This document shows, in pieces, positions 1 through 64,000 of a stretch of DNA of 64,000 nt. The stretch's first letter is position 1; every line of letters starts with the position of its first letter. The position numbers and the translations under genes were made by a program. Source of the DNA: Thermanaeromonas toyohensis ToBE (GTDB taxonomy: Bacteria; Bacillota; DSM-521; Neomoorellales; Neomoorellaceae); contig NZ_LT838272.1 of NCBI RefSeq assembly GCF_900176005.1, forward strand, positions 1,693,587-1,757,586, read 5' to 3'. The notes under the pieces are model-generated. The model saw nothing but the letters and a program-made list of their open reading frames with translations. It searched no databases and had not been told where the DNA came from.

Positions 1-1
1 G

Positions 2-490
2 GAGCCCTGCCTGGCTGACCCGGAGAAGATACGCCTAAAGGCCCGCTTCTCCCGCGATATCCGCGAATTAATGCCCTATCTTAACGCGGTTATTCCCCAC
101 GCTGTTTATAATCCTGAAATCCATACATTAACCTTTACTAAGGAATTTCGCCTGCTGACAGTCTATCCCCAAGAGATGACTATAGCTAAAGCGCTTAATA
201 CTACCGATGCGTTTAAGACTCTGGATTGGTTTAAAGATTTAGTTAACGACACTTATGCCCGCCGGGACCAAATTGAACCCCTTTACACCCGGCGCCGGCG
301 ACCCACAGCCTTGGAGATATACAAATATCTCCCGGGTAAAAATTGCAAACAATGCGGTGAGCCCACTTGCCTGGCTTTTGCGGGTAAGATATTTATGGGG
401 TACCGGTCCTTAGACGAATGTGGGCTTTTAGCCCGTGAAGAATATACTGTGTTGCGGGAGGCTTTAAGGCAATTAGTTGCGGGGGGTTAA
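2..490 (+). CDS. C-terminal part of a 4Fe-4S-domain protein (partial)
   Basis: The reading frame is open from the first bases of the window, so the N-terminus lies outside. Near the C-terminus is the pattern PGKNCKQCGEPTCLAF followed by a fourth cysteine in DECGLL. This is the four-cysteine 4Fe-4S domain (PF04060 type) known from the CO dehydrogenase/acetyl-CoA synthase gamma subunit and related corrinoid or electron-transfer proteins. The preceding roughly 100 visible residues are mixed alpha/beta and I do not recognise them. A cytoplasmic redox or cofactor-handling role is inferred from the Fe-S motif alone. The gene ends with a short glycine tail just before a 360-base gap, so it is probably the last gene of an operon that begins to the left. 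Confidence 0.75.
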   Translation, partial: EPCLADPEKIRLKARFSRDIRELMPYLNAVIPHAVYNPEIHTLTFTKEFRLLTVYPQEMTIAKALNTTDAFKTLDWFKDLVNDTYARRDQIEPLYTRRRRPTALEIYKYLPGKNCKQCGEPTCLAFAGKIFMGYRSLDECGLLAREEYTVLREALRQLVAGG

Positions 491-782
491 GAACGTTGAC
501 ATACTATCCCTAAGGGTCAGGGTTCGGCGCACTTCTTATTAGGATAGTTATCCCCAAATATCCCGTTATCTCTCCAGTTTTGCCCCCAATTTTTCGTCAG
601 GCATGTATTCAAGTATTAAGCCTGACCCAATAGAGCTGCCTCTAAATTTTCGATTTCCCTCCAGTTCAAAAACCCTCTGTTGTGACAATAATAGCCATGA
701 ATGTTCCTTCTTTGCTTGGTGTAACTTAATAGATTCGCTCTAAAGAAGGGGGCTTTTCATTTTGGGGCGATTTCTTATGCCA
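491..782. other. Intergenic stretch with weak inverted repeats, no gene seen
   Basis: No credible reading frame is present. Two small inverted repeats are visible: 7-bp arms ACTATCC/GGATAGT at 503-509 and 542-548, and GTCAGGC/GCCTGAC at 596-602 and 620-626. Neither is followed by a clear T-run, so they are weak terminator candidates for the upstream Fe-S gene. The stretch is AT-rich and ends at the consensus promoter at 783. Confidence 0.4.
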
Positions 783-811
783 TTGACAGGAAGAATATAT
801 AGGGGTATAAT
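783..811 (+). promoter_or_regulatory. Consensus sigma-A promoter of the metalloid cluster
   Basis: TTGACA at 783-788 and TATAAT at 806-811 are separated by exactly 17 bases, a perfect match to the vegetative sigma consensus. It lies about 40 bases upstream of the padR-like start, so transcription would run through padR, the permease and the two small Cys-rich genes. A perfect promoter usually needs a repressor; the PadR-like protein encoded immediately downstream is the obvious candidate. A TGATG...CATCA inverted repeat between the -10 and the gene could be its operator, but this is weak. Confidence 0.8.
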
Positions 812-849
812 GCATTGATGGAAGATACATTTTTCTGTCATCAAAGGGG

Positions 850-1272
850 GTGGGCGGTACGAAATACGACTCCGTAGAATACTGGACTAGCTTAATTAGG
901 ATGTGCCTTTCACGCTTCTTCATCCTCCACGCTTTGCACATGCGTCCCTTACACGGGTACGAAATAACCAAGCAGGTAGCCGCCTTGACCAGAGGATGCT
1001 GTGCCCCTACGGAAGGGAGCCTATATCCACTTTTGAGGGAATTTGTGGAGGCAGGAGTGGTGACTGTAGAGACGCAGGTAGTATCGGGACGCGAACGGAA
1101 AGTATATACCTTAACTCCCTTGGGAGAACGTGCCTATAGTGTGGCGGCTCGGGCGTGGGCGGAGGTGGCGTGCTATATATTAGAAGCAGTTAAAGCCCAA
1201 AGTTCAGAAATATGTGCTACAGGTAGCACGGGGAAACAAGAGGTGGGGGAAGAACGGCAGGTAGCATTATGA
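850..1272 (+). CDS. PadR-family transcriptional regulator with a vicinal cysteine pair
   Basis: This 140-residue protein has the PadR winged-helix signature: ILHAL...PLHGYEI, then EGSLYPLL, then a basic beta-wing around SGRERKVYTLTPLGE. In most PadR proteins the loop before the SLYPLL helix carries no cysteine; here it reads RGCCAPTEG, and further cysteines follow (AEVACYI, SEICATG). PadR proteins bind DNA as dimers and usually repress their own operon. The cysteine pair beside the recognition helix suggests sensing of a thiophilic metalloid such as As(III); this is inference. The GTG start at 850 sits unusually close to the purine-rich AAAGGGG. An internal ATG at 901 would remove part of the first helix and looks worse. 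The permease follows 21 bases later. Confidence 0.8.
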   Translation: MGGTKYDSVEYWTSLIRMCLSRFFILHALHMRPLHGYEITKQVAALTRGCCAPTEGSLYPLLREFVEAGVVTVETQVVSGRERKVYTLTPLGERAYSVAARAWAEVACYILEAVKAQSSEICATGSTGKQEVGEERQVAL

Positions 1273-1293
1273 CTTCCTGGAGGTGTTGTAGTA

Positions 1294-2217
1294 TTGAGCG
1301 AACAGGTCAACAACCTGGTTACAGCATTGAGGTTCTTCATTCAGATTTCCCTTGAACTTGTAGTACTTTTTATTGGGATTACTTTCCTTGTCAGCCTCAT
1401 CCTGCAGTACGTTTCTCCGGAAAGGGTACAGAGCGCTCTTAAGGGGAAACGGCTTGGCTTAGGGAACATCGTAGCCGCGGTATTTGGGGGAGTCACACCT
1501 TTTTGCTCCTGCTCTGCGGTTCCCATGCTGATGGGGCTACTTGAACTGGGTGTACCTTTCGGAGTGGCCATGTCGTTTTTAATAGCTTCTCCGCTGGGGG
1601 TCTTCAATCCGGTTGTACTCTCTCTCTTCGGTACTTTGCTGGGGCGGCGCGTCCTTGTGCTTTATATAGTTACCACCTTTATTGCGGCCGTTTTAGCGGG
1701 TATTATCCTGGATGCACTGGGCCTAGCGAAGTACGTAAAAGATGTGCGTATTATTGGTGCTCTGCAAAATTCTGAGAAGGGCGGACCTGTCACGTTGAAG
1801 GAGCGGATCAAAACGGCGGCGCAGAACGCTGTGGGGCTCTTTCGCCAGATGGTACCTTACCTGCTGGTAGGTGTGGCCATCGGTTCCTTTATCTACGGCT
1901 TCGTACCGGCGAGTTTTTTGGTCCGCATTGCTGGACCGCATAACCCATTTGCCATCCCAGTAGCTGCGGCAATAGGGGTTCCCTTATATGTCCGGACAGA
2001 AACCATGATTCCGGTGGGCTTTGCTATGATCCAGAAGGGCGTCAGTGTAGGTGCCATTATGGCCCTAACCATCGGAGGTGCGGGTGCCAGCATTCCCGAG
2101 CTGTCTATGCTGGCGGGAGTCTTTAAAAGAAGACTCTGGATCGCTTATATCATCACTATGTTCCTCATTGCCACAATAATTGGCTATCTCTTTAACTTCC
2201 TTGTTTCGGCGGGGTGA
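1294..2217 (+). CDS. arsP: ArsP/DUF318-family permease, probable methylarsenite exporter
   Basis: The 307-residue polytopic membrane protein has about eight hydrophobic segments and the family hallmark TPFCSCSAVP near residue 70, followed by a second conserved block near PLGVFNPVV. Members with the CSCS motif include ArsP, which exports trivalent organoarsenicals. The TTG start at 1294 is well placed after GGAGGTG. It lies between a Cys-containing PadR regulator and two Cys-rich mini-proteins, and an arsM homologue lies 1.4 kb downstream, so export of methylated As(III) made by ArsM is a coherent reading. The wider family also contains permeases for other substrates; membrane location is certain, the substrate is inferred from context. 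Confidence 0.78.
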   Translation: MSEQVNNLVTALRFFIQISLELVVLFIGITFLVSLILQYVSPERVQSALKGKRLGLGNIVAAVFGGVTPFCSCSAVPMLMGLLELGVPFGVAMSFLIASPLGVFNPVVLSLFGTLLGRRVLVLYIVTTFIAAVLAGIILDALGLAKYVKDVRIIGALQNSEKGGPVTLKERIKTAAQNAVGLFRQMVPYLLVGVAIGSFIYGFVPASFLVRIAGPHNPFAIPVAAAIGVPLYVRTETMIPVGFAMIQKGVSVGAIMALTIGGAGASIPELSMLAGVFKRRLWIAYIITMFLIATIIGYLFNFLVSAG

Positions 2218-2221
2218 GGGT

Positions 2222-2419
2222 ATGCCTTTATTTGAATTCCGGTGCAACGAGTGTCAGCATCAGTTTACGCTGCTTGTATCCAACGCTGAAAAAAGCAGTG
2301 CTGTATGTCCGAAGTGCGGGTCCGGAAACCTAAAGCAGCTTATAACACCATTTTCTACCGGAAAAGGGTTTCTAGGCCGCTTACTTGGAGGCAGTCGCGG
2401 ATCAGGATGTTGCGGTTAA
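2222..2419 (+). CDS. FmdB-type zinc-ribbon mini-protein with a CCG tail
   Basis: A 65-residue protein opens with MPLFEFRCNECQHQF and carries CPKCGSGNLKQL, the CxxC...CxxC zinc ribbon of FmdB-like regulatory proteins. The C-terminus is unusual: a glycine-rich GFLGRLLGG followed by a terminal vicinal cysteine pair (SGCCG). The same GFLGxLLGG plus Cys-cluster pattern recurs in the next small gene. The start at 2222 follows GTGAGGG at the end of the permease gene, so the two are translationally coupled. FmdB proteins have no settled biochemical role. A metal- or metalloid-binding accessory function for the permease is inferred from the cysteines and operon position. Confidence 0.75.
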   Translation: MPLFEFRCNECQHQFTLLVSNAEKSSAVCPKCGSGNLKQLITPFSTGKGFLGRLLGGSRGSGCCG

Positions 2420-2469
2420 CATTTACGCTGGAGGATTGTTGAAATAAACCAAAGTGGGGGGTGTTTTCC

Positions 2470-2613
2470 ATGGCAGAAAAGAAAAAGGAAGGGAAGAGCA
2501 AGAGAGGCTTTTTAGGCGGATTGTTGGGAGGTGGCTGTTGCTGCAACATTAAAATAGTGCCCAAAGATGAAGTAAACAATCAGGATAAATCTGATGAGGC
2601 ACAGAAAAAGTAG
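2470..2613 (+). CDS. 47-residue cysteine-cluster mini-protein
   Basis: This short frame begins with ATG at 2470 and encodes a Lys-rich N-terminus, then RGFLGGLLGGGCCCNIK with three consecutive cysteines, then an acidic and lysine-rich tail. I do not recognise a family. The glycine-rich segment plus cysteine cluster matches the end of the preceding FmdB-like protein, which argues that both are real and work together. The upstream GTGGGGGGTG provides a ribosome site. A role as a small thiol ligand or chaperone for a soft metal ion is plausible from the CCC cluster; no direct evidence exists. A strong terminator lies 100 bases downstream, closing the operon. Confidence 0.6.
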   Translation: MAEKKKEGKSKRGFLGGLLGGGCCCNIKIVPKDEVNNQDKSDEAQKK

Positions 2614-2712
2614 CCTCCCCAATGGAGGGCCCTAGCAAATCGGAGTTGTTCGTATGATTGCCCTACCATTTTAATCTATACTATAGCTTGCAGGTGCACT
2701 TTTCCGCTAAAT

Positions 2713-2746
2713 GGTCGGGTTAAAATATTAGCCCGGCCTATTTTTT
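2713..2746 (+). terminator. Rho-independent terminator of the permease operon
   Basis: A ten-pair stem (GGTCGGGTTA with TAGCCCGGCC, two G-T wobbles) with a six-base loop is followed at once by a run of six T. It ends the padR-permease-fmdB-Cys peptide transcription unit. Confidence 0.8.
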
Positions 2747-2819
2747 AGATTTTTAGAGTTATACAATACTTCCTTATACCTCACTCCCTCTTATTTTATA
2801 TAGGTGTCTATCTTTTCTC

Positions 2820-3060
2820 TCCTGATAACCTGATAAGGTGAAAAGCTTGAGCATAGAAAACACAGGGTAACGCCTCAAGGTAATATCGCTTGCCTTGATA
2901 AAAGGAAACCTGAAAAGGCGGGGAAAGGTCTGCGTGATGCCTGCTAAGACTGTAGAAAGTCCTCAAGGCAACACGAGAGGTCCCTAGCAACCACCTCGGC
3001 GGGGCCGGTGTCGCAAGCCTGAAGTCCTACCTTTTTAAGGGAAGGGAAGAAGTTACTCTT
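2820..3060 (+). other. Structured-looking intergenic sequence of unknown nature
   Basis: No gene is visible between the terminator at 2746 and the MarR promoter at 3095. The stretch 2830-3040 differs from its AT-rich surroundings: it is rich in short self-complementary words such as GCCTCAAGG / CCTTGA and AAGACTG...AGTC, with purine-rich GAAA and GTAA loops between them, and it ends in a T-run. That texture suggests a decayed or intact structured RNA. I could not match it to a tRNA, riboswitch, T-box or a complete group II intron. Confidence 0.3.
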
Positions 3061-3094
3061 CTGTCGAGCCCACAGTAATATCTGTATAAAATCC

Positions 3095-3124
3095 TTGCAT
3101 AACACAACACATGTATGATACAAT
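3095..3124 (+). promoter_or_regulatory. Promoter of marR-arsM
   Basis: TTGCAT at 3095-3100 and TACAAT at 3119-3124 with an 18-base spacer lie directly upstream of the marR-like gene, after which arsM overlaps. The core ACATGT between the elements is self-complementary and overlaps where a MarR dimer could bind. Confidence 0.55.
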
Positions 3125-3142
3125 TATTCTGGGTGAGAGAAT

Positions 3143-3601
3143 ATGCAAGATGAATTACCAGTAGTCCGTCTGCACCAGTTACTAGCTGAACTAGCCCGAG
3201 CTATGCAGTTGCTGGAAAAAAGCGAAGTAGGTTGCTGCGGGATAACCCTTTCGCAGTGCCACCTGCTGCTGGAAGTCTCCCGCCGAAAGGAAGGGGAAAC
3301 CTCCTTGAGCGAGCTGGCCGCAGCACTGGGGCTAGATTTAAGCACCGTCAGCCGGGTGGCCGACGGTTTGGTGCGCAGAGGGCTTTTAAAACGAGAAGCC
3401 GATCCCGGGGACCGCCGCCGGTTAGCATTGTTTTTAACGGACACCGGCCGGGAACTGGTGGAGGTTATCAACCGAGGCATGAACGAGTACGTCCATAGGA
3501 TTTTAAGGCAGATACCCGCGGAAAAACGGCAGGTAGTCCTCGAGGGTTTAGACCTCCTTGTGGCAGCCGTAAAAAAACTAGAAGGGGGCTGTTGCCAGTG
3601 A
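3143..3601 (+). CDS. MarR-family regulator with GCCG motif, coupled to arsM
   Basis: The 152-residue protein shows the MarR winged helix: a dimerisation helix, then LSELAAALGLDLSTVSR as helix-turn-helix, then the wing at DPGDRRRLALFLTDTG. It carries a Cys motif EVGCCGITLSQCHLL before the DNA-binding domain and ends with GGCCQ. Cysteines in these places are not part of the general MarR pattern and suggest thiol-based sensing of As(III) or a related ion. The last codons overlap the arsM start (GTGA), so the pair is translationally coupled, and the repressor most likely controls its own operon. Confidence 0.83.
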   Translation: MQDELPVVRLHQLLAELARAMQLLEKSEVGCCGITLSQCHLLLEVSRRKEGETSLSELAAALGLDLSTVSRVADGLVRRGLLKREADPGDRRRLALFLTDTGRELVEVINRGMNEYVHRILRQIPAEKRQVVLEGLDLLVAAVKKLEGGCCQ

Positions 3602-4440
3602 GTGATTCTTTAAAAAAGACCGTAAAAGAAAGATATGCTGCGGCGGCCAGGATGGTACAAGCAGGCGAGATGGGAAGCTGCTGCACCGCGGGAGGATGCT
3701 TCGGGAGCTGTGACTATACCCCGGAGGAAACAAAAGGCCTGCCCCGCGAGTTGCTCAATGCCTCCCTTGGCTGCGGTAACCCCGTCGCTCTGGCAGATTT
3801 AAATGAGGGTGAAGTGGTCTTGGACCTCGGTAGCGGGGCCGGGCTGGATGTCCTGCTGAGTGCACGGCGGGTGGGACCGAAGGGGAAGGTATACGGCCTG
3901 GACATGACTGAGGAAATGTTAGCCCTGGCCGAAGAATACCGGCGCCGGAGCGGGCTGACCAACGTGGAGTTCTTAAAAGGCGATATAGAAAACATCCCCT
4001 TGCCGGACAATCACGTAGATGTAATCATCTCCAACTGTGTTATCAATCTGGCTGCGGATAAACCTAAAGTGTTTAAGGAAGCCTTCCGTGTTCTTAAACC
4101 CGGTGGGCGCTTTGCCGTTTTCGATATGGTCTGGAAGAAAGAGGTACCTACCCGTCTTAGGCAAAATGTTGAGCCTTCCCGTCTTGGGGAAAACGTTGAC
4201 CTTTGGGCTGGCTGCATTGCCGGCGCCCTGACGGAGACGGAATACCGTCGCCTGCTGGAAGAAGCCGGTTTTATCAATGTAGAACTGCAAATAATCCGTG
4301 TCTTTGGCCGGTCTGATCTACCCAAAGGATTTCTAAGTTGTGAAATGGAAGAAGAGGTGGCATCCTATATTGACTCTCTAGCAAGCGCCTTTATTCGGGC
4401 ACGTAAACCCGAGGGTAATCGGTTAACAGTTGGTGGTTGA
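3598..4440 (+). CDS. arsM: Arsenite S-adenosylmethionine methyltransferase (ArsM)
   Basis: A class I SAM methyltransferase: glycine-rich motif I is VLDLGSGAGLDVLLSA, followed by GLDMTEEML and DVIISNCVINL. ArsM converts As(III) to methylated species. The family needs conserved cysteines for As(III) binding, and candidates are visible in ASLGCGNP and LWAGCIAGAL, plus a Cys-rich N-terminus (GSCCTAGGCFGSC). The start is taken as GTG 3598, overlapping the marR stop, because AAGGGGG lies about ten bases upstream; a TTG at 3592 would be too close. Just before LWAGC an eight-residue block is repeated imperfectly (RLRQNVEP, RLGENVD), encoded by a tandem 24-base duplication that lengthens the usual spacing there. 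With the ArsP-type permease it would make and export methylarsenite. Confidence 0.88.
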   Translation: MSDSLKKTVKERYAAAARMVQAGEMGSCCTAGGCFGSCDYTPEETKGLPRELLNASLGCGNPVALADLNEGEVVLDLGSGAGLDVLLSARRVGPKGKVYGLDMTEEMLALAEEYRRRSGLTNVEFLKGDIENIPLPDNHVDVIISNCVINLAADKPKVFKEAFRVLKPGGRFAVFDMVWKKEVPTRLRQNVEPSRLGENVDLWAGCIAGALTETEYRRLLEEAGFINVELQIIRVFGRSDLPKGFLSCEMEEEVASYIDSLASAFIRARKPEGNRLTVGG

Positions 4441-4455
4441 GGCAATTCCAAGAAC

Positions 4456-4478
4456 AATGACAGAAGGCGCCTGTCATT
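4456..4478. terminator. Hairpin after arsM
   Basis: A perfect 8-bp stem (AATGACAG / CTGTCATT) with a 7-base loop lies 16 bases after the arsM stop. There is no long T-run, so it could instead be an operator or RNA-stabilising stem for the next gene at 4594. Confidence 0.45.
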
Positions 4479-4593
4479 TGGTACATTATAGCCCTTTCAA
4501 TTACTTTTACTAGTTGTCATGATTAGTTGTGCCTACCAGGCATGACCGGTTATGAGGAGTAAGAAACTTTTACAGGGGGAGGTTTTTTCTTAA

Positions 4594-5238
4594 ATGAAGG
4601 ATAAACTTATGGAGCCTAAATCTACAGGTACAATTTGTTGTTCGCCGCGAATCTCCAGCGGTTTTACGCCAGGGGCTTCCTGCTGTAGCCCTGCACAGGC
4701 TTCCTGTTGTAACCCATCACCCGAACAGGGCTCAGAGCATGAGAGGGAAGCGGTAAGTTTCGGGAAAAAAGTAAATATCCAATTTCTGTATCTAGACCTC
4801 AGTAAGTGCACCCGCTGTCAGGGAACAGAAAAAGTTTTGGAAGAAGCTGTGTCTGACGTCGCCCGAGTATTGGAAGCTGCCGGAGTAGATGTCAAGGTCG
4901 AAAAGATCCAGGTAGAAGATGAAAACCAGGCCTTAGAGCTAGGTTTCGTGAGCTCTCCCACTATCCGCATAAACGGCCGGGATATACAGCTGGAAGTAAT
5001 CGAAAGTCCTTGCGAACCCTGTAGCGACCTATCCGGGGAGAACGTGAACTGCCGGGTGTGGTTGTGGGAGGGTAAAGAATACTCTGTACCGCCTAAGGCC
5101 ATGATCATCGATGCTATCTTGCGTGAAGTTTACGGACCTCAGCCTCATACTCTCGAGGAAAGGAAACCCGTATCCGAGGTTCCGGAAAATCTAAAGCGCT
5201 TCTTCAGGAGTCGCGGAGTATCCCCTAAATGTTGCTAA
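4594..5238 (+). CDS. DUF2703 thioredoxin-like protein with Cys-rich N-terminal extension
   Basis: This 214-residue protein matches the DUF2703 pattern: LDLSKCTRCQGTEKVLEEA, a VSSPTIRINGRDIQ segment typical of thioredoxin-fold strands, and an ESPCEPCSDL motif. The family commonly occurs in arsenic or mercury resistance loci of anaerobes. The first 45 residues form a low-complexity extension with three vicinal pairs (ICCSP, SCCSP, SCCNP), suited to binding a soft metal. A further KCC ends the chain. The start at 4594 follows GGGGGAGG at a 12-base distance; an in-frame ATG at 4609 is possible. The gene has its own upstream gap, so it may be transcribed separately from arsM. Role in metalloid binding or reduction is inferred. 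Confidence 0.75.
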   Translation: MKDKLMEPKSTGTICCSPRISSGFTPGASCCSPAQASCCNPSPEQGSEHEREAVSFGKKVNIQFLYLDLSKCTRCQGTEKVLEEAVSDVARVLEAAGVDVKVEKIQVEDENQALELGFVSSPTIRINGRDIQLEVIESPCEPCSDLSGENVNCRVWLWEGKEYSVPPKAMIIDAILREVYGPQPHTLEERKPVSEVPENLKRFFRSRGVSPKCC

Positions 5239-5295
5239 AAGGTTTTTTCGGCCAGGCGTGTGCGAGCTAAGGAGGGTGTAGGGCCTGTATAGGAA

Positions 5296-5318
5296 GCAAA
5301 CTAAAGCTTTAAGTTTGC
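5296..5318. repeat. Near-perfect inverted repeat
   Basis: GCAAACT, then AAAGCTTT at the centre, then AGTTTGC form a nearly perfect 23-base palindrome. It lies about 55 bases after the DUF2703 gene with no T-run, so it could be an operator site or a weak terminator. Confidence 0.4.
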
Positions 5319-5414
5319 GACATATCACCCGGCTCTTCCTCCTTACTCGTGCTTAAGACGCAATACTCTAGTTTTGTGCAAGGCCGGAATATGCGTAGCC
5401 GGGGTATTTCATAC

Positions 5415-5443
5415 TTGACATTGGAGTAAAGAAACTGTTAAAT
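5415..5443 (+). promoter_or_regulatory. Promoter without an obvious downstream gene
   Basis: TTGACA at 5415-5420 and TTAAAT at 5438-5443 are spaced by 17 bases. No credible coding frame follows; a strong terminator begins about 55 bases further on. Confidence 0.55.
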
Positions 5444-5449
5444 TGTTGG

Positions 5450-5533
5450 CAGTAATAGTAACGGACTCCATCGTAATTACCTGTAGGGGTTGGATAATCC
5501 TACCTTGGAACCTTTCCAGGGTAGGAGCTTTTT
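5450..5533 (+). ncRNA. Candidate short RNA or orphan leader (about 85 nt)
   Basis: The sequence between the promoter at 5415 and the terminator at 5499-5533 would give a transcript of about 85 nt, mostly non-coding. It could be a small RNA, or a leader (riboswitch or attenuator) whose downstream gene has been lost. I could not assign it to a known riboswitch class. Confidence 0.3.
5499..5533 (+). terminator. Strong rho-independent terminator
   Basis: A 12-pair stem (CCTACCTTGGAA with TTCCAGGGTAGG, one G-T pair) with a three-base loop is followed by AGC and a T-run. It is among the strongest hairpins in the window. Confidence 0.8.
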
Positions 5534-6130
5534 GTTTGGGGAAGCTCCCAAGATAAGTATGTACTAGCCAACCGGGTCTTATGATGTTCTGAAGAGCATC
5601 TTAGAACAAGCCTTGGAATGCCTTAAACTCTGCGTTCCTATGCATACATCTAATACATTTCAACGCGAGCTTAAAGAGCTTATGGCTCAAAAACTTTGTC
5701 GTCAGAAACCCCATCCCTGGCGGAAGGAAAATTGGTTCTTGGTTTCACAAGCCAGTTGCCTTTCAAGTGTAGTAAAAAAGGACAAGAAAATACATAGTAA
5801 CCCCGTCTTTTCTCAATCTCTCCAACTGTCGTTTGGTGCAAGGTAGGTACTTTCCCTGGGGAGGTTACTACAGTACCTCTTTGGCTTCTGCACCGTTTTT
5901 GGCGCCATTTATACGGCAAAGCGGGTAGCGTCTCGCGTCGCCTTCCCAAGAAAGCGCGTCATAGGAAAAAGAGAGTAACAGAGGAACAACAGCATCCAGC
6001 GTCGAATCTGAAGAATATCCGTGCACATCGGTGCCCCACCCGATCCCGCTACCCGCGAAGACAGGTACGGCACCGGGACGATAACCGCAAAAAGGTGAAA
6101 GGAAATATCGCGTTCTCCATCAAAAACCGT
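5534..6130. other. Gene-poor stretch, probably decayed sequence
   Basis: No frame with coding character is seen. Short frames here lack ribosome sites and recognisable motifs. The base composition shifts sharply at about 5.9-6.1 kb from AT-rich to very GC-rich, so a junction between DNA of different origin probably lies here. The last part is open in the frame of the receiver gene only back to a TGA at 6096. Confidence 0.4.
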
Positions 6131-6134
6131 ACTC

Positions 6135-6497
6135 TTGGTAGAGGGATCGACCCTCGCCAGGCTGACCACCAGGGCCGCGCTGGAGGAGAGGGGCTATACC
6201 GTGGATGAGGCCGGCACGGGCCGCGAGGCCCTGGCAAAAGCCGTCTCCGCGGTGTACGCCGCCGTGGTGCTGAACCTCCGCCTCCGGGAAATGAGCGGCC
6301 TGGGCCTGCTGGAGACCATCAGGGCCCTCCCCGGTTACCGGACGGTGCCGATCGTCGTCCTGGCCGGGGGAGGCGACGCCGCCTTGGGCAGGTGGGCCGC
6401 GGAGAGGGAGAACGCGAGCTGCCTGCTCGAACCCTTCGGGGCTGAAGACTTGGTACTCTTGGTGGACAGGCTTATCCGCTACGGCCCAGAACGATAA
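6135..6497 (+). CDS. Degenerate response-regulator receiver domain
   Basis: The 120-residue product has the receiver fold pattern (VEGSTLARL, then VVLNLRLREMSGLGLLE, then IVVLAGGGD, ending at LLEPFGAEDL). The residues that should bind Mg and phosphate are altered: the acidic pair after beta-1 is EG instead of ED/DD, and the phospho-acceptor Asp after beta-3 is Asn (VLNLRLRE). It should therefore not be phosphorylated and is a pseudo-receiver, or the relic of a larger protein. The TTG start at 6135 is poor; the natural domain begins a few codons earlier (KTVLLVEG) and an in-frame TGA sits at 6096. It ends 22 bases before a GGDEF gene of the same high GC content. Confidence 0.6.
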   Translation: MVEGSTLARLTTRAALEERGYTVDEAGTGREALAKAVSAVYAAVVLNLRLREMSGLGLLETIRALPGYRTVPIVVLAGGGDAALGRWAAERENASCLLEPFGAEDLVLLVDRLIRYGPER

Positions 6498-6519
6498 AGC
6501 ACGATTGAGGAGATAAATA

Positions 6520-7344
6520 GTGGCACTGGAAAGGATCCAGGTTGTAGACTGGCTGCGCGTGGCCTGCAAGGCCAGCAAGCTCGTTATCTATTTAGCTTCC
6601 ATGATCTGGCTGGCTTGGTTCTCCCGAAGGCCGAGGCCCGGCTGCCAAGGAACAATGCTCGCAGGCATGATGGCCGGTCTTGCACTCGCCCTGACCGGGC
6701 TGTCGGTAGACCTCCTGGGCGAATTTTTCGCAATCCCCTACATTGTAAAGAGAGTGGTCGGAGAGCTTATACTGTTCAATTTGGGCACCCTCCTCATCGC
6801 GTGGTCGGCGGCCGCGATGCTCACGGAGCTGGCCCGGGCCTCGTGCAGGTACCAGCACGAGGCCGAGCGGGACCCGCTCACAGGGCTCTACAACAGGAGG
6901 GCCTTCTTTGATGCGGCGGAGCGCGCGCTGGAGAAGGCCCGGTCGTCGGGCCGCACATTCGCGGTGGCGGTCCTCGACCTGGACGGGATGAAAGCCATAA
7001 ACGACACCTACGGCCACCAGTGCGGCGACGAGGCCCTGAGGCAGGCCGCCGGGGCCGTCCTGAAGAGCGTCAGGGACGGCGACGTGGTGGCCCGCTACGG
7101 CGGCGACGAGTTCGTCGTCCTCTTCCCCGGTAAGGGGCCCCGGGAGGAGACCCTGCGGGCCAGGCTGGACAAACACCTGAAGGCGGTGTGCTTCTCGGGC
7201 GAAGAGATACCCTTGAGCCTCTCGGTGGGGCTGGCGCGGTTCCCGGCAGACGGGAAGGACGTAGATACATTGCTCGCAGTGGCCGACGCCAGGATGTACG
7301 CGGACAAGGAGGCAAAGCGTGACTGCAAAAGGAGCGGCATTTAA
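6520..7344 (+). CDS. Membrane-anchored diguanylate cyclase (GGDEF)
   Basis: This 274-residue protein makes c-di-GMP from two GTP. The N-terminal 110 residues contain three hydrophobic segments (around LVIYLASMIWLAWF, MMAGLALALTGL and LILFNLGTLLIAW), placing it in the membrane. The GGDEF domain starts at RDPLTGLYNRRAFF and has an intact active site ARYGGDEFVVLF. An inhibitory I-site RDGD lies five residues upstream, so product feedback is expected. The GTG start at 6520 is preceded by GAGGAG. Base composition is clearly more GC-rich than the following HD-GYP gene, suggesting that this gene and the receiver were acquired separately. It shares its architecture with the cyclase at 9672. Confidence 0.9.
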   Translation: MALERIQVVDWLRVACKASKLVIYLASMIWLAWFSRRPRPGCQGTMLAGMMAGLALALTGLSVDLLGEFFAIPYIVKRVVGELILFNLGTLLIAWSAAAMLTELARASCRYQHEAERDPLTGLYNRRAFFDAAERALEKARSSGRTFAVAVLDLDGMKAINDTYGHQCGDEALRQAAGAVLKSVRDGDVVARYGGDEFVVLFPGKGPREETLRARLDKHLKAVCFSGEEIPLSLSVGLARFPADGKDVDTLLAVADARMYADKEAKRDCKRSGI

Positions 7345-7439
7345 CCCTCTTGCGGGACTGCCGGTAGGGCAAGTAAGCCTTTTCTGGCGAGCACTGCCAG
7401 CAGGAGGTATGCGGTTCCTTCATGGAAAGAGGGAAATTG

Positions 7440-9590
7440 ATGCAATACTACGAAGCGCTGAAGCAGATCGGCTTACAAAGACTGCAAGACAGCATGAGCC
7501 ACGCCCTGGGTCTCTCAGCTTCGGTCACCTACCCGGATGGACAACTCCTTACCCACACTTCCAACCTGTGCTCTTTCTGCGCCCTCCTCAATGCTAATCC
7601 GGAAGGAAGGGCCAGGTGTGCAGCTTCACGTGTAGTCTCTGCCAGGGCTGCCGTGGACGCGGGGAGGTTGGTCCTCCACACCTGCCATGCCGGGCTGGTG
7701 CACCTGGCAGTACCCCTTCGGGTGGCAGGAGAAACAGTAGCGGTACTGCTAGGCGGTAATGTATCGCTTAAGGTCCTCACAGAAGAGGAAGTGGCTGAGC
7801 TAGCCCGGCAAACAGGGATTGACCGTGAAGAGCTTTGGGCAGCGGCCCAAGGGGTACCCGTATGGTCCGAAGAGCAGCTCCGGACTGCGACCGAGATGAT
7901 GCGGGCAGTAACGGAAACCGTGGCCCAGCTACTGTACGCTAGACAGGAACTTCAGAAAAAAGTAGACGAACTCACAGCCCTTTTTGAATTCAGCAAAACA
8001 GTTTCCAGTAGCCTTCAGGTGGCCGAAGCCGCCCGGAAGGCGCTCCGGGCGGTGCTGGAACTGACGGGTGCCACCAGCGGGTCGGTGGTGATGCTTAGCG
8101 AAGAGGAGTTAGGGGCGGCGGCTCCCGAAGTGGCGGCTACCATAGAGCCCTCGAGCGAGTTAAAGGTTGTTCCAGCAGGGGAAATAATAGCCGCCGTTGG
8201 GCGGGAAGCTATCGCCGCACACTTTGACAGCCGTCCCGGTGAGAGCACCCCCGAAGGAAGGCGGCCGGCAGTTGCGGTGCCGCTTACAGTTGGGGGTAAA
8301 GTAACTGGGGTACTCACCCTAGCGGGCAAGCCAGGGGGGCAGCGCTTCACCGAAGAAGAAGCTATCTTCCTGACCACCTTGGGTGCCGTTTTGGGGCTGG
8401 CGTTAGAAAATGCCCGGCTTTTCCGGAAAGTGCAGGAAAGGGCAGCGATGCTCGAACGGCTAATCGAAATAGGACAGGCGATAGCGGGCAGCTTGGACGT
8501 GGATATGATAATTGAAAGAGCCCTGGCGAGCCTGAAGGAACTCTTTGGGGCGCCGTGGTGCGCGCTGCGGCTCTACGAAGAAAGGGCCGGGGAGGTAGTG
8601 CTTAAGGCGGGCGAAGGGCTGAGAGAAGGGGTATGTTACGAAGTACGTCTCCGGCCGGCGGAGAAAGCCACCTGTCCATTGATCGACCGGGTGGTACGGA
8701 CGAAAGAGCCCGCAGTGGTAGAAGACATAAGCGCAGCCGGTTTGGACTTGCCGTGCAGGGCTCAGGGGTTGCAGGTGGGAGCCATAGCCATGGTGCCTGT
8801 GCTCGCTGCCGGAAAGCTCCTGGGGACGCTGGCAGTTCATTCCTCGGTCCCGCGGCGCTGGAGTGACGAGGAAATTGGCTACTTAGTGACCATCGCAAGC
8901 CAGACCGGGCTGGCCCTGGAGAACGCCCGCCTTTACTCCTCGCTGCGAGAATACTACCTAACTACCGTGCGGTCCCTGGCGGCGGCCCTGGAGGCCAAGG
9001 ACGTATACACGAGAGGGCACTCCGTCCGGGTAGCTAAATGGGCACGCTCCTGCGCCCGTATACTGGGACTTAGCGAGGAAGAAGAGGAACAGGTCTACCT
9101 GGCCGGGCTTTTGCACGACCTGGGCAAAATTGGTGTACAAGAAGACATCCTTCTCAAACCTGGCCCCCTCACTCCGGAAGAAAGAAAAGAGATGCAGGGG
9201 CACCCAGAAATAGGGGCGAGGATTTTAGAACCGGCCCGGTTCCCTGCGGAGGTCATTCTAGCCGTGCGGCACCATCATGAAGACTACGGGGGCGGGGGTT
9301 ATCCGGCCGGCCTTCAGGGAGAGGAAATCCCCCTTCTCGCACGCATAATTCGTGTGGCCGATGCTTACGACGCCATGACCTCCGCCAGGCCTTACAGGCA
9401 GGCCTTTACCCCGGAGGAGGCGAGGGAGGAACTGAAGCGGTGTGCGGGCCGGCAATTTGACCCCCAGGTGGTGGAGGCATTTCTGCGAATACCGCAGGCG
9501 GAAATGGAAGATATTGCTATACCGGGGGGGGGGGGTACCCTAATGGCCCTGCTTGGCGAAATACTTTTCCTGCTTAGGCGGCCGCGCTGA
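7440..9590 (+). CDS. PocR-GAF-GAF-HD-GYP c-di-GMP phosphodiesterase
   Basis: An approximately 716-residue cytoplasmic sensor-phosphodiesterase. Order: a PocR-type ligand-binding domain (CSFCALLNANPEGRARC, later TCHAGLVHLAVPL; its cysteines may bind metal), a helix, a GAF domain to about residue 330, a second GAF to about 500, then an HD-GYP domain. The HD-GYP part is complete: HDLGKIGVQED with the following KPGPL helix, HHHEDYGGGGYPAGL and ADAYDAMTSARPYR. Its reaction is hydrolysis of c-di-GMP, opposing the flanking cyclases. The start is set at ATG 7440, with AGAGGG seven bases upstream; ATG 7422 lacks a ribosome site. Near the 3' end a run of 12 G interrupts the tail, and a one-base change there would alter or remove the hydrophobic C-terminus. 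Confidence 0.9.
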   Translation: MQYYEALKQIGLQRLQDSMSHALGLSASVTYPDGQLLTHTSNLCSFCALLNANPEGRARCAASRVVSARAAVDAGRLVLHTCHAGLVHLAVPLRVAGETVAVLLGGNVSLKVLTEEEVAELARQTGIDREELWAAAQGVPVWSEEQLRTATEMMRAVTETVAQLLYARQELQKKVDELTALFEFSKTVSSSLQVAEAARKALRAVLELTGATSGSVVMLSEEELGAAAPEVAATIEPSSELKVVPAGEIIAAVGREAIAAHFDSRPGESTPEGRRPAVAVPLTVGGKVTGVLTLAGKPGGQRFTEEEAIFLTTLGAVLGLALENARLFRKVQERAAMLERLIEIGQAIAGSLDVDMIIERALASLKELFGAPWCALRLYEERAGEVVLKAGEGLREGVCYEVRLRPAEKATCPLIDRVVRTKEPAVVEDISAAGLDLPCRAQGLQVGAIAMVPVLAAGKLLGTLAVHSSVPRRWSDEEIGYLVTIASQTGLALENARLYSSLREYYLTTVRSLAAALEAKDVYTRGHSVRVAKWARSCARILGLSEEEEEQVYLAGLLHDLGKIGVQEDILLKPGPLTPEERKEMQGHPEIGARILEPARFPAEVILAVRHHHEDYGGGGYPAGLQGEEIPLLARIIRVADAYDAMTSARPYRQAFTPEEAREELKRCAGRQFDPQVVEAFLRIPQAEMEDIAIPGGGGTLMALLGEILFLLRRPR
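9524..9535 (+). repeat. G12 homopolymer inside the HD-GYP gene
   Basis: Twelve consecutive G encode GGG-type glycine codons near the C-terminus. A one-base loss would bring GTA CCC TAA into frame and stop translation right after the tract. A one-base gain would give a different short tail. Confidence 0.85.
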
Positions 9591-9671
9591 CTTACCCTCG
9601 AAAACAGACTTAAGTTTTTGGCGTACCCTGCCGAATTAGTCTGCTGCAGGAGGCTGCGAGGTCATCGGATA

Positions 9672-10547
9672 ATGAGTGTAGAACGGGCTAAGGATTTGTC
9701 TGAGTTCTGTAAAATCGTGATATATCTTCTGTCCGCCCTGGGTATGGGAATTTGCCTTTACAGAGGGCGTAACCGGAAAGGACGCTGGCCTGAAAAACTG
9801 CTCTTTCTAGGGTTATTAACCATGGGTGTTGGTACTTTTTTAAATGCGTATTACATGAAACTTGGACTTTCCGAAAGCTGGGGAAAGGTTCTGGGCGACC
9901 TGGTACTGGTGAACGCCGGCACAGCGGTCACTGTAGTAGCCATGTACCTACTGACTATAAAATTCCACCTGGTAGCCCTGGCACTCAAGAGAGAAGCAGA
10001 TACCGACCCTCTAACAGGTCTTTACAACCGCAGGACGTTCTTCCGGGAACTGGACCGCAGGTTAGAAAGAGGCGGGAGCTTTACAGTGGCCGTCCTGGAC
10101 CTGGACAACATGAAGGAGATAAATGACACCTTTGGGCACCAAGTGGGGGACGCGGTTTTGGAAGCGGCCGGGAGGGCAATAAGGAAGAGCACGCGGGCGG
10201 AAGACATAGCCGCCCGGTACGGGGGAGACGAGTTTGCGGTTCTGTTTGCCGGGCGGGGCCCACGACCTGAAAAATTCAAGGCCAGGCTTAAAGAGAACCT
10301 GCTGGCAGAACTGCCTTATACTAGGGATATAAAAGTTGGCATTTCGGCCGGGCTGGCCTCCTACCCCGAAGATGGTAGGGACGCCCGTTCTCTTCTCCTG
10401 GCTGCTGACGCGCGCATGTACGCCGAAAAAGAAGGAAAGAAGCACTACCCGAATGCTTTTAGGCTCTTGGGGGAAAACAGCAACCCGCCGGAATGGGGAA
10501 CAACCCGGAAAAGAGTTTTTACGGTTGTGGAGGGGAAAGGAAGTTAG
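9672..10547 (+). CDS. Membrane-anchored diguanylate cyclase (GGDEF)
   Basis: The 291-residue protein repeats the plan of the cyclase at 6520: three N-terminal hydrophobic segments (IVIYLLSALGMGICLY, LLFLGLLTMGVG, TAVTVVAMYLLT), then a GGDEF domain from TDPLTGLYNRRTFF with intact ARYGGDEFAVLF and I-site RAED. It should synthesise c-di-GMP at the membrane with product inhibition. ATG 9672 (MSVERAK) is chosen because it follows GCGAGGTC; a longer frame from 9618 has no clear ribosome site. It sits between two HD-GYP genes on the same strand, so synthesis and breakdown are probably co-expressed. Confidence 0.88.
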   Translation: MSVERAKDLSEFCKIVIYLLSALGMGICLYRGRNRKGRWPEKLLFLGLLTMGVGTFLNAYYMKLGLSESWGKVLGDLVLVNAGTAVTVVAMYLLTIKFHLVALALKREADTDPLTGLYNRRTFFRELDRRLERGGSFTVAVLDLDNMKEINDTFGHQVGDAVLEAAGRAIRKSTRAEDIAARYGGDEFAVLFAGRGPRPEKFKARLKENLLAELPYTRDIKVGISAGLASYPEDGRDARSLLLAADARMYAEKEGKKHYPNAFRLLGENSNPPEWGTTRKRVFTVVEGKGS

Positions 10548-10631
10548 TGTGGCGGAGGTAGCAGTTACCTGCTGGTGATGTTGACGCCGAGGTCACTCCG
10601 GTGCGCCTGAGGGGGAAGGGGATGGGTTTTC

Positions 10632-10793
10632 TTGGGCAAAAAAGAGTTCTTAGGTTTTGCTCTTGGTGGGGCTCTGGGCACAGGGATAGTCTGGCTGGTG
10701 TTTAAGGAAGGCCCTCTGTGGGCTCTGTCAGCCTCTGGGATATGGCTTTTGGGCTCCGCAATAATGTGGCTGTTGGTTAGAAAGAGAGGGTAG
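10632..10793 (+). CDS. Small two-helix membrane protein
   Basis: A 53-residue frame with TTG start, preceded by GGGGGAAGGGG, encodes a short basic start (GKKEF) and two hydrophobic helices (FALGGALGTGIVWLVF and WALSASGIWLLGSAIMWLLV) ending in RKRG. The regular alternation of charged ends and hydrophobic cores argues that it is translated. It lies between two c-di-GMP genes. No family is recognised. Confidence 0.45.
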   Translation: MGKKEFLGFALGGALGTGIVWLVFKEGPLWALSASGIWLLGSAIMWLLVRKRG

Positions 10794-10946
10794 CTCAAGC
10801 CAGCGGACGTTTCGGGGTCCGCTGGCCCTTTTACGTGCAAAAAGGCTGTACAACTCAGCAAGGACATAACGGCAGTGACGGGGTCTGTTTCCAGAAAAAA
10901 AGAAAAATAATCCCAAAAAAGATGCGCGAAGGAGACGGTGGAGCGC

Positions 10947-12563
10947 ATGAATCCAAGCCAGCAGAAAGAAGATCTGTACCACCTGGTGGACGCTCTACCG
11001 GAGGAGAAAACCGGGACGGCGAGGAGGCTTCTGGAACTCCTCCTGAGTGATAGCACCGGAATTCCGCCAGAAGGCTTAGTGGAGAGGCTTCATCTTCTCG
11101 AAAGAATCCTCGACTGCCTCCCGGATGCCACCCTTGCCGTTGACCGCGACGGAAGGGTGCTAGTGTGGAACCGGGCCATTGAGGAAATGACAGGCGTTAA
11201 AAAAGAAGAAATCCTGGGCAGGGGGGAATACGCCTACGCCGTCCCCTTTTACGGGACTCAGAGGCCCATCCTTGTGGATATTTTGCTCGGTAATGGTAAG
11301 GAATGGGAACAAGAATATGAAAAGGTGGAGAGGAAGGGCCAGATTCTTATTGGTGAAGGTTTTGCCCCGTGTGCCTATGGCGGAAAAGGGCTTCACTTCT
11401 GGACGCTTGTAGCCCCAATTCACGACGACAAGGGGAACCTTTTAGGTGCGGTACAGTGCATCCGCGATATTGGCGACCGCAAGAAGATGGAGGAGGAACT
11501 AAGGCGGTGGAGCACGCGGGATGCCCTCACCGGCCTTTACAACCGGGCCTTCTTCGAGGAAGAACTGCAGCGGCTGGAAAGGGGCCGCTCTTTTCCTGTA
11601 AGCCTCATTGTTTGCGATCTCGATGGCTTAAAAATAGTCAATGACATGCTGGGGCACGAGCGGGGCGACGAGCTTTTGCGTCGTGCGGCAAAGGTGGTCA
11701 CAAGCTGTGTCCGGAGTTCTGATGTAGTGGCCCGGGTTGGTGGAGACGAGTTTGCCATAATCCTTCCCGAAACAGGGCGGAAGACGGCTGAAGAAGTGGC
11801 CAGGCGTATAATTGAAGCTGCAGAAAGGGATAGTGCGGAGCACCCAGACCTTCCTTTAAGCATCTCTGTGGGTGCAGCAACAGCGGAAGATAATTCCCGG
11901 CCCCTCCGTGAAGTCTACAAAGAGGCAGACGATGCGATGTATATGAACAAGCTGGCCAGTGGGAGAGACCCGCGGGCGGCGGTAATCCGCGCCTTTAAAG
12001 CAGCCCTGGCGGAGAAGGACTTCCACAACACGGAACGCATGAAAGAGGTTGCCTGCCTGCTGGGAGAAGCGGTGGGGCTTACGCGCGAAGAGATAGATAA
12101 CCTCAGGCTTTTGGTGGACGTACATGATATCGGGAAGCTCGCAATACCGGACAATATCCTGTTAAAGCCGGGTCCTCTTACAGAAGAAGAGTGGGAAGAA
12201 GTCCAGCGGCATCCTGAGGTGGGGTACCGCATTGCCCTCTCTTCCGGGGAGCTGGCTAGAGTAGCTCCTTATATTCTCCAGCACCACGAGCGTTGGGATG
12301 GGCAGGGTTACCCCCAGGGCTTGCAGGGAGAGCAGATTCACCTTTTGAGCCGCATCCTGGCTATAGCCGACGCCTATGATGCCATGACGACGGACAAGCC
12401 CTACCGCCCTGCCGTGACGCATGAGGAAGCTCTTGAGGAACTGAAGAGGTGCGCAGGGAGCCAGTTTGACCCCCATCTGGTGGAGGTTTTAGTGGGTTTG
12501 CTGACGGAGCGACAGCGTACGCGCATAACGGACAGGGATAAGAATTCTAATTCCGGCGGATAA
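10947..12563 (+). CDS. PAS-GGDEF-HD-GYP hybrid c-di-GMP enzyme
   Basis: A 538-residue protein with both synthetic and degradative domains. Residues about 35-165 form a PAS sensor (LDCLPDATLAVDRDGRVLVWN, then TGVKKEEILG). The GGDEF domain begins at TRDALTGLYNRAFF and keeps ARVGGDEFAIIL and an I-site RSSD. The HD-GYP domain is complete (VHDIGKLAIPDN, HHERWDGQGYPQGL, ADAYDAMTTDKPYR). Which activity dominates cannot be read from sequence; the PAS ligand may set the balance. ATG 10947 has GAAGGAGA at the proper distance, whereas GTG 10938 is too close. Its HD-GYP half resembles that of the 7440 gene, suggesting duplication within the cluster. Confidence 0.9.
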   Translation: MNPSQQKEDLYHLVDALPEEKTGTARRLLELLLSDSTGIPPEGLVERLHLLERILDCLPDATLAVDRDGRVLVWNRAIEEMTGVKKEEILGRGEYAYAVPFYGTQRPILVDILLGNGKEWEQEYEKVERKGQILIGEGFAPCAYGGKGLHFWTLVAPIHDDKGNLLGAVQCIRDIGDRKKMEEELRRWSTRDALTGLYNRAFFEEELQRLERGRSFPVSLIVCDLDGLKIVNDMLGHERGDELLRRAAKVVTSCVRSSDVVARVGGDEFAIILPETGRKTAEEVARRIIEAAERDSAEHPDLPLSISVGAATAEDNSRPLREVYKEADDAMYMNKLASGRDPRAAVIRAFKAALAEKDFHNTERMKEVACLLGEAVGLTREEIDNLRLLVDVHDIGKLAIPDNILLKPGPLTEEEWEEVQRHPEVGYRIALSSGELARVAPYILQHHERWDGQGYPQGLQGEQIHLLSRILAIADAYDAMTTDKPYRPAVTHEEALEELKRCAGSQFDPHLVEVLVGLLTERQRTRITDRDKNSNSGG

Positions 12564-12756
12564 GCATTAGAAAAAGGCTTGAAGAGTGTTACGGGCGACC
12601 GGCCCGGAGACCTCAGAAGAGGACGTACCGTTGTGTGTGTTCGGATTACAAGTGCTTCCGTGTGAGCATAGGTCAGGCTGTGTGGCAGCTACGCTTAACC
12701 CAAATATCCGGGAAATTAAACGCCTGGGTGCACATAATGAGGAGGTGCGGGTCAAA

Positions 12757-13551
12757 TTGGCTTCAGAAACCTTTTATACAGCTTACAAGAATTACCTGGA
12801 ACGGTACGTCTGCGAGGGTGGTACGGAAGCAGTACTGCTGGAAGCTTACCGGGCCCTAGCCGACAGTTTGGGTGAGAACCAGGTGCAGGCAGCAAATATT
12901 TTAGATGTACATACCAGGGCCTTCCGGGAAGTAATGGGCGTCAGGCGGGACAGCGATTCCATCCAGTGGATATATATCGAACGTGCTACGGAGTTCCTGG
13001 CCCAAATGCTGGTAGTCGTTGATGCGTTTTTCTTGCAGCTCAAAGACCGGCTGGAACACGACGGGCTTACAGGGCTGTATAGCAGGTTTGCTTTGTACCC
13101 TGTGTTAGGCTCTCTGCTCAAGGAGGCACGGAGAAAGGGAAAACCTCTAGTAGTGGCCATGCTGGACCTGGACGACTTTAAAGCTATCAACGACCAGTTT
13201 GGTCACCAGGCGGGCGATGAAGTGTTACGTGCCGCGGCTGGTATCATTAAAAAAGGAGTGAGAACTACTGACAAGGTAATCCGGTACGGTGGAGAAGAGT
13301 TTGTCATCATATTTCCCGATACCGATATGAATAACGCTTATACTGCGTTAGAGCGGATAAGGTCTCAAATAGAAGCGCACCGCTTTTTACCCGATGCCAA
13401 TGTACGTCTGACTGTGAGTATAGGCGCCATCGAATTCAGCGGCAAAGGGGCTCCTTCGGCGAACGACCTCATAGCCAGGGCTGACGAAGCCATGTACAGG
13501 GCGAAAAGGGAAGGGAAAAATAGGGTGGTATGCGAAAAGTCTAAATATTAA
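12757..13551 (+). CDS. RsbU-N-like domain fused to GGDEF diguanylate cyclase
   Basis: The N-terminal 85 residues (ETFYTAYKNYLERYV onward) resemble the helical N-terminal domain of RsbU-type phosphatases, which binds the switch kinase RsbT in stress signalling. This is followed by a linker helix and a GGDEF domain from HDGLTGLYSRF with active site IRYGGEEFVIIF and I-site RTTD. It probably couples a partner-switching signal to c-di-GMP synthesis. The TTG at 12757 is chosen because GGAGGTG lies nine bases upstream and it coincides with the domain start. A GTG at 12586 would add 57 residues without recognisable structure. Confidence 0.8.
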   Translation: MASETFYTAYKNYLERYVCEGGTEAVLLEAYRALADSLGENQVQAANILDVHTRAFREVMGVRRDSDSIQWIYIERATEFLAQMLVVVDAFFLQLKDRLEHDGLTGLYSRFALYPVLGSLLKEARRKGKPLVVAMLDLDDFKAINDQFGHQAGDEVLRAAAGIIKKGVRTTDKVIRYGGEEFVIIFPDTDMNNAYTALERIRSQIEAHRFLPDANVRLTVSIGAIEFSGKGAPSANDLIARADEAMYRAKREGKNRVVCEKSKY

Positions 13552-13679
13552 TCAGTAAAGAGACTGATGGACGGAACCATTTTTATTTCATCGGCATCAT
13601 TGTCAAGCGTCCGTATTAACCGGGGCGGGTGTCTGGAAAAGAAAACTGGGGCAATCTGCCATAGCCGGAGGTGTCCGCA

Positions 13680-14024
13680 CTGTCTTCCGGCAGCAAGACT
13701 ATAGTGTGGTACCTTACGGGGGGCGCTTGGGTGCTCTATACCCGCGATGCGGCGGTAGCGGAGGCCGCGAACAAGGTCGGCCTGCTGAGGATGGCTGAGT
13801 ACTACAACCTGAGAGAAGAGGGGAAGCTGGTCGGCTGGCAGTTCGTGGGGCCGAGGGAGAAAGTCTTGACCGTAGCCGGGGGCACTGCACTTCCCCGCGT
13901 TGGAGAAGACGAAGATGGACCCGGGGTAGTGGAAGCAGGCAAAGTGACTGATGGCATGACGCGCAAGCAGCGCAGGGAAGAGGGCGAAGACGGCGGCGAA
14001 CCAGAGCAGCTCCGGCTGTTTTGA
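13680..14024 (+). CDS. Hypothetical protein, about 115 residues
   Basis: I do not recognise a family. The first 65 residues look like a compact alpha/beta domain (IVWYLTGGAWVLYTRD, AEYYNLREEGKLVGWQFVG). The rest is acidic and low-complexity, ending in EPEQLRLF; this tail resembles the QLxLF clamp-binding motif, which may be chance. The start is uncertain: GGAGGTG at 13667 is seven bases before a CTG at 13680, while the GTG within that site would leave no spacing. It follows the c-di-GMP cluster by 130 bases and precedes an ADP-ribosylglycohydrolase. Confidence 0.5.
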   Translation: MSSGSKTIVWYLTGGAWVLYTRDAAVAEAANKVGLLRMAEYYNLREEGKLVGWQFVGPREKVLTVAGGTALPRVGEDEDGPGVVEAGKVTDGMTRKQRREEGEDGGEPEQLRLF

Positions 14025-14146
14025 GCCAGCAAAACGGCTCTAAGAATAGCTAGCTGTAATTCCTTCTCCAGCACGAATCTTTTTAGCCGGTCATTTTTGG
14101 TACTCGTTTTCGCGTGTGGGTACCTGAGATAAGGAGGGCTAACTGC

Positions 14147-15109
14147 ATGCCTTTTCAGCCCGGTTCCCGTGATAGAGTCATTGGTGCCTTTTTGGGAACA
14201 TTTGTAGGAGATGCCTTAGGCATGCCCGTTGAGGGCTGGACTGCTGAAGAAATTTGTGCACATTACGGCGAAGTGCGGGAAATGCTCCCGGGCCGGCTGA
14301 GGGCGGGGACGTATACCGATGATACGGAAATGATGATCGGCCTTGCCGAGTCGCTTCTCCGCTGCCAGGGTATCGATGGGGACGACTTAGCCCGGACTTT
14401 CTGCCGTAACTTCAATACTAGACGCGGGTATGGTCCTGGGACAGCGGCTGTACTTGATTTGATCAGTCAAGGCAAACCGTGGGAAGAAGCTTCGCAGATG
14501 GTTTTTCCGGGCGGGTCTTACGGGAACGGCGCGGCTATGCGGGTGGCGCCCGTAGCCTGTTTTTATGCCCGGGAGCCAGCTCAACTGAGACGGGCAGCCA
14601 TTGTTTCTGCCCGGGTGACCCATGCTCACCCTCTAGCGATGGAAGGTGCGGCGCTTCAGGCTTATGCGATATCGTTGAGCTTGAGTTCCACGGGTCCCAT
14701 AGATGCTTTCAAGTTCGTGGAGAAATTAAGGGATTTTTTGTCTCCGGAGGGGGAGGAATACAGGAAAAAGCTTGGTTGTGTGGAGGAACTGCTCCGGTCG
14801 ACACCATCCCGCGATGAGGTTATCGCCCGGCTGGGCAACGATTCTCGGGCCACCCACTCCGTTTGCACCGCCATATACGCTTTTCTACGGCATCTGGAAA
14901 GTTTTGAGGAAGCCCTGGTATACGCGGTAAACCTGGGCGGCGATACAGACACCATCGGAGCGATGACCGGAGCCATCAGCGGCGCCTATCACGGCAAGGA
15001 CGGAATTCCACCGAGATGGTTAGACAAGTTAGAAAACGGGTCCAAAGGCAGACGTTACGTGGAAGAACTCGCGGCGGAATTGTGGAAGGTTGTGTATCTG
15101 GCTGGATAA
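14147..15109 (+). CDS. ADP-ribosylglycohydrolase family protein
   Basis: A 320-residue all-helical enzyme of the DraG/ARH family, which removes ADP-ribose from proteins, nucleic acids or small molecules using two Mg ions. The metal-binding segments are all visible: GTFVGDALGMPVEG near the N-terminus, YTDDTEMMIG at about residue 60, and NLGGDTDTIGAMTGAI near the C-terminus. ATG 14147 follows AAGGAGG at ideal spacing; the frame extends eleven codons further up without support. No dinitrogenase reductase or obvious toxin partner lies next to it, so the substrate is unknown. A two-gene module of tiny proteins follows. Confidence 0.88.
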   Translation: MPFQPGSRDRVIGAFLGTFVGDALGMPVEGWTAEEICAHYGEVREMLPGRLRAGTYTDDTEMMIGLAESLLRCQGIDGDDLARTFCRNFNTRRGYGPGTAAVLDLISQGKPWEEASQMVFPGGSYGNGAAMRVAPVACFYAREPAQLRRAAIVSARVTHAHPLAMEGAALQAYAISLSLSSTGPIDAFKFVEKLRDFLSPEGEEYRKKLGCVEELLRSTPSRDEVIARLGNDSRATHSVCTAIYAFLRHLESFEEALVYAVNLGGDTDTIGAMTGAISGAYHGKDGIPPRWLDKLENGSKGRRYVEELAAELWKVVYLAG

Positions 15110-15203
15110 GAAAAAGTAAGAAAAAGGAAGAACATCCCGATACCGGCCCGGGTTGGCCGAAAGAGTGCAAAGTAGAATCGAGGTCTTCCGGAGGCGGAAG
15201 CAC

Positions 15204-15380
15204 ATGGCGGTCGTCCGGAAAATAATGTATAAAGCGAACGGCTGGTGGAACTCCGGGTGCCGCAAAGGGCTGATGCTCCTAGTTCGGTACTTCAACAAAA
15301 TGTGCGAGCAGCGCCGGGGTCATCCCGATTTTGAACCTGTGGGCCTGTCGAGCCCGGGTTGGGCTAGCCGGAAGCGGTAG
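15204..15380 (+). CDS. Tiny basic Trp-containing protein, module copy 1, first gene
   Basis: A 58-residue protein starting at ATG 15204 after GGAGG. It is basic and aromatic: NGWWNSGCRKGLMLLVRYFNKM, HPDFEPVGLS and a terminal SRKR. A clear paralogue is encoded at 25811-25987, sharing the order WW...G.RKGL.L...YFN.M.E.RR...DFEP..LS.P.W..RKR. Conservation at protein level between copies 10 kb apart shows it is a real gene. Function and family are unknown. It is followed 26 bases later by a second tiny gene that is also duplicated in the other locus. Confidence 0.6.
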   Translation: MAVVRKIMYKANGWWNSGCRKGLMLLVRYFNKMCEQRRGHPDFEPVGLSSPGWASRKR

Positions 15381-15406
15381 GCACTTGGGGAAGGCTGGGA
15401 TGGGGA

Positions 15407-15586
15407 ATGAAGGAGTTTCAGAGCAGGCGTGGCCCAGTCCGGGAGCAGCCTGAAGAGCATGCAGGGGAAGGCCGCACGTTTGGAGACAGACCCGGCCGGC
15501 TGGTCGAAGAAAGGGACAGATGGCTGGTGGAACAAATGCGACAGGCGCTCGAAAAGAAAAAGAAGCGTTGGTGGAAGTTCTGGTAG
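15407..15586 (+). CDS. Tiny acidic/basic protein, module copy 1, second gene
   Basis: A 59-residue protein from ATG 15407. The C-terminal half, RLVEERDRWLVEQMRQAL followed by a lysine run and RWWKFW, is matched by the product of 25984-26199 (RLAEERGRWVVEQMRLGF, then KKKPRWKSW). The pattern is one amphipathic helix ending in a basic Trp-rich tail, which could bind nucleic acid or membrane. The gene always follows the first member of the pair here, so the two probably act together. Confidence 0.6.
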   Translation: MKEFQSRRGPVREQPEEHAGEGRTFGDRPGRLVEERDRWLVEQMRQALEKKKKRWWKFW

Positions 15587-15819
15587 GGGTGGGTACAATA
15601 TCTCCTGGAGGGAAACTCATCTAATGGACGGCTAAGAGTAGCAGTCAAGCTCAGAAGGGGGAAGTAGTAATTACCACTGATTTGGTCAAGTTACCATGGG
15701 GAAGCTCAGCTTTACGGATAAGAGGAGGGTCCTTTATCCTCCCGCAGGGTTGCCAGCAGTTTACGGGTTAAGTAGACAAAGATAGACAGAAAGTAATGTT
15801 GGCGGTTATAATATAGCTT

Positions 15820-16479
15820 ATGGAGAAACTTTACTCCTTACACGAGGCAAGCAGGATTCTGGGGGTATGCACGAAAACGTTACAGCGCTGGGACAAAGCG
15901 GGTAAGATAAAGGTGGTCAGGACACCTGGTGGCAGGAGGAGAATTCCCGAGTCGGAGGTGAGAAGACTAACTGGGGACACGGAATTGCGCACTTCGCCCT
16001 CCCGGGTGTTAGTTATCTACGCCCGCGTGTCGTCCCATGAGCAGAAGGCGAAGGGTGACCTGGACAGGCAGGTAGAGCGGGTAAGGTCCAAATTCGACCT
16101 GAGACTGTTTGATGAGATAAAAGTAATAACTGACGTGTCGTCGGGACTGAACGACAGGCGGAAGGGCCTGATGAGGGTGATGGACCTGGCCAGGGAAGGC
16201 AAGATTACCGATGTAGCCGTCAGCTACCGGGACAGGCTGACCCGGTTCGGGTTTAACTACCTCAGGGCGTATTTTGAGAGCCACGGCGTAAAGGTGCATG
16301 TAGTAAGCGGCGAAGAAGACAGGAAGACAGCCCGACAGGAACTGGTAGAGGACCTGCTAAGTATCGTCACCAGCTTTGCGGGCAGGCTTTACGGCACAAG
16401 GAGCAAGAGGAAGGAGGAAGTAATTCAAAGGGTGAGGGAGGTGATTTCATCTGCTGGCGACATACCAGACGCGGATTGA
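15820..16479 (+). CDS. tnpA: IS607-family serine transposase
   Basis: The 219-residue protein joins an N-terminal MerR-like helix-turn-helix (YSLHEASRILGVCTKTLQRW, then TPGGRRRIPESEV) to a small serine recombinase domain. The catalytic serine lies in IYARVSSHEQKAKGDL, and the conserved arginine helix is YRDRLTRFGF. IS607 transposases move circular intermediates with little target specificity. Length and order match the family. The gene overlaps the tnpB-like gene by about 29 bases, given the CTG start proposed there. Confidence 0.92.
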   Translation: MEKLYSLHEASRILGVCTKTLQRWDKAGKIKVVRTPGGRRRIPESEVRRLTGDTELRTSPSRVLVIYARVSSHEQKAKGDLDRQVERVRSKFDLRLFDEIKVITDVSSGLNDRRKGLMRVMDLAREGKITDVAVSYRDRLTRFGFNYLRAYFESHGVKVHVVSGEEDRKTARQELVEDLLSIVTSFAGRLYGTRSKRKEEVIQRVREVISSAGDIPDAD

Positions 16480-17971
16480 AGACCAGGGCGCTTATCCCTA
16501 CTTTGAGGCCATGGGGGAACTCTTCGGCCGTTTAGAGAGGAAGCTCTACGTAGATACACACATAAGAAAAGTATCTGTTTCGGAGCTGAAGAAGCGGTAT
16601 ACGCGGAAGTACGGCATTACTGCCCGCCAGTTCAACTCCATATACAACAGCCTCTCCGGGAAATTGAAATCGGTACAGGAGAGCCTGCGCTACTTAGAGC
16701 GCGACCTGCTGGGGCGCATAGAGTCCGTCGAGCGGGCCATAAAGAGGAAGGAGAGGGAGCGCGAAAGCATTCTGAAATCCCTGGAGAAGCTGGAACCCCG
16801 GACGGAAAAGTGGCAGAAAAAGATTGACAGGCTGAAGAAGGTGAAATTCACTCTCCACCAGAAGAAGCGGCGGCTGAGGAACCTGCGGCAGAGGCTGGAG
16901 AACCTGCGGAGAGACATAGAAGAAGGGATAATCCGCCTCTGCTTTGGCTCGCGAAAGCTCTTCAAAGCCCAGCACAACCTGGGAGCCAACGGCTACCGGG
17001 ACCACGGCGAATGGCTCAAAGCTTGGCGGCAGGCGAGGTCGGGCAGTTTTCTGGTGGTGGGGTCAAAGGATGAGACGTGCGGCAACCAGACCTGCACCTA
17101 TACGAAGCGCAACACCCTGCGCATCCGGGTAGCGGATCAATTTGAGGGGCGGTTTGGGAAGTACATTGTGCTGAAGGGCGTTGCCTTCCCCTACGGCCAG
17201 GAGCACCTGGACAAAGCGAAGGAGCCCGTGCGGTTAAAGAAGGGAAAGAAGGAATACAGGGCCATAATTTACCGCTTTATGCGGCGCAAGGGCTACTGGT
17301 ACCTACATGCCACTGTGGAGAGGGACGACCCGGCTCCGGCGACCAGCCCGTGGAACGGTGCGGTGGGCATCGACCTGAACGACGGCTTCCTCCAGGTGGG
17401 CGACGTTGACCGCTTTGGGAACCCGGTGCGTGAGTTTAGACTCCCTGTCCCGATGAGGGACAGGAGCAGGGGGCAGGTGGCCGCTGCTCTGGGTGAGGCG
17501 GTGAAGAAGGCGGTGCTGTATGCGAAGGCGCAGGGTAAGCCGGTGGCGATAGAAAATCTCGACTTTGCGGCGAAGAAGCGCGCGTTAAGGGAGCTTGCTC
17601 CCCGGCAGCGGCGGGTGCTCTCGGGTCTTCTCTACAAGAAGTTCCGCTCGATGGTCGAGCCGTGTGCGGCCCGTGAGGGCGTGGGAATATTGAAGCCCGA
17701 TGGCAAGAACGTTGACCCCTTTGCCACCTCGGTTATTGGACAGTTAAAGTTCATGGCCCGGTATGGGCTGAGCCCGCACGGTGCGGCGGCGTGCGTGATA
17801 GCGCGGCGGGGTCTGGGGTTTGGCCTGGAGAGGGCGGGGAGGGCGCCTGCTTTAAGGCTTCCCGAGAGGAAGAGGACGGCGAGGAGGAGCTACTGGCAGC
17901 GGGTCTGTACCGTTCTGAAGAGAATAGACTACAGGGACCGTATAGGTCTCTTATATGCCGGCGGCTTTTAG
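16451..17971 (+). CDS. tnpB: TnpB-related protein with divergent RuvC-III motif
   Basis: About 506 residues. A long helical, arginine/lysine-rich N-terminal region with coiled-coil character precedes a RuvC-like nuclease core: GIDLNDGFLQV (first Asp) and VAIENLDFAAKK (Glu). The third motif reads LSPHGAAACVIARRGLG, with His where canonical TnpB has Asp, and no zinc-ribbon CxxC pairs precede it. These features match the group annotated as TnpB-related rather than standard TnpB. Whether it cleaves DNA with an RNA guide is unknown. The first ATG is 16511, but conserved-looking sequence (TYQTRIEDQGAYPYFEA) continues upstream to a CTG at 16451 with GGAGGTGA just before it, overlapping tnpA. Confidence 0.85.
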   Translation: MLATYQTRIEDQGAYPYFEAMGELFGRLERKLYVDTHIRKVSVSELKKRYTRKYGITARQFNSIYNSLSGKLKSVQESLRYLERDLLGRIESVERAIKRKERERESILKSLEKLEPRTEKWQKKIDRLKKVKFTLHQKKRRLRNLRQRLENLRRDIEEGIIRLCFGSRKLFKAQHNLGANGYRDHGEWLKAWRQARSGSFLVVGSKDETCGNQTCTYTKRNTLRIRVADQFEGRFGKYIVLKGVAFPYGQEHLDKAKEPVRLKKGKKEYRAIIYRFMRRKGYWYLHATVERDDPAPATSPWNGAVGIDLNDGFLQVGDVDRFGNPVREFRLPVPMRDRSRGQVAAALGEAVKKAVLYAKAQGKPVAIENLDFAAKKRALRELAPRQRRVLSGLLYKKFRSMVEPCAAREGVGILKPDGKNVDPFATSVIGQLKFMARYGLSPHGAAACVIARRGLGFGLERAGRAPALRLPERKRTARRSYWQRVCTVLKRIDYRDRIGLLYAGGF

Positions 17972-18445
17972 CCGGTCGGTTCCTGCACCGGTGCGGGTGG
18001 GGTGAGGGCAGCGGCAACGCCTCCCGGGGACCCGTGAGGATGCCCGGGACCACGTACCACTCCCCTATGGGCCGCGCTTGCGCCGGTGCAAGGTCACGGG
18101 CGGCCCCTAACAGGGGCAGGAGGGCGGGAGGGGATAGACCCTCCTATCCTTTCAGGCACCGGTGGAGGGCTGTGCCTTGGGCACAGTCTGATGAGGCACG
18201 GCCCTGGATGTGATTGGGTACGATGAAGTCCGCCACGGTTTTACCTGGGCGGCACTGATGCTCCGGCTCTCCTTCCGGGGTGGGAGTCCCCGGCGCCAAC
18301 TGTGGGGAACGCCGTTCGCCCCGCGTCGGTCGGAGAAAGCAGGCGTCGGCCTTGAGATGTGGCGAGCGCTTAACGAAACTCCGGCCGGAGGTTGAGCTGA
18401 TCGCCTCGGGTGCGGCAGGCATGCGTACTTCTGGGTACGTATGTC
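17972..18445 (+). ncRNA. Structured GC-rich region 3' of tnpB-like gene, candidate guide-RNA locus
   Basis: Nearly 500 bases without a gene hold many strong stems, for example GCTGTGCC...GGCACAG near 18171, repeated CACCGGTG words, and a 9-bp hairpin at 18420-18443 (CATGCGTAC/GTACGTATG). In TnpB systems the guide RNA is made from the 3' end of tnpB through the right transposon end, so this is the expected place for such an RNA. The length is unusual. RNA function is inference. Confidence 0.4.
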
Positions 18446-18479
18446 TACGTGCGTAGGGACGGTAAGGAGTCGCAACGAA

Positions 18480-19595
18480 ATGCGCAGAAAAAAATGGGTA
18501 GAGTGCCGACACTGTAATTCAGGGCGCCCGGCAGCCCGGGTTCTGGGGTACCTTTGTGGCGGATGTCTGAAGCAAAAATTCCGCCTGGCGGAAGAAGTTG
18601 CAGAAGCTGCCCACAGGCGCAGTCGTATCTTCCCTCCTTTCTCACCTCCACGTACCCCGAGAGGGGTTATCTGCGTCTTTTGCGGCAACCGGTGCCAGTT
18701 AGGTGAAGGTGAAGATGGTTTCTGCCGCCTGCGTTATTGTAGCGACGGCAAGCTTGTTTCTAGGGCCGGGACTGCTCGAATCGGTCTAGGGAGTTTTTAT
18801 TTCGATCCCCTTCCCACCAATTGCGTAGCTGAATGGGTTTGCCCGGGGGGTACTGGTGCAGGCTACCCTAAGTACGCCTACCGGCCGGGACCCGAAGTGG
18901 GCTACCAAAATTTAGCTGTATTTTTAGGAGCGTGTTCTTTCGATTGCCTTTACTGCCAAAATAGCACCTACCGCGAAATGGCTAAGAAGGGAGAGCCCCT
19001 CCTAACCGTAGAGGATCTTGTAAACTCCCTGGACGAAAGGACAGCTTGCATTTGTTTTTTTGGCGGCGATCCATCACCCCAGATGCCTTTCACCCTGGCG
19101 GTAGCCCGCCGGGCTCTCAAGAAGGCGGAGGGTAGGATAATGCGCGTCTGCTGGGAAACCAACGGCAACCTGCACCCTCGCTACCTCGAACCCATGGTGG
19201 AACTGGCCCTGGCTTCGGGCGGAGTGATCAAGTTTGATATTAAGGCTTGGGATGACGACCTCCACCGCTTTCTCACAGGCGTAAGCAACCAGCAGACTCT
19301 GGCTAATTTTCGGTATCTTTCCCGGTACTTTGACCAGCGCCCTGACCCTCCCCTCTTGGTGGCCAGCACCCTCCTGGTACCGGGCTACGTAGGTAAGCGA
19401 GTGGTTGCCGGTATAGCCCGTTTCTTAGCCGACCTCAACCCTTCTATTCCTTACACTCTGCTGGCCTTTGCTCCCTGCCATCTTTTGGACGATCTGCCTT
19501 TGGTAACCCGGGAAGAGGCAGAAGAATGCTATCATGTGGCCCGGGAGGCAGGCCTCACTCGGGTTCGCCTGGCTAACCTCCACCTGCTTCGCTAG
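18480..19595 (+). CDS. Radical SAM protein, PflA-like, with N-terminal zinc-ribbon cysteines
   Basis: The 371-residue protein has the radical SAM cluster motif ACSFDCLYCQN (CxxxCxxC) at about residue 150, followed by FFGGDPSPQ and a CWETNGN strand typical of activase-like members. The first 75 residues contain two further Cys clusters (CRHCN...CGGC and CVFCGNRCQ...CRLRYC) that could bind Zn or an auxiliary Fe-S cluster. The family resembles uncharacterised PflA-homologous proteins of anaerobes; the substrate is unknown. ATG 18480 has TAAGGAG about 11 bases upstream. The IS607-type element ends directly in front, so its promoter may now drive this gene. Confidence 0.8.
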   Translation: MRRKKWVECRHCNSGRPAARVLGYLCGGCLKQKFRLAEEVAEAAHRRSRIFPPFSPPRTPRGVICVFCGNRCQLGEGEDGFCRLRYCSDGKLVSRAGTARIGLGSFYFDPLPTNCVAEWVCPGGTGAGYPKYAYRPGPEVGYQNLAVFLGACSFDCLYCQNSTYREMAKKGEPLLTVEDLVNSLDERTACICFFGGDPSPQMPFTLAVARRALKKAEGRIMRVCWETNGNLHPRYLEPMVELALASGGVIKFDIKAWDDDLHRFLTGVSNQQTLANFRYLSRYFDQRPDPPLLVASTLLVPGYVGKRVVAGIARFLADLNPSIPYTLLAFAPCHLLDDLPLVTREEAEECYHVAREAGLTRVRLANLHLLR

Positions 19596-19675
19596 CCAGC
19601 TTTGGCTTTTGTGACATGTTAGAACAGAGCTCCCGCAGGGTCCAAACTGAGTTGCACCCCATGGCTGAATATGAA

Positions 19676-19701
19676 GGCCGGACCTTCAGCGGCCGGTTTT
19701 T
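19676..19701 (+). terminator. Probable terminator of the radical SAM gene
   Basis: A GGCCG/CGGCC stem with a nine-base loop is followed by GG and five T, 80 bases after the radical SAM stop. Confidence 0.5.
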
Positions 19702-19948
19702 CGGTAAAGTTTCTTCACTTTTTCGACTGAGTTCCAGGGCTTTTTCTACCCCCGCTCCCTAAAGTCCTCAGTCTTTACCCCTTTTTCTTTACTTATCCTT
19801 TCTTAAGCGTTCGCTCGAGGCCTCCCTGTTTGGAGTCAACTTTTGTTGTAGAACTTTTTCCTACCGCTTCTGCCCGTGCCTTTCCGTAGGTCTTACCGTC
19901 CTGTACTCCCAGATCATTCCCCTGTTTGTATCCTTGCCTTTGACCCTT
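19702..19948. other. Strongly pyrimidine-rich gap
   Basis: The top strand is conspicuously rich in C and T (runs such as CTTTTTCTACCCCC and CCCCTTTTTCTTTAC), giving a purine-rich minus strand that continues the sense direction of the deacetylase gene. No frame is credible. It may be a decayed extension of that gene or its 3' untranslated region. Confidence 0.35.
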
Positions 19949-20983
19949 TTACTGCCCCTGGCGACGAGTATTCTGAGATTTGCGGGTTTCTGCAGTTTGG
20001 GTGTCCCCGGTTACCGCTGTTGCCCGTCGGAGAAGTAAGTCAAGCTCGGCAGCGGTAACTCTGGGCGACCCCACATTAATGCGCGGCAAATTCAAAGGAT
20101 TGCTCTGACGTGTAATTACCCCATAGTGGGTAGTAAATATAAGCTTAAAGCCCAAACGGGCTGCTATGTCCCGCGCTTTGCTGCAAGCTCGGCCGTAAGG
20201 CCAGGCTAGCGCATAGGCGGGGCGGGCCAGATTACTTTCTAAATCCCGTTTAGCTGCTGTAAGATCTTGAAAAACCCGCTTCTCGAAGTCCTGTTCTGTC
20301 TCCTCCTCTAAGGGGCCTTCCAAGAAGGGACGCCGCACGCCGTCTTTTCCCCGCCCGAAATGGTGCTGGTTATAAGTGTGTGACTGGATGGCTATCCCGT
20401 GAGCATTCATTTCTCTGGCTTCCGGCCAACCGAAGTAGCGCAAGCCATTTATCGTTTTTCCCATGTAAGCCCCAATTACAAACACTACTGCGGGCATCCC
20501 ACGGTGCCTTAACTCAGGGAAAGCTACCTCGTAAACACTGCTGTAACCGTCATCTATCGTTATGAGCACAGCATTAGGCGGAAGGGGACGTCCCTCAAAA
20601 AACCCAGCGAGATCCTCCAGGCCGATAACCCGGTACCCTTTGTTCGTCAAAAGCTCCAAGTGGCTAGCTAAACGCTCGCGGGAAATGGTGATATCGCTCT
20701 CTGGCGAAGCAAAGTGGTGGTATATTAAGACCACTACCTTGTCCCGATAAAGGACCGGATGTTCTGCGGTATTTGTCACTTGTCTACGAGATTCCGTGCC
20801 CTCAGGGGGTCCAATAGGAACAACATCTTGATCTCCGGCCGGAATGGAATGTGCTGGGTGGCTTCGGTCATGAGCTGTTGGGCGTTCTCCGCTAGGGTGG
20901 CGGTTGGTTAATACTTGATATTGTGCTGTTAACACCATAGAAACTATGACACAGAATATTAAGACGACATAATGCCTTTTCAT
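19949..20983 (-). CDS. Membrane-anchored polysaccharide deacetylase
   Basis: The 344-residue protein begins MKRHYVVLIFCVIVSMVL, an uncleaved signal anchor, then a low-complexity Pro/His-rich linker. The NodB-fold catalytic domain has LITIDDGYSSVYE (first catalytic Asp and metal Asp), IQSHTYNQHHF (metal-binding His) and ALAWPYGRAC. Such enzymes remove N-acetyl groups from cell-wall or capsular glycans outside the membrane. The start at 20983 is chosen because the signal anchor begins there; an upstream frame adds 38 residues without structure. The last 25 residues are polar and may be an extension. No other cell-wall gene is adjacent. Confidence 0.87.
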   Translation of the reverse strand: MKRHYVVLIFCVIVSMVLTAQYQVLTNRHPSGERPTAHDRSHPAHSIPAGDQDVVPIGPPEGTESRRQVTNTAEHPVLYRDKVVVLIYHHFASPESDITISRERLASHLELLTNKGYRVIGLEDLAGFFEGRPLPPNAVLITIDDGYSSVYEVAFPELRHRGMPAVVFVIGAYMGKTINGLRYFGWPEAREMNAHGIAIQSHTYNQHHFGRGKDGVRRPFLEGPLEEETEQDFEKRVFQDLTAAKRDLESNLARPAYALAWPYGRACSKARDIAARLGFKLIFTTHYGVITRQSNPLNLPRINVGSPRVTAAELDLLLRRATAVTGDTQTAETRKSQNTRRQGQ

Positions 20984-21388
20984 CCTGGTTTCTCTATTCC
21001 CCCTCAGGTTAGATTCCTTTCCATGTAATAAACTGAAGCCTTCGAATTCTGCGTGTTGGTGAGCTTCCTGCCGGTGACAGCGGCTATCGCTACACAAACT
21101 GAAAGGTTAAACCGGGTCAATCGTAACCCATCGAATGGTGACCCGGTTTTAGAAACGAGGAAAGGAGGGGGTAGATGGGTCCGGCGTGTGCGCCAAATTA
21201 TTGAGCCGGTTTTTCGGTGGCCGAAAGAGTCAGCATTACTTCCCTTGGTGACGCAGGAGGCACGCCAGAAGTGAACCTCCGCTAGGATGATGGGGGCGAA
21301 GGTTCATAGCCTGTATGCCATATCCTAGCCAGTCCAGAGTGCGTTGTACCGGGCACAGAAAGAACATGTTCAAAAGAAGGACTGGCCC
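20984..21388. other. Gap with inverted repeats, no gene seen
   Basis: The stretch contains the 10-bp inverted repeat listed at 21110-21148. It also has an 8-bp pair GCCAGTCC/GGACTGGC at about 21332 and 21379 that flanks the 3' end of the small gene at 21389 and may end its transcript. A GAACATGTTC palindrome at about 21367 is too short-spaced for a standard LexA box. Confidence 0.35.
21110..21148. repeat. Ten-base inverted repeat
   Basis: AACCGGGTCA and TGACCCGGTT form perfect arms around a 19-base loop, followed by TTTTA on the plus strand. It could be a terminator for leftward or rightward transcripts, or an operator near the deacetylase promoter. Confidence 0.45.
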
Positions 21389-21574
21389 TTACTTTAGGAT
21401 CCCTATTTCCCTCTGGAGTTCGGTGTTGACCCAGATCCCTTCGAAACCCGAAGGGTCAGGGTCGGATACTGCTACGTAAATCCACTTCCCCCTTACTTCG
21501 GTTACGACGCCATCGAAACCCTGATCCTCCCCATCCCTGCGGATAAACACCCGTTTACCTTGGAGCCATTCCAT
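21389..21574 (-). CDS. Small SH3-like protein, 61 residues
   Basis: A short but well-supported gene: ATG with GGGAGGT eight bases upstream on the minus strand. The product is beta-rich (KRVFIRR, GFDGVVTEVRGKWIYVAV), as in small KOW- or SH3-type barrels that bind RNA or protein. No family assignment is certain. It is separated from the downstream deacetylase by about 400 bases and from the upstream membrane protein by 130 bases. Confidence 0.55.
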   Translation of the reverse strand: MEWLQGKRVFIRRDGEDQGFDGVVTEVRGKWIYVAVSDPDPSGFEGIWVNTELQREIGILK

Positions 21575-21707
21575 TGTTTCTACCTCCCTTCAGAATTCAT
21601 AGCGGAGAACCTGCGCTCAGGTAACATTCGAAGAGTGGCTCGTTTAGAATTGCGCTCTTGCATTCGGGAGCTCCTGCCTGGACACTTCGGAAGTCACGCC
21701 AAGCGTA

Positions 21708-22343
21708 TCATTGGTAGATATTACTTCTGCCCCTTAACAGCCGGGATAAAAACATGATCCCTATGGCCAATAAAAGGAAGAGAATTATCCAGGTCAAGAA
21801 CCGCGGAGCATAATAGTGGTAGCCCCACGGTGTGTAATAATAGTCGGGAGTAAAAAAGAGGTGATAATACCAGGGCAAGCTCCAGTAGTAATTGTGATAA
21901 TAGTAGGGCGGATGTGGCGGCGAGCCATATACACGCACCTGGGGTTTCTCAGGATATTTGTCATTTGTTCCGGCCGTTGAGCGGTTCCAGGTCCCTGTAT
22001 AAGAGGGCTGACTGGTAGTGAAGGAGGTCCTGGGGCTGCTGAAACTTTTACGGCCGGTGGTATAGTCCTGCTGTAGGCTAGGCGGGCTGCTCGGCCGGGG
22101 CGTAACAAAAGACCTGCCACCAGAGCTACCTTTAAAACTGGCAGAGCCGGACGAGGGGGCAGGAGCGACACGGCTAAAATTGGTAGAGAAGCTGCGGCCC
22201 CCTCCGAAGCTGGAGAAGCTCCTGCCCCCAGAGAAACCACCACCTTTAGCCCAAACCGGCGCCGGCCAGAGGGAAAGGATTAATATTACACAGGTAAGCA
22301 CCGCCAGTATTCGCTTTGTGCGATGCATATCTTTGCGGAACAT
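21708..22343 (-). CDS. Secreted or membrane protein with Gly/Ser-rich and Tyr-rich regions
   Basis: A 211-residue protein with a signal peptide (RILAVLTCVILILSLWPAPVWA), a low-complexity Gly/Ser/Phe region (GGGFSGGRSFSSFGG), a Tyr- and His-rich stretch, and one C-terminal transmembrane helix (TWIILFLLLAIGIMFL) followed by RLLRGR. The layout recalls membrane proteins of the TPM or YgcG kind, but no catalytic domain is seen. The start has GAGGG at the right distance. It begins three bases after the pspA stop, so the two are co-translated; a joint envelope-stress role is inferred. Confidence 0.65.
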   Translation of the reverse strand: MFRKDMHRTKRILAVLTCVILILSLWPAPVWAKGGGFSGGRSFSSFGGGRSFSTNFSRVAPAPSSGSASFKGSSGGRSFVTPRPSSPPSLQQDYTTGRKSFSSPRTSFTTSQPSYTGTWNRSTAGTNDKYPEKPQVRVYGSPPHPPYYYHNYYWSLPWYYHLFFTPDYYYTPWGYHYYAPRFLTWIILFLLLAIGIMFLSRLLRGRSNIYQ

Positions 22344-22346
22344 ATT

Positions 22347-22985
22347 TTATTCCCTCTTTCCAGTTTCCACGTTAACAGTTTGCATTTTAAGGCGACCTAG
22401 TTCATCCTCGATGGCCTGGTTTGAGGGTATCTGCCTGGTAGCTAGGAATTTCGCTGCCTCGGCTTCGGCTGCAGCCTGAAGCCACTTGTCTTCCAGGAAA
22501 TCCAGAACCGTGCCTTCTAGGGCTTCAGCCGCTTCTTTTACGGCTTGGGCGGCTTGGATGTGTCCCAAAAGTCGCTCCTTCTCCGCCTGGAGCCTGTTGA
22601 ACTTTTCTTCCAGGATGCGGTAGGTTTCCCTCATCTCTTGGAGCATTTTTTGCTGTGCCGCCAGCCTAGATTCATATTCTACCAAATTTCTTTCGGCTAA
22701 GTACTTATGTTCTAGGGCTATCCTAGCCATGTCGTCCCGGCCTCTAGTTATCGCTGCCTTGGCTTGCTTGCTCCACGAATCAACTTCTGTGCGGCAGGCT
22801 TCTAGTTTCTGCCGCAGGCGCAATTCCTCGGCCACTGCCTCGTTTATCCTTAAGTTAAGTATTTTTAGCTTTTCTGCGGCTTTTTTCAGGTAGAGGTCTA
22901 TTACTTCCTTCGGTTCCTCTTCCTGAGGTGCTGGAACTTGGAGCCCTTTCCGCAGTAGGCTTTTGAGTTTTTTGAACCATTCCAT
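22347..22985 (-). CDS. PspA/IM30-family coiled-coil protein
   Basis: The 212-residue protein is almost entirely helical with heptad periodicity (EVIDLYLKKAAEKLKILN, ARIALEHKYLAERNLVEYE, EKFNRLQAEKERL). The order and length match PspA/IM30 (Vipp1) proteins, which assemble into rings or rods on damaged membranes. An N-terminal amphipathic segment WFKKLKSLLRKG fits membrane binding. It sits between a DUF350 gene (upstream, disrupted) and a signal-peptide membrane protein (downstream), a grouping resembling PspA-DUF350 envelope operons such as yjfJ-yjfL. Confidence 0.82.
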   Translation of the reverse strand: MEWFKKLKSLLRKGLQVPAPQEEEPKEVIDLYLKKAAEKLKILNLRINEAVAEELRLRQKLEACRTEVDSWSKQAKAAITRGRDDMARIALEHKYLAERNLVEYESRLAAQQKMLQEMRETYRILEEKFNRLQAEKERLLGHIQAAQAVKEAAEALEGTVLDFLEDKWLQAAAEAEAAKFLATRQIPSNQAIEDELGRLKMQTVNVETGKRE

Positions 22986-23081
22986 ACAGCATTGACCCCT
23001 TCTCTCTTAGGGACCTGTCGGTGGCGCAGTCTAAACCTAAAAAAGCCATACCCGGACTGGGAAGTGCCTGTGGGCCACTCG

Positions 23082-23485
23082 TCAGGAGATGCTGGTGCCT
23101 ATGAGGTAGCTGAAGGCTACAGAAAAAGCCGCAGACATGAAGCCCACGGCTACGTTGCCCTGGACGAACCTCCTCTTCGCATCCAGGTGGGGGGGTAAGC
23201 CGTTCGGAGACAAGGTATATCAGCATTGGCAAGGCCAGCCCTACCATACCCGAAAAGATAACATCGAAGGCTTTGTTGTTAGTGGTTATGGCAAAACGCA
23301 TATATTAGCCACCCCAAATACCTTTCACCAAGCGCCAGGGCAGTACCTAGGTTACCTTTAGCAACTTCTTCCCAATCGTTGTATTTAGCTAGCCTGGTAA
23401 ACAGGAATAAGGTTAAGGGAATTATTAAGGAGCAGACAACAAGGCAAATTACGGCAGATACCAGCCGGGTCAATAGGCCGGGCAA
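23082..23485 (-). pseudogene. DUF350 membrane protein, two frameshifts
   Basis: Reading across three frames restores a complete DUF350 protein of about 134 residues: TRLAKYNDWEEVAKGN, then FAITTNNKAFDVIFSG, then GNVAVGFMSAAFSVAFSYL and a natural stop. The first break is near 23300 (one extra base in ATATATG). The second is a run of seven G (on the plus strand) near 23187-23194, where six would keep frame. The proposed TTG start at 23485 has GGGAGAGG upstream. Either the gene is inactivated or the homopolymer counts are sequencing errors. Its position before pspA fits known DUF350/PspA pairing. Confidence 0.75.
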
Positions 23486-23630
23486 TTTTATCCTCTCCCA
23501 TCTTTGTAAATCTCTGACTGCATCAGCCTGCTCGATTCTATTATACCTTGACCAGGCAAGGTAGAGAGTTATAGGCCAACGGTCGACTGGATGGTATAAT
23601 GAGATTAGAAGCGATACTGGGGGCGTAAGT

Positions 23631-24125
23631 ATGGGCTTGACGTACGTCACGGTAAAGATCAGTACGCTTAGCGAGAAAACAGACACGGGACAAGTTGAGA
23701 GCTACGAAGACAACTTCCTGGTGGACACTGGCGCTACTGACACTGTAGCTCCCTCCGATAAGCTCCGGGAAGCGGGGATTAAACCCGTTGGTAGAATGGT
23801 TTTTGAATTGACTGACGGTCGCTTAGAGGAGTATGAGTACGGGCTTGCGCGGATAGAGTTTATGGGGGAGATTACGGCCGGGAGGGTAGTATTTGGTCCT
23901 CCTGGGTGCGAGCCGCTGCTTGGAGTGACGGCTCTGGAGTCCGTGGGGATTTTGGTGGACCCCGTTAATAAGACCCTGAAACGTCTACCTGCAATTCCTC
24001 TTAAGGGGATCAAAGCTTTTCGACCCAGTAGGAGCTGCTGTAAAATAACCTTATACAATGGCAACCAACAGGAAACGGGAGTGGTCACCGGATGGGGCTT
24101 GTTTACATTGAGGGGAAGGCGATAG
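23631..24125 (+). CDS. Retropepsin-like (clan AA) aspartic protease protein
   Basis: The 164-residue product has the single-domain aspartic protease pattern: NFLVDTGATDTVAPSD with the catalytic DTGA, then a flap-like segment, then PLLGVTALESVGILVD, the usual hydrophobic-Gly partner. Such proteins dimerise to form one active site; bacterial roles are poorly known. About 120 residues would complete the fold; the last 40 residues (rich in Cys, Asn, Arg) are extra and overlap the next gene, so the C-terminus may be altered by rearrangement. GGGGGCG provides a ribosome site. A second, broken copy lies directly downstream. Confidence 0.72.
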   Translation: MGLTYVTVKISTLSEKTDTGQVESYEDNFLVDTGATDTVAPSDKLREAGIKPVGRMVFELTDGRLEEYEYGLARIEFMGEITAGRVVFGPPGCEPLLGVTALESVGILVDPVNKTLKRLPAIPLKGIKAFRPSRSCCKITLYNGNQQETGVVTGWGLFTLRGRR

Positions 24126-24297
24126 GTCCGACTGGAATAAGTCGGGAAGTCCGGTTTCTCGTCAACAGCGGGGCAACCCATTCACTACTCCCGCCGGACG
24201 TCTGGCAGGCCATTCAGCTTGAACCCAAGCGCAGGGCGACCTTCGTTCTCGCTGATGGGACCAGTATTGATAGGAACATATCAGAATGTTACAGAGC
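24092..24297 (+). pseudogene. 5' remnant of a second retropepsin-like gene
   Basis: MGLVYIEGKAIGPTG, VNSGATHSLLPPD (DTGA-type motif changed to NSGA) and FVLADGTSIDRN match the first 70 residues of a clan AA protease related to its neighbour. The frame then runs into the left end of a tnpB element after SECYRA. The catalytic Asp is replaced by Asn, so the protein may have been inactive before the insertion. Confidence 0.65.
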
Positions 24298-24310
24298 CGC
24301 CGCGGGAAGG

Positions 24311-24332
24311 CCCTACCCCTTTAGGGGTAGGG
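24311..24332 (+). repeat. Left-end hairpin of the tnpB element
   Basis: A nine-pair perfect stem with a TTTA loop, the subterminal palindrome expected for single-strand transposition of IS200/IS605 elements. Confidence 0.75.
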
Positions 24333-24382
24333 ATGAAAGCGGCGGATGTGGAGGAATAAAGCTGTAAAACTCGAAAGGCGAC

Positions 24383-25627
24383 GTGGACATGACTAAGGCA
24401 GAAAAGATAAAGAACACCATTCGTGAGACAAAGGAACGGCGGAAAACTTTAGTTCCCACTGTGTGCCAGCTCAAGCTCCAGAACCTGTCCAGGAAAAAGG
24501 AAGAACTGTTAAAGCGGGCCTTCTTGGAAGCCAAATGGCTGTACAACTGGTTGGTAGCAGATTTGGGAAGGCTTGATTTGCCGACCAATGAGGTAAACGA
24601 AGTAGAAGTCAAGGTGGGAGAAGTTTTTGAGAAGAGGGAGCTCAACGTCCTCGGTTCCCAGGTCAAGCAGGAGATAGCCGACCGGCTAAAGGACAACCTG
24701 CGGGCACTGGCACGGCTGAAGGAAAGCGGCCATAGGGTGGGGAGGCTTAAATTCAAGAAGTTCGTAAACTCAATCCCTTTAAAGCAGTACGGCGTGACTT
24801 ACAGTCTGGATTTTGGCCGGAACAGGGTGAGGATACAGAAGCTGGGGGATTTTCGCGTCTTGGGGCTCCACCAGATACCTTCCGATGGGGAAATAGCGAA
24901 TGCGGTGCTGGTGTGGAAGCCGAGCGGGTACTACGTTCACGTGACCTGCTACCTTCCGGAGGAGTACTTCTGCTATCCCTACAAGCTGGGCAGGGCTGTG
25001 GGGGTGGACTCCGGTGTCAACCCCAAATTAACGCTGTCCAATGGGATAAGGATAGACTTCGAGGTGAGCGAGACGCCCAGGCTGAAGAAGCTCCAGAAGA
25101 GGCTTGCGAGGGCGGAGAAGGGCTCCAGGAACAGGGAGAAGATCCGGCGTCTTTTGAGAAGGGAATATGAAAAGCTGAACAACAGGCGGAGGGACGCGCA
25201 GAACAAGGTCCTGGCCTTTCTCAGGCTGTACGGTGTGGTGGTGTTCCAGGAGGACTGCGTGAAGGGGTGGGAAGCGCTCTTTGGCCGGCAGGTTCACTCT
25301 TCGGGGATAGGGGGACTGATGACGAGGTTGAGAGACAGCCTTGCGACCCCTGTTTCTGTGGGGAGGTTCGAACCCACCAGTCAGGAGTGCTTTGCCTGCG
25401 GGAAGAGGCACCGGCTTTCTCTGTCTGACAGGACGATTGAGTGTGATTGTGGGTGGAAGTGCGACAGGAACCTGAATGCTGCTCTAGTTATTTTGAGGAA
25501 GGGGCTTGGCCTGGGCCCTGACCGGGCCGTAGGGCTGGACCGGCCCGAACTGACGCCCCTGGAGAGGAAGGCCGCTGCGCGGATACTGGGGAGCAATCCC
25601 TATATCCGCGTAAGCTTTCTTCTGTGA
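24383..25627 (+). CDS. tnpB: TnpB RNA-guided nuclease, canonical
   Basis: A 414-residue TnpB. RuvC-like core: AVGVDSGVNPKLTLSNG (first Asp), VVFQEDCVKGWEALF (Glu), and CDRNLNAALVIL (final Asp) following a zinc ribbon ECFACGKRH...IECDCGWKCD. All catalytic and zinc residues are present, so it should be active as an omegaRNA-guided endonuclease that helps the element persist. The N-terminus binds RNA. It starts at GTG 24383 or ATG 24389. Its omegaRNA is expected to overlap the last part of the gene and run through the right hairpin into the flanking sequence, which would then serve as guide. Confidence 0.92.
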   Translation: MDMTKAEKIKNTIRETKERRKTLVPTVCQLKLQNLSRKKEELLKRAFLEAKWLYNWLVADLGRLDLPTNEVNEVEVKVGEVFEKRELNVLGSQVKQEIADRLKDNLRALARLKESGHRVGRLKFKKFVNSIPLKQYGVTYSLDFGRNRVRIQKLGDFRVLGLHQIPSDGEIANAVLVWKPSGYYVHVTCYLPEEYFCYPYKLGRAVGVDSGVNPKLTLSNGIRIDFEVSETPRLKKLQKRLARAEKGSRNREKIRRLLRREYEKLNNRRRDAQNKVLAFLRLYGVVVFQEDCVKGWEALFGRQVHSSGIGGLMTRLRDSLATPVSVGRFEPTSQECFACGKRHRLSLSDRTIECDCGWKCDRNLNAALVILRKGLGLGPDRAVGLDRPELTPLERKAAARILGSNPYIRVSFLL

Positions 25628-25636
25628 AAGGGGAAG

Positions 25637-25658
25637 CCCTACACCTTCAGGTGTAGGG
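25637..25658 (+). repeat. Right-end hairpin of the tnpB element / omegaRNA end
   Basis: A nine-pair perfect stem with TTCA loop, nearly identical to the left-end hairpin. In related systems the guide sequence begins just after this end. Confidence 0.75.
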
Positions 25659-25663
25659 AGGAG

Positions 25664-25705
25664 GTCACCCGGACCCTGCAACCTATGAAGATGATGCTGG
25701 TTTAA
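25664..25705 (+). pseudogene. 3' remnant of the retropepsin-like gene
   Basis: Directly after the right end of the tnpB element the sequence encodes VTRTLQPMKMMLV and a stop, a plausible C-terminal end of the broken protease (the neighbour has VNKTLKRL at the matching place). About 50 residues of the middle are missing, so a deletion accompanied or followed the insertion. Confidence 0.55.
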
Positions 25706-25810
25706 GAAAGCCCTATGAAGGCGGTGCTTTCTGTTGTTCCGAGACGTTAAGGCAAGGTTGTACCTGATGGAAAATTTAACATGAACCGAAGTTTCTGGGG
25801 GAAAACCAGT

Positions 25811-25987
25811 ATGCCCCGAATGGGAAAAATCATGCACAAGGGGAGCGCGTGGTGGAAGCACGGGCGCCGGAAGGGCCTGACTCTAATTGCTCAGTACTTT
25901 AACAGAATGAGAGAAGGGCGGCGAAATCGCTCTGATTTTGAGCCCCTGGACCTTTCGCGGCCCGACTGGTCGAGGCGGAAAAGATGA
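25811..25987 (+). CDS. Tiny basic Trp-containing protein, module copy 2, first gene
   Basis: A 58-residue paralogue of the protein at 15204, with matching segments SAWWKHGRRKGLTLIAQYFN, SDFEPLDLSRPDW and a terminal RRKR. ATG 25811 has GGGGG about ten bases upstream; an ATG 30 bases earlier gives a longer but unconserved start. Its stop overlaps the next start as ATGA, so the two genes are tightly coupled. Together with the 324- and 1234-residue genes it forms a four-gene same-strand run. Confidence 0.62.
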   Translation: MPRMGKIMHKGSAWWKHGRRKGLTLIAQYFNRMREGRRNRSDFEPLDLSRPDWSRRKR

Positions 25988-26199
25988 TGGCCGAAAACCT
26001 TGGTACAGGAGAAACTGTGCAGCGAATGGTAGGTCCGCCTGGAAAATTTAGCGTGTCAGAACCTGGCCGGTGGCCTGAAGGAGGACTACGCGGGTCTGGC
26101 AGTGCGCCCGACCGCCTGGCAGAGGAAAGGGGCAGGTGGGTGGTGGAACAAATGCGACTGGGGTTCCAGAAGAAGAAACCGCGGTGGAAATCCTGGTAG
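25984..26199 (+). CDS. Tiny protein, module copy 2, second gene
   Basis: A 71-residue paralogue of the 15407 protein; the conserved part is RLAEERGRWVVEQMRLGF followed by a lysine-rich RWKSW tail. The N-terminal half is low-complexity, rich in Gly and Pro. It overlaps the preceding gene by four bases (ATGA) and ends 62 bases before the 324-residue gene. No function is recognised. Confidence 0.6.
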   Translation: MMAENLGTGETVQRMVGPPGKFSVSEPGRWPEGGLRGSGSAPDRLAEERGRWVVEQMRLGFQKKKPRWKSW

Positions 26200-26261
26200 C
26201 GATAGGTTACAATGTTAGCTGAGAAGAAAGTCTTACGGCCAGCAAGAAAGGAGAGAACTCT

Positions 26262-27236
26262 TTGCTTACTTACGGGCTTTTTGATGGCGTGGCGCGGCGT
26301 GACCACCTGGTGGTTGCTGCCGTCTTGGGGCTCGATGACTATAAGGAAATCTATGGGAAGGGCACTGAAGATTACCTGGACTACCTTATCGAATTAGAAG
26401 ATGCTCTTTTAACGGTTGATCCGCCTGCGAAGGTAGTAAGGGTGCCCTTCCATAGAGAAATGTACAGGAAATGGCTTGAAGGCTCCTCCTGGCGGGATGG
26501 TCCTGAAGCGCGTTCTGCCTGGGCGCTTGAGGTGGTCCAGAATGCGGAGTTATTCGAGCGGCTACGTGCAGAGCGGCCGGTGCTGCCGCGGGCTCCGGAA
26601 GAGGAAAGGGAAGTAATTGAGACCCTGTACCTCCCCTGCCCTTTGGTATGCGAAGAAGAGGCGGATGTTCAGAGGTTGGCGCACCAGCTGGACCCCGAGG
26701 TGCTGGCGAAATTTCACGGTTCTATTCTGAAACACATGCCTGCGGTGCCTCCGTACAGAAAATTGTCTAAACTGCGAGCCCAGGGCGTGGCATTAATGTT
26801 AGGTGATCGTCTGATTGAACCCATAAATGCTTATGAGGTGGAGGATCACTTTGATTCGGCCTTTCTAGGGGACATCAGTACGGCTATAGTGAAAGTTCCT
26901 CGGCATTTCCGCATTAAGCCTCCGGAGCTGGAAATAGAGGTTTATCCGGTGCTAGTCGCAGTGTTATTGCCGGTTGTGCTGCGTGGTGCAGAAGAAGACG
27001 TTGAGTTTCTGGGGGAATGGCTTGAAGGAGAGTTCGGGCCGGAAAGCGTCCTTGTTAAGGAAGCGAGGGAATTTCTGAGGGCGGCAGGTTGGCATGGAGA
27101 GAAGGCGGGTCCGCCCGGGCCCATTCTTACCGCTAGACAGGTGCCGCATTATCTGGAGGCACTGTTTGAGGATGAAGAGGAAGAGCCGCCGGACGACCCG
27201 GGTAGGCGCGGGAGAACGCTTAAACGTGTAAAATAG
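26262..27236 (+). CDS. Uncharacterised 324-residue protein upstream of the giant HTH protein
   Basis: I recognise no family. The chain is acidic with mixed alpha/beta character. The first 60 residues (YGLFDGVARRDHLVVAAV, DYKEIYGKGTEDYLDYLI) resemble neither transposase nor phage proteins. The middle contains LYLPCPLVCEEEADVQRL and VEVYPVLVAVLLPVVL-like hydrophobic strands, and the tail is very acidic, then basic (EDEEEEPPDDPGRRGR). TTG 26262 follows AAGGAGA. The next gene begins 51 bases later, so this protein and the 1234-residue regulator-like protein are probably made together. Confidence 0.65.
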   Translation: MLTYGLFDGVARRDHLVVAAVLGLDDYKEIYGKGTEDYLDYLIELEDALLTVDPPAKVVRVPFHREMYRKWLEGSSWRDGPEARSAWALEVVQNAELFERLRAERPVLPRAPEEEREVIETLYLPCPLVCEEEADVQRLAHQLDPEVLAKFHGSILKHMPAVPPYRKLSKLRAQGVALMLGDRLIEPINAYEVEDHFDSAFLGDISTAIVKVPRHFRIKPPELEIEVYPVLVAVLLPVVLRGAEEDVEFLGEWLEGEFGPESVLVKEAREFLRAAGWHGEKAGPPGPILTARQVPHYLEALFEDEEEEPPDDPGRRGRTLKRVK

Positions 27237-27287
27237 ACCTCCGGAAGCCCGTAGAGGCCGGATTGTGCTGGAGGTTGTGGTCACATA

Positions 27288-30200
27288 ATGAGCGGTGCGG
27301 AAGAGGGTTTGAAAAGGAAGCCTACCGGGAGGCGCGGAAGGCCCGACGCAGAATACCTGGAAGGTATACGCAGGCTTGCCGAAATGTTGGGTGGCCGGAA
27401 GCCGAAGGCAGAGGACTTTTACAGCCCTTTGGCTATCAAAGCCGGTGCACCGTCGATTGGGACCATTTACGCCAGATTTGGGGGCCTTGAAAAGGCGTTG
27501 GAACTTGCTGGAGTGGCAGAACTGCCCCCGGTGCGGGCCCAAGAAATAGAGGAAAGGGAGAAAAGGTTTCAGGAAGCTTTGCGGCGGTTTGAGGGCAGGC
27601 TGTACGCCTTTTTTGATGAGCTGGCAGGTTTGGGGGTAAACAGCCGCCGTTTGGCCAACGAGCTGAAGAGGCGTGGCGTTGTGGTTTTGCGCCGGCTCAA
27701 TATTCCGTATCTGGAAGAAGCCCTGGCTGTGTACTATGGAAATGATGCTGAAAGCAAAAGAGAAATGCGGGAAGTCATGGGGGAGAAGGCCTATGAAATG
27801 TTTGCGAGGTTTGCGCGCGGTGAGGTGCTCGGGTGCGTCGCACGCGATTTGGGGTACGGCAGCCGTACCGGGGCGGTTTCCCTGCTGAGGCGGAAATTCC
27901 GGCGGATGTTCCAGAAGGAGGACGGTAAGAAGAGCGAGCGGAATTACTTACTCGCTAGGCGGGACGGCAGCGGCCGGGCGCTGATAAGAATGTTGCGGCG
28001 CCAACGGGGGATGTCCCAGGTGGACCTGGCCCGCTGTGCCGGTGTCACAGCATTTACGGTGAACCGTGCGGAGCGCGGCGGCCGTGTGTCACCTCAGACT
28101 GCAGAAAAGCTAGTGCAGGCCCTTGGGGTTTCTCTTGAGGAGTGCTTCTGCCCTGCTGGCAGCGATGCATGTGAAGTAATTGCAAGCGCTAAAGGGGCGG
28201 CATGCGAGACTACAGTAAACTCAGATACCTATGAAGCAGAGGGACGACAACGGAGCAGGAGAGGCGAGGGGGAGCAGACGCGCCAGGATGAGGATATTGA
28301 AGATGTTCTGCGCAAGTTCGAAGGTCGGGCATATGTGTTTCTCGACGAACTCAGTGGACTAGGAGCAAGCACAGAGCATGTTAAAACTGAGCTTGAGCAG
28401 CGGGGGATCATTGTTTTGCGTCGGCTCAAAATCCCGTACCTGGAAGAAGCCCTTAGAGTGTATTATGGAGATGGCACAGCAGGCCGGGAGCGGATGCGAA
28501 AGTTCATGGGTGACGAGGCTTACGAGATGTTTGCATCCCTGGCTCATGGAGAGCCGTTAACTCAAATTGCCCGCAGGTTTGGCTACAAGAAGGGCGGCGT
28601 GCTGTACAGTATAGTAGGTAAGAGGCTGCAATGGTTTTTCGAAGGAAGGCGTGCTCAGAGGCAGGAGTATGTTGCCCGGCCAGATGAAGGTGGGGGCACA
28701 GCGATTCTAGCATTAAGACACCATAAGAAGATGTCGCAGGCCGAACTGGCGGAAAAAGCAGGACTATCGCTGGACGCGGTGCACCGCGCGGAGAGAGGCT
28801 TGCCTGTCACGGGCAGCACTGCGGAGCGGCTCGCTGAGGCTTTAGGGGCTTCTCTCCAGGACTGCTTCTATTCACTCCGCAGCAACACGTCCAACGTGGG
28901 TTATACCAGAGCACAGCTAATGCAGGGCATAGATAAAGACGACGTTGGCTGGGGTTTCGGACAGCCTGGAAGGTATAAGAGGAGAAAGGAGCGTCGCCTA
29001 ACTGACGAGGAATGCCTTGAGAGCATACGGAGGCTGGCCAGACTCTTGGGGAATCGCCGGCCACGGTCAAGGGACTTCAACAGCGACCTGGCGAGAGAGG
29101 CACGGGCGCCATGTTTTGCAACGATTCTGAAGCGATTTGGCACTCTGGCCCGGGCGCTGGAACTGGCAGGGGTAGCCGACCTTCCGGTGGGGAATTGTCG
29201 GGTTGTAATGCACAGGAAGAGCCTCGAGCTAGAGCAGGCAATTCAGGGATTGGCTTCCAAACCCTATGTGTTTGCAGACGAGCTGCGCAAATACGGGAGG
29301 AAGCAAAAATTAGTGAAAGAAGAACTGCGCAAGCGTGGAATAGCTGTGTTGCAGCGCATTAATGTACCTGCCATAGAGCGTATTCTTAATTTATTCTTCG
29401 GGAGTGAAGCTCAAGGACTTACCCGTAATGAAATGCGGCAGATCATGGGCGAGCGGGCGTACGAATGGTTTTCAAGGTACGCTGCGGGGGATTCCCCCAA
29501 AAAGATCGCGCTCAGCGCCGGGTGCTCCCGGCAGTGGGTGCATGATACCATAAGGCGCGGCTTAAAGCGCCTGCTTCTACGGTTACGACAGTCGGAAAAC
29601 CTATCAGGAGCCAGCAAGGCATTTAAGGCCAGCACTGGAGGTGAAAATAATATGAATATGGATGGCCTTGAGAGCATGAACATTCGCAGCGGAGTGGCAG
29701 GGCAGGGCGCGCCTGCACTCCACATAGTGGAAGAATGGGACAACTATCCGGTGAAGGGCCACTTGTGGGCAATAGGAGCCGGTGCGGGCGGGTGGTTTTT
29801 CTACCGCGGGCCGAGAAACGGGCTGCAGCTAGAAAGGCCGGAAACAGGTGTCGGGCAGTGGGAGTGGCGTTCGAGCGAAGAAGAGGCACGAATCGCCCGC
29901 GAGGAAGGTTTGAGAACGCTGAAAACCGTCGGCAACCGGCGACTGGTGCCCGGAATTGGCCGCGCTGCCATCGCTTACAACGTTCTTCGCGGTACCAATA
30001 GCCTGGCCCTTAGCATTGCTGTACCGCATGCCGGTGTCCTGGAACTGGTGCTCTTGCAGAGTGGCCCCGGGTTAAGAGATGCTCACCTGAGCCATGAGTA
30101 CCTTCAAGAACTGGCCGACAGGTCTGGCTTAGAGTTGGACAGTGTCTATTCGGATCTGGCGGCGGCAGTAGTAGAAGCTGTGGAAGAAAGCGGCTTCCCG

Positions 30201-30992
30201 CTACCCGGTGTGCTGGAATGGGAAAGGTCAGAAGACGGAGTAAGGTGGAAGGGAGATTTTGCGGGTTACTTGGGTCCGCAAGGTGCTTTGCTGGAGTTTG
30301 CAGGGCCCCTGACCAGTGTGCTTACCCTGGAAGAAGTGGCACGCTTGTGGAGGGTGCCAGCGCGGAGAGTGGCCAAGGTACTGGGGCGTGGAGAGTTTCC
30401 CGGCGGCTTCAGAAGATCCGGAGGCACATGGCTGCTCGAGTGGGATGCCGTATGGGAGGTTTTTGGCCCGCCGTTAGGGCGGAAACGTAAAGACAGCGGT
30501 GCGTACTTTAGAGTGCAGGTTGGAAGCATGGAGCTGGAGTATAAGGGGGCAGAAGAAGTCATCAGAGGTATTGCCGGGCCTGTCGTAGAAAAGGTGCTTA
30601 AAAGTGTTGCCAGCGCGGTAGGGGCCGGAAATCCTGTACAGAGCGTGCCACAGACCGCGGAGGAAGCGCGGCTTAGCGAGATCGAAGCGGTGCGGTGCGT
30701 TGCGGACCGGAAGGAATTCAGGGGTCACAGTGCTGCTTTGATTGCGCTGTATTTTATCGGGACGCCTGCCTCCCCTTCCCAGATTTTTGAGTGGATCACG
30801 GCAGCGGGGTTTCAGTGCACGATGCCCTCGGTTTATTCTTATTTGACTACCCTTAAGGGTAGGGAACTTGTCAAGAAGACCACGTCAGGGCGATATATGC
30901 TTACTGCCCGTGGCCGTGCGGAAGCTGCAGAGCTGATTCAGGATGCGGTGCGGCTGGCGCGTATTCTAAAGGGGAAAGCTCCTGCGCAATAA
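27288..30992 (+). CDS. Giant multi-HTH protein with repeated HARE-like and sigma4-like modules
   Basis: A 1234-residue protein of novel architecture. Approximate order: homing-endonuclease-associated-type repeat (23-80, LEGIRRLAEMLGGRKPKAED); module M1 (90-205, LYAFFDELAGLG to MFARFARGEVLGCVA, the latter like sigma region 4); XRE HTH (225-290, MSQVDLARCAGVTAFTVNR); module M2 (325-440); second XRE HTH (455-520); second HARE-like repeat (560-620); module M3 (635-760, WFSRYAAGDSPKKIALSAG); then a 450-residue C-terminal part with an excisionase-like HTH (TLEEVARLWRVPARRVAKVL) and a winged helix. Everything points to DNA binding; no catalytic motif is seen. GGAGGTG followed by ATG at 29652 suggests an internal start or an old gene fusion there. 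The last 92 bases overlap the convergent dnaE gene. Confidence 0.78.
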   Translation: MSGAEEGLKRKPTGRRGRPDAEYLEGIRRLAEMLGGRKPKAEDFYSPLAIKAGAPSIGTIYARFGGLEKALELAGVAELPPVRAQEIEEREKRFQEALRRFEGRLYAFFDELAGLGVNSRRLANELKRRGVVVLRRLNIPYLEEALAVYYGNDAESKREMREVMGEKAYEMFARFARGEVLGCVARDLGYGSRTGAVSLLRRKFRRMFQKEDGKKSERNYLLARRDGSGRALIRMLRRQRGMSQVDLARCAGVTAFTVNRAERGGRVSPQTAEKLVQALGVSLEECFCPAGSDACEVIASAKGAACETTVNSDTYEAEGRQRSRRGEGEQTRQDEDIEDVLRKFEGRAYVFLDELSGLGASTEHVKTELEQRGIIVLRRLKIPYLEEALRVYYGDGTAGRERMRKFMGDEAYEMFASLAHGEPLTQIARRFGYKKGGVLYSIVGKRLQWFFEGRRAQRQEYVARPDEGGGTAILALRHHKKMSQAELAEKAGLSLDAVHRAERGLPVTGSTAERLAEALGASLQDCFYSLRSNTSNVGYTRAQLMQGIDKDDVGWGFGQPGRYKRRKERRLTDEECLESIRRLARLLGNRRPRSRDFNSDLAREARAPCFATILKRFGTLARALELAGVADLPVGNCRVVMHRKSLELEQAIQGLASKPYVFADELRKYGRKQKLVKEELRKRGIAVLQRINVPAIERILNLFFGSEAQGLTRNEMRQIMGERAYEWFSRYAAGDSPKKIALSAGCSRQWVHDTIRRGLKRLLLRLRQSENLSGASKAFKASTGGENNMNMDGLESMNIRSGVAGQGAPALHIVEEWDNYPVKGHLWAIGAGAGGWFFYRGPRNGLQLERPETGVGQWEWRSSEEEARIAREEGLRTLKTVGNRRLVPGIGRAAIAYNVLRGTNSLALSIAVPHAGVLELVLLQSGPGLRDAHLSHEYLQELADRSGLELDSVYSDLAAAVVEAVEESGFPLPGVLEWERSEDGVRWKGDFAGYLGPQGALLEFAGPLTSVLTLEEVARLWRVPARRVAKVLGRGEFPGGFRRSGGTWLLEWDAVWEVFGPPLGRKRKDSGAYFRVQVGSMELEYKGAEEVIRGIAGPVVEKVLKSVASAVGAGNPVQSVPQTAEEARLSEIEAVRCVADRKEFRGHSAALIALYFIGTPASPSQIFEWITAAGFQCTMPSVYSYLTTLKGRELVKKTTSGRYMLTARGRAEAAELIQDAVRLARILKGKAPAQ

Positions 30993-33900
30993 AGGAAGTG
31001 TTTCCTCTCCTGTGCTGCACTGTGCCCACTACCTTTAGGGGGCCCAGTTCTGGCCCAAAAAGGAACTGGCCGTACTTATTATAGACGTCTTCAAACACTG
31101 TGACGTCCAGCAGCCCTGTTTCGTCTTCCAGCGAAAAGAACACAACTATTTTGCCGCTCCTGGTGGGTGGCCGGTGCGGCCTTACGGGCAGCCCGGCCAC
31201 CTTTGCGCACCTTCCGTCCGGTAACTTCTTCGCCTGGTCGGCAGTCAGATACCCCTCCTTTGCCAGTTTGTCCCTGAAAAAGCTCATGAAGTGGGCATCC
31301 GCGCTCATCCCCAGTATTTCATACTCCAAAAGGCACTTTTCTGCCGCGGTAAAGTCCTTTATGCCTGTGGGCGGCCCCAGTTCCAGGGCGGGCTGTATGG
31401 GGGACGCGGAAACCACTTCCGGCACCCAGGCCAGCAGGGCCTTCCTGTTGGGGTGGAGGGGATCGAAGGCCCCGCAGAGGATGAGGTTTTCCAGGGTGTC
31501 TCTCTCGGTCTGCGTCCTGACATAGAAGTCCCGTAGCGAGCAGAAAGGACCCTTCCGGCGCGCTTCCAGAATTCTGGCCAGCGTATTCTGCCTCATCCCC
31601 TTTACCCGGCTCAAGGGGATGCGGATGGCCGCACCCCCCTCCACGGTGAACCTGTCCGTGCTTGCGTTCACGTCCACCGGGAGGAACTTTATCCCCCTGG
31701 TGCGGGCCTCATTGGCTAGGGTTGCCGGAGAGTAGTATCCCATCGGCTGGCAGTTCAACAGTGCCGCAAAGAAATAGGCGGGATAGTGGGCGGACAGGTA
31801 GGCCGTCCAGTAGGCGGTGGTAGCGAAGGCCGCCGCATGGGCTTCGCAGAAGCCGTAGGAGGCGTATCCCTCCAGGCAGGAAAAGATATCCCGGGCGGTC
31901 TTTTCGTCGATGCCCTTTGCTACGGCCCGCCGCACGAATTCTTCCCCTATCTCCCGCATCTCTCTGAGCGAGCGCGCGTGGGTCATGAGCCTGCGCAGGC
32001 GGTCCGCCTCTCCGGGAGTGAACCCTGCAACCTCACTTGCGATGGCTATGACCTGCTCCTGGAAGAGCACCACGCCGTAGGTCTTCTCCAGAATGGGCTT
32101 AAGGGACGGGTGCAGGTAGGAGATCGGCTCCAATCCCCGGCGCCGGGCAATAAAAGGCTCCACCATGTTTCCTTTTATGGGTCCGGGACGTATGAGCGCC
32201 AGGCTGGCCACCACGTCCTCTATATTTTCGGCTTTAAGCCTGGCCTGCAGAGCCCTTTGCGCCGGGCTCTCCAACTGAAACACTCCTACCGTTTGAGCGT
32301 TGTTGAGCAACCGGTAGGTTTCAGCGTCATCCAGGGGTATGCCTTCGTAGCGGAAGCCCGGATTTACTCTGGAAATACCCCCGGCAGCCTCTTCCAGAAC
32401 GCTGAGAGCCTTCAGAGAAAGGAGGTCGAGCTTGACCAGGCCCAGCTCTTCAACGTCATTGCGGTCAAACTGGCAGATTTTTATCCCCTTAGCGGCCACC
32501 TGCAAGGGGGAAATCTCTACCACCGGGGGGCCGGTGACCACCAGGCCGCCGAGGTGGGTGCCCAGGTGGCGGGGAAAGCCCGCGATGCGGCCGCAGAACC
32601 CGAAAAGGCGGCGGTATTTCTCTTCTTTCCAGGGGCCGCAACGGAGTTCAGGGAAGCGCTCCAGAGCGTCAAAAATCTGGTCTGCTGGTATGTGGGGCAT
32701 GCTTTTGGCTAGACTGTCTATTTCTTCCTCGGAATATCCGAACACCTTACCGAGGTCCCTTACTGCGGACCGGGCCTGGTAGGTCACATACGTAGCGACT
32801 GCTGCTACGTGGTCTTCTCCGTATTTCTTATACACATAGGCGGCGATAAGGTCCCTGTAGCGGGAATCAAAGTCGATATCAATGTCGGGCTTTTCAGCGC
32901 GTTCCAGGCTCATGAAGCGCTCAAACACGAGGTGCCGGCTGATGGGGTCGACTTCCGTGAGCCCCAGGGAGTAGGCCACGGCGCTGGCCCCGGCAGAGCC
33001 GCGCCCCGCACACCGTATGCCCCGGGCACGGGCATAATTGACTATATCCCAGGTGATGAGGAAGTAGTCGGCGAAGCCCAGGCGTGATATGACGTTCAGC
33101 TCTTTTTCCAGCCTTTCTTCGACCCCCGGAGTGATGCGGCCGTAGCGTTCTGCGGCTCCCTTGTAGACCAGCTCCCGGAGAAATGCGTTGGCGCTCTGGC
33201 CGGGCGGTAAAGGAAACCTGGGGGAGAAATTTTGCCTCTCGTCGAGAGGAGGCTGGCACATTTCAACTATGCGGATAGTGTTGTGCAGGGCCTGGGGGCA
33301 GAAAGCAAAGATGCGCGCCATTTCTGCCGGTGACTTCAAGTAGTTTTCGTCGTTCAGAGGTCTTTCCGGGTGAACATCCTCCAGCTTTATGCCCAGGCGG
33401 ACGCAGGTGAGGACGTCGTGTACGGGAAAGTCCTTTCTGCAAGTATAGTGCACGTTATTTGTTGCCACGACGGGTATATTTAGAGCCTCCCCCAGTTTAA
33501 CCAACGCCTGGTTTAAAGCTTTATTCCCAGGTAGAAGAGTATCCTGGAGTTCTAGATAAAAGTTGCTGCCCCAAAGGGCTTTATAGCGCTGGGCTGCCTC
33601 TTTTGCCCTGGCATATTGCCTCCGCAGTATGAGAGAGGGTATTTCTCCCCTGCGGCAACCGGACAAAGCTATCAGACCCTGAGTATGCTCCTCCAGGTCG
33701 GCCCAAGAACACTGTGGGTTACCCCTGGGGTTTGATAGATGCGCGCGCGTAAGGAGGCGGCAAAGGTTGGCGTAGCCACGGAAACCGATAGCCAATAGGG
33801 TGAGATGATACCCACCTTCGAGGGTCACTTCTGCCCCCAGAATGGGCTTGATACCTGCCTCTTTTGCAGCGCGGTAAAACCGTACGGCGCCAGAAACATT

Positions 33901-34035
33901 GAAATGGTCCGTGAGGGCTATGGCCGGCATTTCCAGTTCTGCGGCCTTTTTAACCAGCTCCTCCGGGGAAGCCGACCCGTCGAGGAAGGAAAAATATGAA
34001 TGGACGTGGAGGTGAGCGAAGGCGGGTGCTTGCAT
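30901..34035 (-). CDS. dnaE2: Error-prone-type DNA polymerase III alpha subunit (DnaE2-like)
   Basis: The 1044-residue protein has an N-terminal PHP domain (AHLHVHSYFSFLDGSASPEE, ALTDHFNVSGAVRF), the C-family polymerase core with catalytic EKPDIDIDFDSRYRD, GRGSAGASAVAYSLG and KLDLLSLKALSVLEEA, helix-hairpin-helix motifs, and an OB domain (VVFFSLEDETGLLDV). Its length and lack of a long C-terminal tail match DnaE2/ImuC more than replicative DnaE. It follows DUF6504 and little-finger genes on the same strand, the context of translesion mutasomes, and is divergent from a LexA-like repressor, so damage induction is likely. ATG 34035 has AAGGAGGG ten bases upstream. Its 3' end overlaps the convergent 1234-residue gene. 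Confidence 0.9.
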   Translation of the reverse strand: MQAPAFAHLHVHSYFSFLDGSASPEELVKKAAELEMPAIALTDHFNVSGAVRFYRAAKEAGIKPILGAEVTLEGGYHLTLLAIGFRGYANLCRLLTRAHLSNPRGNPQCSWADLEEHTQGLIALSGCRRGEIPSLILRRQYARAKEAAQRYKALWGSNFYLELQDTLLPGNKALNQALVKLGEALNIPVVATNNVHYTCRKDFPVHDVLTCVRLGIKLEDVHPERPLNDENYLKSPAEMARIFAFCPQALHNTIRIVEMCQPPLDERQNFSPRFPLPPGQSANAFLRELVYKGAAERYGRITPGVEERLEKELNVISRLGFADYFLITWDIVNYARARGIRCAGRGSAGASAVAYSLGLTEVDPISRHLVFERFMSLERAEKPDIDIDFDSRYRDLIAAYVYKKYGEDHVAAVATYVTYQARSAVRDLGKVFGYSEEEIDSLAKSMPHIPADQIFDALERFPELRCGPWKEEKYRRLFGFCGRIAGFPRHLGTHLGGLVVTGPPVVEISPLQVAAKGIKICQFDRNDVEELGLVKLDLLSLKALSVLEEAAGGISRVNPGFRYEGIPLDDAETYRLLNNAQTVGVFQLESPAQRALQARLKAENIEDVVASLALIRPGPIKGNMVEPFIARRRGLEPISYLHPSLKPILEKTYGVVLFQEQVIAIASEVAGFTPGEADRLRRLMTHARSLREMREIGEEFVRRAVAKGIDEKTARDIFSCLEGYASYGFCEAHAAAFATTAYWTAYLSAHYPAYFFAALLNCQPMGYYSPATLANEARTRGIKFLPVDVNASTDRFTVEGGAAIRIPLSRVKGMRQNTLARILEARRKGPFCSLRDFYVRTQTERDTLENLILCGAFDPLHPNRKALLAWVPEVVSASPIQPALELGPPTGIKDFTAAEKCLLEYEILGMSADAHFMSFFRDKLAKEGYLTADQAKKLPDGRCAKVAGLPVRPHRPPTRSGKIVVFFSLEDETGLLDVTVFEDVYNKYGQFLFGPELGPLKVVGTVQHRRGNTSFIAQELSPLEYAPAAPHPESALQLPHGHGQ

Positions 34036-34056
34036 GCTTTCAGGTTCCCTCCTTGC

Positions 34057-34290
34057 TCAGTCGTACCGCCTGTAAAAGAACCAGCGACCGTCTGGAAGGT
34101 CGCGGTAAAGCTCCCACACACCGCTGTCGGTCAGGAACCTCACGAACAGCTTCGGGGTCTCTCCGTTCCACCACTCCCCCGTGTCCTTCCACCTGTCCAG
34201 GACTTCCCTCACCGTATGCCACTGCCCTTTGCAGTTAAACTGCAGGGTTTTTCCCTGTCTGCGCCAGAGAACCCGGTGCACCCGTGTCAC
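34057..34290 (-). CDS. DUF6504-like mutasome accessory protein
   Basis: A 77-residue protein rich in Trp, Tyr and Arg (VHRVLWRRQGKTLQFNC, VREVLDRWKDTGEWW, LFVRFLTDSG, WELYRDLPDGRWFFYRRYD). This pattern matches the small DUF6504-type proteins found beside imuB/dnaE2 in many bacteria, sometimes fused to the Y-family subunit. Its start overlaps the end of the upstream little-finger gene by about 55 bases, and dnaE begins 22 bases after it, so the three form one operon. Function is unknown; a bridging or regulatory role in the mutasome is inferred from gene neighbourhood. Confidence 0.75.
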   Translation of the reverse strand: MTRVHRVLWRRQGKTLQFNCKGQWHTVREVLDRWKDTGEWWNGETPKLFVRFLTDSGVWELYRDLPDGRWFFYRRYD

Positions 34291-34768
34291 GGATAGAGCT
34301 CCTCCACGGGTCGTAAAAGGAGAGCATGAGCTCCCTGCGTGAGGGGGCGAGGTCGGAAGCCCTGGTCAGGATTCCACTGTGGGCACGGGAGGCCGCGGCG
34401 ACCGCCTTGCGGAGGCGGTCCTCCCTTTCAGTGTCTTTACCGTCAAAGATGGCCAGCTGGCTCACGGGGGCCTGGCCCAACCAGTCCAGCGTTACTGAGA
34501 TTTTTTCTACGGGTGAAGCCGCTTGGATGCCGGAAATAATCCTCTGCAGGTGAAGGCAGATGTTTTCAGGCGGCTGTGCCCGGGTAAATTCGCGGGAAAC
34601 TGAGATAGGCCGCTCCTCCGTGTCCAGGCAGACGGTGATGCGCTGCCATACTAGGTTCCGTTCCTTCAGCCAGGAGGAAAGGCGCCTCGACAGGATGCGG
34701 CAGGCGTACAGAAGAGCTTCGAGAGAAGTGGCGCTCCCCAAATATATGTCGGCAGCCACGGGCTCCAT
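34235..34768 (-). CDS. Little-finger-only ImuB/Y-family polymerase-like protein
   Basis: The 177 residues correspond to the C-terminal (little finger) part of Y-family/ImuB proteins: paired strands with TVCLDTEERPISVSREF and ISVTLDWLGQ, then SQLAIFDGKD, a good match to the beta-clamp-binding motif (QLxLF), then RLRKAVAAASRAHSGILTRAS. The palm, fingers and catalytic acidic residues of a polymerase are absent. The gene is not a random truncation: ATG 34768 has GGAGGTG eight bases upstream and lies close to the promoter region. In the known ImuA'-ImuB-DnaE2 mutasome ImuB is a catalytically inactive clamp adaptor; this protein would be a minimal version. Assignment is by motif, not by search. Confidence 0.68.
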   Translation of the reverse strand: MEPVAADIYLGSATSLEALLYACRILSRRLSSWLKERNLVWQRITVCLDTEERPISVSREFTRAQPPENICLHLQRIISGIQAASPVEKISVTLDWLGQAPVSQLAIFDGKDTEREDRLRKAVAAASRAHSGILTRASDLAPSRRELMLSFYDPWRSSIRDTGAPGSLAQTGKNPAV

Positions 34769-34894
34769 GTCATAAACACCTCCGGCAGGTACGCTGGAGT
34801 AGACCGGGACGAAAAGCTCTTTTCACGAAAAGTAAACAGCAGTATAATTAGGGTAGGTGGTGTAGCCAGTTGTATGAAGCAGGAAGGCAATACC

Positions 34895-34906
34895 TAGTGT
34901 ACACTA
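34895..34906. promoter_or_regulatory. Candidate operator of the S24 repressor
   Basis: TAGTGTACACTA is a perfect 12-base palindrome in the 170-base divergent region between the repressor gene and the mutasome operon. It lies 30 bases before the repressor start, where it could control both directions. A leftward TATAAT-like element (ATTATAC on the minus strand near 34841-34848) is nearby. Confidence 0.55.
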
Positions 34907-34937
34907 TCCGTAGACAAGAGTCAAGGGGGGATATCAT

Positions 34938-35711
34938 CTGGAGAAAGACACTGGGAGCCAGGCGCTGGGCCAGTACCTGGCGGCCAGGAGGGCGGCGCGC
35001 GGTCTCACCCTGCGCAAGCTTTCAGCACTCATAGGCCGCGCTCCTTCTACCATCCAGGCCTGGGAGCAGGGCAGGCGGATGCCATCGCTGGAGGACCTGG
35101 TGGTCCTGGCCCGCGTCCTCGAGGCGGACGTGGAAAAGCTGGTGTACCTGGCTGTGCCAACTGAGAGCGATGCCCGCAGGGAACTGAAACAGGCGCAGGC
35201 AGCGGGCGGCAAGGAGGGTGAGCGGCAGGCGGTCAGGCTGCGCCAGCTCCTCGCCGCCAGGCGGGAAGCCCGGAGGCGGAAGGCTTTGGAACTGCTGAGG
35301 CCGGTACCCTCTCTGCGCCGGGTTCCCTTCGCTGGCGATGTTGCCGCGGGACCGCCGAAGCTGGCCATCGAGCAGCCCGGTGAATACACTGACGTCCTTG
35401 ATGCGGCGGTAGACTACGCCCTGGTGGTCAGAGGGGATAGTATGGTTGGGGCCGGCATAGAGGACGGTGATACCGTGTGGGTGAGGCGTGATGAGGCGGC
35501 CAAGCACGGGGACACCGTGGTGGCGCTTATTGACGGTGAGGAAATAACCGTCAAACACCTGGTGGAAGAAAACGGGCACTGGTTGCTCCGGGCCAACAAC
35601 CCGTATAAGGATTATCCGGATATACCCCTCGGGCCGCGAGACGAGATTATCGGGGTGGTGAAATGGGTAGTTAAAGCGCCCGGCCCCCCGCCGGTACGGC
35701 CGGTGAAATGA
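34938..35711 (+). CDS. LexA/CI-like self-cleaving repressor (XRE HTH + S24 peptidase)
   Basis: The N-terminal XRE helix-turn-helix (LTLRKLSALIGRAPSTIQAW) is followed by an Arg/Ala-rich linker and an S24 peptidase domain. The latter has a cleavage-type AG in VPFAGDVAAG, the catalytic Ser in VRGDSMVGAGIEDGD and the Lys in GEEITVKHL. Such repressors cleave themselves when bound by RecA filaments, releasing SOS genes. An ATG at 35079 would delete most of the HTH. The frame is open to a CTG at 34938 with AGGGGGG seven bases upstream, so a rare CTG start (257 residues) is proposed. It is divergent from the little-finger/DUF6504/dnaE operon and probably regulates it. Confidence 0.82.
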   Translation: MEKDTGSQALGQYLAARRAARGLTLRKLSALIGRAPSTIQAWEQGRRMPSLEDLVVLARVLEADVEKLVYLAVPTESDARRELKQAQAAGGKEGERQAVRLRQLLAARREARRRKALELLRPVPSLRRVPFAGDVAAGPPKLAIEQPGEYTDVLDAAVDYALVVRGDSMVGAGIEDGDTVWVRRDEAAKHGDTVVALIDGEEITVKHLVEENGHWLLRANNPYKDYPDIPLGPRDEIIGVVKWVVKAPGPPPVRPVK

Positions 35712-35723
35712 GGAGCGAGAGGT

Positions 35724-36509
35724 ATGGCGCAGGTCTACGTTGGCACGTCAGGTTACAGCTACCGGGACTGGGTGGGGCCTTTTTACCCTTACGGCATCCG
35801 ACAGGAACAGATGCTGGCCTTCTACGCTGAAGAATTTTCATTCACGGAAATAAACTCGACCTTCTACCGCCTGCCGCCGGCCAAAATGTTCGAGAGCATG
35901 CTGAAAAAGGTGCCCCAGAATTTCCTGTTTACGGTAAAAGCTTTCCAGGGCCTCACGCACCAGCGTGGCGAAACAGTAAGGGAAGAAGCGGCTAAGATGG
36001 CAGAAGCCATCAAACCGCTGGTGAATGAAGGCAGGCTGGGAGCACTGATCTTCCAGTTTCCTTATTCCTTTAAGGCGAAACCTGAAAACAGGGACTACCT
36101 CGAGCGTTTGCGGGAATTCTTCCCTGACGCTCCTCTGGTAGTGGAATTTCGGCACTACAGCTGGCTTAACAGCGAAACGTGGTCGGCCCTGCGGGCCCTG
36201 GGTATGGGCTACGTGTGCGTGGACGCCCCCAGGTTAAGGGGGCTGCCAGGTGGTGCGGTGCAGGCGACTTCCCCGGTCGCCTATGTGCGGTTTCACGGGC
36301 GGAACGCCGCAATGTGGTGGGAGCACGAAGAGGCCTGGCAGAGGTACGATTATCTCTATACGGAAGAGGAACTCTGCGAATGGGTTCCGAAAATCAAATT
36401 TCTTGAGCGCAACTCCGAGCGGGTTTTCATCGCGTTTAACAACCATTTTGGTGCCCAGGCCGTTTTCAATGCGCGGATGCTTAGAAAGCTCCTCGGCGTG
36501 GATTACTGA
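35724..36509 (+). CDS. DUF72 family protein (YecE-like TIM barrel)
   Basis: The 261-residue protein shows the family's opening (VYVGTSGYSYRDWVGPFYP), the ETINSTFYRLP-like strand (FTEINSTFYRLPPAKMF), FLFTVKAFQGLTH and VEFRHYSWLN, and near the end AFNNHFGAQAVFNARML. DUF72 proteins are widespread TIM-barrel proteins of uncertain function, sometimes linked to DNA repair or phage contexts. The start follows GGAGCGAGAGG, 12 bases after the repressor stop, so it is probably co-transcribed with the repressor. A decayed copy of its C-terminal part lies at 36781-36910. Confidence 0.88.
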   Translation: MAQVYVGTSGYSYRDWVGPFYPYGIRQEQMLAFYAEEFSFTEINSTFYRLPPAKMFESMLKKVPQNFLFTVKAFQGLTHQRGETVREEAAKMAEAIKPLVNEGRLGALIFQFPYSFKAKPENRDYLERLREFFPDAPLVVEFRHYSWLNSETWSALRALGMGYVCVDAPRLRGLPGGAVQATSPVAYVRFHGRNAAMWWEHEEAWQRYDYLYTEEELCEWVPKIKFLERNSERVFIAFNNHFGAQAVFNARMLRKLLGVDY

Positions 36510-36574
36510 ATTTAGGTAAGCAAGTGTATGATCGCCGGCAATCGGTCAAGCGCTGCGCGTTGGGGCGGAAACCG

Positions 36575-36780
36575 AGGAGGTTTTTGAGCGCGGTCAGATA
36601 CCACATCTGGTATCGGTCGAAACACCCGCGTTTATTGAGAAGGGCGAGCAGCAGGCGGCCTATGCTTTCTCCCCGGAACCGCCTCTTTCGCGGCCTGTTG
36701 TGGGTTACCTTGCAGCCAAGGGCCGCCGGCTCTACCGCTACCAAGTGGAAGTGCGTGGGAAAATTAGGGAGGAATTGTTG
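36575..36780 (+). pseudogene. Remnant of the helicase N-terminus
   Basis: The sequence encodes, across a frame change, FLSAVRYHIWYR, then AYAFSPEPPLSRPVVGYLAAKG and LYRYQVEV. This matches the N-terminus of the intact helicase at 37749 (FLSAVRYQQWYR, YASLEPPLPKPIERYLSAKG, LYRHQAEV). The match stops before the Walker A motif. Confidence 0.75.
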
Positions 36781-36910
36781 TGATGGGTGGCGAAAATCAA
36801 ATCTCTAGACCGTCATTTGTAGCGGGTGTCTTTGGCATTTGATAAGCATTTTCGTGCCGAGGGTGGTTTCAATACCCAGATACTGAGACAGCTCCTCACT
36901 AGAGTTTGAC
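36781..36910 (+). pseudogene. Remnant of the DUF72 C-terminus
   Basis: At nucleotide level this stretch aligns with 36382-36509 of the intact DUF72 gene (CGAAAATCAAAT, then CATTTTCGTGCC against CATTTTGGTGCC, then CAGCTCCTC). It has several stops. With the helicase remnant directly before it, it represents an internally deleted second copy of a helicase-DUF72 unit. Confidence 0.7.
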
Positions 36911-36962
36911 AAATTCGTGCTGAATAACCGGAAATTGCCGGTTATGGGTGAGGACGCGGACT

Positions 36963-37628
36963 ATGGAAAAGAGAGCAAGAGGCTGGACGAAAGAAGAATG
37001 TGTGGCTGCTCTAAAAAGGCTTTCGGCCGCACTTAGCGGGTGTCGCCCCACAACCAGCGACTTGGTGGGTAGAGTGGGTCGAGAGGTGGGGTGTCCTCCG
37101 GAGTGGGTGATACATGAACTGTTCGGTTCCTGGAAGGTAGCGATCAGGGAAGCGGGTCTCGAAAGTCTGCCGACGGTAAGGGAGCAGGCGCGGCAGGCAG
37201 CGGTAGAAGAGCTTCGTTTGTACTTTGATAGGGTGTTGGAAGGAAAATCCTTCCTGTTTCGTGGCGAAGCACATGAGATTGTAAAAAAAGCGCCCGGGAA
37301 GCTTTATGTACAGAGCAAACGGCGGATGCTGAGAGGAGCGTGCCGGGAAAAAGGGATACGCTTGCTGAACCTGCCCTATGACCGGGATATTCGCGCTGTG
37401 GTGTCGTGGCTGCTGGGATGCCCTGCGGAAGGGGTCCTGCCCGAGAAAGAGAAGGTGGAGGAGGCCCTGGGTGAGGCTGCGCTACGGGTACTGAGAAGGA
37501 TTATGGAGGTCGGGAACTTAAAGGCTGCAGCGCAGGCGGAGGGCTTGAAGGTTTTTCAGGCCCGGCGCATGCTCGTAGAGGCGTGCAGGAGGGCAGTAAG
37601 GTTCCTGGCACGGACTCGGCATGGGTAA
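36963..37628 (+). CDS. HARE-like repeat plus sigma4-like module protein (intact)
   Basis: A 221-residue member of the local family. Residues 9-65 form the homing-endonuclease-associated-type repeat (AALKRLSAALSGCRP to LFGSWKVAIREAGLE, in variants shared with the 1234-residue protein). Residues 80-215 form the module domain (KSFLFRGEAHEIVKK, then REKGIRLLNLPYDRD, then ALGEAALRVLRRIMEVGNLK, then an HTH-like end). It lacks the XRE domains. A sequence-specific DNA-binding role is inferred. ATG 36963 is chosen with GTGAGG upstream. It sits between DUF72/helicase remnants and the intact helicase; its closest relative is the disrupted gene at 40098. Confidence 0.7.
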   Translation: MEKRARGWTKEECVAALKRLSAALSGCRPTTSDLVGRVGREVGCPPEWVIHELFGSWKVAIREAGLESLPTVREQARQAAVEELRLYFDRVLEGKSFLFRGEAHEIVKKAPGKLYVQSKRRMLRGACREKGIRLLNLPYDRDIRAVVSWLLGCPAEGVLPEKEKVEEALGEAALRVLRRIMEVGNLKAAAQAEGLKVFQARRMLVEACRRAVRFLARTRHG

Positions 37629-37748
37629 TGTTTGGTCGCGGCTGCTGGGCCTCTGCAGGCGGACGGGAGGTTTGTAGTAGGTAAAGCCAGTTACTAATCC
37701 ACTAGAGAATTGCGTGCAGCTAACGGAAGCGGGCGGAAGGGATGTCTA

Positions 37749-40016
37749 TTGAGTTCCAAAATAAAGCAGTTTCTGAGCGCCGTCAGGTACCAGCAATGGT
37801 ACCGTGGGCAAATATACGCAGTTGTTGAAGAACCCGGCCGGGAGGCGGTCTACGCCTCTCTGGAACCCCCTCTCCCAAAGCCGATTGAGCGATACCTTTC
37901 GGCGAAAGGTATCCAGTTGTACAGGCACCAGGCGGAAGTGTGCGAGAAGGTAAGGCAGGGCCTAAATGTTGTCCTTACCACTCCCACAGCCAGCGGAAAA
38001 TCCCTCGCTTTCAGCTTGCCCGTGTTAGAGGCCCTCCTTTCCGACATGGCGGCCACAGCTCTCTACCTATATCCCTTGAAGGCTCTTGCTTACGACCAGC
38101 TCAAAACCTTGCGTGCACTGGAGGATGGCACAGGTATCAGGCTCCACTCAGCGGTGTACGATGGCGACACTCCCAAAGAGGAGCGGGCAACTATTCGTCG
38201 CCGTTCCCGCCTGATTCTTAGCAACCCCCACGCCTTCCACCAGTACCTGAGCTGGCACAAGCTGTGGAAGCAATTTCTGCGCAACCTGAGGTTTGTTATT
38301 ATAGATGAAGCCCACTGGTACCGGGGTGTGTATGGGTCTAACGTGGCGTTTTTCATTCGTCGGTTGCGGCGGGTGCTCGACTACTACGGTTCGGACCCTC
38401 AGTTTATTCTGGCGTCAGCCACCATGGCGGATCCGCTCGAGCACGCCCGGAAGTTGGTCGGCAAAGACTTCGTGCTGATCAGTGCGGACGGCAGCTCGCG
38501 CGGAAAGAAGACCTATGTCCTCTGGGATGCCGGTGCACACCCGTCACGTTCGGAACACCGCCAGGCTGCTGACCTTTTTGCCTTCTGTGTCTCTCAGGGC
38601 TTCCAGACCCTCTGTTTCACTGCTTCGCGCAAAATGGCCGAACTGACTGCCAGGTGGGCTGGTGCGGAGGTTGAGGGCGTAGCGGCGTACAGAGCGGGGT
38701 ACCTGCCGGAAGAGCGCCGCAGGCTTGAGCGTGATCTCAAGCAGTGCCACCTGAAGGGGATAGCAGCTACGAATGCCCTGGAGCTGGGAGTAGATATCGG
38801 CGGTCTGGACGCTGTGGTGATAGCAGGGTGGCCTGGAACGGTGGCATCTTTCCGCCAGCAGTCGGGCAGGGCCGGAAGGTCCGGGCAGGAATCTCTTGTA
38901 GTCCAGGTGTTCTTCAACAGCCCGCTGGACGGCTACCTGCTGAGGAACTACCGGTACATTTTTGACGCGCCATCTGAGCAGGCGGTCATCAGTTTGGACA
39001 ACGAACACATCCTCAAGAACCACCTCAAGTGCGCCGCAGAAGAATTACCGCTGACACAGGTGGACGAAAAGTGGTTTGGCCCTGCCTACGCTAGCGCTGT
39101 TAAGGCGCTTGTTGGAGAGGGCGAGCTTACAGTTGTCAGGACTGGCACGGGCAGTCACCAGAAAACGAGCAATGCAGAGATTTATGTGCGGCCGAGGGGG
39201 AGCGCCGCCCAGGAAGTAAAGCTGTCGCCCTTCGAAGAGGGTGAGTTCAAGGTAGTGTGCGACGGAGAAATACTTGAAGTAATCGACCGCAGGCGCGCCC
39301 TGCTCGAAGCGCACCCGGGCGCCATATTCCTTCACCAGGCAGAACCGTACAGAATAAAGGAACTGGATCTAACCCGGGGAATCGTGCTTGTGGAGCCAGC
39401 GCCGGGGGACCTGTATACTACGACGCTATCGGAAACCGAAGTGGTAGTAAAAGAAGTGCTTGGGTGCAGACATCTGGGCCGTGTCGAACTGGCCTGGGGA
39501 AAGGTTGCTGTTTCCGAAAAGGTATACGCCTATCTGGTAAAGCGCTTCGACCGGGTGGTGGCAAAGGAGGATGTACGCGGGATTCCCCCAATAGAGTTTG
39601 AGACAATTGCAGTATGGTGCCGTATAGTCGTACCCCCGAGTCTTGGCGGTTCTCTTGCAGGAGGCCTGCACGCTGCCGAGCACGCGCTGATTGCGGTCAC
39701 TCCCCTTATGGCCATGTGCGACAGGTGGGACGTAGGCGGGTACTCCACAGCACACGGGCCCGGAGGGAAACCGAACATATTTATATACGACGGATTTTCC
39801 GGCGGTACGGGGATAGCCGAAAGGCTGTACCGGTGCTATGGCGAACTGGCGGCTCGTGCGCTGGAACTGGTCTCGGGTTGTAACTGCCAGGACGGCTGCC
39901 CGCGCTGCATCATGTCGCCGAAATGTGGGAACAACAATGAGCCGCTGGACAAAAAAATGTGCCTTCATCTGCTCGGCATCGTGAGCAGGGACGCTGCTGG
40001 ACCCAGAGAGAGCTAG
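37749..40016 (+). CDS. MrfA/YprA-like DEAH-box helicase with DUF1998 zinc domain
   Basis: About 755 residues. Helicase core: VVLTTPTASGKSLAFSLP (Walker A), IIDEAHWYRGVYGSN (DEAH), ILASATMADP, a C-terminal RecA-like lobe ending in RQQSGRAGRSGQESL (motif VI), then the DUF1998 region with four cysteines in SGCNCQDGCPRCIMSPKCGN. MrfA of Bacillus subtilis unwinds DNA 3' to 5' and acts in repair of mitomycin crosslinks; the same architecture occurs in some defence systems. TTG 37749 follows AAGGGATG. Flanked on both sides by HARE/sigma4-like genes and near the mutasome, it may belong to a DNA damage module; that link is inferred. Confidence 0.86.
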   Translation: MSSKIKQFLSAVRYQQWYRGQIYAVVEEPGREAVYASLEPPLPKPIERYLSAKGIQLYRHQAEVCEKVRQGLNVVLTTPTASGKSLAFSLPVLEALLSDMAATALYLYPLKALAYDQLKTLRALEDGTGIRLHSAVYDGDTPKEERATIRRRSRLILSNPHAFHQYLSWHKLWKQFLRNLRFVIIDEAHWYRGVYGSNVAFFIRRLRRVLDYYGSDPQFILASATMADPLEHARKLVGKDFVLISADGSSRGKKTYVLWDAGAHPSRSEHRQAADLFAFCVSQGFQTLCFTASRKMAELTARWAGAEVEGVAAYRAGYLPEERRRLERDLKQCHLKGIAATNALELGVDIGGLDAVVIAGWPGTVASFRQQSGRAGRSGQESLVVQVFFNSPLDGYLLRNYRYIFDAPSEQAVISLDNEHILKNHLKCAAEELPLTQVDEKWFGPAYASAVKALVGEGELTVVRTGTGSHQKTSNAEIYVRPRGSAAQEVKLSPFEEGEFKVVCDGEILEVIDRRRALLEAHPGAIFLHQAEPYRIKELDLTRGIVLVEPAPGDLYTTTLSETEVVVKEVLGCRHLGRVELAWGKVAVSEKVYAYLVKRFDRVVAKEDVRGIPPIEFETIAVWCRIVVPPSLGGSLAGGLHAAEHALIAVTPLMAMCDRWDVGGYSTAHGPGGKPNIFIYDGFSGGTGIAERLYRCYGELAARALELVSGCNCQDGCPRCIMSPKCGNNNEPLDKKMCLHLLGIVSRDAAGPRES

Positions 40017-40097
40017 ACCCTGTAGTGCAGGATGAAAGAGTTTGGTGCGTGAGGAAGAACATACTGGCGTAAACATGGCGCAGCTGCAATCTAAAGC

Positions 40098-40728
40098 ATG
40101 ATAGGGGGAAAGAAGGTGTACACCGCCGGAAGCGCTCCACGTGAAGCACGCATGTCCTCACCCTTGAGACCTGCGGAAAGCCCAGGGCAGAAGGCGTGGA
40201 CGAAAGAAGAAAGCCTGGCTGCATTAAGAAGGCTATCGGAAATGCTGGGCGGAACACGCTCCATAGTGTGCGATGTGCGGGGGAAGCTCGGGCGTCAAGC
40301 CGGGTGCGCCTCAATAGAAGCAATTCGGAGGCTTTTTGGCTCTTGGGAGACAGCACTGGAGAAAGCTGGCTTAGCAGGATTACCGACAAGAAAATCACCC
40401 GAGAGAGACATTGCCCTTAGAAGCCTCCGGGAGTATTTTGAGCATCTGCTACACGACAGAACATTTCTTTTCTATGGCGAAGGAGCAGATATGGTAAAAA
40501 AGCTCCGGGTGTTGTTCCCGTTCAAACTCGTCGACAAGTATTGGCCGAGATATGCAAGAAGCAAGGGATACGGGTGTTTGGCCTGCCCGCCAGCAACGAC
40601 GTAGGTACGGTGGTATCATGGCTGCTGGGACGTCCGGCTGAGGGGATATTGCCAGATGCGGAAGAAATAGCAAAAGGCCTGCAGCCCGATGCTTTACGGC
40701 TTTTTAGGCGTGCCGTCGAAACTGGTAG
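40098..40728 (+). pseudogene. 5' part of a HARE/sigma4-like gene, frameshifted and split by the IscB element
   Basis: The first part encodes the family repeat (LAALRRLSEMLGGTRS to LFGSWETALEKAGLAG) and RTFLFYGEGADMVKK. Near 40530-40540 the frame shifts, after which the neighbouring frame continues the alignment to the intact paralogue (LAEICKKQGIRVFGLP, VVSWLLGRPAEGILP, LRLFRRAVETGS). At 40729 it is cut by the IscB element. The gene is therefore broken twice. Confidence 0.78.
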
Positions 40729-41010
40729 TGTCAACTACCCCCTACTGAAGTAGGGGGCATGCGGCGAAGAGCCGTGTGAGCCGGTGCTGTCCCTATGGGG
40801 CAGCAATCCGGCGGTGTTGACACGCTCCCGATGAACTCCGGGAGGCACGCAGGCCTACAAGAATGGTGTTAGTCCCAGCCGGTTCGCGGCACTGCTGTGC
40901 CCGGTCCTTCCGGTTTACGGGGGGCCGGCCGTTCCCGGGGGGAGGTGCACGGGGCGGGCGGTTTTACCGCCGGCAACCCGCCGCAAGGCGGAGTATCCCC
41001 TATGATGGGG
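40729..41010 (+). ncRNA. Predicted IscB omegaRNA scaffold
   Basis: About 280 non-coding bases lie between the element's left end and iscB, where IscB systems encode their omegaRNA. Strong pairing is visible: TGTCAAC at 40729-40735 with GTTGACA at 40816-40822 as a closing stem, the hairpin 40738-40757, CCCTATGGGG near 40793, and GGGCGGGCGG...CCGCCGGCAACCCGCC near 40953-40983. The guide would be the chromosomal sequence just upstream, ending CCGTCGAAACTGGTAG at 40728, so the RNA would be programmed against the uninterrupted version of the host gene. Confidence 0.7.
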
Positions 41011-41020
41011 GTGTTATATC

Positions 41021-42583
41021 ATGATGGTCTTAGTCCAGAACAAAGACGGCAGTCCTTTATCACCATGCCACCCTGCGAGGGCGAGGATAATGCTCAAGAA
41101 GGGCAAGGCCAAGGTAGTATGCACGTATCCGTTTACCATCAAGCTAACCTACAAGGTAGAAAACCCCGTGTTTGCTCCTACCAGGGCAGTATTGGATGAC
41201 GGCAAGACGTGCGGCCTGGGCGTGGTACAGGAGAACAGGACCCACAACCTGGCCCTGTGCAAGGCTGAGATGGAGACCCGCGGGGAGGAGATAAGCGACA
41301 ACCTTAAGAGGCGGAAGGAGCTGCGGGCGCAGAGGCGGAGGCGGCGGAACAAAAAGCGCGGCCGGGAAGGCAGGATCAAGATAAGGTACCGGAAGGGGCA
41401 GGAGTACCCACAGAGCATTGTAGCGGACGTCCAGGCCAAAGTGAATGCCGTAAAACGCTTGATGAAGATGTACCCCATTACCGAAATTGTCCTGGAGCCG
41501 GTGAAGCTGGACATAGTAAAAGAACTCAACCCGGGTGTCAGGGGCAAAGATTACCAGCGCGGGCTTTCTTATGGCATTGAGGCGGACACCCGGAACCAGA
41601 AGCGGCGGTTGGCGATATTGAGGAGGGACGGCTACAGGTGCTTATACTGCGGGAGGGAAGTGACCGAAGAGACGGCCAGGATACACCACTTTGTGCAGCG
41701 CAAGCACGGGGGCACCAAACGCTACGACATACTGGGGACCCTGTGCGAGGAGTGCCACACGTCGGTGTCCACCGGTGAACTGGCCCTGGCATTTGACCTG
41801 GAGAGCTATCCCAACATTCGTGCGGCGGGGCGGTGCATGCACGGGCGGCATCTCCTGGAGAGGGAGCTGAGGAAGCTCGGGGTGCCTGTTGTAGTGAAGT
41901 ACGGGTATGAGGCGCAGAAGTTACGGGAGAGGTACGGGTTCCCGAAGTCTCACGGGAACGACGCTGTGGTTCTGGGGTGCAACCCTGAGAAGGGGTTAAT
42001 TGACCGGTCTACCGTGTATAAGGTTAAGCTCCACGCCCGGCATGGCGGGAGGAAGCTATTTGATGCCAATCCGGGGGTAGCGGCGTACCGGGGGCAGGCG
42101 GACCGTCAGCCGCATGTAGACTGGGCCAGGATGGTGGTAGACGACCACAATCACGAATGGAACCGGAAGAACCGCAGCTACAGGAGGCACGTGAGGAACA
42201 AGTACTACAAGAAGCTGAAGGAGGAGGGGAAGTTCAACTACGACCTTCTGCCCGGGAGAAAGCACCTTAACGAGATATTCACCGTGAACCGGGCCATGCT
42301 TTTGACGGAGGGCGGTCCGGTGCTGGTGAAGAACCAGCGGATCAGGGAGTGGAGGTACCCGCACCCGTGGCCTGATAGGAGGAGGGTGATAGAGCGGTAC
42401 GACCTGGTGCGGACGCAGAAGGGGGGCGTTGGCATCGTCACGTCTATTATGAGCGACTGCACGGTGAGGGTTGATTTTGTAAAGAAGCGCGAGGGGTACA
42501 AGACGGACTTTAGTTTTTACAGGCCGGAGGCTCTGGAGATTATCCAGAAGGGAAGTAGTCAGACGTGGGTGATACAGGAGTAG
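41021..42583 (+). CDS. iscB: IscB RNA-guided HNH/RuvC nuclease
   Basis: A 520-residue IscB, the family from which Cas9 arose. N-terminal PLMP-type domain: [20 protein letters not shown]. Ruv[16 protein letters not shown], with one residue fewer than the usual DPGSK loop. An Arg-rich bridge helix follows ([14 protein letters not shown]). Ruv[19 protein letters not shown] domain: [14 protein letters not shown]...[11 protein letters not shown]...CEECH, with both CxxC pairs. Ruv[16 protein letters not shown] long C-terminal domain would recognise the target-adjacent motif. All catalytic residues appear present, so RNA-guided double-strand cleavage is likely. ATG 41021 follows GGGGGTG. Confidence 0.92.
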
Positions 42584-42632
42584 TCGCCTTTCATCCCCCG
42601 AATGAATTCGGGGGAATTCCCGGCGGCGATTC

Positions 42633-42749
42633 TTAAAAGGCGCAGCACGGCTGGAAGGGCTCAGCGAGCGGCGAGCCGGAAGAATACTTTTAGATGCGTC
42701 TACAAGAGCGGTAGAACAGGTGGTTCGGAATGCAAATGGGAATACGTGA
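42633..42749 (+). pseudogene. 3' part of the HARE/sigma4-like gene after the IscB element
   Basis: Immediately after the right end, the frame encodes LKGAARLEGLSERRAGRILL, then DASTRAVEQVV and a stop. This aligns with the end of the intact paralogue at 36963 (LKAAAQAEGLKVFQARRMLV, then EACRRAVRFL). It shows exactly where the element entered. Confidence 0.78.
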
Positions 42750-42794
42750 GAAAAAGTCAAACTAAAGTGTAACATAGGGGAAGGAGACTTTGCA

Positions 42795-43517
42795 GTGGTT
42801 GATAGCCGCGTTGTGATGTTTCCCCTGCCGGAGCGGAAACCACTTACTCGGGTGCTGGACGCTTTTCTTGATGAGAGGGAGAAAACATTGAGCCGGCGTA
42901 CTGCCGCCAAGTACGGGCGGCTTGTTTCGTTATGGCAACGTTACCTGGACCACCATGGATATTGCCACTTGCTACCCGTCGAAAAAGTTCTATGGAAGAG
43001 GCTCCGGAAGGCTGGGACAGAAATTACGGAAACGTTCGGAGCTCAACTGTTGGTCCGCAGTTCCGTGCCGTTTCTCGGCGAGTACTTTCTAAGGAAAGTG
43101 GGTTCCGACCTCGAATTGGTGGAATATGCAGGAACTATCGTACGAAAACTTGCGAGGTGGCTGGCGCAGGAAGGTTTTGTTTCTTCCCGGGCCGCTAGCC
43201 TATTATGGGACGTGGGGAACGCGGCAAGGCGCCAGTTGGTACCCGCGTTCCTTGCCCAGGCGTCAATTAATATACAGTACGATGTCTGGTACGAAATACC
43301 GGTATATAGGGCGAGAGGCGAACTGTACGAAATCCTTCCTGGGATTCTCAGGTTTAGGGTAAAAAATGCAAGAGTAGAGGTAGCGCTTCCGGAATGTGTT
43401 ACCGAATACTGCCGCCCCGGATGGGTTTTTACGCTCAGGTTGCTTCCCAAAGAGCACACCTTTGGGGTAGTTGGTTGCGATAACGTAAACATTTTTGGCT
43501 GGGCGAATACCCCTTAA
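42795..43517 (+). CDS. Protein with integrase-like core-binding domain, no catalytic domain
   Basis: The 240-residue protein begins with a segment resembling the SAM-like core-binding domain of tyrosine recombinases (RVLDAFLDEREKTLSRRTAA, then YGRLVSLWQRYLDHHGY, then FLGEYFLRKVG). It then continues with a beta-rich domain (YDVWYEIPVYRARGELYEI, LRFRVKNARVEVALP). None of the recombinase R-H-R-H-Y residues are seen. It could be a DNA-binding accessory factor or a diverged integrase. Its stop overlaps the convergent tyrosine recombinase gene by four bases. GGGGAAGGAG precedes the start. Confidence 0.55.
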   Translation: MVDSRVVMFPLPERKPLTRVLDAFLDEREKTLSRRTAAKYGRLVSLWQRYLDHHGYCHLLPVEKVLWKRLRKAGTEITETFGAQLLVRSSVPFLGEYFLRKVGSDLELVEYAGTIVRKLARWLAQEGFVSSRAASLLWDVGNAARRQLVPAFLAQASINIQYDVWYEIPVYRARGELYEILPGILRFRVKNARVEVALPECVTEYCRPGWVFTLRLLPKEHTFGVVGCDNVNIFGWANTP

Positions 43518-44383
43518 TCGTCATCCGTTTCTACTGCCCCGGCAAGTTCTTCGAAGGTCGGCCTGGTATACTGGGCGGTGGTGTTCAGGTTTTCGTGCCC
43601 CAACAGGGCGGCCACCTTCACAAGGTCTACCCCCTTGTTAAGCAGGTTAGTGGCACATGTATGCCTCAGCACATGGGGCGTCAGGTGTCCTATTCTGGCC
43701 CAGTAAGCGTACTTTTTTAGTATCTGTTGGACACCGCGAGCAGTGAGCGGTCCCCTCTGGCCTAGAAAGAGGGGGCCGCTTTTTCTTTCCCCAAGGTATT
43801 CCCTCAAGGCACGCCTCACGTTTGACGGTACCGGAACTTCACGGTACTTGTCGCCTTTACCCTTCACAGCGAGCCTTCCGACTCGCTCTTTAATTTCCAG
43901 GTCCTCGACCCTGAGTTTGACCAGTTCCCCTACCCTCAGCCCGCAGAACAAAAGCACATATACCAGCGCCTTGTCTCTTGCGTTACCGCTGCGCTCAACG
44001 GCACGCAGGAGAGCGTTTTGTTCCTTCCGGTTCAGGGCTCTTGGAGCGAGCTTTTCCTGCCTGACGCGCTTGGGTAGGCGCGGGAGGCGGCCAATTTGCC
44101 CAGTATCCTGGGCCCAGGAGAGCCATTTTTTAAGCGCCGCCAGCCGGCGGTTGACCGTACTCGGCTTCATGCACCGCATCAGGTACTGGCGGTATTCTGC
44201 CAGATCCAACTCGGTCACCAGCTCCGGCCGGGGGGATTCGCCGGTGGTCTGCAGGTACCACTGCGCGAAGTCCTGGAGGTCGAAGTAATAGGCCTCCATA
44301 GTGTTTTCCGAGAGGTGCTGGCTGACGAGGAAGTCCAGAAAGGGGGCAAAAACGTTATGCGAACAGTTTCTTTGCTGATCCAC
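43514..44383 (-). CDS. XerC/D-type tyrosine recombinase
   Basis: A 289-residue recombinase with an N-terminal core-binding domain (LSENTMEAYYFDLQDFAQW) and a complete catalytic domain: Arg in CGLRVGELVKL, Lys in KGKGDKYREVPV, HxxR in TPHVLRHTCATNLL, His in LLGHENLNTT and nucleophile Tyr in AQYTRPT. Size and spacing match XerC/XerD or integrases of small elements. It is convergent with the 42795 gene and 500 bases from a serine recombinase, so two recombinase classes mark this end of the island. Whether it resolves dimers or integrates an element cannot be told from sequence. Confidence 0.9.
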   Translation of the reverse strand: MDQQRNCSHNVFAPFLDFLVSQHLSENTMEAYYFDLQDFAQWYLQTTGESPRPELVTELDLAEYRQYLMRCMKPSTVNRRLAALKKWLSWAQDTGQIGRLPRLPKRVRQEKLAPRALNRKEQNALLRAVERSGNARDKALVYVLLFCGLRVGELVKLRVEDLEIKERVGRLAVKGKGDKYREVPVPSNVRRALREYLGERKSGPLFLGQRGPLTARGVQQILKKYAYWARIGHLTPHVLRHTCATNLLNKGVDLVKVAALLGHENLNTTAQYTRPTFEELAGAVETDDD

Positions 44384-44688
44384 AGGTGTGCTGGCTCCTT
44401 CCCTTAGAAAGAGTGGGGATACCCGAAGACCTTGGGGCTCAATGCGAATCGAGGTCTTGGGATAATTTGGGGTCCACCGCCAGTTTAGCTCTTTTTTAGC
44501 CGATTTTCAAGACATAATCGTCTTTATGCGCTTAGATTATGCGAAGAACACCTGTCTATATCGGTCCATAAGGGAAAAACACGACCGCCTGATACGGAGA
44601 CCCGGGCCGGGTACGATACCCGGCTTTTTGTATAAGAGCGGAAATCAACCGGAAACCTATTCTCAGGTGTATGGAAGGGGGTGCCATT
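44384..44688. other. Divergent regulatory gap before the serine recombinase operon
   Basis: No gene is seen. The stretch contains an inverted repeat AAGACCT/AGGTCTT at about 44423-44455, near the tyrosine recombinase start, and a strong terminator at 44606. That terminator would stop short transcripts before the recombinase operon, so attenuation is possible. Confidence 0.4.
44606..44629 (+). terminator. Hairpin terminator upstream of the recombinase operon
   Basis: A perfect eight-pair stem GCCGGGTA/TACCCGGC with a three-base loop is followed by five T. It lies 60 bases before the next start, so it may insulate or attenuate the operon. Confidence 0.75.
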
Positions 44689-44937
44689 GTGAACTGCTCA
44701 GGTTCGGGATATATTAAAAAGGAAGGGAAAGATCACGTGGTTTACGTCCGCAACTACGGGGAAATTACGGTGGAAAACAAGTTTCCCCGGAACGCCCCGG
44801 ACGCGGAGGAAAGGCTGGAGGCCTTCCGGCGCCTTGCCGCCCAGATGCTGTGGGAACAAACTGGAGGAACAAGCGATGCGCGCAGCAGCTCTCTACCGGG
44901 TGAGCACCAAGAAACAGGTGAAAGCCGAAGAGGATAG
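44689..44937 (+). CDS. Small protein overlapping the serine recombinase start
   Basis: An 82-residue protein from GTG 44689, with GAAGGGGGTG upstream. The first 60 residues look folded (SGYIKKEGKDHVVYVRNYG, ITVENKFPRNAPDAEERLEA, FRRLAAQMLWEQ); the last 20 are low-complexity and overlap the recombinase gene by 62 bases. No family is recognised. Small genes coupled to large serine integrases can encode recombination directionality factors or repressors, so that role is a candidate based on position only. Confidence 0.55.
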   Translation: MNCSGSGYIKKEGKDHVVYVRNYGEITVENKFPRNAPDAEERLEAFRRLAAQMLWEQTGGTSDARSSSLPGEHQETGESRRG

Positions 44938-46576
44938 TATACCCGTCCAGCAGCACCTGCTGCGGGAATACGCGGCTGAGCGCGGCTGGGAGCTTGTCGC
45001 CGAATATATAGAGCCAGGAGTATCGGCCTACAAGCTGTCATCCCTGGAGCGGGACATCCTACAGGATGCCCTGCGTGATGCTGAAGCCGGAAAGTATGAC
45101 GTGCTCCTCATTTTCAAAGCCGACCGGCTCAGCCGCAACAGCTTTGAGTACCCCATGGTGCTGTGGCGCCTGCACCAGGCAGGAGTAGAGGTAATTGCCG
45201 TGGCCGATGCGCCCGGCGGCCGGAAGCTCAACGTTGACGACCAGATGGAGAAGCTCCTCCGCTTTATCGAGGGGTGGCAGGCGGAGACGGAAAGCAAGAA
45301 CACCTCAATCCGCGTTTCCCAGGCGATGCTCGACCTGGCCCGCCAGGGCAAGTGGAGCGGCGGCAGGCCGCCTTACGGCTTCCGGCTGTCTTCCAGTAAA
45401 AACGGGCTGCCCCTGGAAATAGACCCGAAGGAAGCTGAAGTCCTGAAGGAAATGGTCCGCCTCTATTTGGAAGAAGGGGTAGGGAGCAAAAAAATAGCGC
45501 GGATACTTAATAACCGCGGTATAAGGACAAGAGAAGGTAAACTATGGCGGGATGAGCGGGTAAGGGATGTGCTGCAAAACCCTATTATAGCCGGGTTACC
45601 CGCCTATAACCGTACCAGGCCCGGCAATACCCCTACATCACGGTGTCGAGTTAGAGACCGGTACGACCTCAATAACCCGGAGATAATCATCCCCAGGGAC
45701 GAGAATGGTAACCCCAAGCCAGTTAAAGAGTATGTTATAATTCCCCTCGAAACCTGGCTTAAAGTGATGCAAAAGATGAAAGCCTCAGCCCAGAATCAGG
45801 AGCCTGATGCCAGGGCCCTGGATAGCCCGGCGTTGCTTACTGGTTTCCTCAAGTGTGGCTATTGCGGGCGGGGTTTTATTTCTAGTAAGAAGAATAGGGC
45901 AAAGGTAAGCAGGCCTAATGGTAAGACCTATGTCTATGAGCGTGCCTGTTACCGCTGCATAACCCACGCCAGGATAGGCAAGGAATTTTGCCCCGGACAG
46001 GGAAGTTACTCCCAGAAGAAGATAGATTCCATCTTTTTGAGTGAACTCAGGACGTTTCTGTCCAGCCTTGACCTGGGCAACCTGGAGAAATATATCGACA
46101 GCCGCCAGCAATTTACTGTTATGAGGCTCCAGAAGCAGATAAGCCAACTTGAGGCCGAGCTGGAAAAGGCCAACCGGCGGTTAAAGAACTGGGTGGAGCG
46201 ACTGAATCAATATTTTGCTGATCCTGCTAGAAGCCTTTACAGTGAGGAGCTCATGGCAGGTGAAATAAAAAGAGCACAGGAGGAGATAGCGCTGCTGGAA
46301 AAGCAAATAGCCGAGGCGAAGGCCGAACTGAATGCCTGTACTTACGAGCGAGAGAAGCTGCAGCAGTTCGCCAGGATGGCTCCACGGTGGTTCGAAATTT
46401 TTGTTGAGGCCCCTGTTCCAGTCCAGAAAAGAATGCTCGCCCAGATAATTGATAAGGTTACACTCTGGAAGGACAGGCTGGAGATAAGCTACAGAGTGGA
46501 CCTTACTCAGTTTGCCCGGACGACTGGAGAAGAAGGCCACGGAACAGTTGAACTCCGTGTGGCAGTGTCTCTATAG
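44876..46576 (+). CDS. Large serine recombinase (site-specific integrase)
   Basis: A 566-residue recombinase. The resolvase domain has the catalytic serine in LYRVSTKKQVKAEED and DRLSRNSFEYPM. It is followed by the recombinase domain (GGRPPYGFRL, VGSKKIARILNNRGIRTREG), a zinc ribbon (FLKCGYCGRGF...CYRC...FCPGQGS) and a C-terminal coiled coil (QKQISQLEAELEKANRRL). Such enzymes insert and excise large elements between short att sites without host factors. ATG 44876 has GGAGG upstream; a frame from 44834 lacks one. It ends 35 bases before the severed tepA fragment, so tepA is the likely integration target. Confidence 0.92.
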   Translation: MRAAALYRVSTKKQVKAEEDSIPVQQHLLREYAAERGWELVAEYIEPGVSAYKLSSLERDILQDALRDAEAGKYDVLLIFKADRLSRNSFEYPMVLWRLHQAGVEVIAVADAPGGRKLNVDDQMEKLLRFIEGWQAETESKNTSIRVSQAMLDLARQGKWSGGRPPYGFRLSSSKNGLPLEIDPKEAEVLKEMVRLYLEEGVGSKKIARILNNRGIRTREGKLWRDERVRDVLQNPIIAGLPAYNRTRPGNTPTSRCRVRDRYDLNNPEIIIPRDENGNPKPVKEYVIIPLETWLKVMQKMKASAQNQEPDARALDSPALLTGFLKCGYCGRGFISSKKNRAKVSRPNGKTYVYERACYRCITHARIGKEFCPGQGSYSQKKIDSIFLSELRTFLSSLDLGNLEKYIDSRQQFTVMRLQKQISQLEAELEKANRRLKNWVERLNQYFADPARSLYSEELMAGEIKRAQEEIALLEKQIAEAKAELNACTYEREKLQQFARMAPRWFEIFVEAPVPVQKRMLAQIIDKVTLWKDRLEISYRVDLTQFARTTGEEGHGTVELRVAVSL

Positions 46577-46620
46577 CCTTATTATACCAACCTTGAAGAG
46601 TTTGTAGCTACTTGGGTGCG
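46577..46620. other. Probable att junction at the right end of the integrated element
   Basis: Between the recombinase stop (46576) and the resumption of tepA homology at [11 protein letters not shown] (from 46612) the frame of tepA is closed by TGA at 46594. Serine integrases usually lie next to their att site, so the crossover core should fall within these few dozen bases, in the codons for the GGxSIGVP segment of TepA. Confidence 0.55.
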
Positions 46621-46983
46621 ATAGGGGTGCCCATCGCCGTAGCAGCAAACCATTCCTTTATTGCCGCAACGGCTACCATGACCATACATCCCATTCGCCT
46701 TACAGGCCTGGTGATAGGTGTGCCGCAGACCTATGAATACCTAGATAAAATGCAGGACCGGGTAGTTCGGTTTGTTACCGAGCATTCCCGGATTTCGGAG
46801 GCCAAATTCCGGGAGCTCATGTTCCGGACTGGCGAATTGGCCCGGGATATAGGAACAGTGCTGGTAGGGCGAGATGCTGTAGAAGTAGGATTGATCGATG
46901 AAGTGGGGGGAATCTCCCAGGCAGTAAACTACCTGCGTAAGCTTATTGCTGAAGGTGCTCCAGGGCCAGGCGGTTTACATTAG
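46612..46983 (+). pseudogene. tepA: 3' half of tepA (ClpP/SppA-like translocation-enhancing protease)
   Basis: The 123 residues match the C-terminal half of Tep[66 protein letters not shown]. TepA is a ClpP-fold protein of about 245 residues; the N-terminal half with the oxyanion and serine regions is missing. The fragment starts at the recombinase border, and ylzJ and ftsK follow in the conserved order, so this is the native locus split by an insertion. The fragment alone should be inactive unless the element excises. Confidence 0.85.
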
Positions 46984-47153
46984 AGTGGGGTCTACATTTT
47001 ATGGTAGTTTGCTGTTACACCATAAAAGAAACGGTTCATCAGTAGCTGCATAACCGGGTATAAGTAAATCCCTCGTAGTGCTGCTTTATTAGGGAAAAAC
47101 AGGGAGATTTTAGGCACATATCTACATTATTAGTGGTAGGAGGTTTCTAACGC

Positions 47154-47378
47154 ATGATTCTATATAGCCCTATGGTCCCGGAACTGGTTTGGGAAGGGGC
47201 TGAGGAATACCACCCCGTATTTCAAGAGGTTAAGGTCGGGCACATAACTTTAGTGGTGGAACCCTTAACCTTTGCTCAAGCCCGGGTAGTACGGCTTATA
47301 AGTACCGACCCGGCTGATTACCTATATAGCCCTTACCAGCCGGGTAAGATTTTAGAATTTACTCCTAGAGCAACCTAA
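47154..47378 (+). CDS. ylzJ: YlzJ-like protein
   Basis: A 74-residue protein opening MILYSPMVPELVWEG, with VEPLTFAQARVVRLISTDP, YLYSPYQPG and a short end. The pattern and the location between tepA and ftsK/spoIIIE match YlzJ of Bacillus and related spore-formers. Function is unknown. ATG 47154 follows GTAGGAGG. A terminator lies 40 bases after the stop. Confidence 0.85.
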   Translation: MILYSPMVPELVWEGAEEYHPVFQEVKVGHITLVVEPLTFAQARVVRLISTDPADYLYSPYQPGKILEFTPRAT

Positions 47379-47417
47379 AATCTATAAAGTTGTTCTAACA
47401 CACTTAAGGCTCCTCTT

Positions 47418-47447
47418 AGGCAGCTTGCTTATACGGGCTGCCTTTTT
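47418..47447 (+). terminator. Terminator after ylzJ
   Basis: AGGCAGC/GCTGCCT form a seven-pair stem with a 12-base loop followed by a five-T run, ending the tepA-ylzJ transcript before ftsK. Confidence 0.75.
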
Positions 47448-47512
47448 GATGTAGGGAGGGACAAGGAATTTTCTTTACAATGTAGAAATAGTAGCTGCTG
47501 GGGTGATGGAAA

Positions 47513-49786
47513 ATGCCACCTACCAGGCCAGTCACCAACAAGGTTAAAAATGAAATTCTAGGGGTCGCTTTACTGGCCCTGGCCCTTCTTTTTTCTGCAG
47601 GGATTTATGCTACTGCCACAGGATGGATGAACCCCAGCGCAACTATAGGGGCATTGGGTAATCTTATGGTAAAGGTTTTAGAAGGGTTAACCGGCCAGGG
47701 AAAGTTTATGGTGCCTTTGTTTTTGACCCTATGGGGGTTAAGGCTTATTGTTGGCGCACCAGGGAGAGGGCTAAAGCCGCGCTTGTGGGGTTCTATACTA
47801 TTTTTGTTAGTACTTTTGACCGGCCTGCACCAGCCTCTGGTGCCTGGACATAAAGCTAAGGAGCTCCTAGCCTTAGGCTTGACTGGCCAGGGGGGCGGGG
47901 TGGTAGGGGGCTTAATGTCTGTTATCTTTATGGCTATCTTTGGCCGGGTGGGAACTTGGATCGTATTGGGGGCTACAGGGGTTATAGCTTTCCTTCTTTT
48001 TACTGGTATCTCCCTCCAAGATATTTTAACTTCCTTAGTTTTAAAATTTAGCCGTCTAGGAGGCGCAATTAAACAAGGACTGGTAAATTTTCTTTATACA
48101 GAAGTAGAAGTAGCCGAAGAGGAAGAAGAGAAAAAAATACCACCAGCCAATACTTCAGGGCATGAAGCAGTACCGGTTATTGTGGAAACCCCTACTCCGG
48201 CGCCATTCACTGCAGTAATTAAGGAAGAGCCAGTCCAAGCTAAAGTTTATCCAGAAACCCCTCTACCACCTGTAGAAGAAGAAAGCAGGCGTCGGCGCCG
48301 TTCCCGGGTGGCCCTTCCGCCAGTACAAGAGCCTCTGGAAGAAGAAGGGTTGGATAATTATGTTTTACCGCCCTTGTCGTTATTACATAAGCCAGCTAAA
48401 ATTAAGAATCCGCGACTGGAGAAAGATATAGGTGAGCGAATTAAAATCCTAGAAGATACCTTGGAAAGCTTTGGAGTTAAAGTTAAGGTAACCCAGGTTA
48501 GCTGTGGACCAGCAGTTACCCGGTATGAAGTTCAGCCGGCTCCTGGTATTAAAGTTAGCCGGATAGTTAGTCTGGCTGATGATATTGCCTTAAGTCTAGC
48601 AGCCCCTCAGGTGAGAATAGAAGCACCTATACCAGGCAAGGCTGCCATAGGTATAGAAGTACCTAATAAAGAAGTTGCAATAGTTCACTTAAGGGAAGTC
48701 CTGGAGACCCCCGCCTTTACTGAGGCTACTAGCAAGCTGACCCTAGCCTTAGGCAAAGATATTGCCGGGAATCCTGTAATTGCGGATCTGGCCAAGATGC
48801 CCCACCTCCTAATTGCGGGAGCTACAGGTTCAGGAAAGAGCGTGTGCCTTAACGCTTTGATTTGTAGTATGCTCTTTAAAGCCAAGCCTCACGAATTAAA
48901 GTTCCTCATGATAGATCCTAAAATGGTGGAACTTACCCAATATAACGGTATCCCCCATCTTTTAGCTCCGGTGGTAAGCCACCCTAAAAAAGCGGCAGCC
49001 GCTTTACATTGGATGGTAAATGAAATGGAAAAACGCTACGAGCTCTTCGCTGCTGCTGGAGTGAAGGATATAAACCGGTATAACCGTTGGGTACAGAGGG
49101 AAAATGTTGGTAGGGAATTTCTACCCCTTGTGGTAGTAGTCATAGACGAATTGGCTGATCTTATGATGGTGGCACCGGCCGATGTAGAAGATGCTATCTG
49201 TAGGTTGGCTCAGATGGCCCGGGCGGCTGGTATTCATTTGGTGGTGGCTACCCAGCGTCCTTCTGTGGACGTGATTACTGGGCTTATCAAGGCTAATATC
49301 TCTGCCCGGATCGCCTTTGCCGTCTCCTCTCAGATTGACTCCCGCACTATTTTAGATATGGCAGGAGCAGAGAAGCTTTTAGGTCGTGGGGATATGCTCT
49401 TTTTACCTACAGGAGCTACCAAGCCCATCCGGGTCCAAGGAGCTTATGTTTCGGATCGCGAGGTAGAAGATTTGGTTACCTACATTAAACAGCAAGGTCG
49501 ACCAGAATATAATCTCAACTTTTTAAAGGAAGAGGAAACTGTCCTTACCGATGAAGAAGAGGACGAGTTATTGCCGGCTGCAGTACGGGTGGTCTTGGAG
49601 ACCGGCCAAGCTTCTATCTCTATGTTACAAAGGCGTTTACGTGTAGGATACGCTCGAGCCGCCCGGCTGATGGATATGATGGAAGCCCGGGGGTTTGTAG
49701 GCGGCCCAGAAGGAACCAAGCCTAGAGCTATATTAATTAATTGGGAGGAATACCGGCGCCTTTTTGGGGAAGCTGGGGAATCTTGA
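47513..49786 (+). CDS. ftsK: FtsK/SpoIIIE-family DNA translocase
   Basis: The 757-residue protein has an N-terminal membrane part (several hydrophobic segments up to about residue 175), an acidic and Pro-rich linker, then the FtsK motor. The alpha/beta part includes [17 protein letters not shown]. Walker A is [17 protein letters not shown], Walker B is [12 protein letters not shown], and [17 protein letters not shown] follows. The C-terminal gamma winged helix ([20 protein letters not shown]) would read chromosome-orientation sequences. It moves DNA through the division or sporulation septum. Position after tepA-ylzJ matches spoIIIE in Bacillus, so it may serve as SpoIIIE. Confidence 0.95.
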
Positions 49787-49885
49787 CAAAACAGATAGGC
49801 CGATTTTCAAGGAAGGATTCTTAAGGTACAATGTAGAAGGTGGTTGCGGGAAGATGTTTAAGGATGCATTTTAGGGGTGTACTTT

Positions 49886-50659
49886 ATGGGAAGAATAGGC
49901 GAGGCGCTCCGTAAAGCTCGTGAAGAAAAAGGTATAACCTTAAGGCAGGCTGAAGAAGCCACGAAGATCCGCCTTAAATACCTAGATGCTCTAGAACGGG
50001 AAGAGTTTACCCAACTTCCAGGGCGGGTATATGCTATAGGTTTTTTGCGTAATTATGCCCGGTATTTGGGCCTTAATTGGCAAGAATTGGTGGACGAGCT
50101 CAAAGCCCAGTGGCCTCCTGAAGAAGAGATTAAACCGACTCCCTCTTCCACTATCCAGGAAAAAAGGCCTAAAAAAGGTTTCCTTACCCGGTGGTTAGGT
50201 ATCCTCCTGGTATTAGTGTTGTTATGGGCGGTAAATCAAGGGTACAACCGTTACCGCCTGACTTTGGGAAGCAGTACTTCTTTTCCTCCGGTAGAAGAAA
50301 AACCGTCTCAGGTCGTATCCCCGCCGCCCAGCCCTGCTCCGCCACCTCCCTCCCTACCTAAAGTGAGCGGCGTAGAAGTTAAAATATACATTAAAGAAAA
50401 GCAATGCTGGATAAGCGTTAAGGTGGACGGTAGGGAGGTCTTTGCGGGAATTTTAAAAGGTGGGGAGAGCCGTACTTTCCGCGGAGAACGCGAGATCACC
50501 CTCACCTTAGGGAATGCTGGGGTAGCAGAAGTTACAGTGAATAATGAGATCTTACCTCCTCTAGGTAAGGTAGGAGAAGTGGTTACCCGTACCTTTACTA
50601 CTTCAGGGGCAACAAGCGAAAAAGTAGATAATACCGGAAGAGTAAGTAGTACCCGCTAA
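49886..50659 (+). CDS. rodZ: RodZ-like helix-turn-helix membrane protein
   Basis: The 257-residue protein has an N-terminal HTH of the RodZ type (IGEALRKAREEKGITLRQAE, YLDALEREEFTQLPG, YAIGFLRNYARYLGL), a basic juxtamembrane stretch, one transmembrane helix (WLGILLVLVLLWAVNQGY), a Pro-rich linker and a C-terminal beta domain of the DUF4115 kind (CWISVKVDGREVFAGIL). RodZ links MreB to the membrane for rod shape. ATG 49886 is chosen with AGGGGTG six bases upstream rather than GTG 49877. It lies between ftsK and rimO, as in many Clostridia. Confidence 0.87.
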   Translation: MGRIGEALRKAREEKGITLRQAEEATKIRLKYLDALEREEFTQLPGRVYAIGFLRNYARYLGLNWQELVDELKAQWPPEEEIKPTPSSTIQEKRPKKGFLTRWLGILLVLVLLWAVNQGYNRYRLTLGSSTSFPPVEEKPSQVVSPPPSPAPPPPSLPKVSGVEVKIYIKEKQCWISVKVDGREVFAGILKGGESRTFRGEREITLTLGNAGVAEVTVNNEILPPLGKVGEVVTRTFTTSGATSEKVDNTGRVSSTR

Positions 50660-50708
50660 TAGAATATTTCTAGTTAAGATGGATAACGGTTGCGGAGGAT
50701 GGCTAAGA

Positions 50709-52049
50709 ATGGCTAAAGTAGCTTTGCTCACCTTGGGTTGTGCTAAAAATCAAGTAGATAGTGAGTACATGATGGGGGTGCTGGAAGAGAGCGACCACGA
50801 GCTAGTAGACAGCCTGGATAAGGCTGAAGTAGTGATAGTAAACACTTGTAGTTTTATTACTCCTGCTAAAGAAGAGGCTCTGGAGGTCATCCTGGAGGTG
50901 GCCCAGGCCAGGAAGGGCCTATATCCCTATATAATTGTTGCCGGGTGTCTAGCCCAGCAGCATGCCCGTGAATTGTTCAGTGAGCTTCCAGAGGTTAGCG
51001 CCTTTATAGGTCCAGGAGCCATTCCCCGTCTAGCCCATATCATTGGAGAGGTGCTCCGGGGTAAACGGGTATTGGATGTTCCCCTTGCTGGAGAAGAAAA
51101 CTATAGGGGGCTTCCCCGTACTCGCTTACGCATAGGGCCTACGGCCTATCTTAAGATAGCTGAGGGTTGCAATAATAAGTGTAGCTACTGCACTATCCCG
51201 CAGATTAAGGGACCCTACCGGAGCCGGCCCTTGGAAGACCTTTTGACTGAAGCCCGCTTTCTCATCTCCCGGGGAGCCCAGGAACTGGTACTCGTTGCCC
51301 AGGATACTACCGCCTATGGCCTGGACCTATACGGTTCCTTAGCTCTTCCCGTTCTACTGCGGGAACTTGCCCACCTACCGGGGGTCAAATGGTTGCGCCT
51401 CCTGTATGCTTATCCTACCCGTATAACCCCTGAACTTATAGAGGTCATGGCCGAGGAAGATAAAATCTGCCGTTACCTGGACTTACCCCTCCAGCATGCC
51501 CATCCAGAGATATTGCAGGCCATGGGGCGGCCTGGGACATTGGAGGCGGCGCGCAAGGCCTTAAGTAGGCTGAAAGCTACCTTACCAGAAATAGCCCTGC
51601 GTTCTACCTTCATTGTGGGGTTTCCAGGAGAAAGGGAAACCCATTTTCGTGAGTTACTCAACTTTTTAGAAGAAATCCGTTTTGACTGGGTAGGGGCTTT
51701 TATTTTTTCCCCAGAAGAAGGGACCCCGGCTAGTCGTCTTCCAGGGCAAGTACCGGAAGAAATTAAAAAAGCGCGGTATGAGCGTCTCCTTTCGCACCAG
51801 CAGCATATTACAGAAGAAAAAAACTTGGCCTGGGTGGGCCGTGAGACAGAAGTTTTGATAGAGGGTAGAGCCTCCCTGGAAGAGGGGGAAGTGCTGGTGG
51901 GCCGTAGTTTCCGCCAGGCCCCCGAAGTGGATGGTGTTATTTACCTTAAAGTAGAGAAGTCCTTAGGAGTGAGGCCTGGAGAACTAGTAAAGGCTAAGCT
52001 TTTAGCAGTTAAAAATATTTATGATCTTTGGGGACAGGTGCTTTTCTGA
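50709..52049 (+). CDS. rimO: Ribosomal protein S12 methylthiotransferase RimO
   Basis: A 446-residue radical SAM methylthiotransferase that modifies an aspartate of ribosomal protein S12. N-terminal UPF0004 domain with three cluster cysteines (LTLGCAKNQVDSEYM, VNTCSFI, VAGCLAQQ), radical SAM motif EGCNNKCSYCTIPQIKG, and C-terminal TRAM domain. AKNQVDSE and the roughly 440-residue length favour RimO over MiaB. ATG 50709 has GGAGG ten bases upstream. Confidence 0.94.
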   Translation: MAKVALLTLGCAKNQVDSEYMMGVLEESDHELVDSLDKAEVVIVNTCSFITPAKEEALEVILEVAQARKGLYPYIIVAGCLAQQHARELFSELPEVSAFIGPGAIPRLAHIIGEVLRGKRVLDVPLAGEENYRGLPRTRLRIGPTAYLKIAEGCNNKCSYCTIPQIKGPYRSRPLEDLLTEARFLISRGAQELVLVAQDTTAYGLDLYGSLALPVLLRELAHLPGVKWLRLLYAYPTRITPELIEVMAEEDKICRYLDLPLQHAHPEILQAMGRPGTLEAARKALSRLKATLPEIALRSTFIVGFPGERETHFRELLNFLEEIRFDWVGAFIFSPEEGTPASRLPGQVPEEIKKARYERLLSHQQHITEEKNLAWVGRETEVLIEGRASLEEGEVLVGRSFRQAPEVDGVIYLKVEKSLGVRPGELVKAKLLAVKNIYDLWGQVLF

Positions 52050-52185
52050 GGGTTTTTGCTTCTATAAAGGATTAGGCGCAAAGGCTTTAGTATCTATAAC
52101 CCACTAAAACCAAGTAATTACTAAGGCTTCTAATTTAGACTTCTGGTATAATGGAAGGTGCTATCCCTAACAAGGAGGTTTTCCC

Positions 52186-52734
52186 TTGTTCGGGCAAGGT
52201 TGGCGCCTTCATTATGTGATTTTGGCTTGCTTTCTTAGCCTAACCCTTTTAGGGGGAGGCCATCTTTTATATCAAAGGTTCTTATGGGAGAAATCTTTAG
52301 AGAAGAGATTACAAAGCATCCCCCAAGTAGAGGGTGTGACCCTAAAAAGAGAGAAAGACAGGATAGAGGTAGAGCTAGGTCCCACACCTGATCTAAAGCA
52401 AACTTATCTCCAAGTAGAGGAAGCCTTGCGTGATTTTTATCGTCAAAACCCCCCACAATTGGTGATACGGGATCGGCGCTCGGCTAGCCTAGTTAAGGTG
52501 TGGGAAGAGGCCCAGTTCGTGGTATATGAAGCTGCTGTCCGAGGGACTTTTACGGACATGGCTCGAGAAGTAGAAGAGAAGGCCCGGATACGTGGGGCGG
52601 AAGCTAGGTTAGCAGTAGATGGGAAGAGAATTTATGTAGCCTTATATAAGGATTCCTATTTTTTGTATGAGATTATACCCCTTGCACCCCTTCGGGTTCC
52701 CGAGGAAAGGGAAGTGAGGGAGCGCGGTGTGTAA
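52186..52734 (+). CDS. Hypothetical membrane-anchored protein upstream of an FtsH paralogue
   Basis: The 182-residue protein has one N-terminal hydrophobic anchor (LHYVILACFLSLTLLGGGHL) and an extracytoplasmic-type alpha/beta domain (SIPQVEGVTLKREKDRIEVE, LRDFYRQNPPQLVIRDRRS, IRGAEARLAVDGKRIYVALY). I recognise no family. TTG 52186 follows AGGAGG at seven bases. The gene overlaps the next by eight bases, so it is made together with the FtsH-like protease and may be its partner or adaptor. Confidence 0.7.
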   Translation: MFGQGWRLHYVILACFLSLTLLGGGHLLYQRFLWEKSLEKRLQSIPQVEGVTLKREKDRIEVELGPTPDLKQTYLQVEEALRDFYRQNPPQLVIRDRRSASLVKVWEEAQFVVYEAAVRGTFTDMAREVEEKARIRGAEARLAVDGKRIYVALYKDSYFLYEIIPLAPLRVPEEREVRERGV

Positions 52735-54283
52735 AGCCTTGAAAGAGCTAATAGTAGGGAGCGTAATAGGCCTGCTGCTTTTTTTAATTTTACAGGGCTA
52801 TGACGTGATGCCTCTCCTTTTACTAGGCGCTATGTTTTGGGGATTATATTGGCTACTAGATAAAAGGGGGCTTTTTATGGCCCGCCGTTACCGGGCCTAC
52901 TATTCCCAGGAGAGCATAACTTTTGAGAATATTGGTGGACAAACTTTAGCCATTCAGGAGCTTAAAGAAGCTTTGGAATTCCTAAAGCGGAGCGAAGAAG
53001 TTAAAGCCATGGGTATTAGGCCCCTCAAAGGCATTTTATTGAGCGGGCCTCCTGGTACGGGTAAGACACTCCTCGCTAAAGCCGCTGCCTCTTACACAGA
53101 TGCTGTATTCTTAGCCGCTAGCGGTAGTGAATTTATAGAAGTATACGCTGGTGTGGGAGCCCAGAGGATAAGGGAGCTTTTTAACCAAGCTAGGACTCTA
53201 GCTCGCCGGGTAGGTAAGAGCAAAGCCATAATCTTTATCGATGAGCTAGAAATACTAGGGGGAAAACGGGGTACCCACTCCTCCCACCTAGAGTATGATC
53301 AAACCTTAAACCAGCTTTTAGTAGAAATGGACGGCCTGGAAAGCAGCGCTCCACCTTATATTTTGGTGATCGGGGCAACAAATAGGCCCGATCTTTTAGA
53401 TCCTGCCTTGCTACGGCCTGGACGTTTTGATCGGCATGTACGGGTGGAACTTCCAGATCGAGAGGGACGCTTGCAGATTCTTAAACTTCACACAGCCAAT
53501 AAACCCTTAGGCCCAGATGTGGATTTAGAAGCTATAGCCCGGGAAACCTTCGGTTTTTCAGGAGCCCATCTAGAAAGTGTGGCTAATGAAGCGGCTATTT
53601 TAGCCCTGCGCTCCCGCTCACCTGTTATACGTCAGGTTCATCTGCGGGAGGCGGTGGACAAAGTGATGCTGGGAGAAAAATTGCCTAGGAAACCCAGGCG
53701 AGAAGAGCTATTCCGCCTTTCGGTACATGAAGCAGGACACGCGTTGATGAGCGAGCTGCTAAACCCAAAGTCTGTCACCCAAATTACTATCATGTCTCGA
53801 GGTCAGGCCCTGGGTTATACCCGCCAAAAACCCCAGGACGATATATATCTTTATACCCGGGAGCACTTGGAAGCCCAGATCTGTATTTGCCTGGCCGGTT
53901 CTGTAGCAGAAGTTTTGCTTTTGGGAAGCAAGAGCACAGGTTCGGTAAACGATTTTAAAGAAGCTGTACGACTAGCCAAACTTATGGTAACCTCGGGGCT
54001 GTCTGAGTGGGGGGTGGTAGACGAAGAAAGTTTAACACCTGCCCAGTTGCACCGGGCTATTAAAGGTATTATTACAGGCCTAGAAAAACGAACGAAGGAA
54101 GTTTTAACCCCCTATCGGGCCTTACTAGAACAGATTGCTCAAAAACTTACGCGGGAGGAAACCATGAGCGGGGATACTTTGCGCTCCTTCCTCCCTCAAG
54201 CGGGAGAGAGGAAATATGCGGCTGTTTATCGCCCTAACCTTTTCTCCGGAGCTGGTCGAGAAGCTTTCAGCTGCCCAAGATGA
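52727..54283 (+). CDS. FtsH-like AAA+ zinc metalloprotease (short paralogue)
   Basis: The 518-residue protein has two hydrophobic segments at the N-terminus, an AAA module (Walker A LSGPPGTGKTLLAK, Walker B AIIFIDELEIL, second region of homology ATNRPDLLDPALLRPGRFDR) and an FtsH-type zinc protease domain with HEAGH in LSVHEAGHALMSEL. It lacks the periplasmic loop of true FtsH and is about 100 residues shorter. It should degrade membrane or cytoplasmic proteins with ATP. It is coupled to the anchored protein before it and overlaps thpR after it by 68 bases. GTG 52727 overlaps the upstream stop. Confidence 0.88.
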   Translation: MCKALKELIVGSVIGLLLFLILQGYDVMPLLLLGAMFWGLYWLLDKRGLFMARRYRAYYSQESITFENIGGQTLAIQELKEALEFLKRSEEVKAMGIRPLKGILLSGPPGTGKTLLAKAAASYTDAVFLAASGSEFIEVYAGVGAQRIRELFNQARTLARRVGKSKAIIFIDELEILGGKRGTHSSHLEYDQTLNQLLVEMDGLESSAPPYILVIGATNRPDLLDPALLRPGRFDRHVRVELPDREGRLQILKLHTANKPLGPDVDLEAIARETFGFSGAHLESVANEAAILALRSRSPVIRQVHLREAVDKVMLGEKLPRKPRREELFRLSVHEAGHALMSELLNPKSVTQITIMSRGQALGYTRQKPQDDIYLYTREHLEAQICICLAGSVAEVLLLGSKSTGSVNDFKEAVRLAKLMVTSGLSEWGVVDEESLTPAQLHRAIKGIITGLEKRTKEVLTPYRALLEQIAQKLTREETMSGDTLRSFLPQAGERKYAAVYRPNLFSGAGREAFSCPR

Positions 54284-54764
54284 ACTTCGCCAGTGCCGAG
54301 TAGATGTAAAATGGGTAGAGAAAGAAAATCTGCACTTAACCCTAAAATTCCTAGGCGAAGTCCCTCCGGAAACAGCTAGGGAGGTTATTGCTGCCCTTAG
54401 CCGGGGAGTCCAAGGTATAGGGAAATTGGAGTTAGAGGTTAAAGGGGCGGGGGTTTTTCCTAACTGGGCCCGGCCGCGGGTGATCTGGGTCGGCCTTACC
54501 CCTCACCCTGGGCTGCGGGAGTTACACCGTTCCCTAGAACAAGAGTTGGTAACCTTGGGTTTTCCTCCGGAAAGTTTTAGCCCCCATATTACCTTGGGGC
54601 GGATGAAATCTACAGCTAATTGGCCGGCGTTAAAAGAGAACCTCCTTAGGTGGCAGCACAAAGTATGGGGGGAGGAGAAGGTAGATAAAGTAGTATTAAT
54701 GCAAAGCCATCTTACTCCCCGAGGCCCCCGTTACCAGGTCATGGAGACTTTTCCCTTGACGTAA
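54216..54764 (+). CDS. thpR: RNA 2',3'-cyclic phosphodiesterase ThpR (LigT family)
   Basis: The 182-residue 2H phosphoesterase has both HxTx motifs, HLTL in ENLHLTLKFLG and HITL in FSPHITLGRM, in an otherwise standard LigT frame (MRLFIALTFSPELVEKL). The enzyme opens 2',3'-cyclic phosphate ends of RNA. ATG 54216 lies within the end of the FtsH-like gene with GGGAGAGAGG upstream, so the two are translationally coupled. The next gene, recA, starts 53 bases after it. Confidence 0.92.
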   Translation: MRLFIALTFSPELVEKLSAAQDELRQCRVDVKWVEKENLHLTLKFLGEVPPETAREVIAALSRGVQGIGKLELEVKGAGVFPNWARPRVIWVGLTPHPGLRELHRSLEQELVTLGFPPESFSPHITLGRMKSTANWPALKENLLRWQHKVWGEEKVDKVVLMQSHLTPRGPRYQVMETFPLT

Positions 54765-54817
54765 ACCTATACTATTTTCTAAAATGGAACTAGCAACCTA
54801 TAGGAGGTAACTCCTAC

Positions 54818-55861
54818 GTGTCATTAACGGATAAGCAGAAGATGTTAGAACATACCGTAAGCCTCATCGAGAGGCATTTCGGTAAAGGTTCCATAATGAA
54901 ATTAGGCGAAGCCGGGGCGCGGCTTAATGTAGAAGTTATACCTACTGGTGCCCTGACCTTAGATATAGCTTTAGGAGTCGGTGGGGTGCCGCGGGGTAGG
55001 ATAGTGGAGATCTTTGGACCGGAGTCTTCAGGTAAGACTACTGTAGCTTTACATATAATTGCTGAAGCCCAAAAACAGGGTGGTACCGCAGCTTTTATTG
55101 ATGCAGAACACGCTCTAGATCCTTTTTATGCCCGTAAGGTAGGGGTAGATATAGATAACCTGCTAGTTTCACAGCCCGATACTGGAGAGCAGGCCCTGGA
55201 AATAGCCGAGATACTGGTGAAAAGCGGGGCTGTGGATGTGGTAGTAATTGATTCCGTGGCCGCCTTAGTACCCAGGGCGGAATTAGAAGGCCAAATAGGA
55301 GATGCCTTTGTAGGCCTCCAGGCTCGGCTAATGTCCCAAGCTTTACGGAAATTAGCAGGAGTGGTTTCCAAGTCCCGTACTGTGGCTATCTTTATAAACC
55401 AGTTGCGCGAAAAAGTAGGGGTTCCGGCCTACGTTAACCCTGAAACCACTCCAGGCGGTAGGGCTTTAAAATTTTACGCTTCTGTCCGGCTAGACGTGCG
55501 CAAGGTAGACAACATAAAGCAAGGTGCAGAGATCCTCGGCAGCCGTACTCGGGTGAAGGTAGTGAAAAACAAGGTAGCCCCACCTTTTCGCCAGGCAGAA
55601 TTTGACATAATTTATGGCCGTGGTATTGATAATGAAGGGTGTCTTGTAGACTTAGGGGTGGAACTGGGTTTAATCAAGAAGAGCGGTACGTGGTACTCTT
55701 TTGGAGACGAACGTCTGGGACAAGGCAGAGAGGCAGCCAAGGAATATCTGCGCCAGCACCCGGAGCTGGCTTCCACCTTGACTGAGAGAATTAAACAGAA
55801 GGTGGTAAGCGGGGCAGGCTCCCTTAAACTTATAGCTACTGATGTTACCTTGGAAGAGTAA
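54818..55861 (+). CDS. recA: RecA recombinase
   Basis: A 347-residue RecA with Walker [14 protein letters not shown], Walker [19 protein letters not shown], the L1/L2 region ([24 protein letters not shown]) and [16 protein letters not shown]. It forms the nucleoprotein filament for recombination and SOS induction, and its co-protease activity would trigger the S24 repressor encoded at 34938. GTG 54818 follows GGAGGTAACTCC. I see no clear LexA box in the short upstream region, so it may be transcribed from thpR or the FtsH operon. Confidence 0.97.
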
Positions 55862-55971
55862 GCTTTCTTACAGGTTTTGTATCCTTGACAGTGTCTAAAC
55901 CACATACTACAATACCATCGAGGGAAACTGGGTGTTAGGCTGACTACCAAGTCCTTGAAATAGATGCACTG

Positions 55972-56029
55972 GCAGGAAGTTTTTGGTTTGGTATTAAAGT
56001 AAGGGACCAAGGGGGTTTCCTGCTTTTTT
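55972..56029 (+). terminator. Terminator after recA
   Basis: GCAGGAA at 55972 and TTCCTGC at 56017-56023 form a seven-pair stem enclosing about 38 bases, followed by six T. The long loop is unusual. Confidence 0.5.
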
Positions 56030-56103
56030 AGCAGGGGGCAGTAAGCAAGGAGGGTGCATTTAGGCATCCTTCAAGGAAAAAATTGGTAGGATACCTTGCC
56101 GGA

Positions 56104-56130
56104 AGCCGGGTTTCTGCTCGGCTTTATTTT
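56104..56130 (+). terminator. Hairpin with T-rich tail before rny
   Basis: AGCCGGG and CTCGGCT form a seven-pair stem (one G-T) with a six-base loop, followed by TTATTTT. It lies 25 bases before the rny start, so it may attenuate rny or end recA readthrough. Confidence 0.6.
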
Positions 56131-56152
56131 ATGTTAAGGGGGTGAGAAGGAT

Positions 56153-57685
56153 TTGGGTGGAATTATAAAGCTGATTTTAGCCTTAATAGTTAGCGCAGCT
56201 TTAGGCTATGCCCTTCGCAAATATTTGGTGGAAGTTAAAATAGCCTCTGCCCAAAAGACGGCAGCGGCTATTATTGAAGAAGCTAAGAAAGAAGCCGAAG
56301 CCAAAAAACGGGAGGCCTTGCTGGAAGCTAAAGAAGAGGCTCATCGCTTGCGCCATGAGCTAGAGCGAGAAAACAGGGAAAGGAGAAATGAGCTTCAGCG
56401 TCTTGAACGCCGCCTTTTGCAAAAAGAAGAGATGCTGGAACGTAAGGCGGAAAGTCTAGAAAGAAAGGAAGCTAGTCTTCACCGGCAAGAAGAGGAAATT
56501 CAGCGGATAAAACAGAATCTGGAGGAGCTTAAGCATAAGCAGGTGGCTGAGCTTGAACGATTGTCGGGCTTATCCACCGAAGAAGCTAAGGCTTTACTCC
56601 TTAAAAATGTAGAAGAAGAAATCCGTCATGAAGCAGCTATGCTTATTAAGCAGATAGAAACCGAAGCTAAGGAGGAGGCGGATAAGCGAGCTAAAGAGAT
56701 TATTACCTTGGCTATCCAGCGCTGTGCCCCAGAGGTGGTAACTGAGACCACCGTTTCGGTAGTTAACCTACCTAGCGACGAAATGAAGGGCCGGATTATA
56801 GGGCGAGAAGGCCGTAACATCCGGACTTTAGAGACCCTAACAGGGGTAGATCTAATTATCGATGATACCCCAGAGGCTGTTATCTTATCTGCTTTTGATC
56901 CTATCCGACGAGAGGTAGCCCGTATTGCACTGGAGAAGCTTATAGCCGATGGTCGTATTCATCCAGCCCGTATAGAAGAGATGGTAGAGAAGGCTCAAAA
57001 GGAAATCGAACAGAGAATCCGGGAAGAAGGGGAAAGGGCAGCCTTTGAACTCGGCATCCATGGCCTTCATCCGGAGCTGATAAAACTTTTGGGGCGGCTT
57101 AAATATCGTACCAGTTATGGGCAGAATGTGCTTAAACATTCCATAGAGGTGGCTTTGCTAGCCGGGGCCATGGCTGCCGAACTAGGAGCCGATGTACAAG
57201 TGGCCAAGCGGGCAGGCCTGCTTCATGATATTGGCAAGGCTGTGGATTTTGAAGTGGAAGGACCCCATGTGAGCTTAGGGGTCGAACTGGCTAGAAAATA
57301 TCGGGAGTCCCCTGAGGTAATCCATGCTATTGCTGCCCACCATGGCGATATTGAACCGCGGAGTATTGAAGCGGGCCTGGTCCAAGCCGCAGATGCCATT
57401 TCTGCTGCTCGGCCAGGAGCGAGAAAAGAGACCTTGGAAGCTTATATTAAGAGGTTACAGAAACTAGAGGAAATCGCAGATTCCTTTAGCGGGGTAGAAA
57501 AAGCTTATGCTATCCAGGCTGGCCGCGAGATCCGGATAATGGTGAAGCCAGATAAGATAGACGATCTAATGGCCGTACGACTAGCTAGGGATATTGTTAA
57601 AAAGATCGAGCAGGAGCTCGAATACCCAGGCCAGATCAAGGTTGTGGTTATTCGTGAGACGCGGGCTGTAGATTATGCCAAGTAA
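56153..57685 (+). CDS. rny: Ribonuclease Y
   Basis: The 510-residue protein has an N-terminal membrane anchor ([20 protein letters not shown]), a long charged coiled coil to about residue 200, a KH domain ([20 protein letters not shown]) and an HD domain ([25 protein letters not shown]). It starts mRNA decay at the membrane in Firmicutes. TTG 56153 follows GGGGGTGAGAAGG. Position after recA matches many Clostridia and Bacilli. Confidence 0.96.
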
Positions 57686-57793
57686 GAAGGAGGAAGAGGG
57701 TGTAGGAACTTATCCCTTAAAGCAGGATTTTTCCTTATTCATGCCGAACTTACCTTGTGGGAGGCTGTAAGCTTAAAGGTAGGTGGAGTGAGA

Positions 57794-58312
57794 ATGGGCC
57801 TGAGATACCAATATGAGGGTGAAATTTCGGACAGCATCGGGCTTTTGATTTCTATCTTGGTCCGCTACCCCGAGGTAGGGACCATCAATTATGATCCTAG
57901 CGCCCAGGTCCTTAAGTTCTCCTTTATGCTGGCTGCCTCCTTGAAGGAAAAGGATCTTAAGGAGTTTTCCCGGCGCTTTACCCAATCCCTTTCTATTTAT
58001 AACTCCCTTGAAGGGCATACCCCCCGAGTTATAAGCTTAAAGTACAATTTTTTTGATAGGTTAACGGTTTTAGAAGTACAGCGGGATGTAGAGACTCTTT
58101 CTCAAGGTGAGATCGGGTTAATAATGAGTTTAATACGCCAGGAATTTGAGGATACTTTACTTGCGGAAGCCAACGATAACTTCGGCGAAGAAGAACTAAT
58201 GGTTCAAGAGGAGATAATAGATCATATGTTAGAAAGCATCAAGGGCGGGGGTGCCCAGAAAAAGCTTATCGCCTTCAGGGAAGAAGGGCGGGTGTTGGTA
58301 TTTAACAAGTGA
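57794..58312 (+). CDS. Conserved-looking hypothetical protein after rny
   Basis: The 172-residue soluble protein has alpha/beta character (GLRYQYEGEISDSIGLLISI, TINYDPSAQVLKFSFML, FDRLTVLEVQRD) and an acidic C-terminal helical part. No family is recognised. ATG 57794 is preceded by GGTGGAGTGAG; a longer frame from 57755 adds residues without support. Its stop overlaps the PHP gene start (GTGA), so the two are coupled and may serve one nucleotide-related process. Confidence 0.7.
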   Translation: MGLRYQYEGEISDSIGLLISILVRYPEVGTINYDPSAQVLKFSFMLAASLKEKDLKEFSRRFTQSLSIYNSLEGHTPRVISLKYNFFDRLTVLEVQRDVETLSQGEIGLIMSLIRQEFEDTLLAEANDNFGEEELMVQEEIIDHMLESIKGGGAQKKLIAFREEGRVLVFNK

Positions 58313-59160
58313 AAGGTCAAGGAGATCTCCATACCCACACCACAGCTTCAGATGGGCAGCTTAAGCCCCGGGAACTAGTCCGGCTAGCTAAAGAAAAGGG
58401 GCTAGCTGCCCTCGCTATTACGGACCATGATACTATAGATGGACTGGAGGAGGCCTTGGACGCTGGTCGGGATTACCAGGTAGAGGTCATCCCTGGTATA
58501 GAGCTGAGTACCGAGTGGGAAAACCGCGATGTTCACCTACTAGGTTATTATATTGACTTTCAAAGGGAGGAACTCCAAGAGTTTTTAATAAAATTGCAGG
58601 AAGCTAGATACCGCCGGGGCCAAGAAATGGTGGCCCGGTTACAGCGACTAGGCTATGACCTTACTTGGGAGGAAGTAACGCGCTTTGTAGGAGGGAAGGC
58701 AGTAGGGCGCCTCCATGTGGCCCAGGCTCTGGTGGATAAGGGCTTAGTTCCTTCTATAGAAATAGCTTTTGCCGAGCTTCTAGAACGGGGTCGTCCAGCG
58801 TATGTGCCTCGTTATAAGCTATCACCAGGAGAGGCTATAGGGCTTATCCGGATTTGGGGAGGTGTGGCGGTCCTAGCCCACCCTGGTCTTATTGGTTATG
58901 ATGGAATAATTAAGGAGCTGGTGGGTAGGGGCCTCCAGGGGCTAGAAGTTTATTATCCCTTGCATAATGCGGAAACCACGGAACATTACTTTAACTTGGC
59001 CAAAGACTTAGGGTTACTTATTACAGGGGGCTCAGATTTCCACGGTGTACAAGATGAAGACCATGCTGAGCTAGGCGCAGTAACTGTGAGCGAAAAGGAG
59101 ATAAACCTTCTTAAGGAATATGCTAGAAACACGCTAAGCACTATTCCTTTCCTAACCTAA
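58309..59160 (+). CDS. PHP-domain phosphoesterase (RNase AM/TrpH-like)
   Basis: The 283-residue protein has PHP metal motifs GDLHTHTTASDGQLKP, AITDHDTIDGL, VIPGIELSTEW and later VAVLAHPG and GGSDFHG. This matches the COG0613 family, whose studied members hydrolyse nucleoside 3',5'-bisphosphate or trim RNA 5' ends. GTG 58309 overlaps the preceding stop. Adjacent rny supports a role in RNA metabolism, by inference. Confidence 0.88.
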   Translation: MKGQGDLHTHTTASDGQLKPRELVRLAKEKGLAALAITDHDTIDGLEEALDAGRDYQVEVIPGIELSTEWENRDVHLLGYYIDFQREELQEFLIKLQEARYRRGQEMVARLQRLGYDLTWEEVTRFVGGKAVGRLHVAQALVDKGLVPSIEIAFAELLERGRPAYVPRYKLSPGEAIGLIRIWGGVAVLAHPGLIGYDGIIKELVGRGLQGLEVYYPLHNAETTEHYFNLAKDLGLLITGGSDFHGVQDEDHAELGAVTVSEKEINLLKEYARNTLSTIPFLT

Positions 59161-59468
59161 CCTGACCTACCCCCGACCAAGGGACAGAGGCCCAGGTTGG
59201 CGTCGCATGAGGTCAATGGTTCCCTCCTCTTTTGGTACCTCAGGGATGATGTTGGCAAAGGCGATATAATTGACCAGGCAGGCCCCTGGTTCGGCCATCT
59301 GGGCCGTCCTACTCTCTAGATTTTCTTGCTTTTTTACCCTTCCCGTTAAATTTTAGCTTATCTTATGCTACAATGAAGTCGAAACCCTTATGGTAAGAGG
59401 TATGACCATCTTCAAATCCAAAGGGTAAAAATTTGGTAAACAACTGAAGAAGCGGGAGGGGGTAAAAT
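59161..59468. other. Intergenic stretch with possible minus-strand remnant and a promoter-like site
   Basis: A minus-strand frame at 59167-59298 encodes 43 residues (AEPGACLVNYIAFANIIPEV within it) that look protein-like but have no visible ribosome site; it may be a gene remnant. Near 59360-59372 the plus strand has TACAAT preceded by T-rich sequence, the likely promoter of the MoaD-ferredoxin-AOR operon. Confidence 0.35.
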
Positions 59469-59669
59469 TTGCTTGAGGTTACTATAAATGGAGAGAAACT
59501 ACAGGTTGAGAATGGGGTTACTTTAAAAGACTTGTTGCAACGTAAGGGTTTATTAACGCCTACAGTAACTACCATTTTAAATGGGCGTGTCTTATCCCCG
59601 AAGGAATATAGCGTAGTTCTTAAGCCGGGGGATGTTATAGATACCGCGAGTTACTTAGAAGGAGGCTAA
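59469..59669 (+). CDS. MoaD/ThiS-family sulfur carrier protein
   Basis: A 66-residue ubiquitin-fold protein (LEVTINGEKLQVENGVTLKD, then NGRVLSPKEYSVVLKPGD) ending in the di-glycine tail EGG that is thiocarboxylated in sulfur carriers. Located at the head of a ferredoxin-aldehyde oxidoreductase operon, it probably supplies dithiolene sulfur for the tungstopterin cofactor. TTG 59469 has GGGAGGGGG upstream. Confidence 0.85.
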   Translation: MLEVTINGEKLQVENGVTLKDLLQRKGLLTPTVTTILNGRVLSPKEYSVVLKPGDVIDTASYLEGG

Positions 59670-59686
59670 GAGGAGAGGATTTAAGA

Positions 59687-60178
59687 ATGAAGGTTTTAAC
59701 GGTTTATCCTGAACGGTGTGTGGGTTGCCGTATTTGCGAGCAATGGTGCTCTTTTAAACATGAAGGCCAGGTTAATCCTACTAAGAGCCGTATTCATGTA
59801 CTTAGGCTTCATGAGAAATATCTAAATATCCCGGTAACTTGTATGCAATGTGCTCAAAGCCCTTGTATCTCTGCCTGCCGAGAAGAAGCCTTGACTAAAG
59901 ATCCTCAAACAGGGGCTATTTTAGTAAATGAAAAAAAATGTATTGGCTGCCGCAGATGTATCCGGGCTTGTCCTTATGGGGCCATTAGCTTGGATAAAAT
60001 TAAAAAAGTAGTCTTGATTTGTGATCTCTGCGGAGGGGACCCCCAGTGTGTAGCCCATTGCCGAGAAAGGGCCATTGAATATATACCCTTTGCCTTGGCT
60101 GACCGTGGGTATAGGGAGGAATGTACGGAGGTTGTAGTTAGGATCATGGAGGGGGAAAGGAAGCTGTGGCAACCTTAA
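59687..60178 (+). CDS. Polyferredoxin-like 4Fe-4S subunit of the AOR operon
   Basis: The 163-residue protein has four cysteine groups suited to four 4Fe-4S clusters: CVGCRICEQWCSF, CMQCAQSPCISAC, CIGCRRCIRACPYG and CDLCGGDPQCVAHC. This matches electron-transfer subunits paired with tungsten aldehyde oxidoreductases or with formate enzymes. Its stop overlaps the aor start by 13 bases, so it is the direct redox partner in all likelihood. Confidence 0.9.
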   Translation: MKVLTVYPERCVGCRICEQWCSFKHEGQVNPTKSRIHVLRLHEKYLNIPVTCMQCAQSPCISACREEALTKDPQTGAILVNEKKCIGCRRCIRACPYGAISLDKIKKVVLICDLCGGDPQCVAHCRERAIEYIPFALADRGYREECTEVVVRIMEGERKLWQP

Positions 60179-61986
60179 AGGGTCTCGCAGGACATATATT
60201 ACGGGTTAATTTAACTACAGGCGATATAGCTAAAGAAGCTACTCCGGTGGAAATTTTCGCTGAATATATTGGAGGGCGTGGAGTTGGAGCCTACCTCCTG
60301 TTTAAGGAATTAAAACCCCATACTGATCCTCTAGGACCAGATAATAAGCTTATTTTTCTTACTGGCCCAGTAGAAGGCACTTTGGCCCCTGGATCCAACA
60401 AAATGACAGTAACTTTTCGTTCGCCTTTAACTGGGACTTATTCTTTTTCCCTCTGCGGGGGGCACCTGGCCCCAGAGCTTAAGTTTGCTGGGTATGACGG
60501 GATTATAATTGAGGGAAAGGCGAGCCACCCAGTTTACTTGTTTATAGACGATGATAAGGTAGAGCTAAGAGATGCTTCCCACTTATGGGGTAAGTTGACC
60601 CATGCTACTGAGGATGCCATCCGAACGGAACTAAGGGACAAGTCTATAAGGATAGCTTGTATAGGTCCGGCAGGAGAACGGTTATGCCGCTTCGCGTGTA
60701 TTCAAAGCGATTATCATCGGGAATTCGGCCGGGGTGGGGCCGGGGCAGTAATGGGTGCTAAAAATCTAAAGGCTATAGCCATAAGGGGAACTAATGGGAT
60801 AGAAGTAGCTGATCCAGCTTCTTTAGAAGCTTTGGTTGAAAAGTGTTATGAAATCTTAGCGAACAACCCTAAAGCCCAAGCCCGGCGTAGATACGGCACC
60901 CCAGAACTAGTGGATAGCACTAATGCCATGGGCTATTGGGGCACCCGTAACTTTACTACGGGGTATTTCGAGGCGGCAGAAAAGCTCAGCGGTAGCAGTA
61001 TGGAAAAGAATATCTTTGTAGGCCATCTTTCTTGTTATGCCTGTCCTATAGCCTGCGGGAAAGTAAGCTATGTAAAATATGGGCCTTATGCTGGTACTAA
61101 AATCGAAGGCCCGGAGTTTGAATCTACAGGGCTTTTAGGAGCCAATTGTGGGGTAGATGATCTAGGGGCGTTGGTAAAGGCTGTGGAAATTTGCGATCTC
61201 TATGGCCTTGATACCATGTCTGCAGGAGCGGTAGTTTCTTTGGCTATGGAATGCTATGAAAAGGGAGTGCTTACTAAACAAGATACTGGGGGAATCGATC
61301 TTCGTTTCGGTCAGGGAGAGGCTTTAGTGGCTATTTTGGAAAAGATAGCCCAGCGCGAGGGTTTAGGTGATCTTCTGGCTGAGGGTTCTAAGAGAGCAGC
61401 AGAAAAGCTAGGGGTACCAGAGCTAGCTATGCAAGTAAAGGGTCAAGAATTTGCTACTTATGAACCCCGGGGTTTAAAAGGGATGGGATTAACCTATGCT
61501 ATCTCTCCTAAAGGAGCCCATCATATGATTGCTCCTACCATGGGACCGGAGACAGCGGGAAATGGGAGTAAACGCTTAGAATATAAAGGGAAAGCAGCTT
61601 TGGTCCGTGAGATGCAGCTTCTTATGGCTATAGTAGACTCTTTGGCCCTATGCTCCTCTATGCGTTTTGCTTTAGGGCTTAAGGAACAGGTAGAGCTCTA
61701 TAAAGCAGTAACGGGTAGGGATATAGATGAAAACAAGGCTTTAATATTAGCTGAGAAAATAGTGAATGTAGAGCGCCTTTTTAACTGGCGAGAAGGCTTC
61801 GATCGAAAACAGGATACTTTGCCGCCTAGGATGTTAGAAGAGCCTATGCCTTCTGGGCCTAGCCAGGGTCAAGTGGTTGAACTTGAGGCCATGCTGGATG
61901 AGTATTATGATCTTATGGGCTGGGATCGCCAGGGATATCCTACTAGAGGTAAGCTTGAAGAACTGGGTTTGGTAGGATTGCTGTGA
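60166..61986 (+). CDS. aor: Aldehyde:ferredoxin oxidoreductase (tungstopterin enzyme)
   Basis: The 606-residue protein carries the AOR family marks: an N-terminal cofactor domain (ILRVNLTTGDIAKEATPVE, YIGGRGVGAYLLFKEL, GPVEGTLAPGSNK), cluster cysteines in CYACPIACGK, EGPEFESTGLLGANCG, EICDLYGLDTMSAG, and a later Cys near ALCSSMRF. It oxidises aldehydes to acids, or the reverse in acetogens, with ferredoxin. GTG 60166 overlaps the ferredoxin gene. An IclR regulator follows 88 bases later. The exact aldehyde is not evident. Confidence 0.93.
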   Translation: MATLKGLAGHILRVNLTTGDIAKEATPVEIFAEYIGGRGVGAYLLFKELKPHTDPLGPDNKLIFLTGPVEGTLAPGSNKMTVTFRSPLTGTYSFSLCGGHLAPELKFAGYDGIIIEGKASHPVYLFIDDDKVELRDASHLWGKLTHATEDAIRTELRDKSIRIACIGPAGERLCRFACIQSDYHREFGRGGAGAVMGAKNLKAIAIRGTNGIEVADPASLEALVEKCYEILANNPKAQARRRYGTPELVDSTNAMGYWGTRNFTTGYFEAAEKLSGSSMEKNIFVGHLSCYACPIACGKVSYVKYGPYAGTKIEGPEFESTGLLGANCGVDDLGALVKAVEICDLYGLDTMSAGAVVSLAMECYEKGVLTKQDTGGIDLRFGQGEALVAILEKIAQREGLGDLLAEGSKRAAEKLGVPELAMQVKGQEFATYEPRGLKGMGLTYAISPKGAHHMIAPTMGPETAGNGSKRLEYKGKAALVREMQLLMAIVDSLALCSSMRFALGLKEQVELYKAVTGRDIDENKALILAEKIVNVERLFNWREGFDRKQDTLPPRMLEEPMPSGPSQGQVVELEAMLDEYYDLMGWDRQGYPTRGKLEELGLVGLL

Positions 61987-62074
61987 TAGTGAAAGGATGG
62001 GAGGAATTATTAAAAACCTGACGAAAACATTTCAAAAGAGAAAAGAAGGGGAATTAATAGGGAAGGGAAACGGA

Positions 62075-62839
62075 ATGACTACTAAGGATCCTATGCCAGT
62101 TAAAACACTAGAAGTACTCGAAATATTAGCCTCGGCACGGGAAGGACTAGGGGTTACCGAGATTAGCCGTACTTTAAATTTAAGCAAAAGCACTGTTCAT
62201 CGTATCCTTACGGCCCTGTCCCATAAACAATATGTATGGAAAGATGAGGTAACAAGGCGCTATAAGCTGGGGTTTAAACTTCTTCTCTTATCTAGCCAGG
62301 TTTTAGATTCCCTAGAATTAAGACAAATAGCACGTGCTGAACTGGTAGACCTGGCTAATAAAAGCCGAGAGACAGTACATTTAGTTTGGCTAGATGGAGA
62401 CGAAGGAGTTTATATTGAAAAAATAGATACTCCTGAAACAATAGGGCTTTTATCCCGGATCGGTAAAAGAGCACCCCTTTATTCTACTGCTGTAGGGAAA
62501 GCCATGCTGGCCTTTATGAGTGAAGAGCGGTTAAATTCTTACTTTCGTCGTGTACCCTTAGTGCCCTTGACCCCCCATACCATTGTAGATGAAGGGAAAC
62601 TAAGGGAGTATCTTTTCAGGGTGCGCGAACAAGGTTTTGCCCTTGATTGTGAGGAAAATCGTGAAGGAGTTATATGTGTAGCAGCTCCTATTTTCCAAGC
62701 TGATGGCAAAGTTATTGCCGCAGTTAGTATTTCGGGGCCTAGTTTTCGCTTTTCTGTGGAAAGGGCTAAAGAGTTGGCCCCGGTAGTAAAAGAGGCTGCT
62801 AAGAGGATTTCCAGGAAACTAGGGTTTCCGGGGGACTAG
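62075..62839 (+). CDS. IclR-family transcriptional regulator
   Basis: The protein has an N-terminal winged helix (TLEVLEILASAREGLGVTEI, SRTLNLSKSTVHRILTAL) and a GAF-like effector domain with RAPLYSTAVGKAMLAF and REGVICVAAPIF. IclR proteins usually regulate adjacent catabolic genes; here the aldehyde oxidoreductase or the downstream antiporter. ATG 62075 has GGGAAGGG upstream; an alternative ATG at 61997, with AAAGG just before it, would add 26 basic residues. Confidence 0.88.
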   Translation: MTTKDPMPVKTLEVLEILASAREGLGVTEISRTLNLSKSTVHRILTALSHKQYVWKDEVTRRYKLGFKLLLLSSQVLDSLELRQIARAELVDLANKSRETVHLVWLDGDEGVYIEKIDTPETIGLLSRIGKRAPLYSTAVGKAMLAFMSEERLNSYFRRVPLVPLTPHTIVDEGKLREYLFRVREQGFALDCEENREGVICVAAPIFQADGKVIAAVSISGPSFRFSVERAKELAPVVKEAAKRISRKLGFPGD

Positions 62840-62908
62840 CAGGAGGATTTTAAGGGAGAAGAGTAAGAAATTTGGCCTTTAACCGGAAGTTCAGGATGTG
62901 ACCCTAAA

Positions 62909-64000
62909 ATGAATAGAGAAAATGCTCATCCCCCTACAGGTATTCAAATAGGTTTACTTTTGGTAGTTTGCTATCTGCTAATTATAGTATTTGTTTACCA
63001 CCATATAAATCTGGTACCAGCGTTTTTACTTAACATTATTTTTACCATCCTATTTGGTACACGGTTAGGTTATAAATGGCATGATATAGAAAAACGGCTT
63101 GCTTATTGTGCAACGGAAGCTTTTAGTACTTTTATTATGATACTAGCTGTTGGCCTCACCATTGGCATTTGGATAGCTTCTGGAGTACTTCCTGCTCTGT
63201 TGTATTATGGTGTAACTTATATTTCACCTCAACTTTATCTAACCGAAGCCTTCATTATTTCCCTGGTAACCTCTGTAGCTCTAGGCTCGATTATTGCAGC
63301 GTTGGGTACAGCAGGGATTCTTCTTTTAAGTATCGGGGCTACGCTTAATATATCTTTAGCTCTAGCTGGAGGGGTTATTCTCTCCGGAGCCATAGCTGGT
63401 AATATTTTATCACCTTTATCGGAAATGGTAATTTTAGCTGTATCCATCGCCCAAAGTAATTTACGGAGATACTTAGTTAATACCGGTCGCATGGTAGGCA
63501 TTTCCATTTTAATAGCTGTTTTACTTTATAGCGTATTAAATTTATATATTCCTCAAGTTGATATACAAAACGCTATACTCCAGAAAAAGCAGCAGATGCT
63601 TATGAATTATAATATCAACCCCCTTTTACTATTTCCTTTAGTTTTAATGTTGGCCTTAAGTATAACCCGAACGCCCCTGTTGTTAAGCCTTTTTTTAAAT
63701 ATAATTGTTAGTGTTTTACTAGGTTTTCTCACCCAGCCCTATTTTACTATCGACAAAATTCTAGGTGTAATTTCCGGTAGTTTTCCATTGACTGGAATAG
63801 ATTTCCTAGATTCCTTGGTTTCGAGAGGCAATCTTAACAATTATATGGGTGTAAGTGTGTTGGTACTCCTGGCCGGCTCTTGGGGTATGCTTCTTAAGGA
63901 ATTAGGAGTAGTGGAATGGGGTTTAGCAAGATTTTTGATAGGGGGAGGAAACTCTTGTAAAGATTTAATGTTAAGGGCTATGGGTATGGCTTTTTTGCTG
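62909..64000 (+). CDS. nhaC: NhaC-family Na+/H+ antiporter (partial)
   Basis: The frame is open from ATG 62909 to the window end (364 codons), so the C-terminus is missing. It is strongly hydrophobic with many transmembrane helices. The NhaC-like block GTAGILLLSIGATLNI, then SGAIAGNILSPLSEMVILA is visible around residues 130-175. It would exchange Na+ and H+ (or an organic acid) across the membrane. It follows the IclR gene by 70 bases on the same strand and may be in its regulon. Confidence 0.8.
   Translation, partial: MNRENAHPPTGIQIGLLLVVCYLLIIVFVYHHINLVPAFLLNIIFTILFGTRLGYKWHDIEKRLAYCATEAFSTFIMILAVGLTIGIWIASGVLPALLYYGVTYISPQLYLTEAFIISLVTSVALGSIIAALGTAGILLLSIGATLNISLALAGGVILSGAIAGNILSPLSEMVILAVSIAQSNLRRYLVNTGRMVGISILIAVLLYSVLNLYIPQVDIQNAILQKKQQMLMNYNINPLLLFPLVLMLALSITRTPLLLSLFLNIIVSVLLGFLTQPYFTIDKILGVISGSFPLTGIDFLDSLVSRGNLNNYMGVSVLVLLAGSWGMLLKELGVVEWGLARFLIGGGNSCKDLMLRAMGMAFLL

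Follow-up and report, generated by a model that had tools for sequence, protein, structure and literature searches.

A 1234-residue protein with nine candidate DNA-binding units on a tepA-integrated element of Thermanaeromonas toyohensis ToBE

Layout of the 1234-residue protein

The gene at positions 27288-30992 (+) of the window (the whole stretch of 64,000 nucleotides of Thermanaeromonas toyohensis ToBE DNA that was analysed) encodes a single chain with nine candidate DNA-binding units, which may be a multivalent, sequence-specific DNA-binding transcription regulator of the ~350-kb element that carries it (probability of about 0.45). We infer DNA binding, the transcriptional role and the targets of the protein, as well as the fusion event from which it may derive. 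An ORF scan gave an uninterrupted frame of 1234 codons with an ATG start, as the sequence-only reading had reported, and the modules follow the order HARE1-MH1-XRE1-MH2-XRE2-HARE2-MH3, then an acidic beta-rich region, HTH_59 and a winged helix:

27288..30992 (+): the 1234-aa ORF, a continuous coding frame with its own start and GGAGGT at 12 nt
27342..27515 (+): HARE1 (PF18780, HNH_repeat), residues 19-76, from Pfam
27540..27917 (+): MH1, a middle domain plus HTH, residues 85-210, from segment alignment
27984..28142 (+): XRE1 (HTH_3), residues 233-285, from Pfam
28293..28661 (+): MH2, residues 336-458, with no preceding HARE, from segment alignment
28701..28859 (+): XRE2, residues 472-524, from Pfam and segment alignment
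29001..29174 (+): HARE2 (PF18780), residues 572-629, from Pfam
29202..29603 (+): MH3, residues 639-772, from segment alignment and the HARE2-MH3 model
29652..30302 (+): residues 789-1005, acidic and beta-rich, assigned to no known family, from Pfam, charge and model
30309..30467 (+): HTH_59/excisionase-like HTH, residues 1008-1060, from Pfam
30657..30971 (+): MarR/PadR-like winged helix, residues ~1124-1228, from AlphaFold and Foldseek

The nine units (two HNH_repeat, two XRE, three MH, HTH_59 and the winged helix) agree with an earlier count of at least eight. In Pfam, the two HNH_repeat domains gave a whole-protein E value of 5.8e-18 (65.4 bits as compared to a curated cut-off of 26), and HARE1 and HARE2 each passed this cut-off singly. 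The two HTH_3 domains (E 3e-21, 75.7 bits vs. 23) assign the protein to the XRE family regulators, and most of the PHROGs families that match them are annotated as transcription regulation. HTH_59 was matched with an E value of 6.8e-7 (28.8 bits vs. 27); as a sign of an excisionase or a recombination directionality factor (RDF), this match is only a hint of fold. The two HARE-like repeats, the two XRE domains and the excisionase-like HTH that had been read from the sequence were all recovered in this way.

No nuclease domain, HNH or other, was found in the protein with Pfam, NCBIfam and PHROGs, and no catalytic family with these libraries and a segment profile search, in line with the earlier statement that a catalytic domain is lacking; a match to a known enzyme family, which the sequence-only reading had raised against itself, did not appear. 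An enzyme or a defence system was rejected, since there was no catalytic or defence-specific match and the padloc matches were to XRE only. Phage and ICE regulators of the XRE type resemble the protein in its two HTH_3 domains, whereas here these are embedded in a nine-unit chain in which no S24, metalloprotease or sensor partner was found.

HARE and MH segments carry a basic net charge (+3, +11, +10 and +15 for residues 1-82, 83-225, 560-640 and 640-785, respectively), and residues 786-1005 carry a net charge of -12. The domain content, free of catalytic families, the annotation of the PHROGs matches and the basic segments all argue for a regulator. A single chain carrying many spaced heads, whose residues 1-785 show no obvious sensor, would also suit an architectural protein that bridges or silences foreign element DNA (nucleoid-associated, xenogeneic-silencer-like or partition-related) and uses its heads for avidity. 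We consider such a role unlikely, XRE and MarR folds being usually those of proteins that bind specific operators.

Duplication and selection

The internal copies are old duplications kept by purifying selection. Segment alignments of the MH copies gave pairwise identities of 55/115, 40/123 and 37/99 (shuffle z of 47, 29 and 27); HARE1 and HARE2 share 36 of 60 residues (z 35), and XRE1 and XRE2 29 of 59 (z 27). Between copies, ps is 0.67-0.79, which puts synonymous change at or close to saturation, whereas Ka amounts to 0.33-0.73; the modules, at least over residues 1-772, were therefore retained by purifying selection after duplication, which speaks for a regulator. Codon statistics, with further long ORFs of the element as training set, favour this frame in every segment of 27288-30992. 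On these grounds (coding statistics, and Ka well below Ks between copies), a frame artefact was rejected for residues 1-785. The simplest history would be that a HARE-MH-XRE module was duplicated and one HARE was then lost.

Fold of the MH units and of the C-terminal winged helix

The MH unit consists of about 120 residues, a middle domain with two short strands being followed by an HTH. The HARE2-MH3 model, built with a five-row alignment (pLDDT 82, pTM 0.57), is all-helical except for these two strands. Its last helices superpose on region 4 of SigD with an rmsd of 1.5 over 54 columns, but with E > 1. The unit HTH also superposes on phage sigma/ECF proteins (rmsd of 1.1-2.7 over 50-70 columns, E above 0.1 throughout), and LuxR-type response regulators match it with similar scores in the structure search. 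No meaningful sequence-level match to the unit was obtained among solved structures. In Pfam, none of the three MH copies matches Sigma70_r4. The one Sigma70_r4 match in the protein falls on XRE2 (472-503) and was for this reason rejected as support for a sigma assignment. TIGR02937 reached 26 bits at residues 726-765, below its cut-off of 42.9, and neither Pfam nor NCBIfam gave a sigma region 2 family. Since Sigma70_r4 is not matched, E stays above 0.1 and LuxR-type proteins fit as well, "sigma-4-like" describes a fold and does not assign a family. The three copies of an HTH-ending domain proposed earlier are real and homologous, but their sigma-4 label, which the sub-cutoff TIGR02937 match and the SigD superposition support, expresses a resemblance of fold only; likewise, the idea of a sigma-like regulator is weakened, as it comes down to the fold similarity of one helix-turn-helix, region 2 is missing and the profile test fails. 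With sigma-70 and ECF factors the protein would share the tetrahelical HTH fold in the C-terminal part of the modelled unit, and differs in lacking region 2 and any MH copy that matches Sigma70_r4.

The C-terminal half was run in AlphaFold without an alignment and the result was poor save for the winged helix, which was predicted confidently (pLDDT 80-92 over most of the core) at about residues 1124-1228 and matched MepR and other MarR-family proteins with a Foldseek probability of 1.00, bearing out the winged helix of the sequence-only reading. In Pfam, this end of the protein stayed below the cut-offs (PadR 14.1 bits vs. 27; HTH_45 17.6 vs. 25.5). The superposition of the unit HTH on sigma region 4 and phage sigma/ECF proteins, together with the MarR match, favours a regulator; against it, the unit HTHs fall short of Pfam thresholds.

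An internal start at Met789

The best Shine-Dalgarno/start pair of the ORF is internal and surpasses that of the ORF itself (GGAGGT, 12 nt):

29637..29654 (+): Shine-Dalgarno GGAGGTGA, 7 nt from the in-frame ATG at 29652 (Met789), from the SD/start scan

The ORFs of at least 200 aa in the region contain 1238 internal ATGs, of which only 2 attain an 8-base match. Met789 is a probable second start or an ancestral gene boundary at about residue 780. Because the strongest ribosome-binding site is internal, it seems that a triplicated HARE/XRE regulator and a separate 446-aa regulator have been fused here; the gene of the latter would have begun at Met789, a start that is perhaps still used; both products, full-length and from Met789, may therefore be made from 27288-30992. 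Among the 398 genomes of the phylum, the part after Met789 has no homolog beyond short HTH matches.

The rarity of such a site, along with the change from a basic to an acidic chain past Met789, is what one would expect also if two separate genes had been read as one, namely one for an N-terminal regulator (residues 1-~785) and one for a 446-aa regulator that is translated on its own; the open frame across both would then result from a recent stop loss or a sequencing artefact. This alternative concerns the product, and so overlaps and is compatible with the other functional readings. It appears somewhat unlikely: the ORF contains no stop at all, the coding signal is unbroken across the junction, the genome is a single contig and no separate homolog of either half was found in the 398 genomes. 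The earlier reading had itself foreseen that the frame might join several genes. Rejected for residues 1-785, this concern is partly in play at about residue 780, where the best start pair lies.

Surroundings of the gene

A DnaE ORF converges on the 1234-aa ORF, with a tail-to-tail overlap of 92 bp (30901-30992). At window positions 30901-35711, this DnaE-type polymerase is accompanied by a short ORF (34235-34768) that is Y-family-C-like, with an IMS_C score of 14.5 bits that stays below the cut-off, and by a divergent XRE-S24 (LexA-like) gene, the XRE part of which lies upstream of the listed ATG start; the set is reminiscent of an SOS mutasome cassette carried by the element. Upstream, the gene at 26262-27236 encodes a 324-aa protein of no known family, with relatives in 13 other genomes, one of which is 71% identical (G037) and another of which lies near a related tyrosine recombinase (G265). 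A conserved operon with this gene was rejected, as its relatives have unrelated neighbours, and the lack of a conserved partner there counts against a regulator.

No convincing iteron array, tandem repeats or conspicuous operator was found around the gene, and a promoter scan near it did no better than shuffled sequence. The missing operator weighs against a regulator, and the missing iterons weigh against a replication initiator or copy-control protein that would bind them in an excised form of the element. Multi-HTH replication initiators exist, dnaE is the convergent neighbour, and the element may replicate as a plasmid because it carries DnaE, DnaN and ParB; nevertheless, the protein has no Rep-family match, and we regard this role as very improbable.

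The element in tepA

The island location proposed by the sequence-only reading proved correct, as the gene lies in the right part of a ~350-kb element integrated by a large serine recombinase in a ClpP-like gene next to ftsK, which we take to be tepA from what is known of ClpP-like genes beside ftsK/spoIIIE. The 5' half of tepA is at genome 1332975-1333301 and the 3' half starts at window 46612. The right end lies within the window:

43514..44383 (-): tyrosine recombinase, with 44% identity to that beside the HARE-MH gene of Clostridia bacterium 41_269, from comparison
44834..46576 (+): large serine recombinase that closes the element on the right, from family match and comparison
46607..46631 (+): right attachment site, with arm GCTACTTGGGTGC and core ATAGGGGTGCC, from junction comparison
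46612..46983 (+): 3' half of tepA (ClpP-like), from comparison with the 5' half

The core ATAGGGGTGCC is common to both junctions, with inverted GCACCCAAGTAGC arms on either side, and the joined flanks restore the tepA reading frame as in intact relatives. A third site at 1390413 divides the insert into two tandem elements, A (57.1 kb) and B (349.8 kb), the coordinates of this locus being window 46607-46983 and genome 1332975-1390455 and 1740193-1740569. A large serine recombinase closes each element, the two being 94% identical. The same point of tepA is occupied in G006 (26 kb), G014 (78 kb), G001 and G051, in each case with a related serine recombinase, and tepA is intact in other relatives; the site appears to be a recurrent integration target. 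As in the skin, SP-beta and gin elements, a host gene is interrupted, a large serine recombinase sits at the end and joined flanks restore the frame (compare PMC5595907, PMC4191935), whereas here there are two elements in tandem, of ~350 and 57 kb, and developmental excision is a candidate property. By this analogy, the insert could be a developmentally excised gene-interrupting element. No paper on tepA-integrated elements was found in the open-access literature.

Element B carries a Gp3-like RDF (1651037), a TraG-like ATPase, an M23/SLT hydrolase, ParB, DnaN, NrdD, FliF and FlhA; no relaxase was identified in it. It would be an ICE or an integrated megaplasmid, and native chromosomal DNA may lie inside it. 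A cluster of six tRNA genes (genome 1421069-1423352; 15070-17353 of L073) includes two tRNA-Asn(GTT). Flagellar genes occupy genome 1543-1576 kb (L079-L081), with FliF and FlhA identified by Pfam and FliG-, FlhB-, FlgE- and FlgK-like genes assigned by reading. At least six RRXRR/IscB-like ORFs are present in the element (window 41021-42583; genome 1424040, 1498689, 1502085, 1506636 and 1657166), that at 1506636 being 77% identical to a copy in Clostridia bacterium 41_269.

The size of the element, its GC content (48-64% per 10 kb, mostly above 52%, vs. ~47% in the left flank) and the ParB and actin-like genes carried by the two elements could fit the architectural role set out above. The known silencers Lsr2, H-NS and MvaT are small oligomers that bind AT-rich DNA; the element, on the contrary, is GC-richer than its flanks.

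Relatives

Searches of phages, plasmids, viral contigs and GTDB contigs gave neither a match to the full-length protein nor a second copy of its layout; there is therefore no comparative support for the whole chain, which counts against a regulator. The layout, said earlier to be without a described counterpart, has none in the libraries searched, and no paper on such a protein was found in the open-access literature. A profile of the unit, run on the 398 genomes of the phylum, matched convincingly in no genome but this one and that of Clostridia bacterium 41_269 (G051), and partially in G306 and others. Single-unit HARE-MH relatives are rare, two being in the window, one elsewhere in element B and one in Clostridia bacterium 41_269:

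36948..37628 (+): HARE-MH, 226 aa, from Pfam, unit profile and comparison
40098..40753 (+): second single-unit relative, frameshifted (a 168-aa frame continues in another frame), from unit profile and translation
genome 1437710-1438822: wHTH-HARE-HARE-HTH protein, 370 aa, from the unit-profile match
L055 8001-8834: HARE-HARE-MH of Clostridia bacterium 41_269, 277 aa

The frameshifted copy has probably decayed. An MrfA/YprA-like DEAD helicase gene (37710-40016) sits between it and the 226-aa HARE-MH gene. The protein at genome 1437710 has, like the 1234-aa protein, HAREs followed by a sigma-4-like HTH, and differs in its N-terminal winged helix and single set. That of Clostridia bacterium 41_269 (30-32% identity to units 1 and 3) keeps the HARE-MH order, with two HAREs, one MH, no XRE and no C-terminal half. 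Its gene starts 12 nt past a tyrosine recombinase gene adjoining the integration site and is followed by DUF2325, RRXRR-HNH (IscB-like), T4SS pilin, PrgI and VirB4-like genes, an arrangement that looks ICE-like.

The HARE-HTH domain of eukaryotic ASXL proteins belongs to a family different from HNH_repeat. With PF18780 proteins the 1234-aa protein shares two clear HNH_repeat domains, and is unlike them in lacking an HNH or other nuclease and in combining the repeats with XRE and MH; an HTH-HNH-like protein with HNH_repeat, its HNH being assigned by reading, is encoded at genome 1900019, outside the element. The single open-access paper found to mention PF18780 includes it among many repeat families that were modelled by contacts and, in the passage concerned, lists it with no confident experimental match (PMC8078820).

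The relatives on element B and behind the recombinase of Clostridia bacterium 41_269, with its pilin, PrgI and VirB4-like genes, are consistent with a regulator. The same 12-nt spacing could point to an accessory or directionality factor for the recombinases of the element, as could the location of three of the HARE genes less than 20 kb from the right attachment site, close to a tyrosine and a serine recombinase, and the resemblance of HTH_59/HTH_17 to excisionases. This function seems decidedly unlikely, given that the element already has the Gp3-like RDF, that the nearest recombinase is 12.5 kb from the 1234-aa gene and that the element relatives in G006 and G014 contain no HARE genes. Gp3-type factors act on serine integrases.

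Proposed function and significance

A regulator is favoured over the architectural, recombination-accessory and replication roles, which are all less likely. According to the scheme that we propose, a small HARE-MH regulator, like those that persist as single units elsewhere in the element and in a related ICE-like element, would have been joined to an XRE domain, and the resulting HARE-MH-XRE duplicated to give HARE-MH-XRE / MH-XRE / HARE-MH; the downstream 446-aa regulator gene (acidic domain, excisionase-like HTH and winged helix) would then have been fused in frame, its product perhaps still made on its own from Met789. With several weak heads on a single chain, the protein could recognise one long composite site or link several sites, and would repress or activate genes of the element (transfer, excision, the nearby SOS-type cassette) with high specificity. 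A bolder and improbable extension is a one-chain enhanceosome, in which all nine heads jointly recognise a long composite site, or bring several promoters together, and switch the ~350-kb element between the resident and the transferring state, with the short Met789 product as antagonist or co-factor. The likely Met789 boundary, the derivation of the protein from duplicated modules, its single-unit relatives and the ~350-kb tepA element go beyond the sequence-only reading.

Known bacterial regulators usually bind DNA through one or two heads and owe their specificity to oligomerisation. Nine candidate heads derived from HARE-MH-XRE duplication would be another route to the recognition of long sites, with HNH_repeat domains used here outside nucleases. 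The element itself, with its ~350 kb, a serine integrase and its RDF, a TraG-like ATPase, a tRNA cluster, and replication and flagellar genes, is worth study.

Follow-up and report, generated by a model that had tools for sequence, protein, structure and literature searches.

A candidate minimal translesion module with a little-finger-only adaptor and a divergent S24-type repressor in Thermanaeromonas toyohensis

The closest described relatives of the locus reported here are the iPolY / ImuB-C / DnaE2 modules (DnaE2X; Kyrpidia tusciae type), in which separate ImuB-C and DnaE2 genes share an operon with a Y-family-derived first gene encoding a clamp motif and a tail, imuA is absent from the operon, and RecA has been proposed as the ImuA substitute (PMC6511836, PMC12926913). 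Standalone ImuB-C proteins were described in 2013 (PMC3765255), and the most reduced ImuB on record keeps the little finger and the thumb (PMC12926913). Error-prone polymerases under S24 repressors other than LexA are known from Streptococcaceae, Moraxellaceae and Bacteroidetes (PMC8565304), and FddR of Francisella belongs to a self-contained, divergently transcribed unit (PMC13148647).

We analysed a 64,000-nucleotide stretch (the window) of the 3.33-Mb, single-contig genome of T. toyohensis ToBE (G000), in which four genes form a cassette: a repressor gene on the plus strand, divergent from minus-strand genes for a little-finger protein (LF), DUF6504 and DnaE2 (Table 1). A first-pass annotation of the sequence had proposed this arrangement of three minus-strand reading frames beside a repressor, and the arrangement is real; its choice of ImuA-ImuB-DnaE2 as the parent system gave way to the iPolY / ImuB-C / DnaE2 module, exactly the set found in relatives of the same phylum. 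The locus is probably a minimal translesion (mutasome) module descended from the iPolY / ImuB-C / DnaE2 type, in which LF and ImuB-C would serve clamp loading and the S24 protein would act as the switch.

Compared with the iPolY modules, whose operon organisation it shares, the cassette has a Y-family part without palm, fingers or thumb, and an attached XRE-S24 repressor. The ImuA-ImuB-DnaE2 systems of Mycobacterium and Pseudomonas likewise possess a little finger/clamp part, ImuB-C, a second DnaE and an SOS-type repressor, whereas here ImuB is split in two and reduced, ImuB-C is not fused, the Y-family core is gone, and the cassette DnaE falls outside the DnaE2A clade, in a clade separate from ImuA/ImuB-linked DnaE2; inspection of the window cassette and of all five LF-only loci found no imuA. 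DnaE2 systems with a small ImuB-C partner only (Arthrobacter type, PMC12926913; Rubrobacter tropicus plasmid) lack a little-finger adaptor, unlike the cassette, and the Rubrobacter system has a repressor nearby, as here: on that plasmid (L217, 3606-8342) lexA is divergent from the genes for an ImuB-C protein of 147 aa and for DnaE2, a similar layout that has no adaptor. The repressor shares with HdiR (Streptococcaceae, PMC8565304) and FddR (PMC13148647) a phage-type HTH joined to an S24 domain, hosts that are LexA-less or LexA-diverged, and, as predicted from its operator sites, autoregulation, with HdiR also controlling an error-prone polymerase and FddR divergent genes; it differs from both in its lineage and its two face-to-face promoters, and from FddR in having a CAC-N5-GTG operator core rather than GTG-N11-CAC.

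Table 1. Coordinates of the cassette genes and of sequence features within and between them (positions in the window)
Feature	Position	Strand	Description or basis
DnaE2-type C-family polymerase	30901..34035	-	1044 aa, PHP to OB fold, without C-terminal tau-binding part
DUF6504, standalone ImuB-C domain	34057..34290	-	77 aa; start overlaps LF gene
LF, candidate little-finger-only adaptor	34235..34768	-	177 aa: Y-family little finger, clamp motif and C-terminal tail
LF C-terminal tail RRELMLSFYDPWR, residues 144-156	34301..34339	-	alignment with relatives
RecA-N-terminus-like helix and turn, LF residues 115-140	34349..34426	-	weak; profile score
Clamp-binding motif QLAIF, LF residues 104-108	34445..34459	-	QL[AS]xF in 5/5 LF-only proteins; QxxLF-like in most relatives
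Ribosome site GGAGGTG of LF gene	34777..34783	-	sequence
O2, operator-like site TTTTCAC-GAAAA-GTAAACA on -35 of PR	34820..34838	.	comparison of genomes
PR, repressor promoter TTTTCA-N17-TATAAT	34820..34848	+	same layout in G017, G293, G395
PL, cassette promoter TTGACT-N17-TACACT, facing PR	34896..34924	-	comparison of genomes
O1, minus-strand TGTCTAC-GGATA-GTGTACA in spacer and -10 of PL	34898..34916	.	putative operator
XRE-type HTH and S24 autopeptidase-like repressor	34938..35711	+	257 aa from CTG start

The sole Pfam match of LF is to PF11799 (IMS_C, Y-family little finger) and is weak (E=0.049), and its orthologue in G293 matches the same model at E=2e-9 with 38 bits (curated cut-off 20.7). 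The predicted secondary structure, strand-helix-strand-strand-helix-strand, follows the little-finger order. Structure prediction, as proposed in the first-pass annotation, returned a poor AlphaFold model (pLDDT 44), yet its first 44 Foldseek matches are all Y-family polymerases; the PDB matches include 1unn_C, the E. coli Pol IV little finger on the beta clamp, and at E-values of about 1e-3 to 1e-2 they support the predicted fold short of proving it. No palm, fingers or thumb is left in LF, no polymerase core was found within the window or upstream of LF, and a genome-wide PF00817 profile search, which degenerate iPolY cores can escape, found no Y-family core. The little finger is followed by the clamp motif, which along with the gene's own ribosome site had been recognised earlier, then by the RecA-N-terminus-like helix and finally by a tail whose motif RRExxLxxxDPxR is invariant across 19 relatives. 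The profile score of the helix was reached by 1 of 100 column shuffles, and the helix is degenerate in G000. Comparison with the sister genome (dN 0.16, dS 0.80; dN/dS about 0.2) indicates purifying selection on the LF gene. No relatives of LF were found in plasmids or phages.

The match of DUF6504 to PF20114 (E=5e-4) narrowly misses the cut-off of the model. When 18 cassette DUF6504 proteins were combined into a profile, it aligned with the extreme C-termini of a Manganitrophus ImuB (hmmsearch E=1e-6) and a Kitasatospora ImuB (E=1e-4), and hhalign against mostly proteobacterial ImuB tails gives E=2e-5 over a WW...WF pattern, all E-values having been computed against very small target sets. 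Judged by these profile matches, DUF6504 is the ImuB C-terminal domain encoded as a separate gene, in agreement with the description of standalone ImuB-C proteins (PMC3765255). ImuB has thus shrunk, as the first-pass annotation had it, and is also split, with DUF6504 as its ImuB-C part, instead of having been replaced. The overlap of the LF and DUF6504 reading frames suggests coupled production. The cassette DnaE2 is complete, with intact polymerase aspartates in the motifs PDIDIDF and KLDLL, and lacks the DnaE1 C-terminus; DnaE2s of the LF-only clade carry a QxxLxL of their own at the position corresponding to the clamp motif of DnaE1. The genome additionally encodes DnaE1 and a PolC-like protein. 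Since no Y-family core is detected by PF00817, the cassette DnaE2 is probably the main translesion enzyme of this organism.

Searching an LF profile against 398 genomes of the phylum revealed two kinds of match. The LF-only kind, with frames of 182-196 codons, occurs in five genomes (G000, G016, G017, G293, G395) from two families of the window's order. The other kind was found in roughly 50 genomes from other families, where the match usually ends a frame of 350-450 codons, and most of those loci whose surroundings were read have a long protein at the corresponding position, ahead of DUF6504 and DnaE. These longer relatives mostly fall below the PF00817 cut-off and most lack the fingers; two retain the whole polymerase region with changed catalytic positions. 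Together they form a graded series from an inactive polymerase of about 430 aa with fingers, through proteins of about 350-370 aa without fingers, to the little finger only. The cassette arrangement is complete in G017, G293 and G395 and partial in G016, where the contig ends inside the cassette; the LF-only operon is intact wherever the contig covers it. G395 also carries a separate gene with a good PF00817 match.

A DnaE phylogeny, likewise suggested by the first-pass annotation, grouped the DnaE2s of the five LF-only loci together (100/100), nested within the iPolY-cassette clade (95/99), which stands apart from the genome's own DnaE1 and from ImuA/ImuB-linked DnaE2. By this tree the cassette DnaE is orthologous to the iPolY-cassette DnaEs. 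Because the LF-only DnaE2s form a single clade inside the iPolY-cassette clade, the loss of the Y-family core is old rather than recent. The earlier reading of LF as something other than a recent truncation is borne out by the LF-only form in two families and by the dN/dS ratio, on which grounds a recent deletion or pseudogene was rejected. Full-length proteins in the same slot, which that annotation had named as a counterargument if coupled to a recent deletion here, do occur elsewhere in the phylum, in families other than these two. Those proteins have themselves lost activity, however, and the reduction to LF dates far back. A split gene with the missing core elsewhere was likewise rejected, with no such core in the window and none genome-wide by PF00817, a model that degenerate iPolY cores can escape.

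The repressor frame opens at CTG 34938 behind AAGGGGGG; its presence and divergent orientation had been noted correctly, but the start assigned to it, ATG 35079, lies downstream of the HTH. It matches PF13560 (E=7e-13) and PF00717 (E=4e-24), and comparison with LexA shows conservation of A137-G138, S168 and K206, so that the Ser/Lys pair and the Ala-Gly cleavage site are intact as previously stated. The LexA winged helix (PF01726) is absent from the cassette repressor and an XRE-type HTH takes its place. A phage origin was considered and rejected, as phage proteins match the peptidase half only (34-43% identity) and none was found in viral contigs.

The intergenic region contains a conserved pair of facing sigma-A-type promoters. 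In G000, G017, G293 and G395, PL reads TTGAC[TG]-N17-TA[CA]A[CA]T with a 7-5-7 palindrome, TKTNCAC-N5-GTGTAMA, between its -35 and -10; O1 has no mismatches in G017, G293 and G395 and one in G000, where its left half (TGTCTAC) is poor. This PL-operator composite occurs at 0-1 mismatches only at the cassette in each genome, and elsewhere never at better than 2. The promoter facing it toward the repressor reads TTTnCA-N17-TATAAT, and the second operator-like site, deviating from the consensus by 1-3 positions, starts at its -35 in 4/4 genomes. Two promoters were observed in the region against 0.1 expected, and the layout of PL, PR and operators is conserved in all four genomes having the region. 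Judging from the promoter positions, the two transcripts should have about 25-70 bases in common. A similar facing arrangement is found in promoters of P2-like phages. Sequence conservation points to an operator in both the repressor's own and the target promoter, a feature of S24 switches, and supports the earlier proposal that the cassette carries a self-contained switch. The O1-O2 centre distances are 78, 78, 110 and 68 bp (window 34820-34916; L050 6112-6208; L033 6149-6277; L034 1681-1767), and spacings that differ by nearly whole helical turns give only a hint of cooperation. A perfect palindrome, TAGTGTACACTA, was discarded as the operator: it overlaps the -10 and O1, it is not the motif common to the relatives, and its sole other exact copy in the genome sits within a cas1-like gene. 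A genome-wide regulon is unsupported, with operator site counts at most about twice those of a reversed-pattern control.

Profile searches found no canonical LexA (PF01726 with a matching peptidase part) in any of the five LF-only genomes; elsewhere in the order 15 of 17 genomes carry a LexA-type match, and one further genome, G015, has PF01726 above the cut-off. The association of LexA absence with the LF-only cassette gives a Fisher p of 0.0008, a value not corrected for shared ancestry. The single marginal PF01726 match in G000 lies in a frame of 380 aa whose product looks kinase-like and is not a LexA, and the other S24-like protein of this genome (1395796) is without the catalytic serine context. 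G336, a relative of G293, encodes the C-terminal 101 residues of the repressor at 67% identity (L129/L171, C9 about 16580-16882) with no cassette, a probable remnant of a switch lost by decay.

We posit that LF would dock onto the sliding clamp through QLAIF and the little finger while its RRExxLxxxDPxR tail holds ImuB-C, and that ImuB-C, by analogy with published ImuB models, would bind the PHP domain of DnaE2, which could thereby reach the clamp without a dead-polymerase core or thumb. The helix between the clamp motif and the tail may contact RecA, although the signal is weak. The S24 repressor, acting at one operator per promoter at the sites identified by genome comparison, would silence both the cassette and itself until RecA filaments on damaged DNA lift the repression by provoking self-cleavage at Ala137-Gly138; it would thus replace LexA in controlling the error-prone polymerase of this lineage.

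Two points weigh against the adaptor role: in published models the ImuB thumb touches DnaE2 too and LF has no thumb, and DnaE2 might not need an LF adaptor because of its own QxxLxL motif. LF could instead be a clamp competitor or brake which on damage displaces the replicative polymerases while DnaE2 and ImuB-C use the internal motif of DnaE2. A little finger with a clamp motif suffices for clamp binding (1unn is such a complex), the retained QxxLxL fits a competitor, DnaE2 systems linked to ImuB-C alone are published (PMC12926913), and in R. tropicus the ImuB-C protein directly precedes DnaE2 beside lexA. We nevertheless regard this as unlikely: a simple competitor would not need the invariant tail, which is common to full-length iPolY, and the frame overlap of LF with DUF6504, suggestive of coupled production, speaks against it. 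That the LF gene is a decaying iPolY remnant with little or no function is highly improbable; the graded loss among relatives fits decay, but the occurrence of LF in two families, its own ribosome site, its dN/dS of about 0.2, its invariant motifs and the intact operons disfavour it.

The PHP metal-site residues of the cassette DnaE are largely as in its own DnaE1, unlike Rhodanobacter DnaE2A, so the enzyme could proofread and the cassette could be a repair polymerase set of little mutagenic effect; or the S24 protein could sense another stress such as heat or redox, some LexA-like repressors being known to work outside damage control (PMC7101444). Both variants appear quite improbable, given that S24 proteins beside error-prone polymerases are mostly damage-controlled (PMC8565304) and that the cleavage residues of the repressor are intact.

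If clamp loading by LF and ImuB-C is correct, a 177-aa protein stands in for a dead polymerase of 350-500 aa and reveals the indispensable part of ImuB-like proteins for loading DnaE2 onto the clamp. The locus would offer a compact system from a thermophile for studying a type of complex that has no experimental structure (per PMC12926913), and a further lineage in which LexA loss accompanies the capture of a mutagenic cassette by a phage-type repressor. This kind of cassette is already published; what is apparently new, as far as we searched, is an adaptor reduced to LF, together with its co-occurrence with the loss of LexA, and the locus would unite an iPolY-type module and an S24 switch in a new, smaller form. 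Our literature search, which covered the main texts of PMC6511836 and PMC12926913, returned no report of an LF-only adaptor. Such proteins should escape core-based surveys because queries were trimmed to the conserved polymerase region (PMC12926913).

A second complete RecA is encoded outside the window (G000:C1:2172763-2173815; L169:764-1816, minus strand), 64% identical to the recA product at window 54818; the other genes of its operon are uncharacterised. Upstream of it are two sites, TGTTCACCCTTAGTGAACA and CGTTCACTTATGGTGTACA, that resemble the cassette operator. The sister genome G016 has this RecA (83% identical) but no operator-like sites, G017 and G293 have a single RecA, and three genomes of genus g5 have a second RecA at 67-68% identity; a link between repressor and second recA is thus only a lead. 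A wider reading, in which the Y-family scaffold is dispensable, with LF, its tail and a separate ImuB-C loading DnaE2 in LexA-less bacteria, and in which the Thermanaeromonas repressor also controls the second RecA as a possible dedicated RecA/ImuA-like partner, is distinctly unlikely as a whole. On a Thermomicrobium roseum plasmid (L201, 1715-7180), an operon encodes a divergent RecA-like protein, a protein of 416 aa that joins a Y-family little finger to a long C-terminal part, and a DnaE2 41.5% identical to the cassette DnaE, possibly a related mutasome with its own RecA.

The neighbourhood of the cassette contains several further genes. A plus-strand gene (27288-30992) encodes a 1234-aa protein of repeated homing-endonuclease-associated (HNH_repeat) and XRE/sigma-like HTH modules, and its frame and the DnaE gene on the opposite strand overlap by 92 bases, at the 3' end of the latter; a shorter relative of this protein lies at 36948-37628. 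Farther out on the plus strand are an RRXRR and HNH protein of IscB-like architecture by Pfam (41021-42583), a TnpB-like gene (24383-25627; OrfB_IS605 and Cas12f1-like domains by Pfam), and, by reading only, a resolvase-like gene with a possible TnpB-like gene after it (15820-17971).
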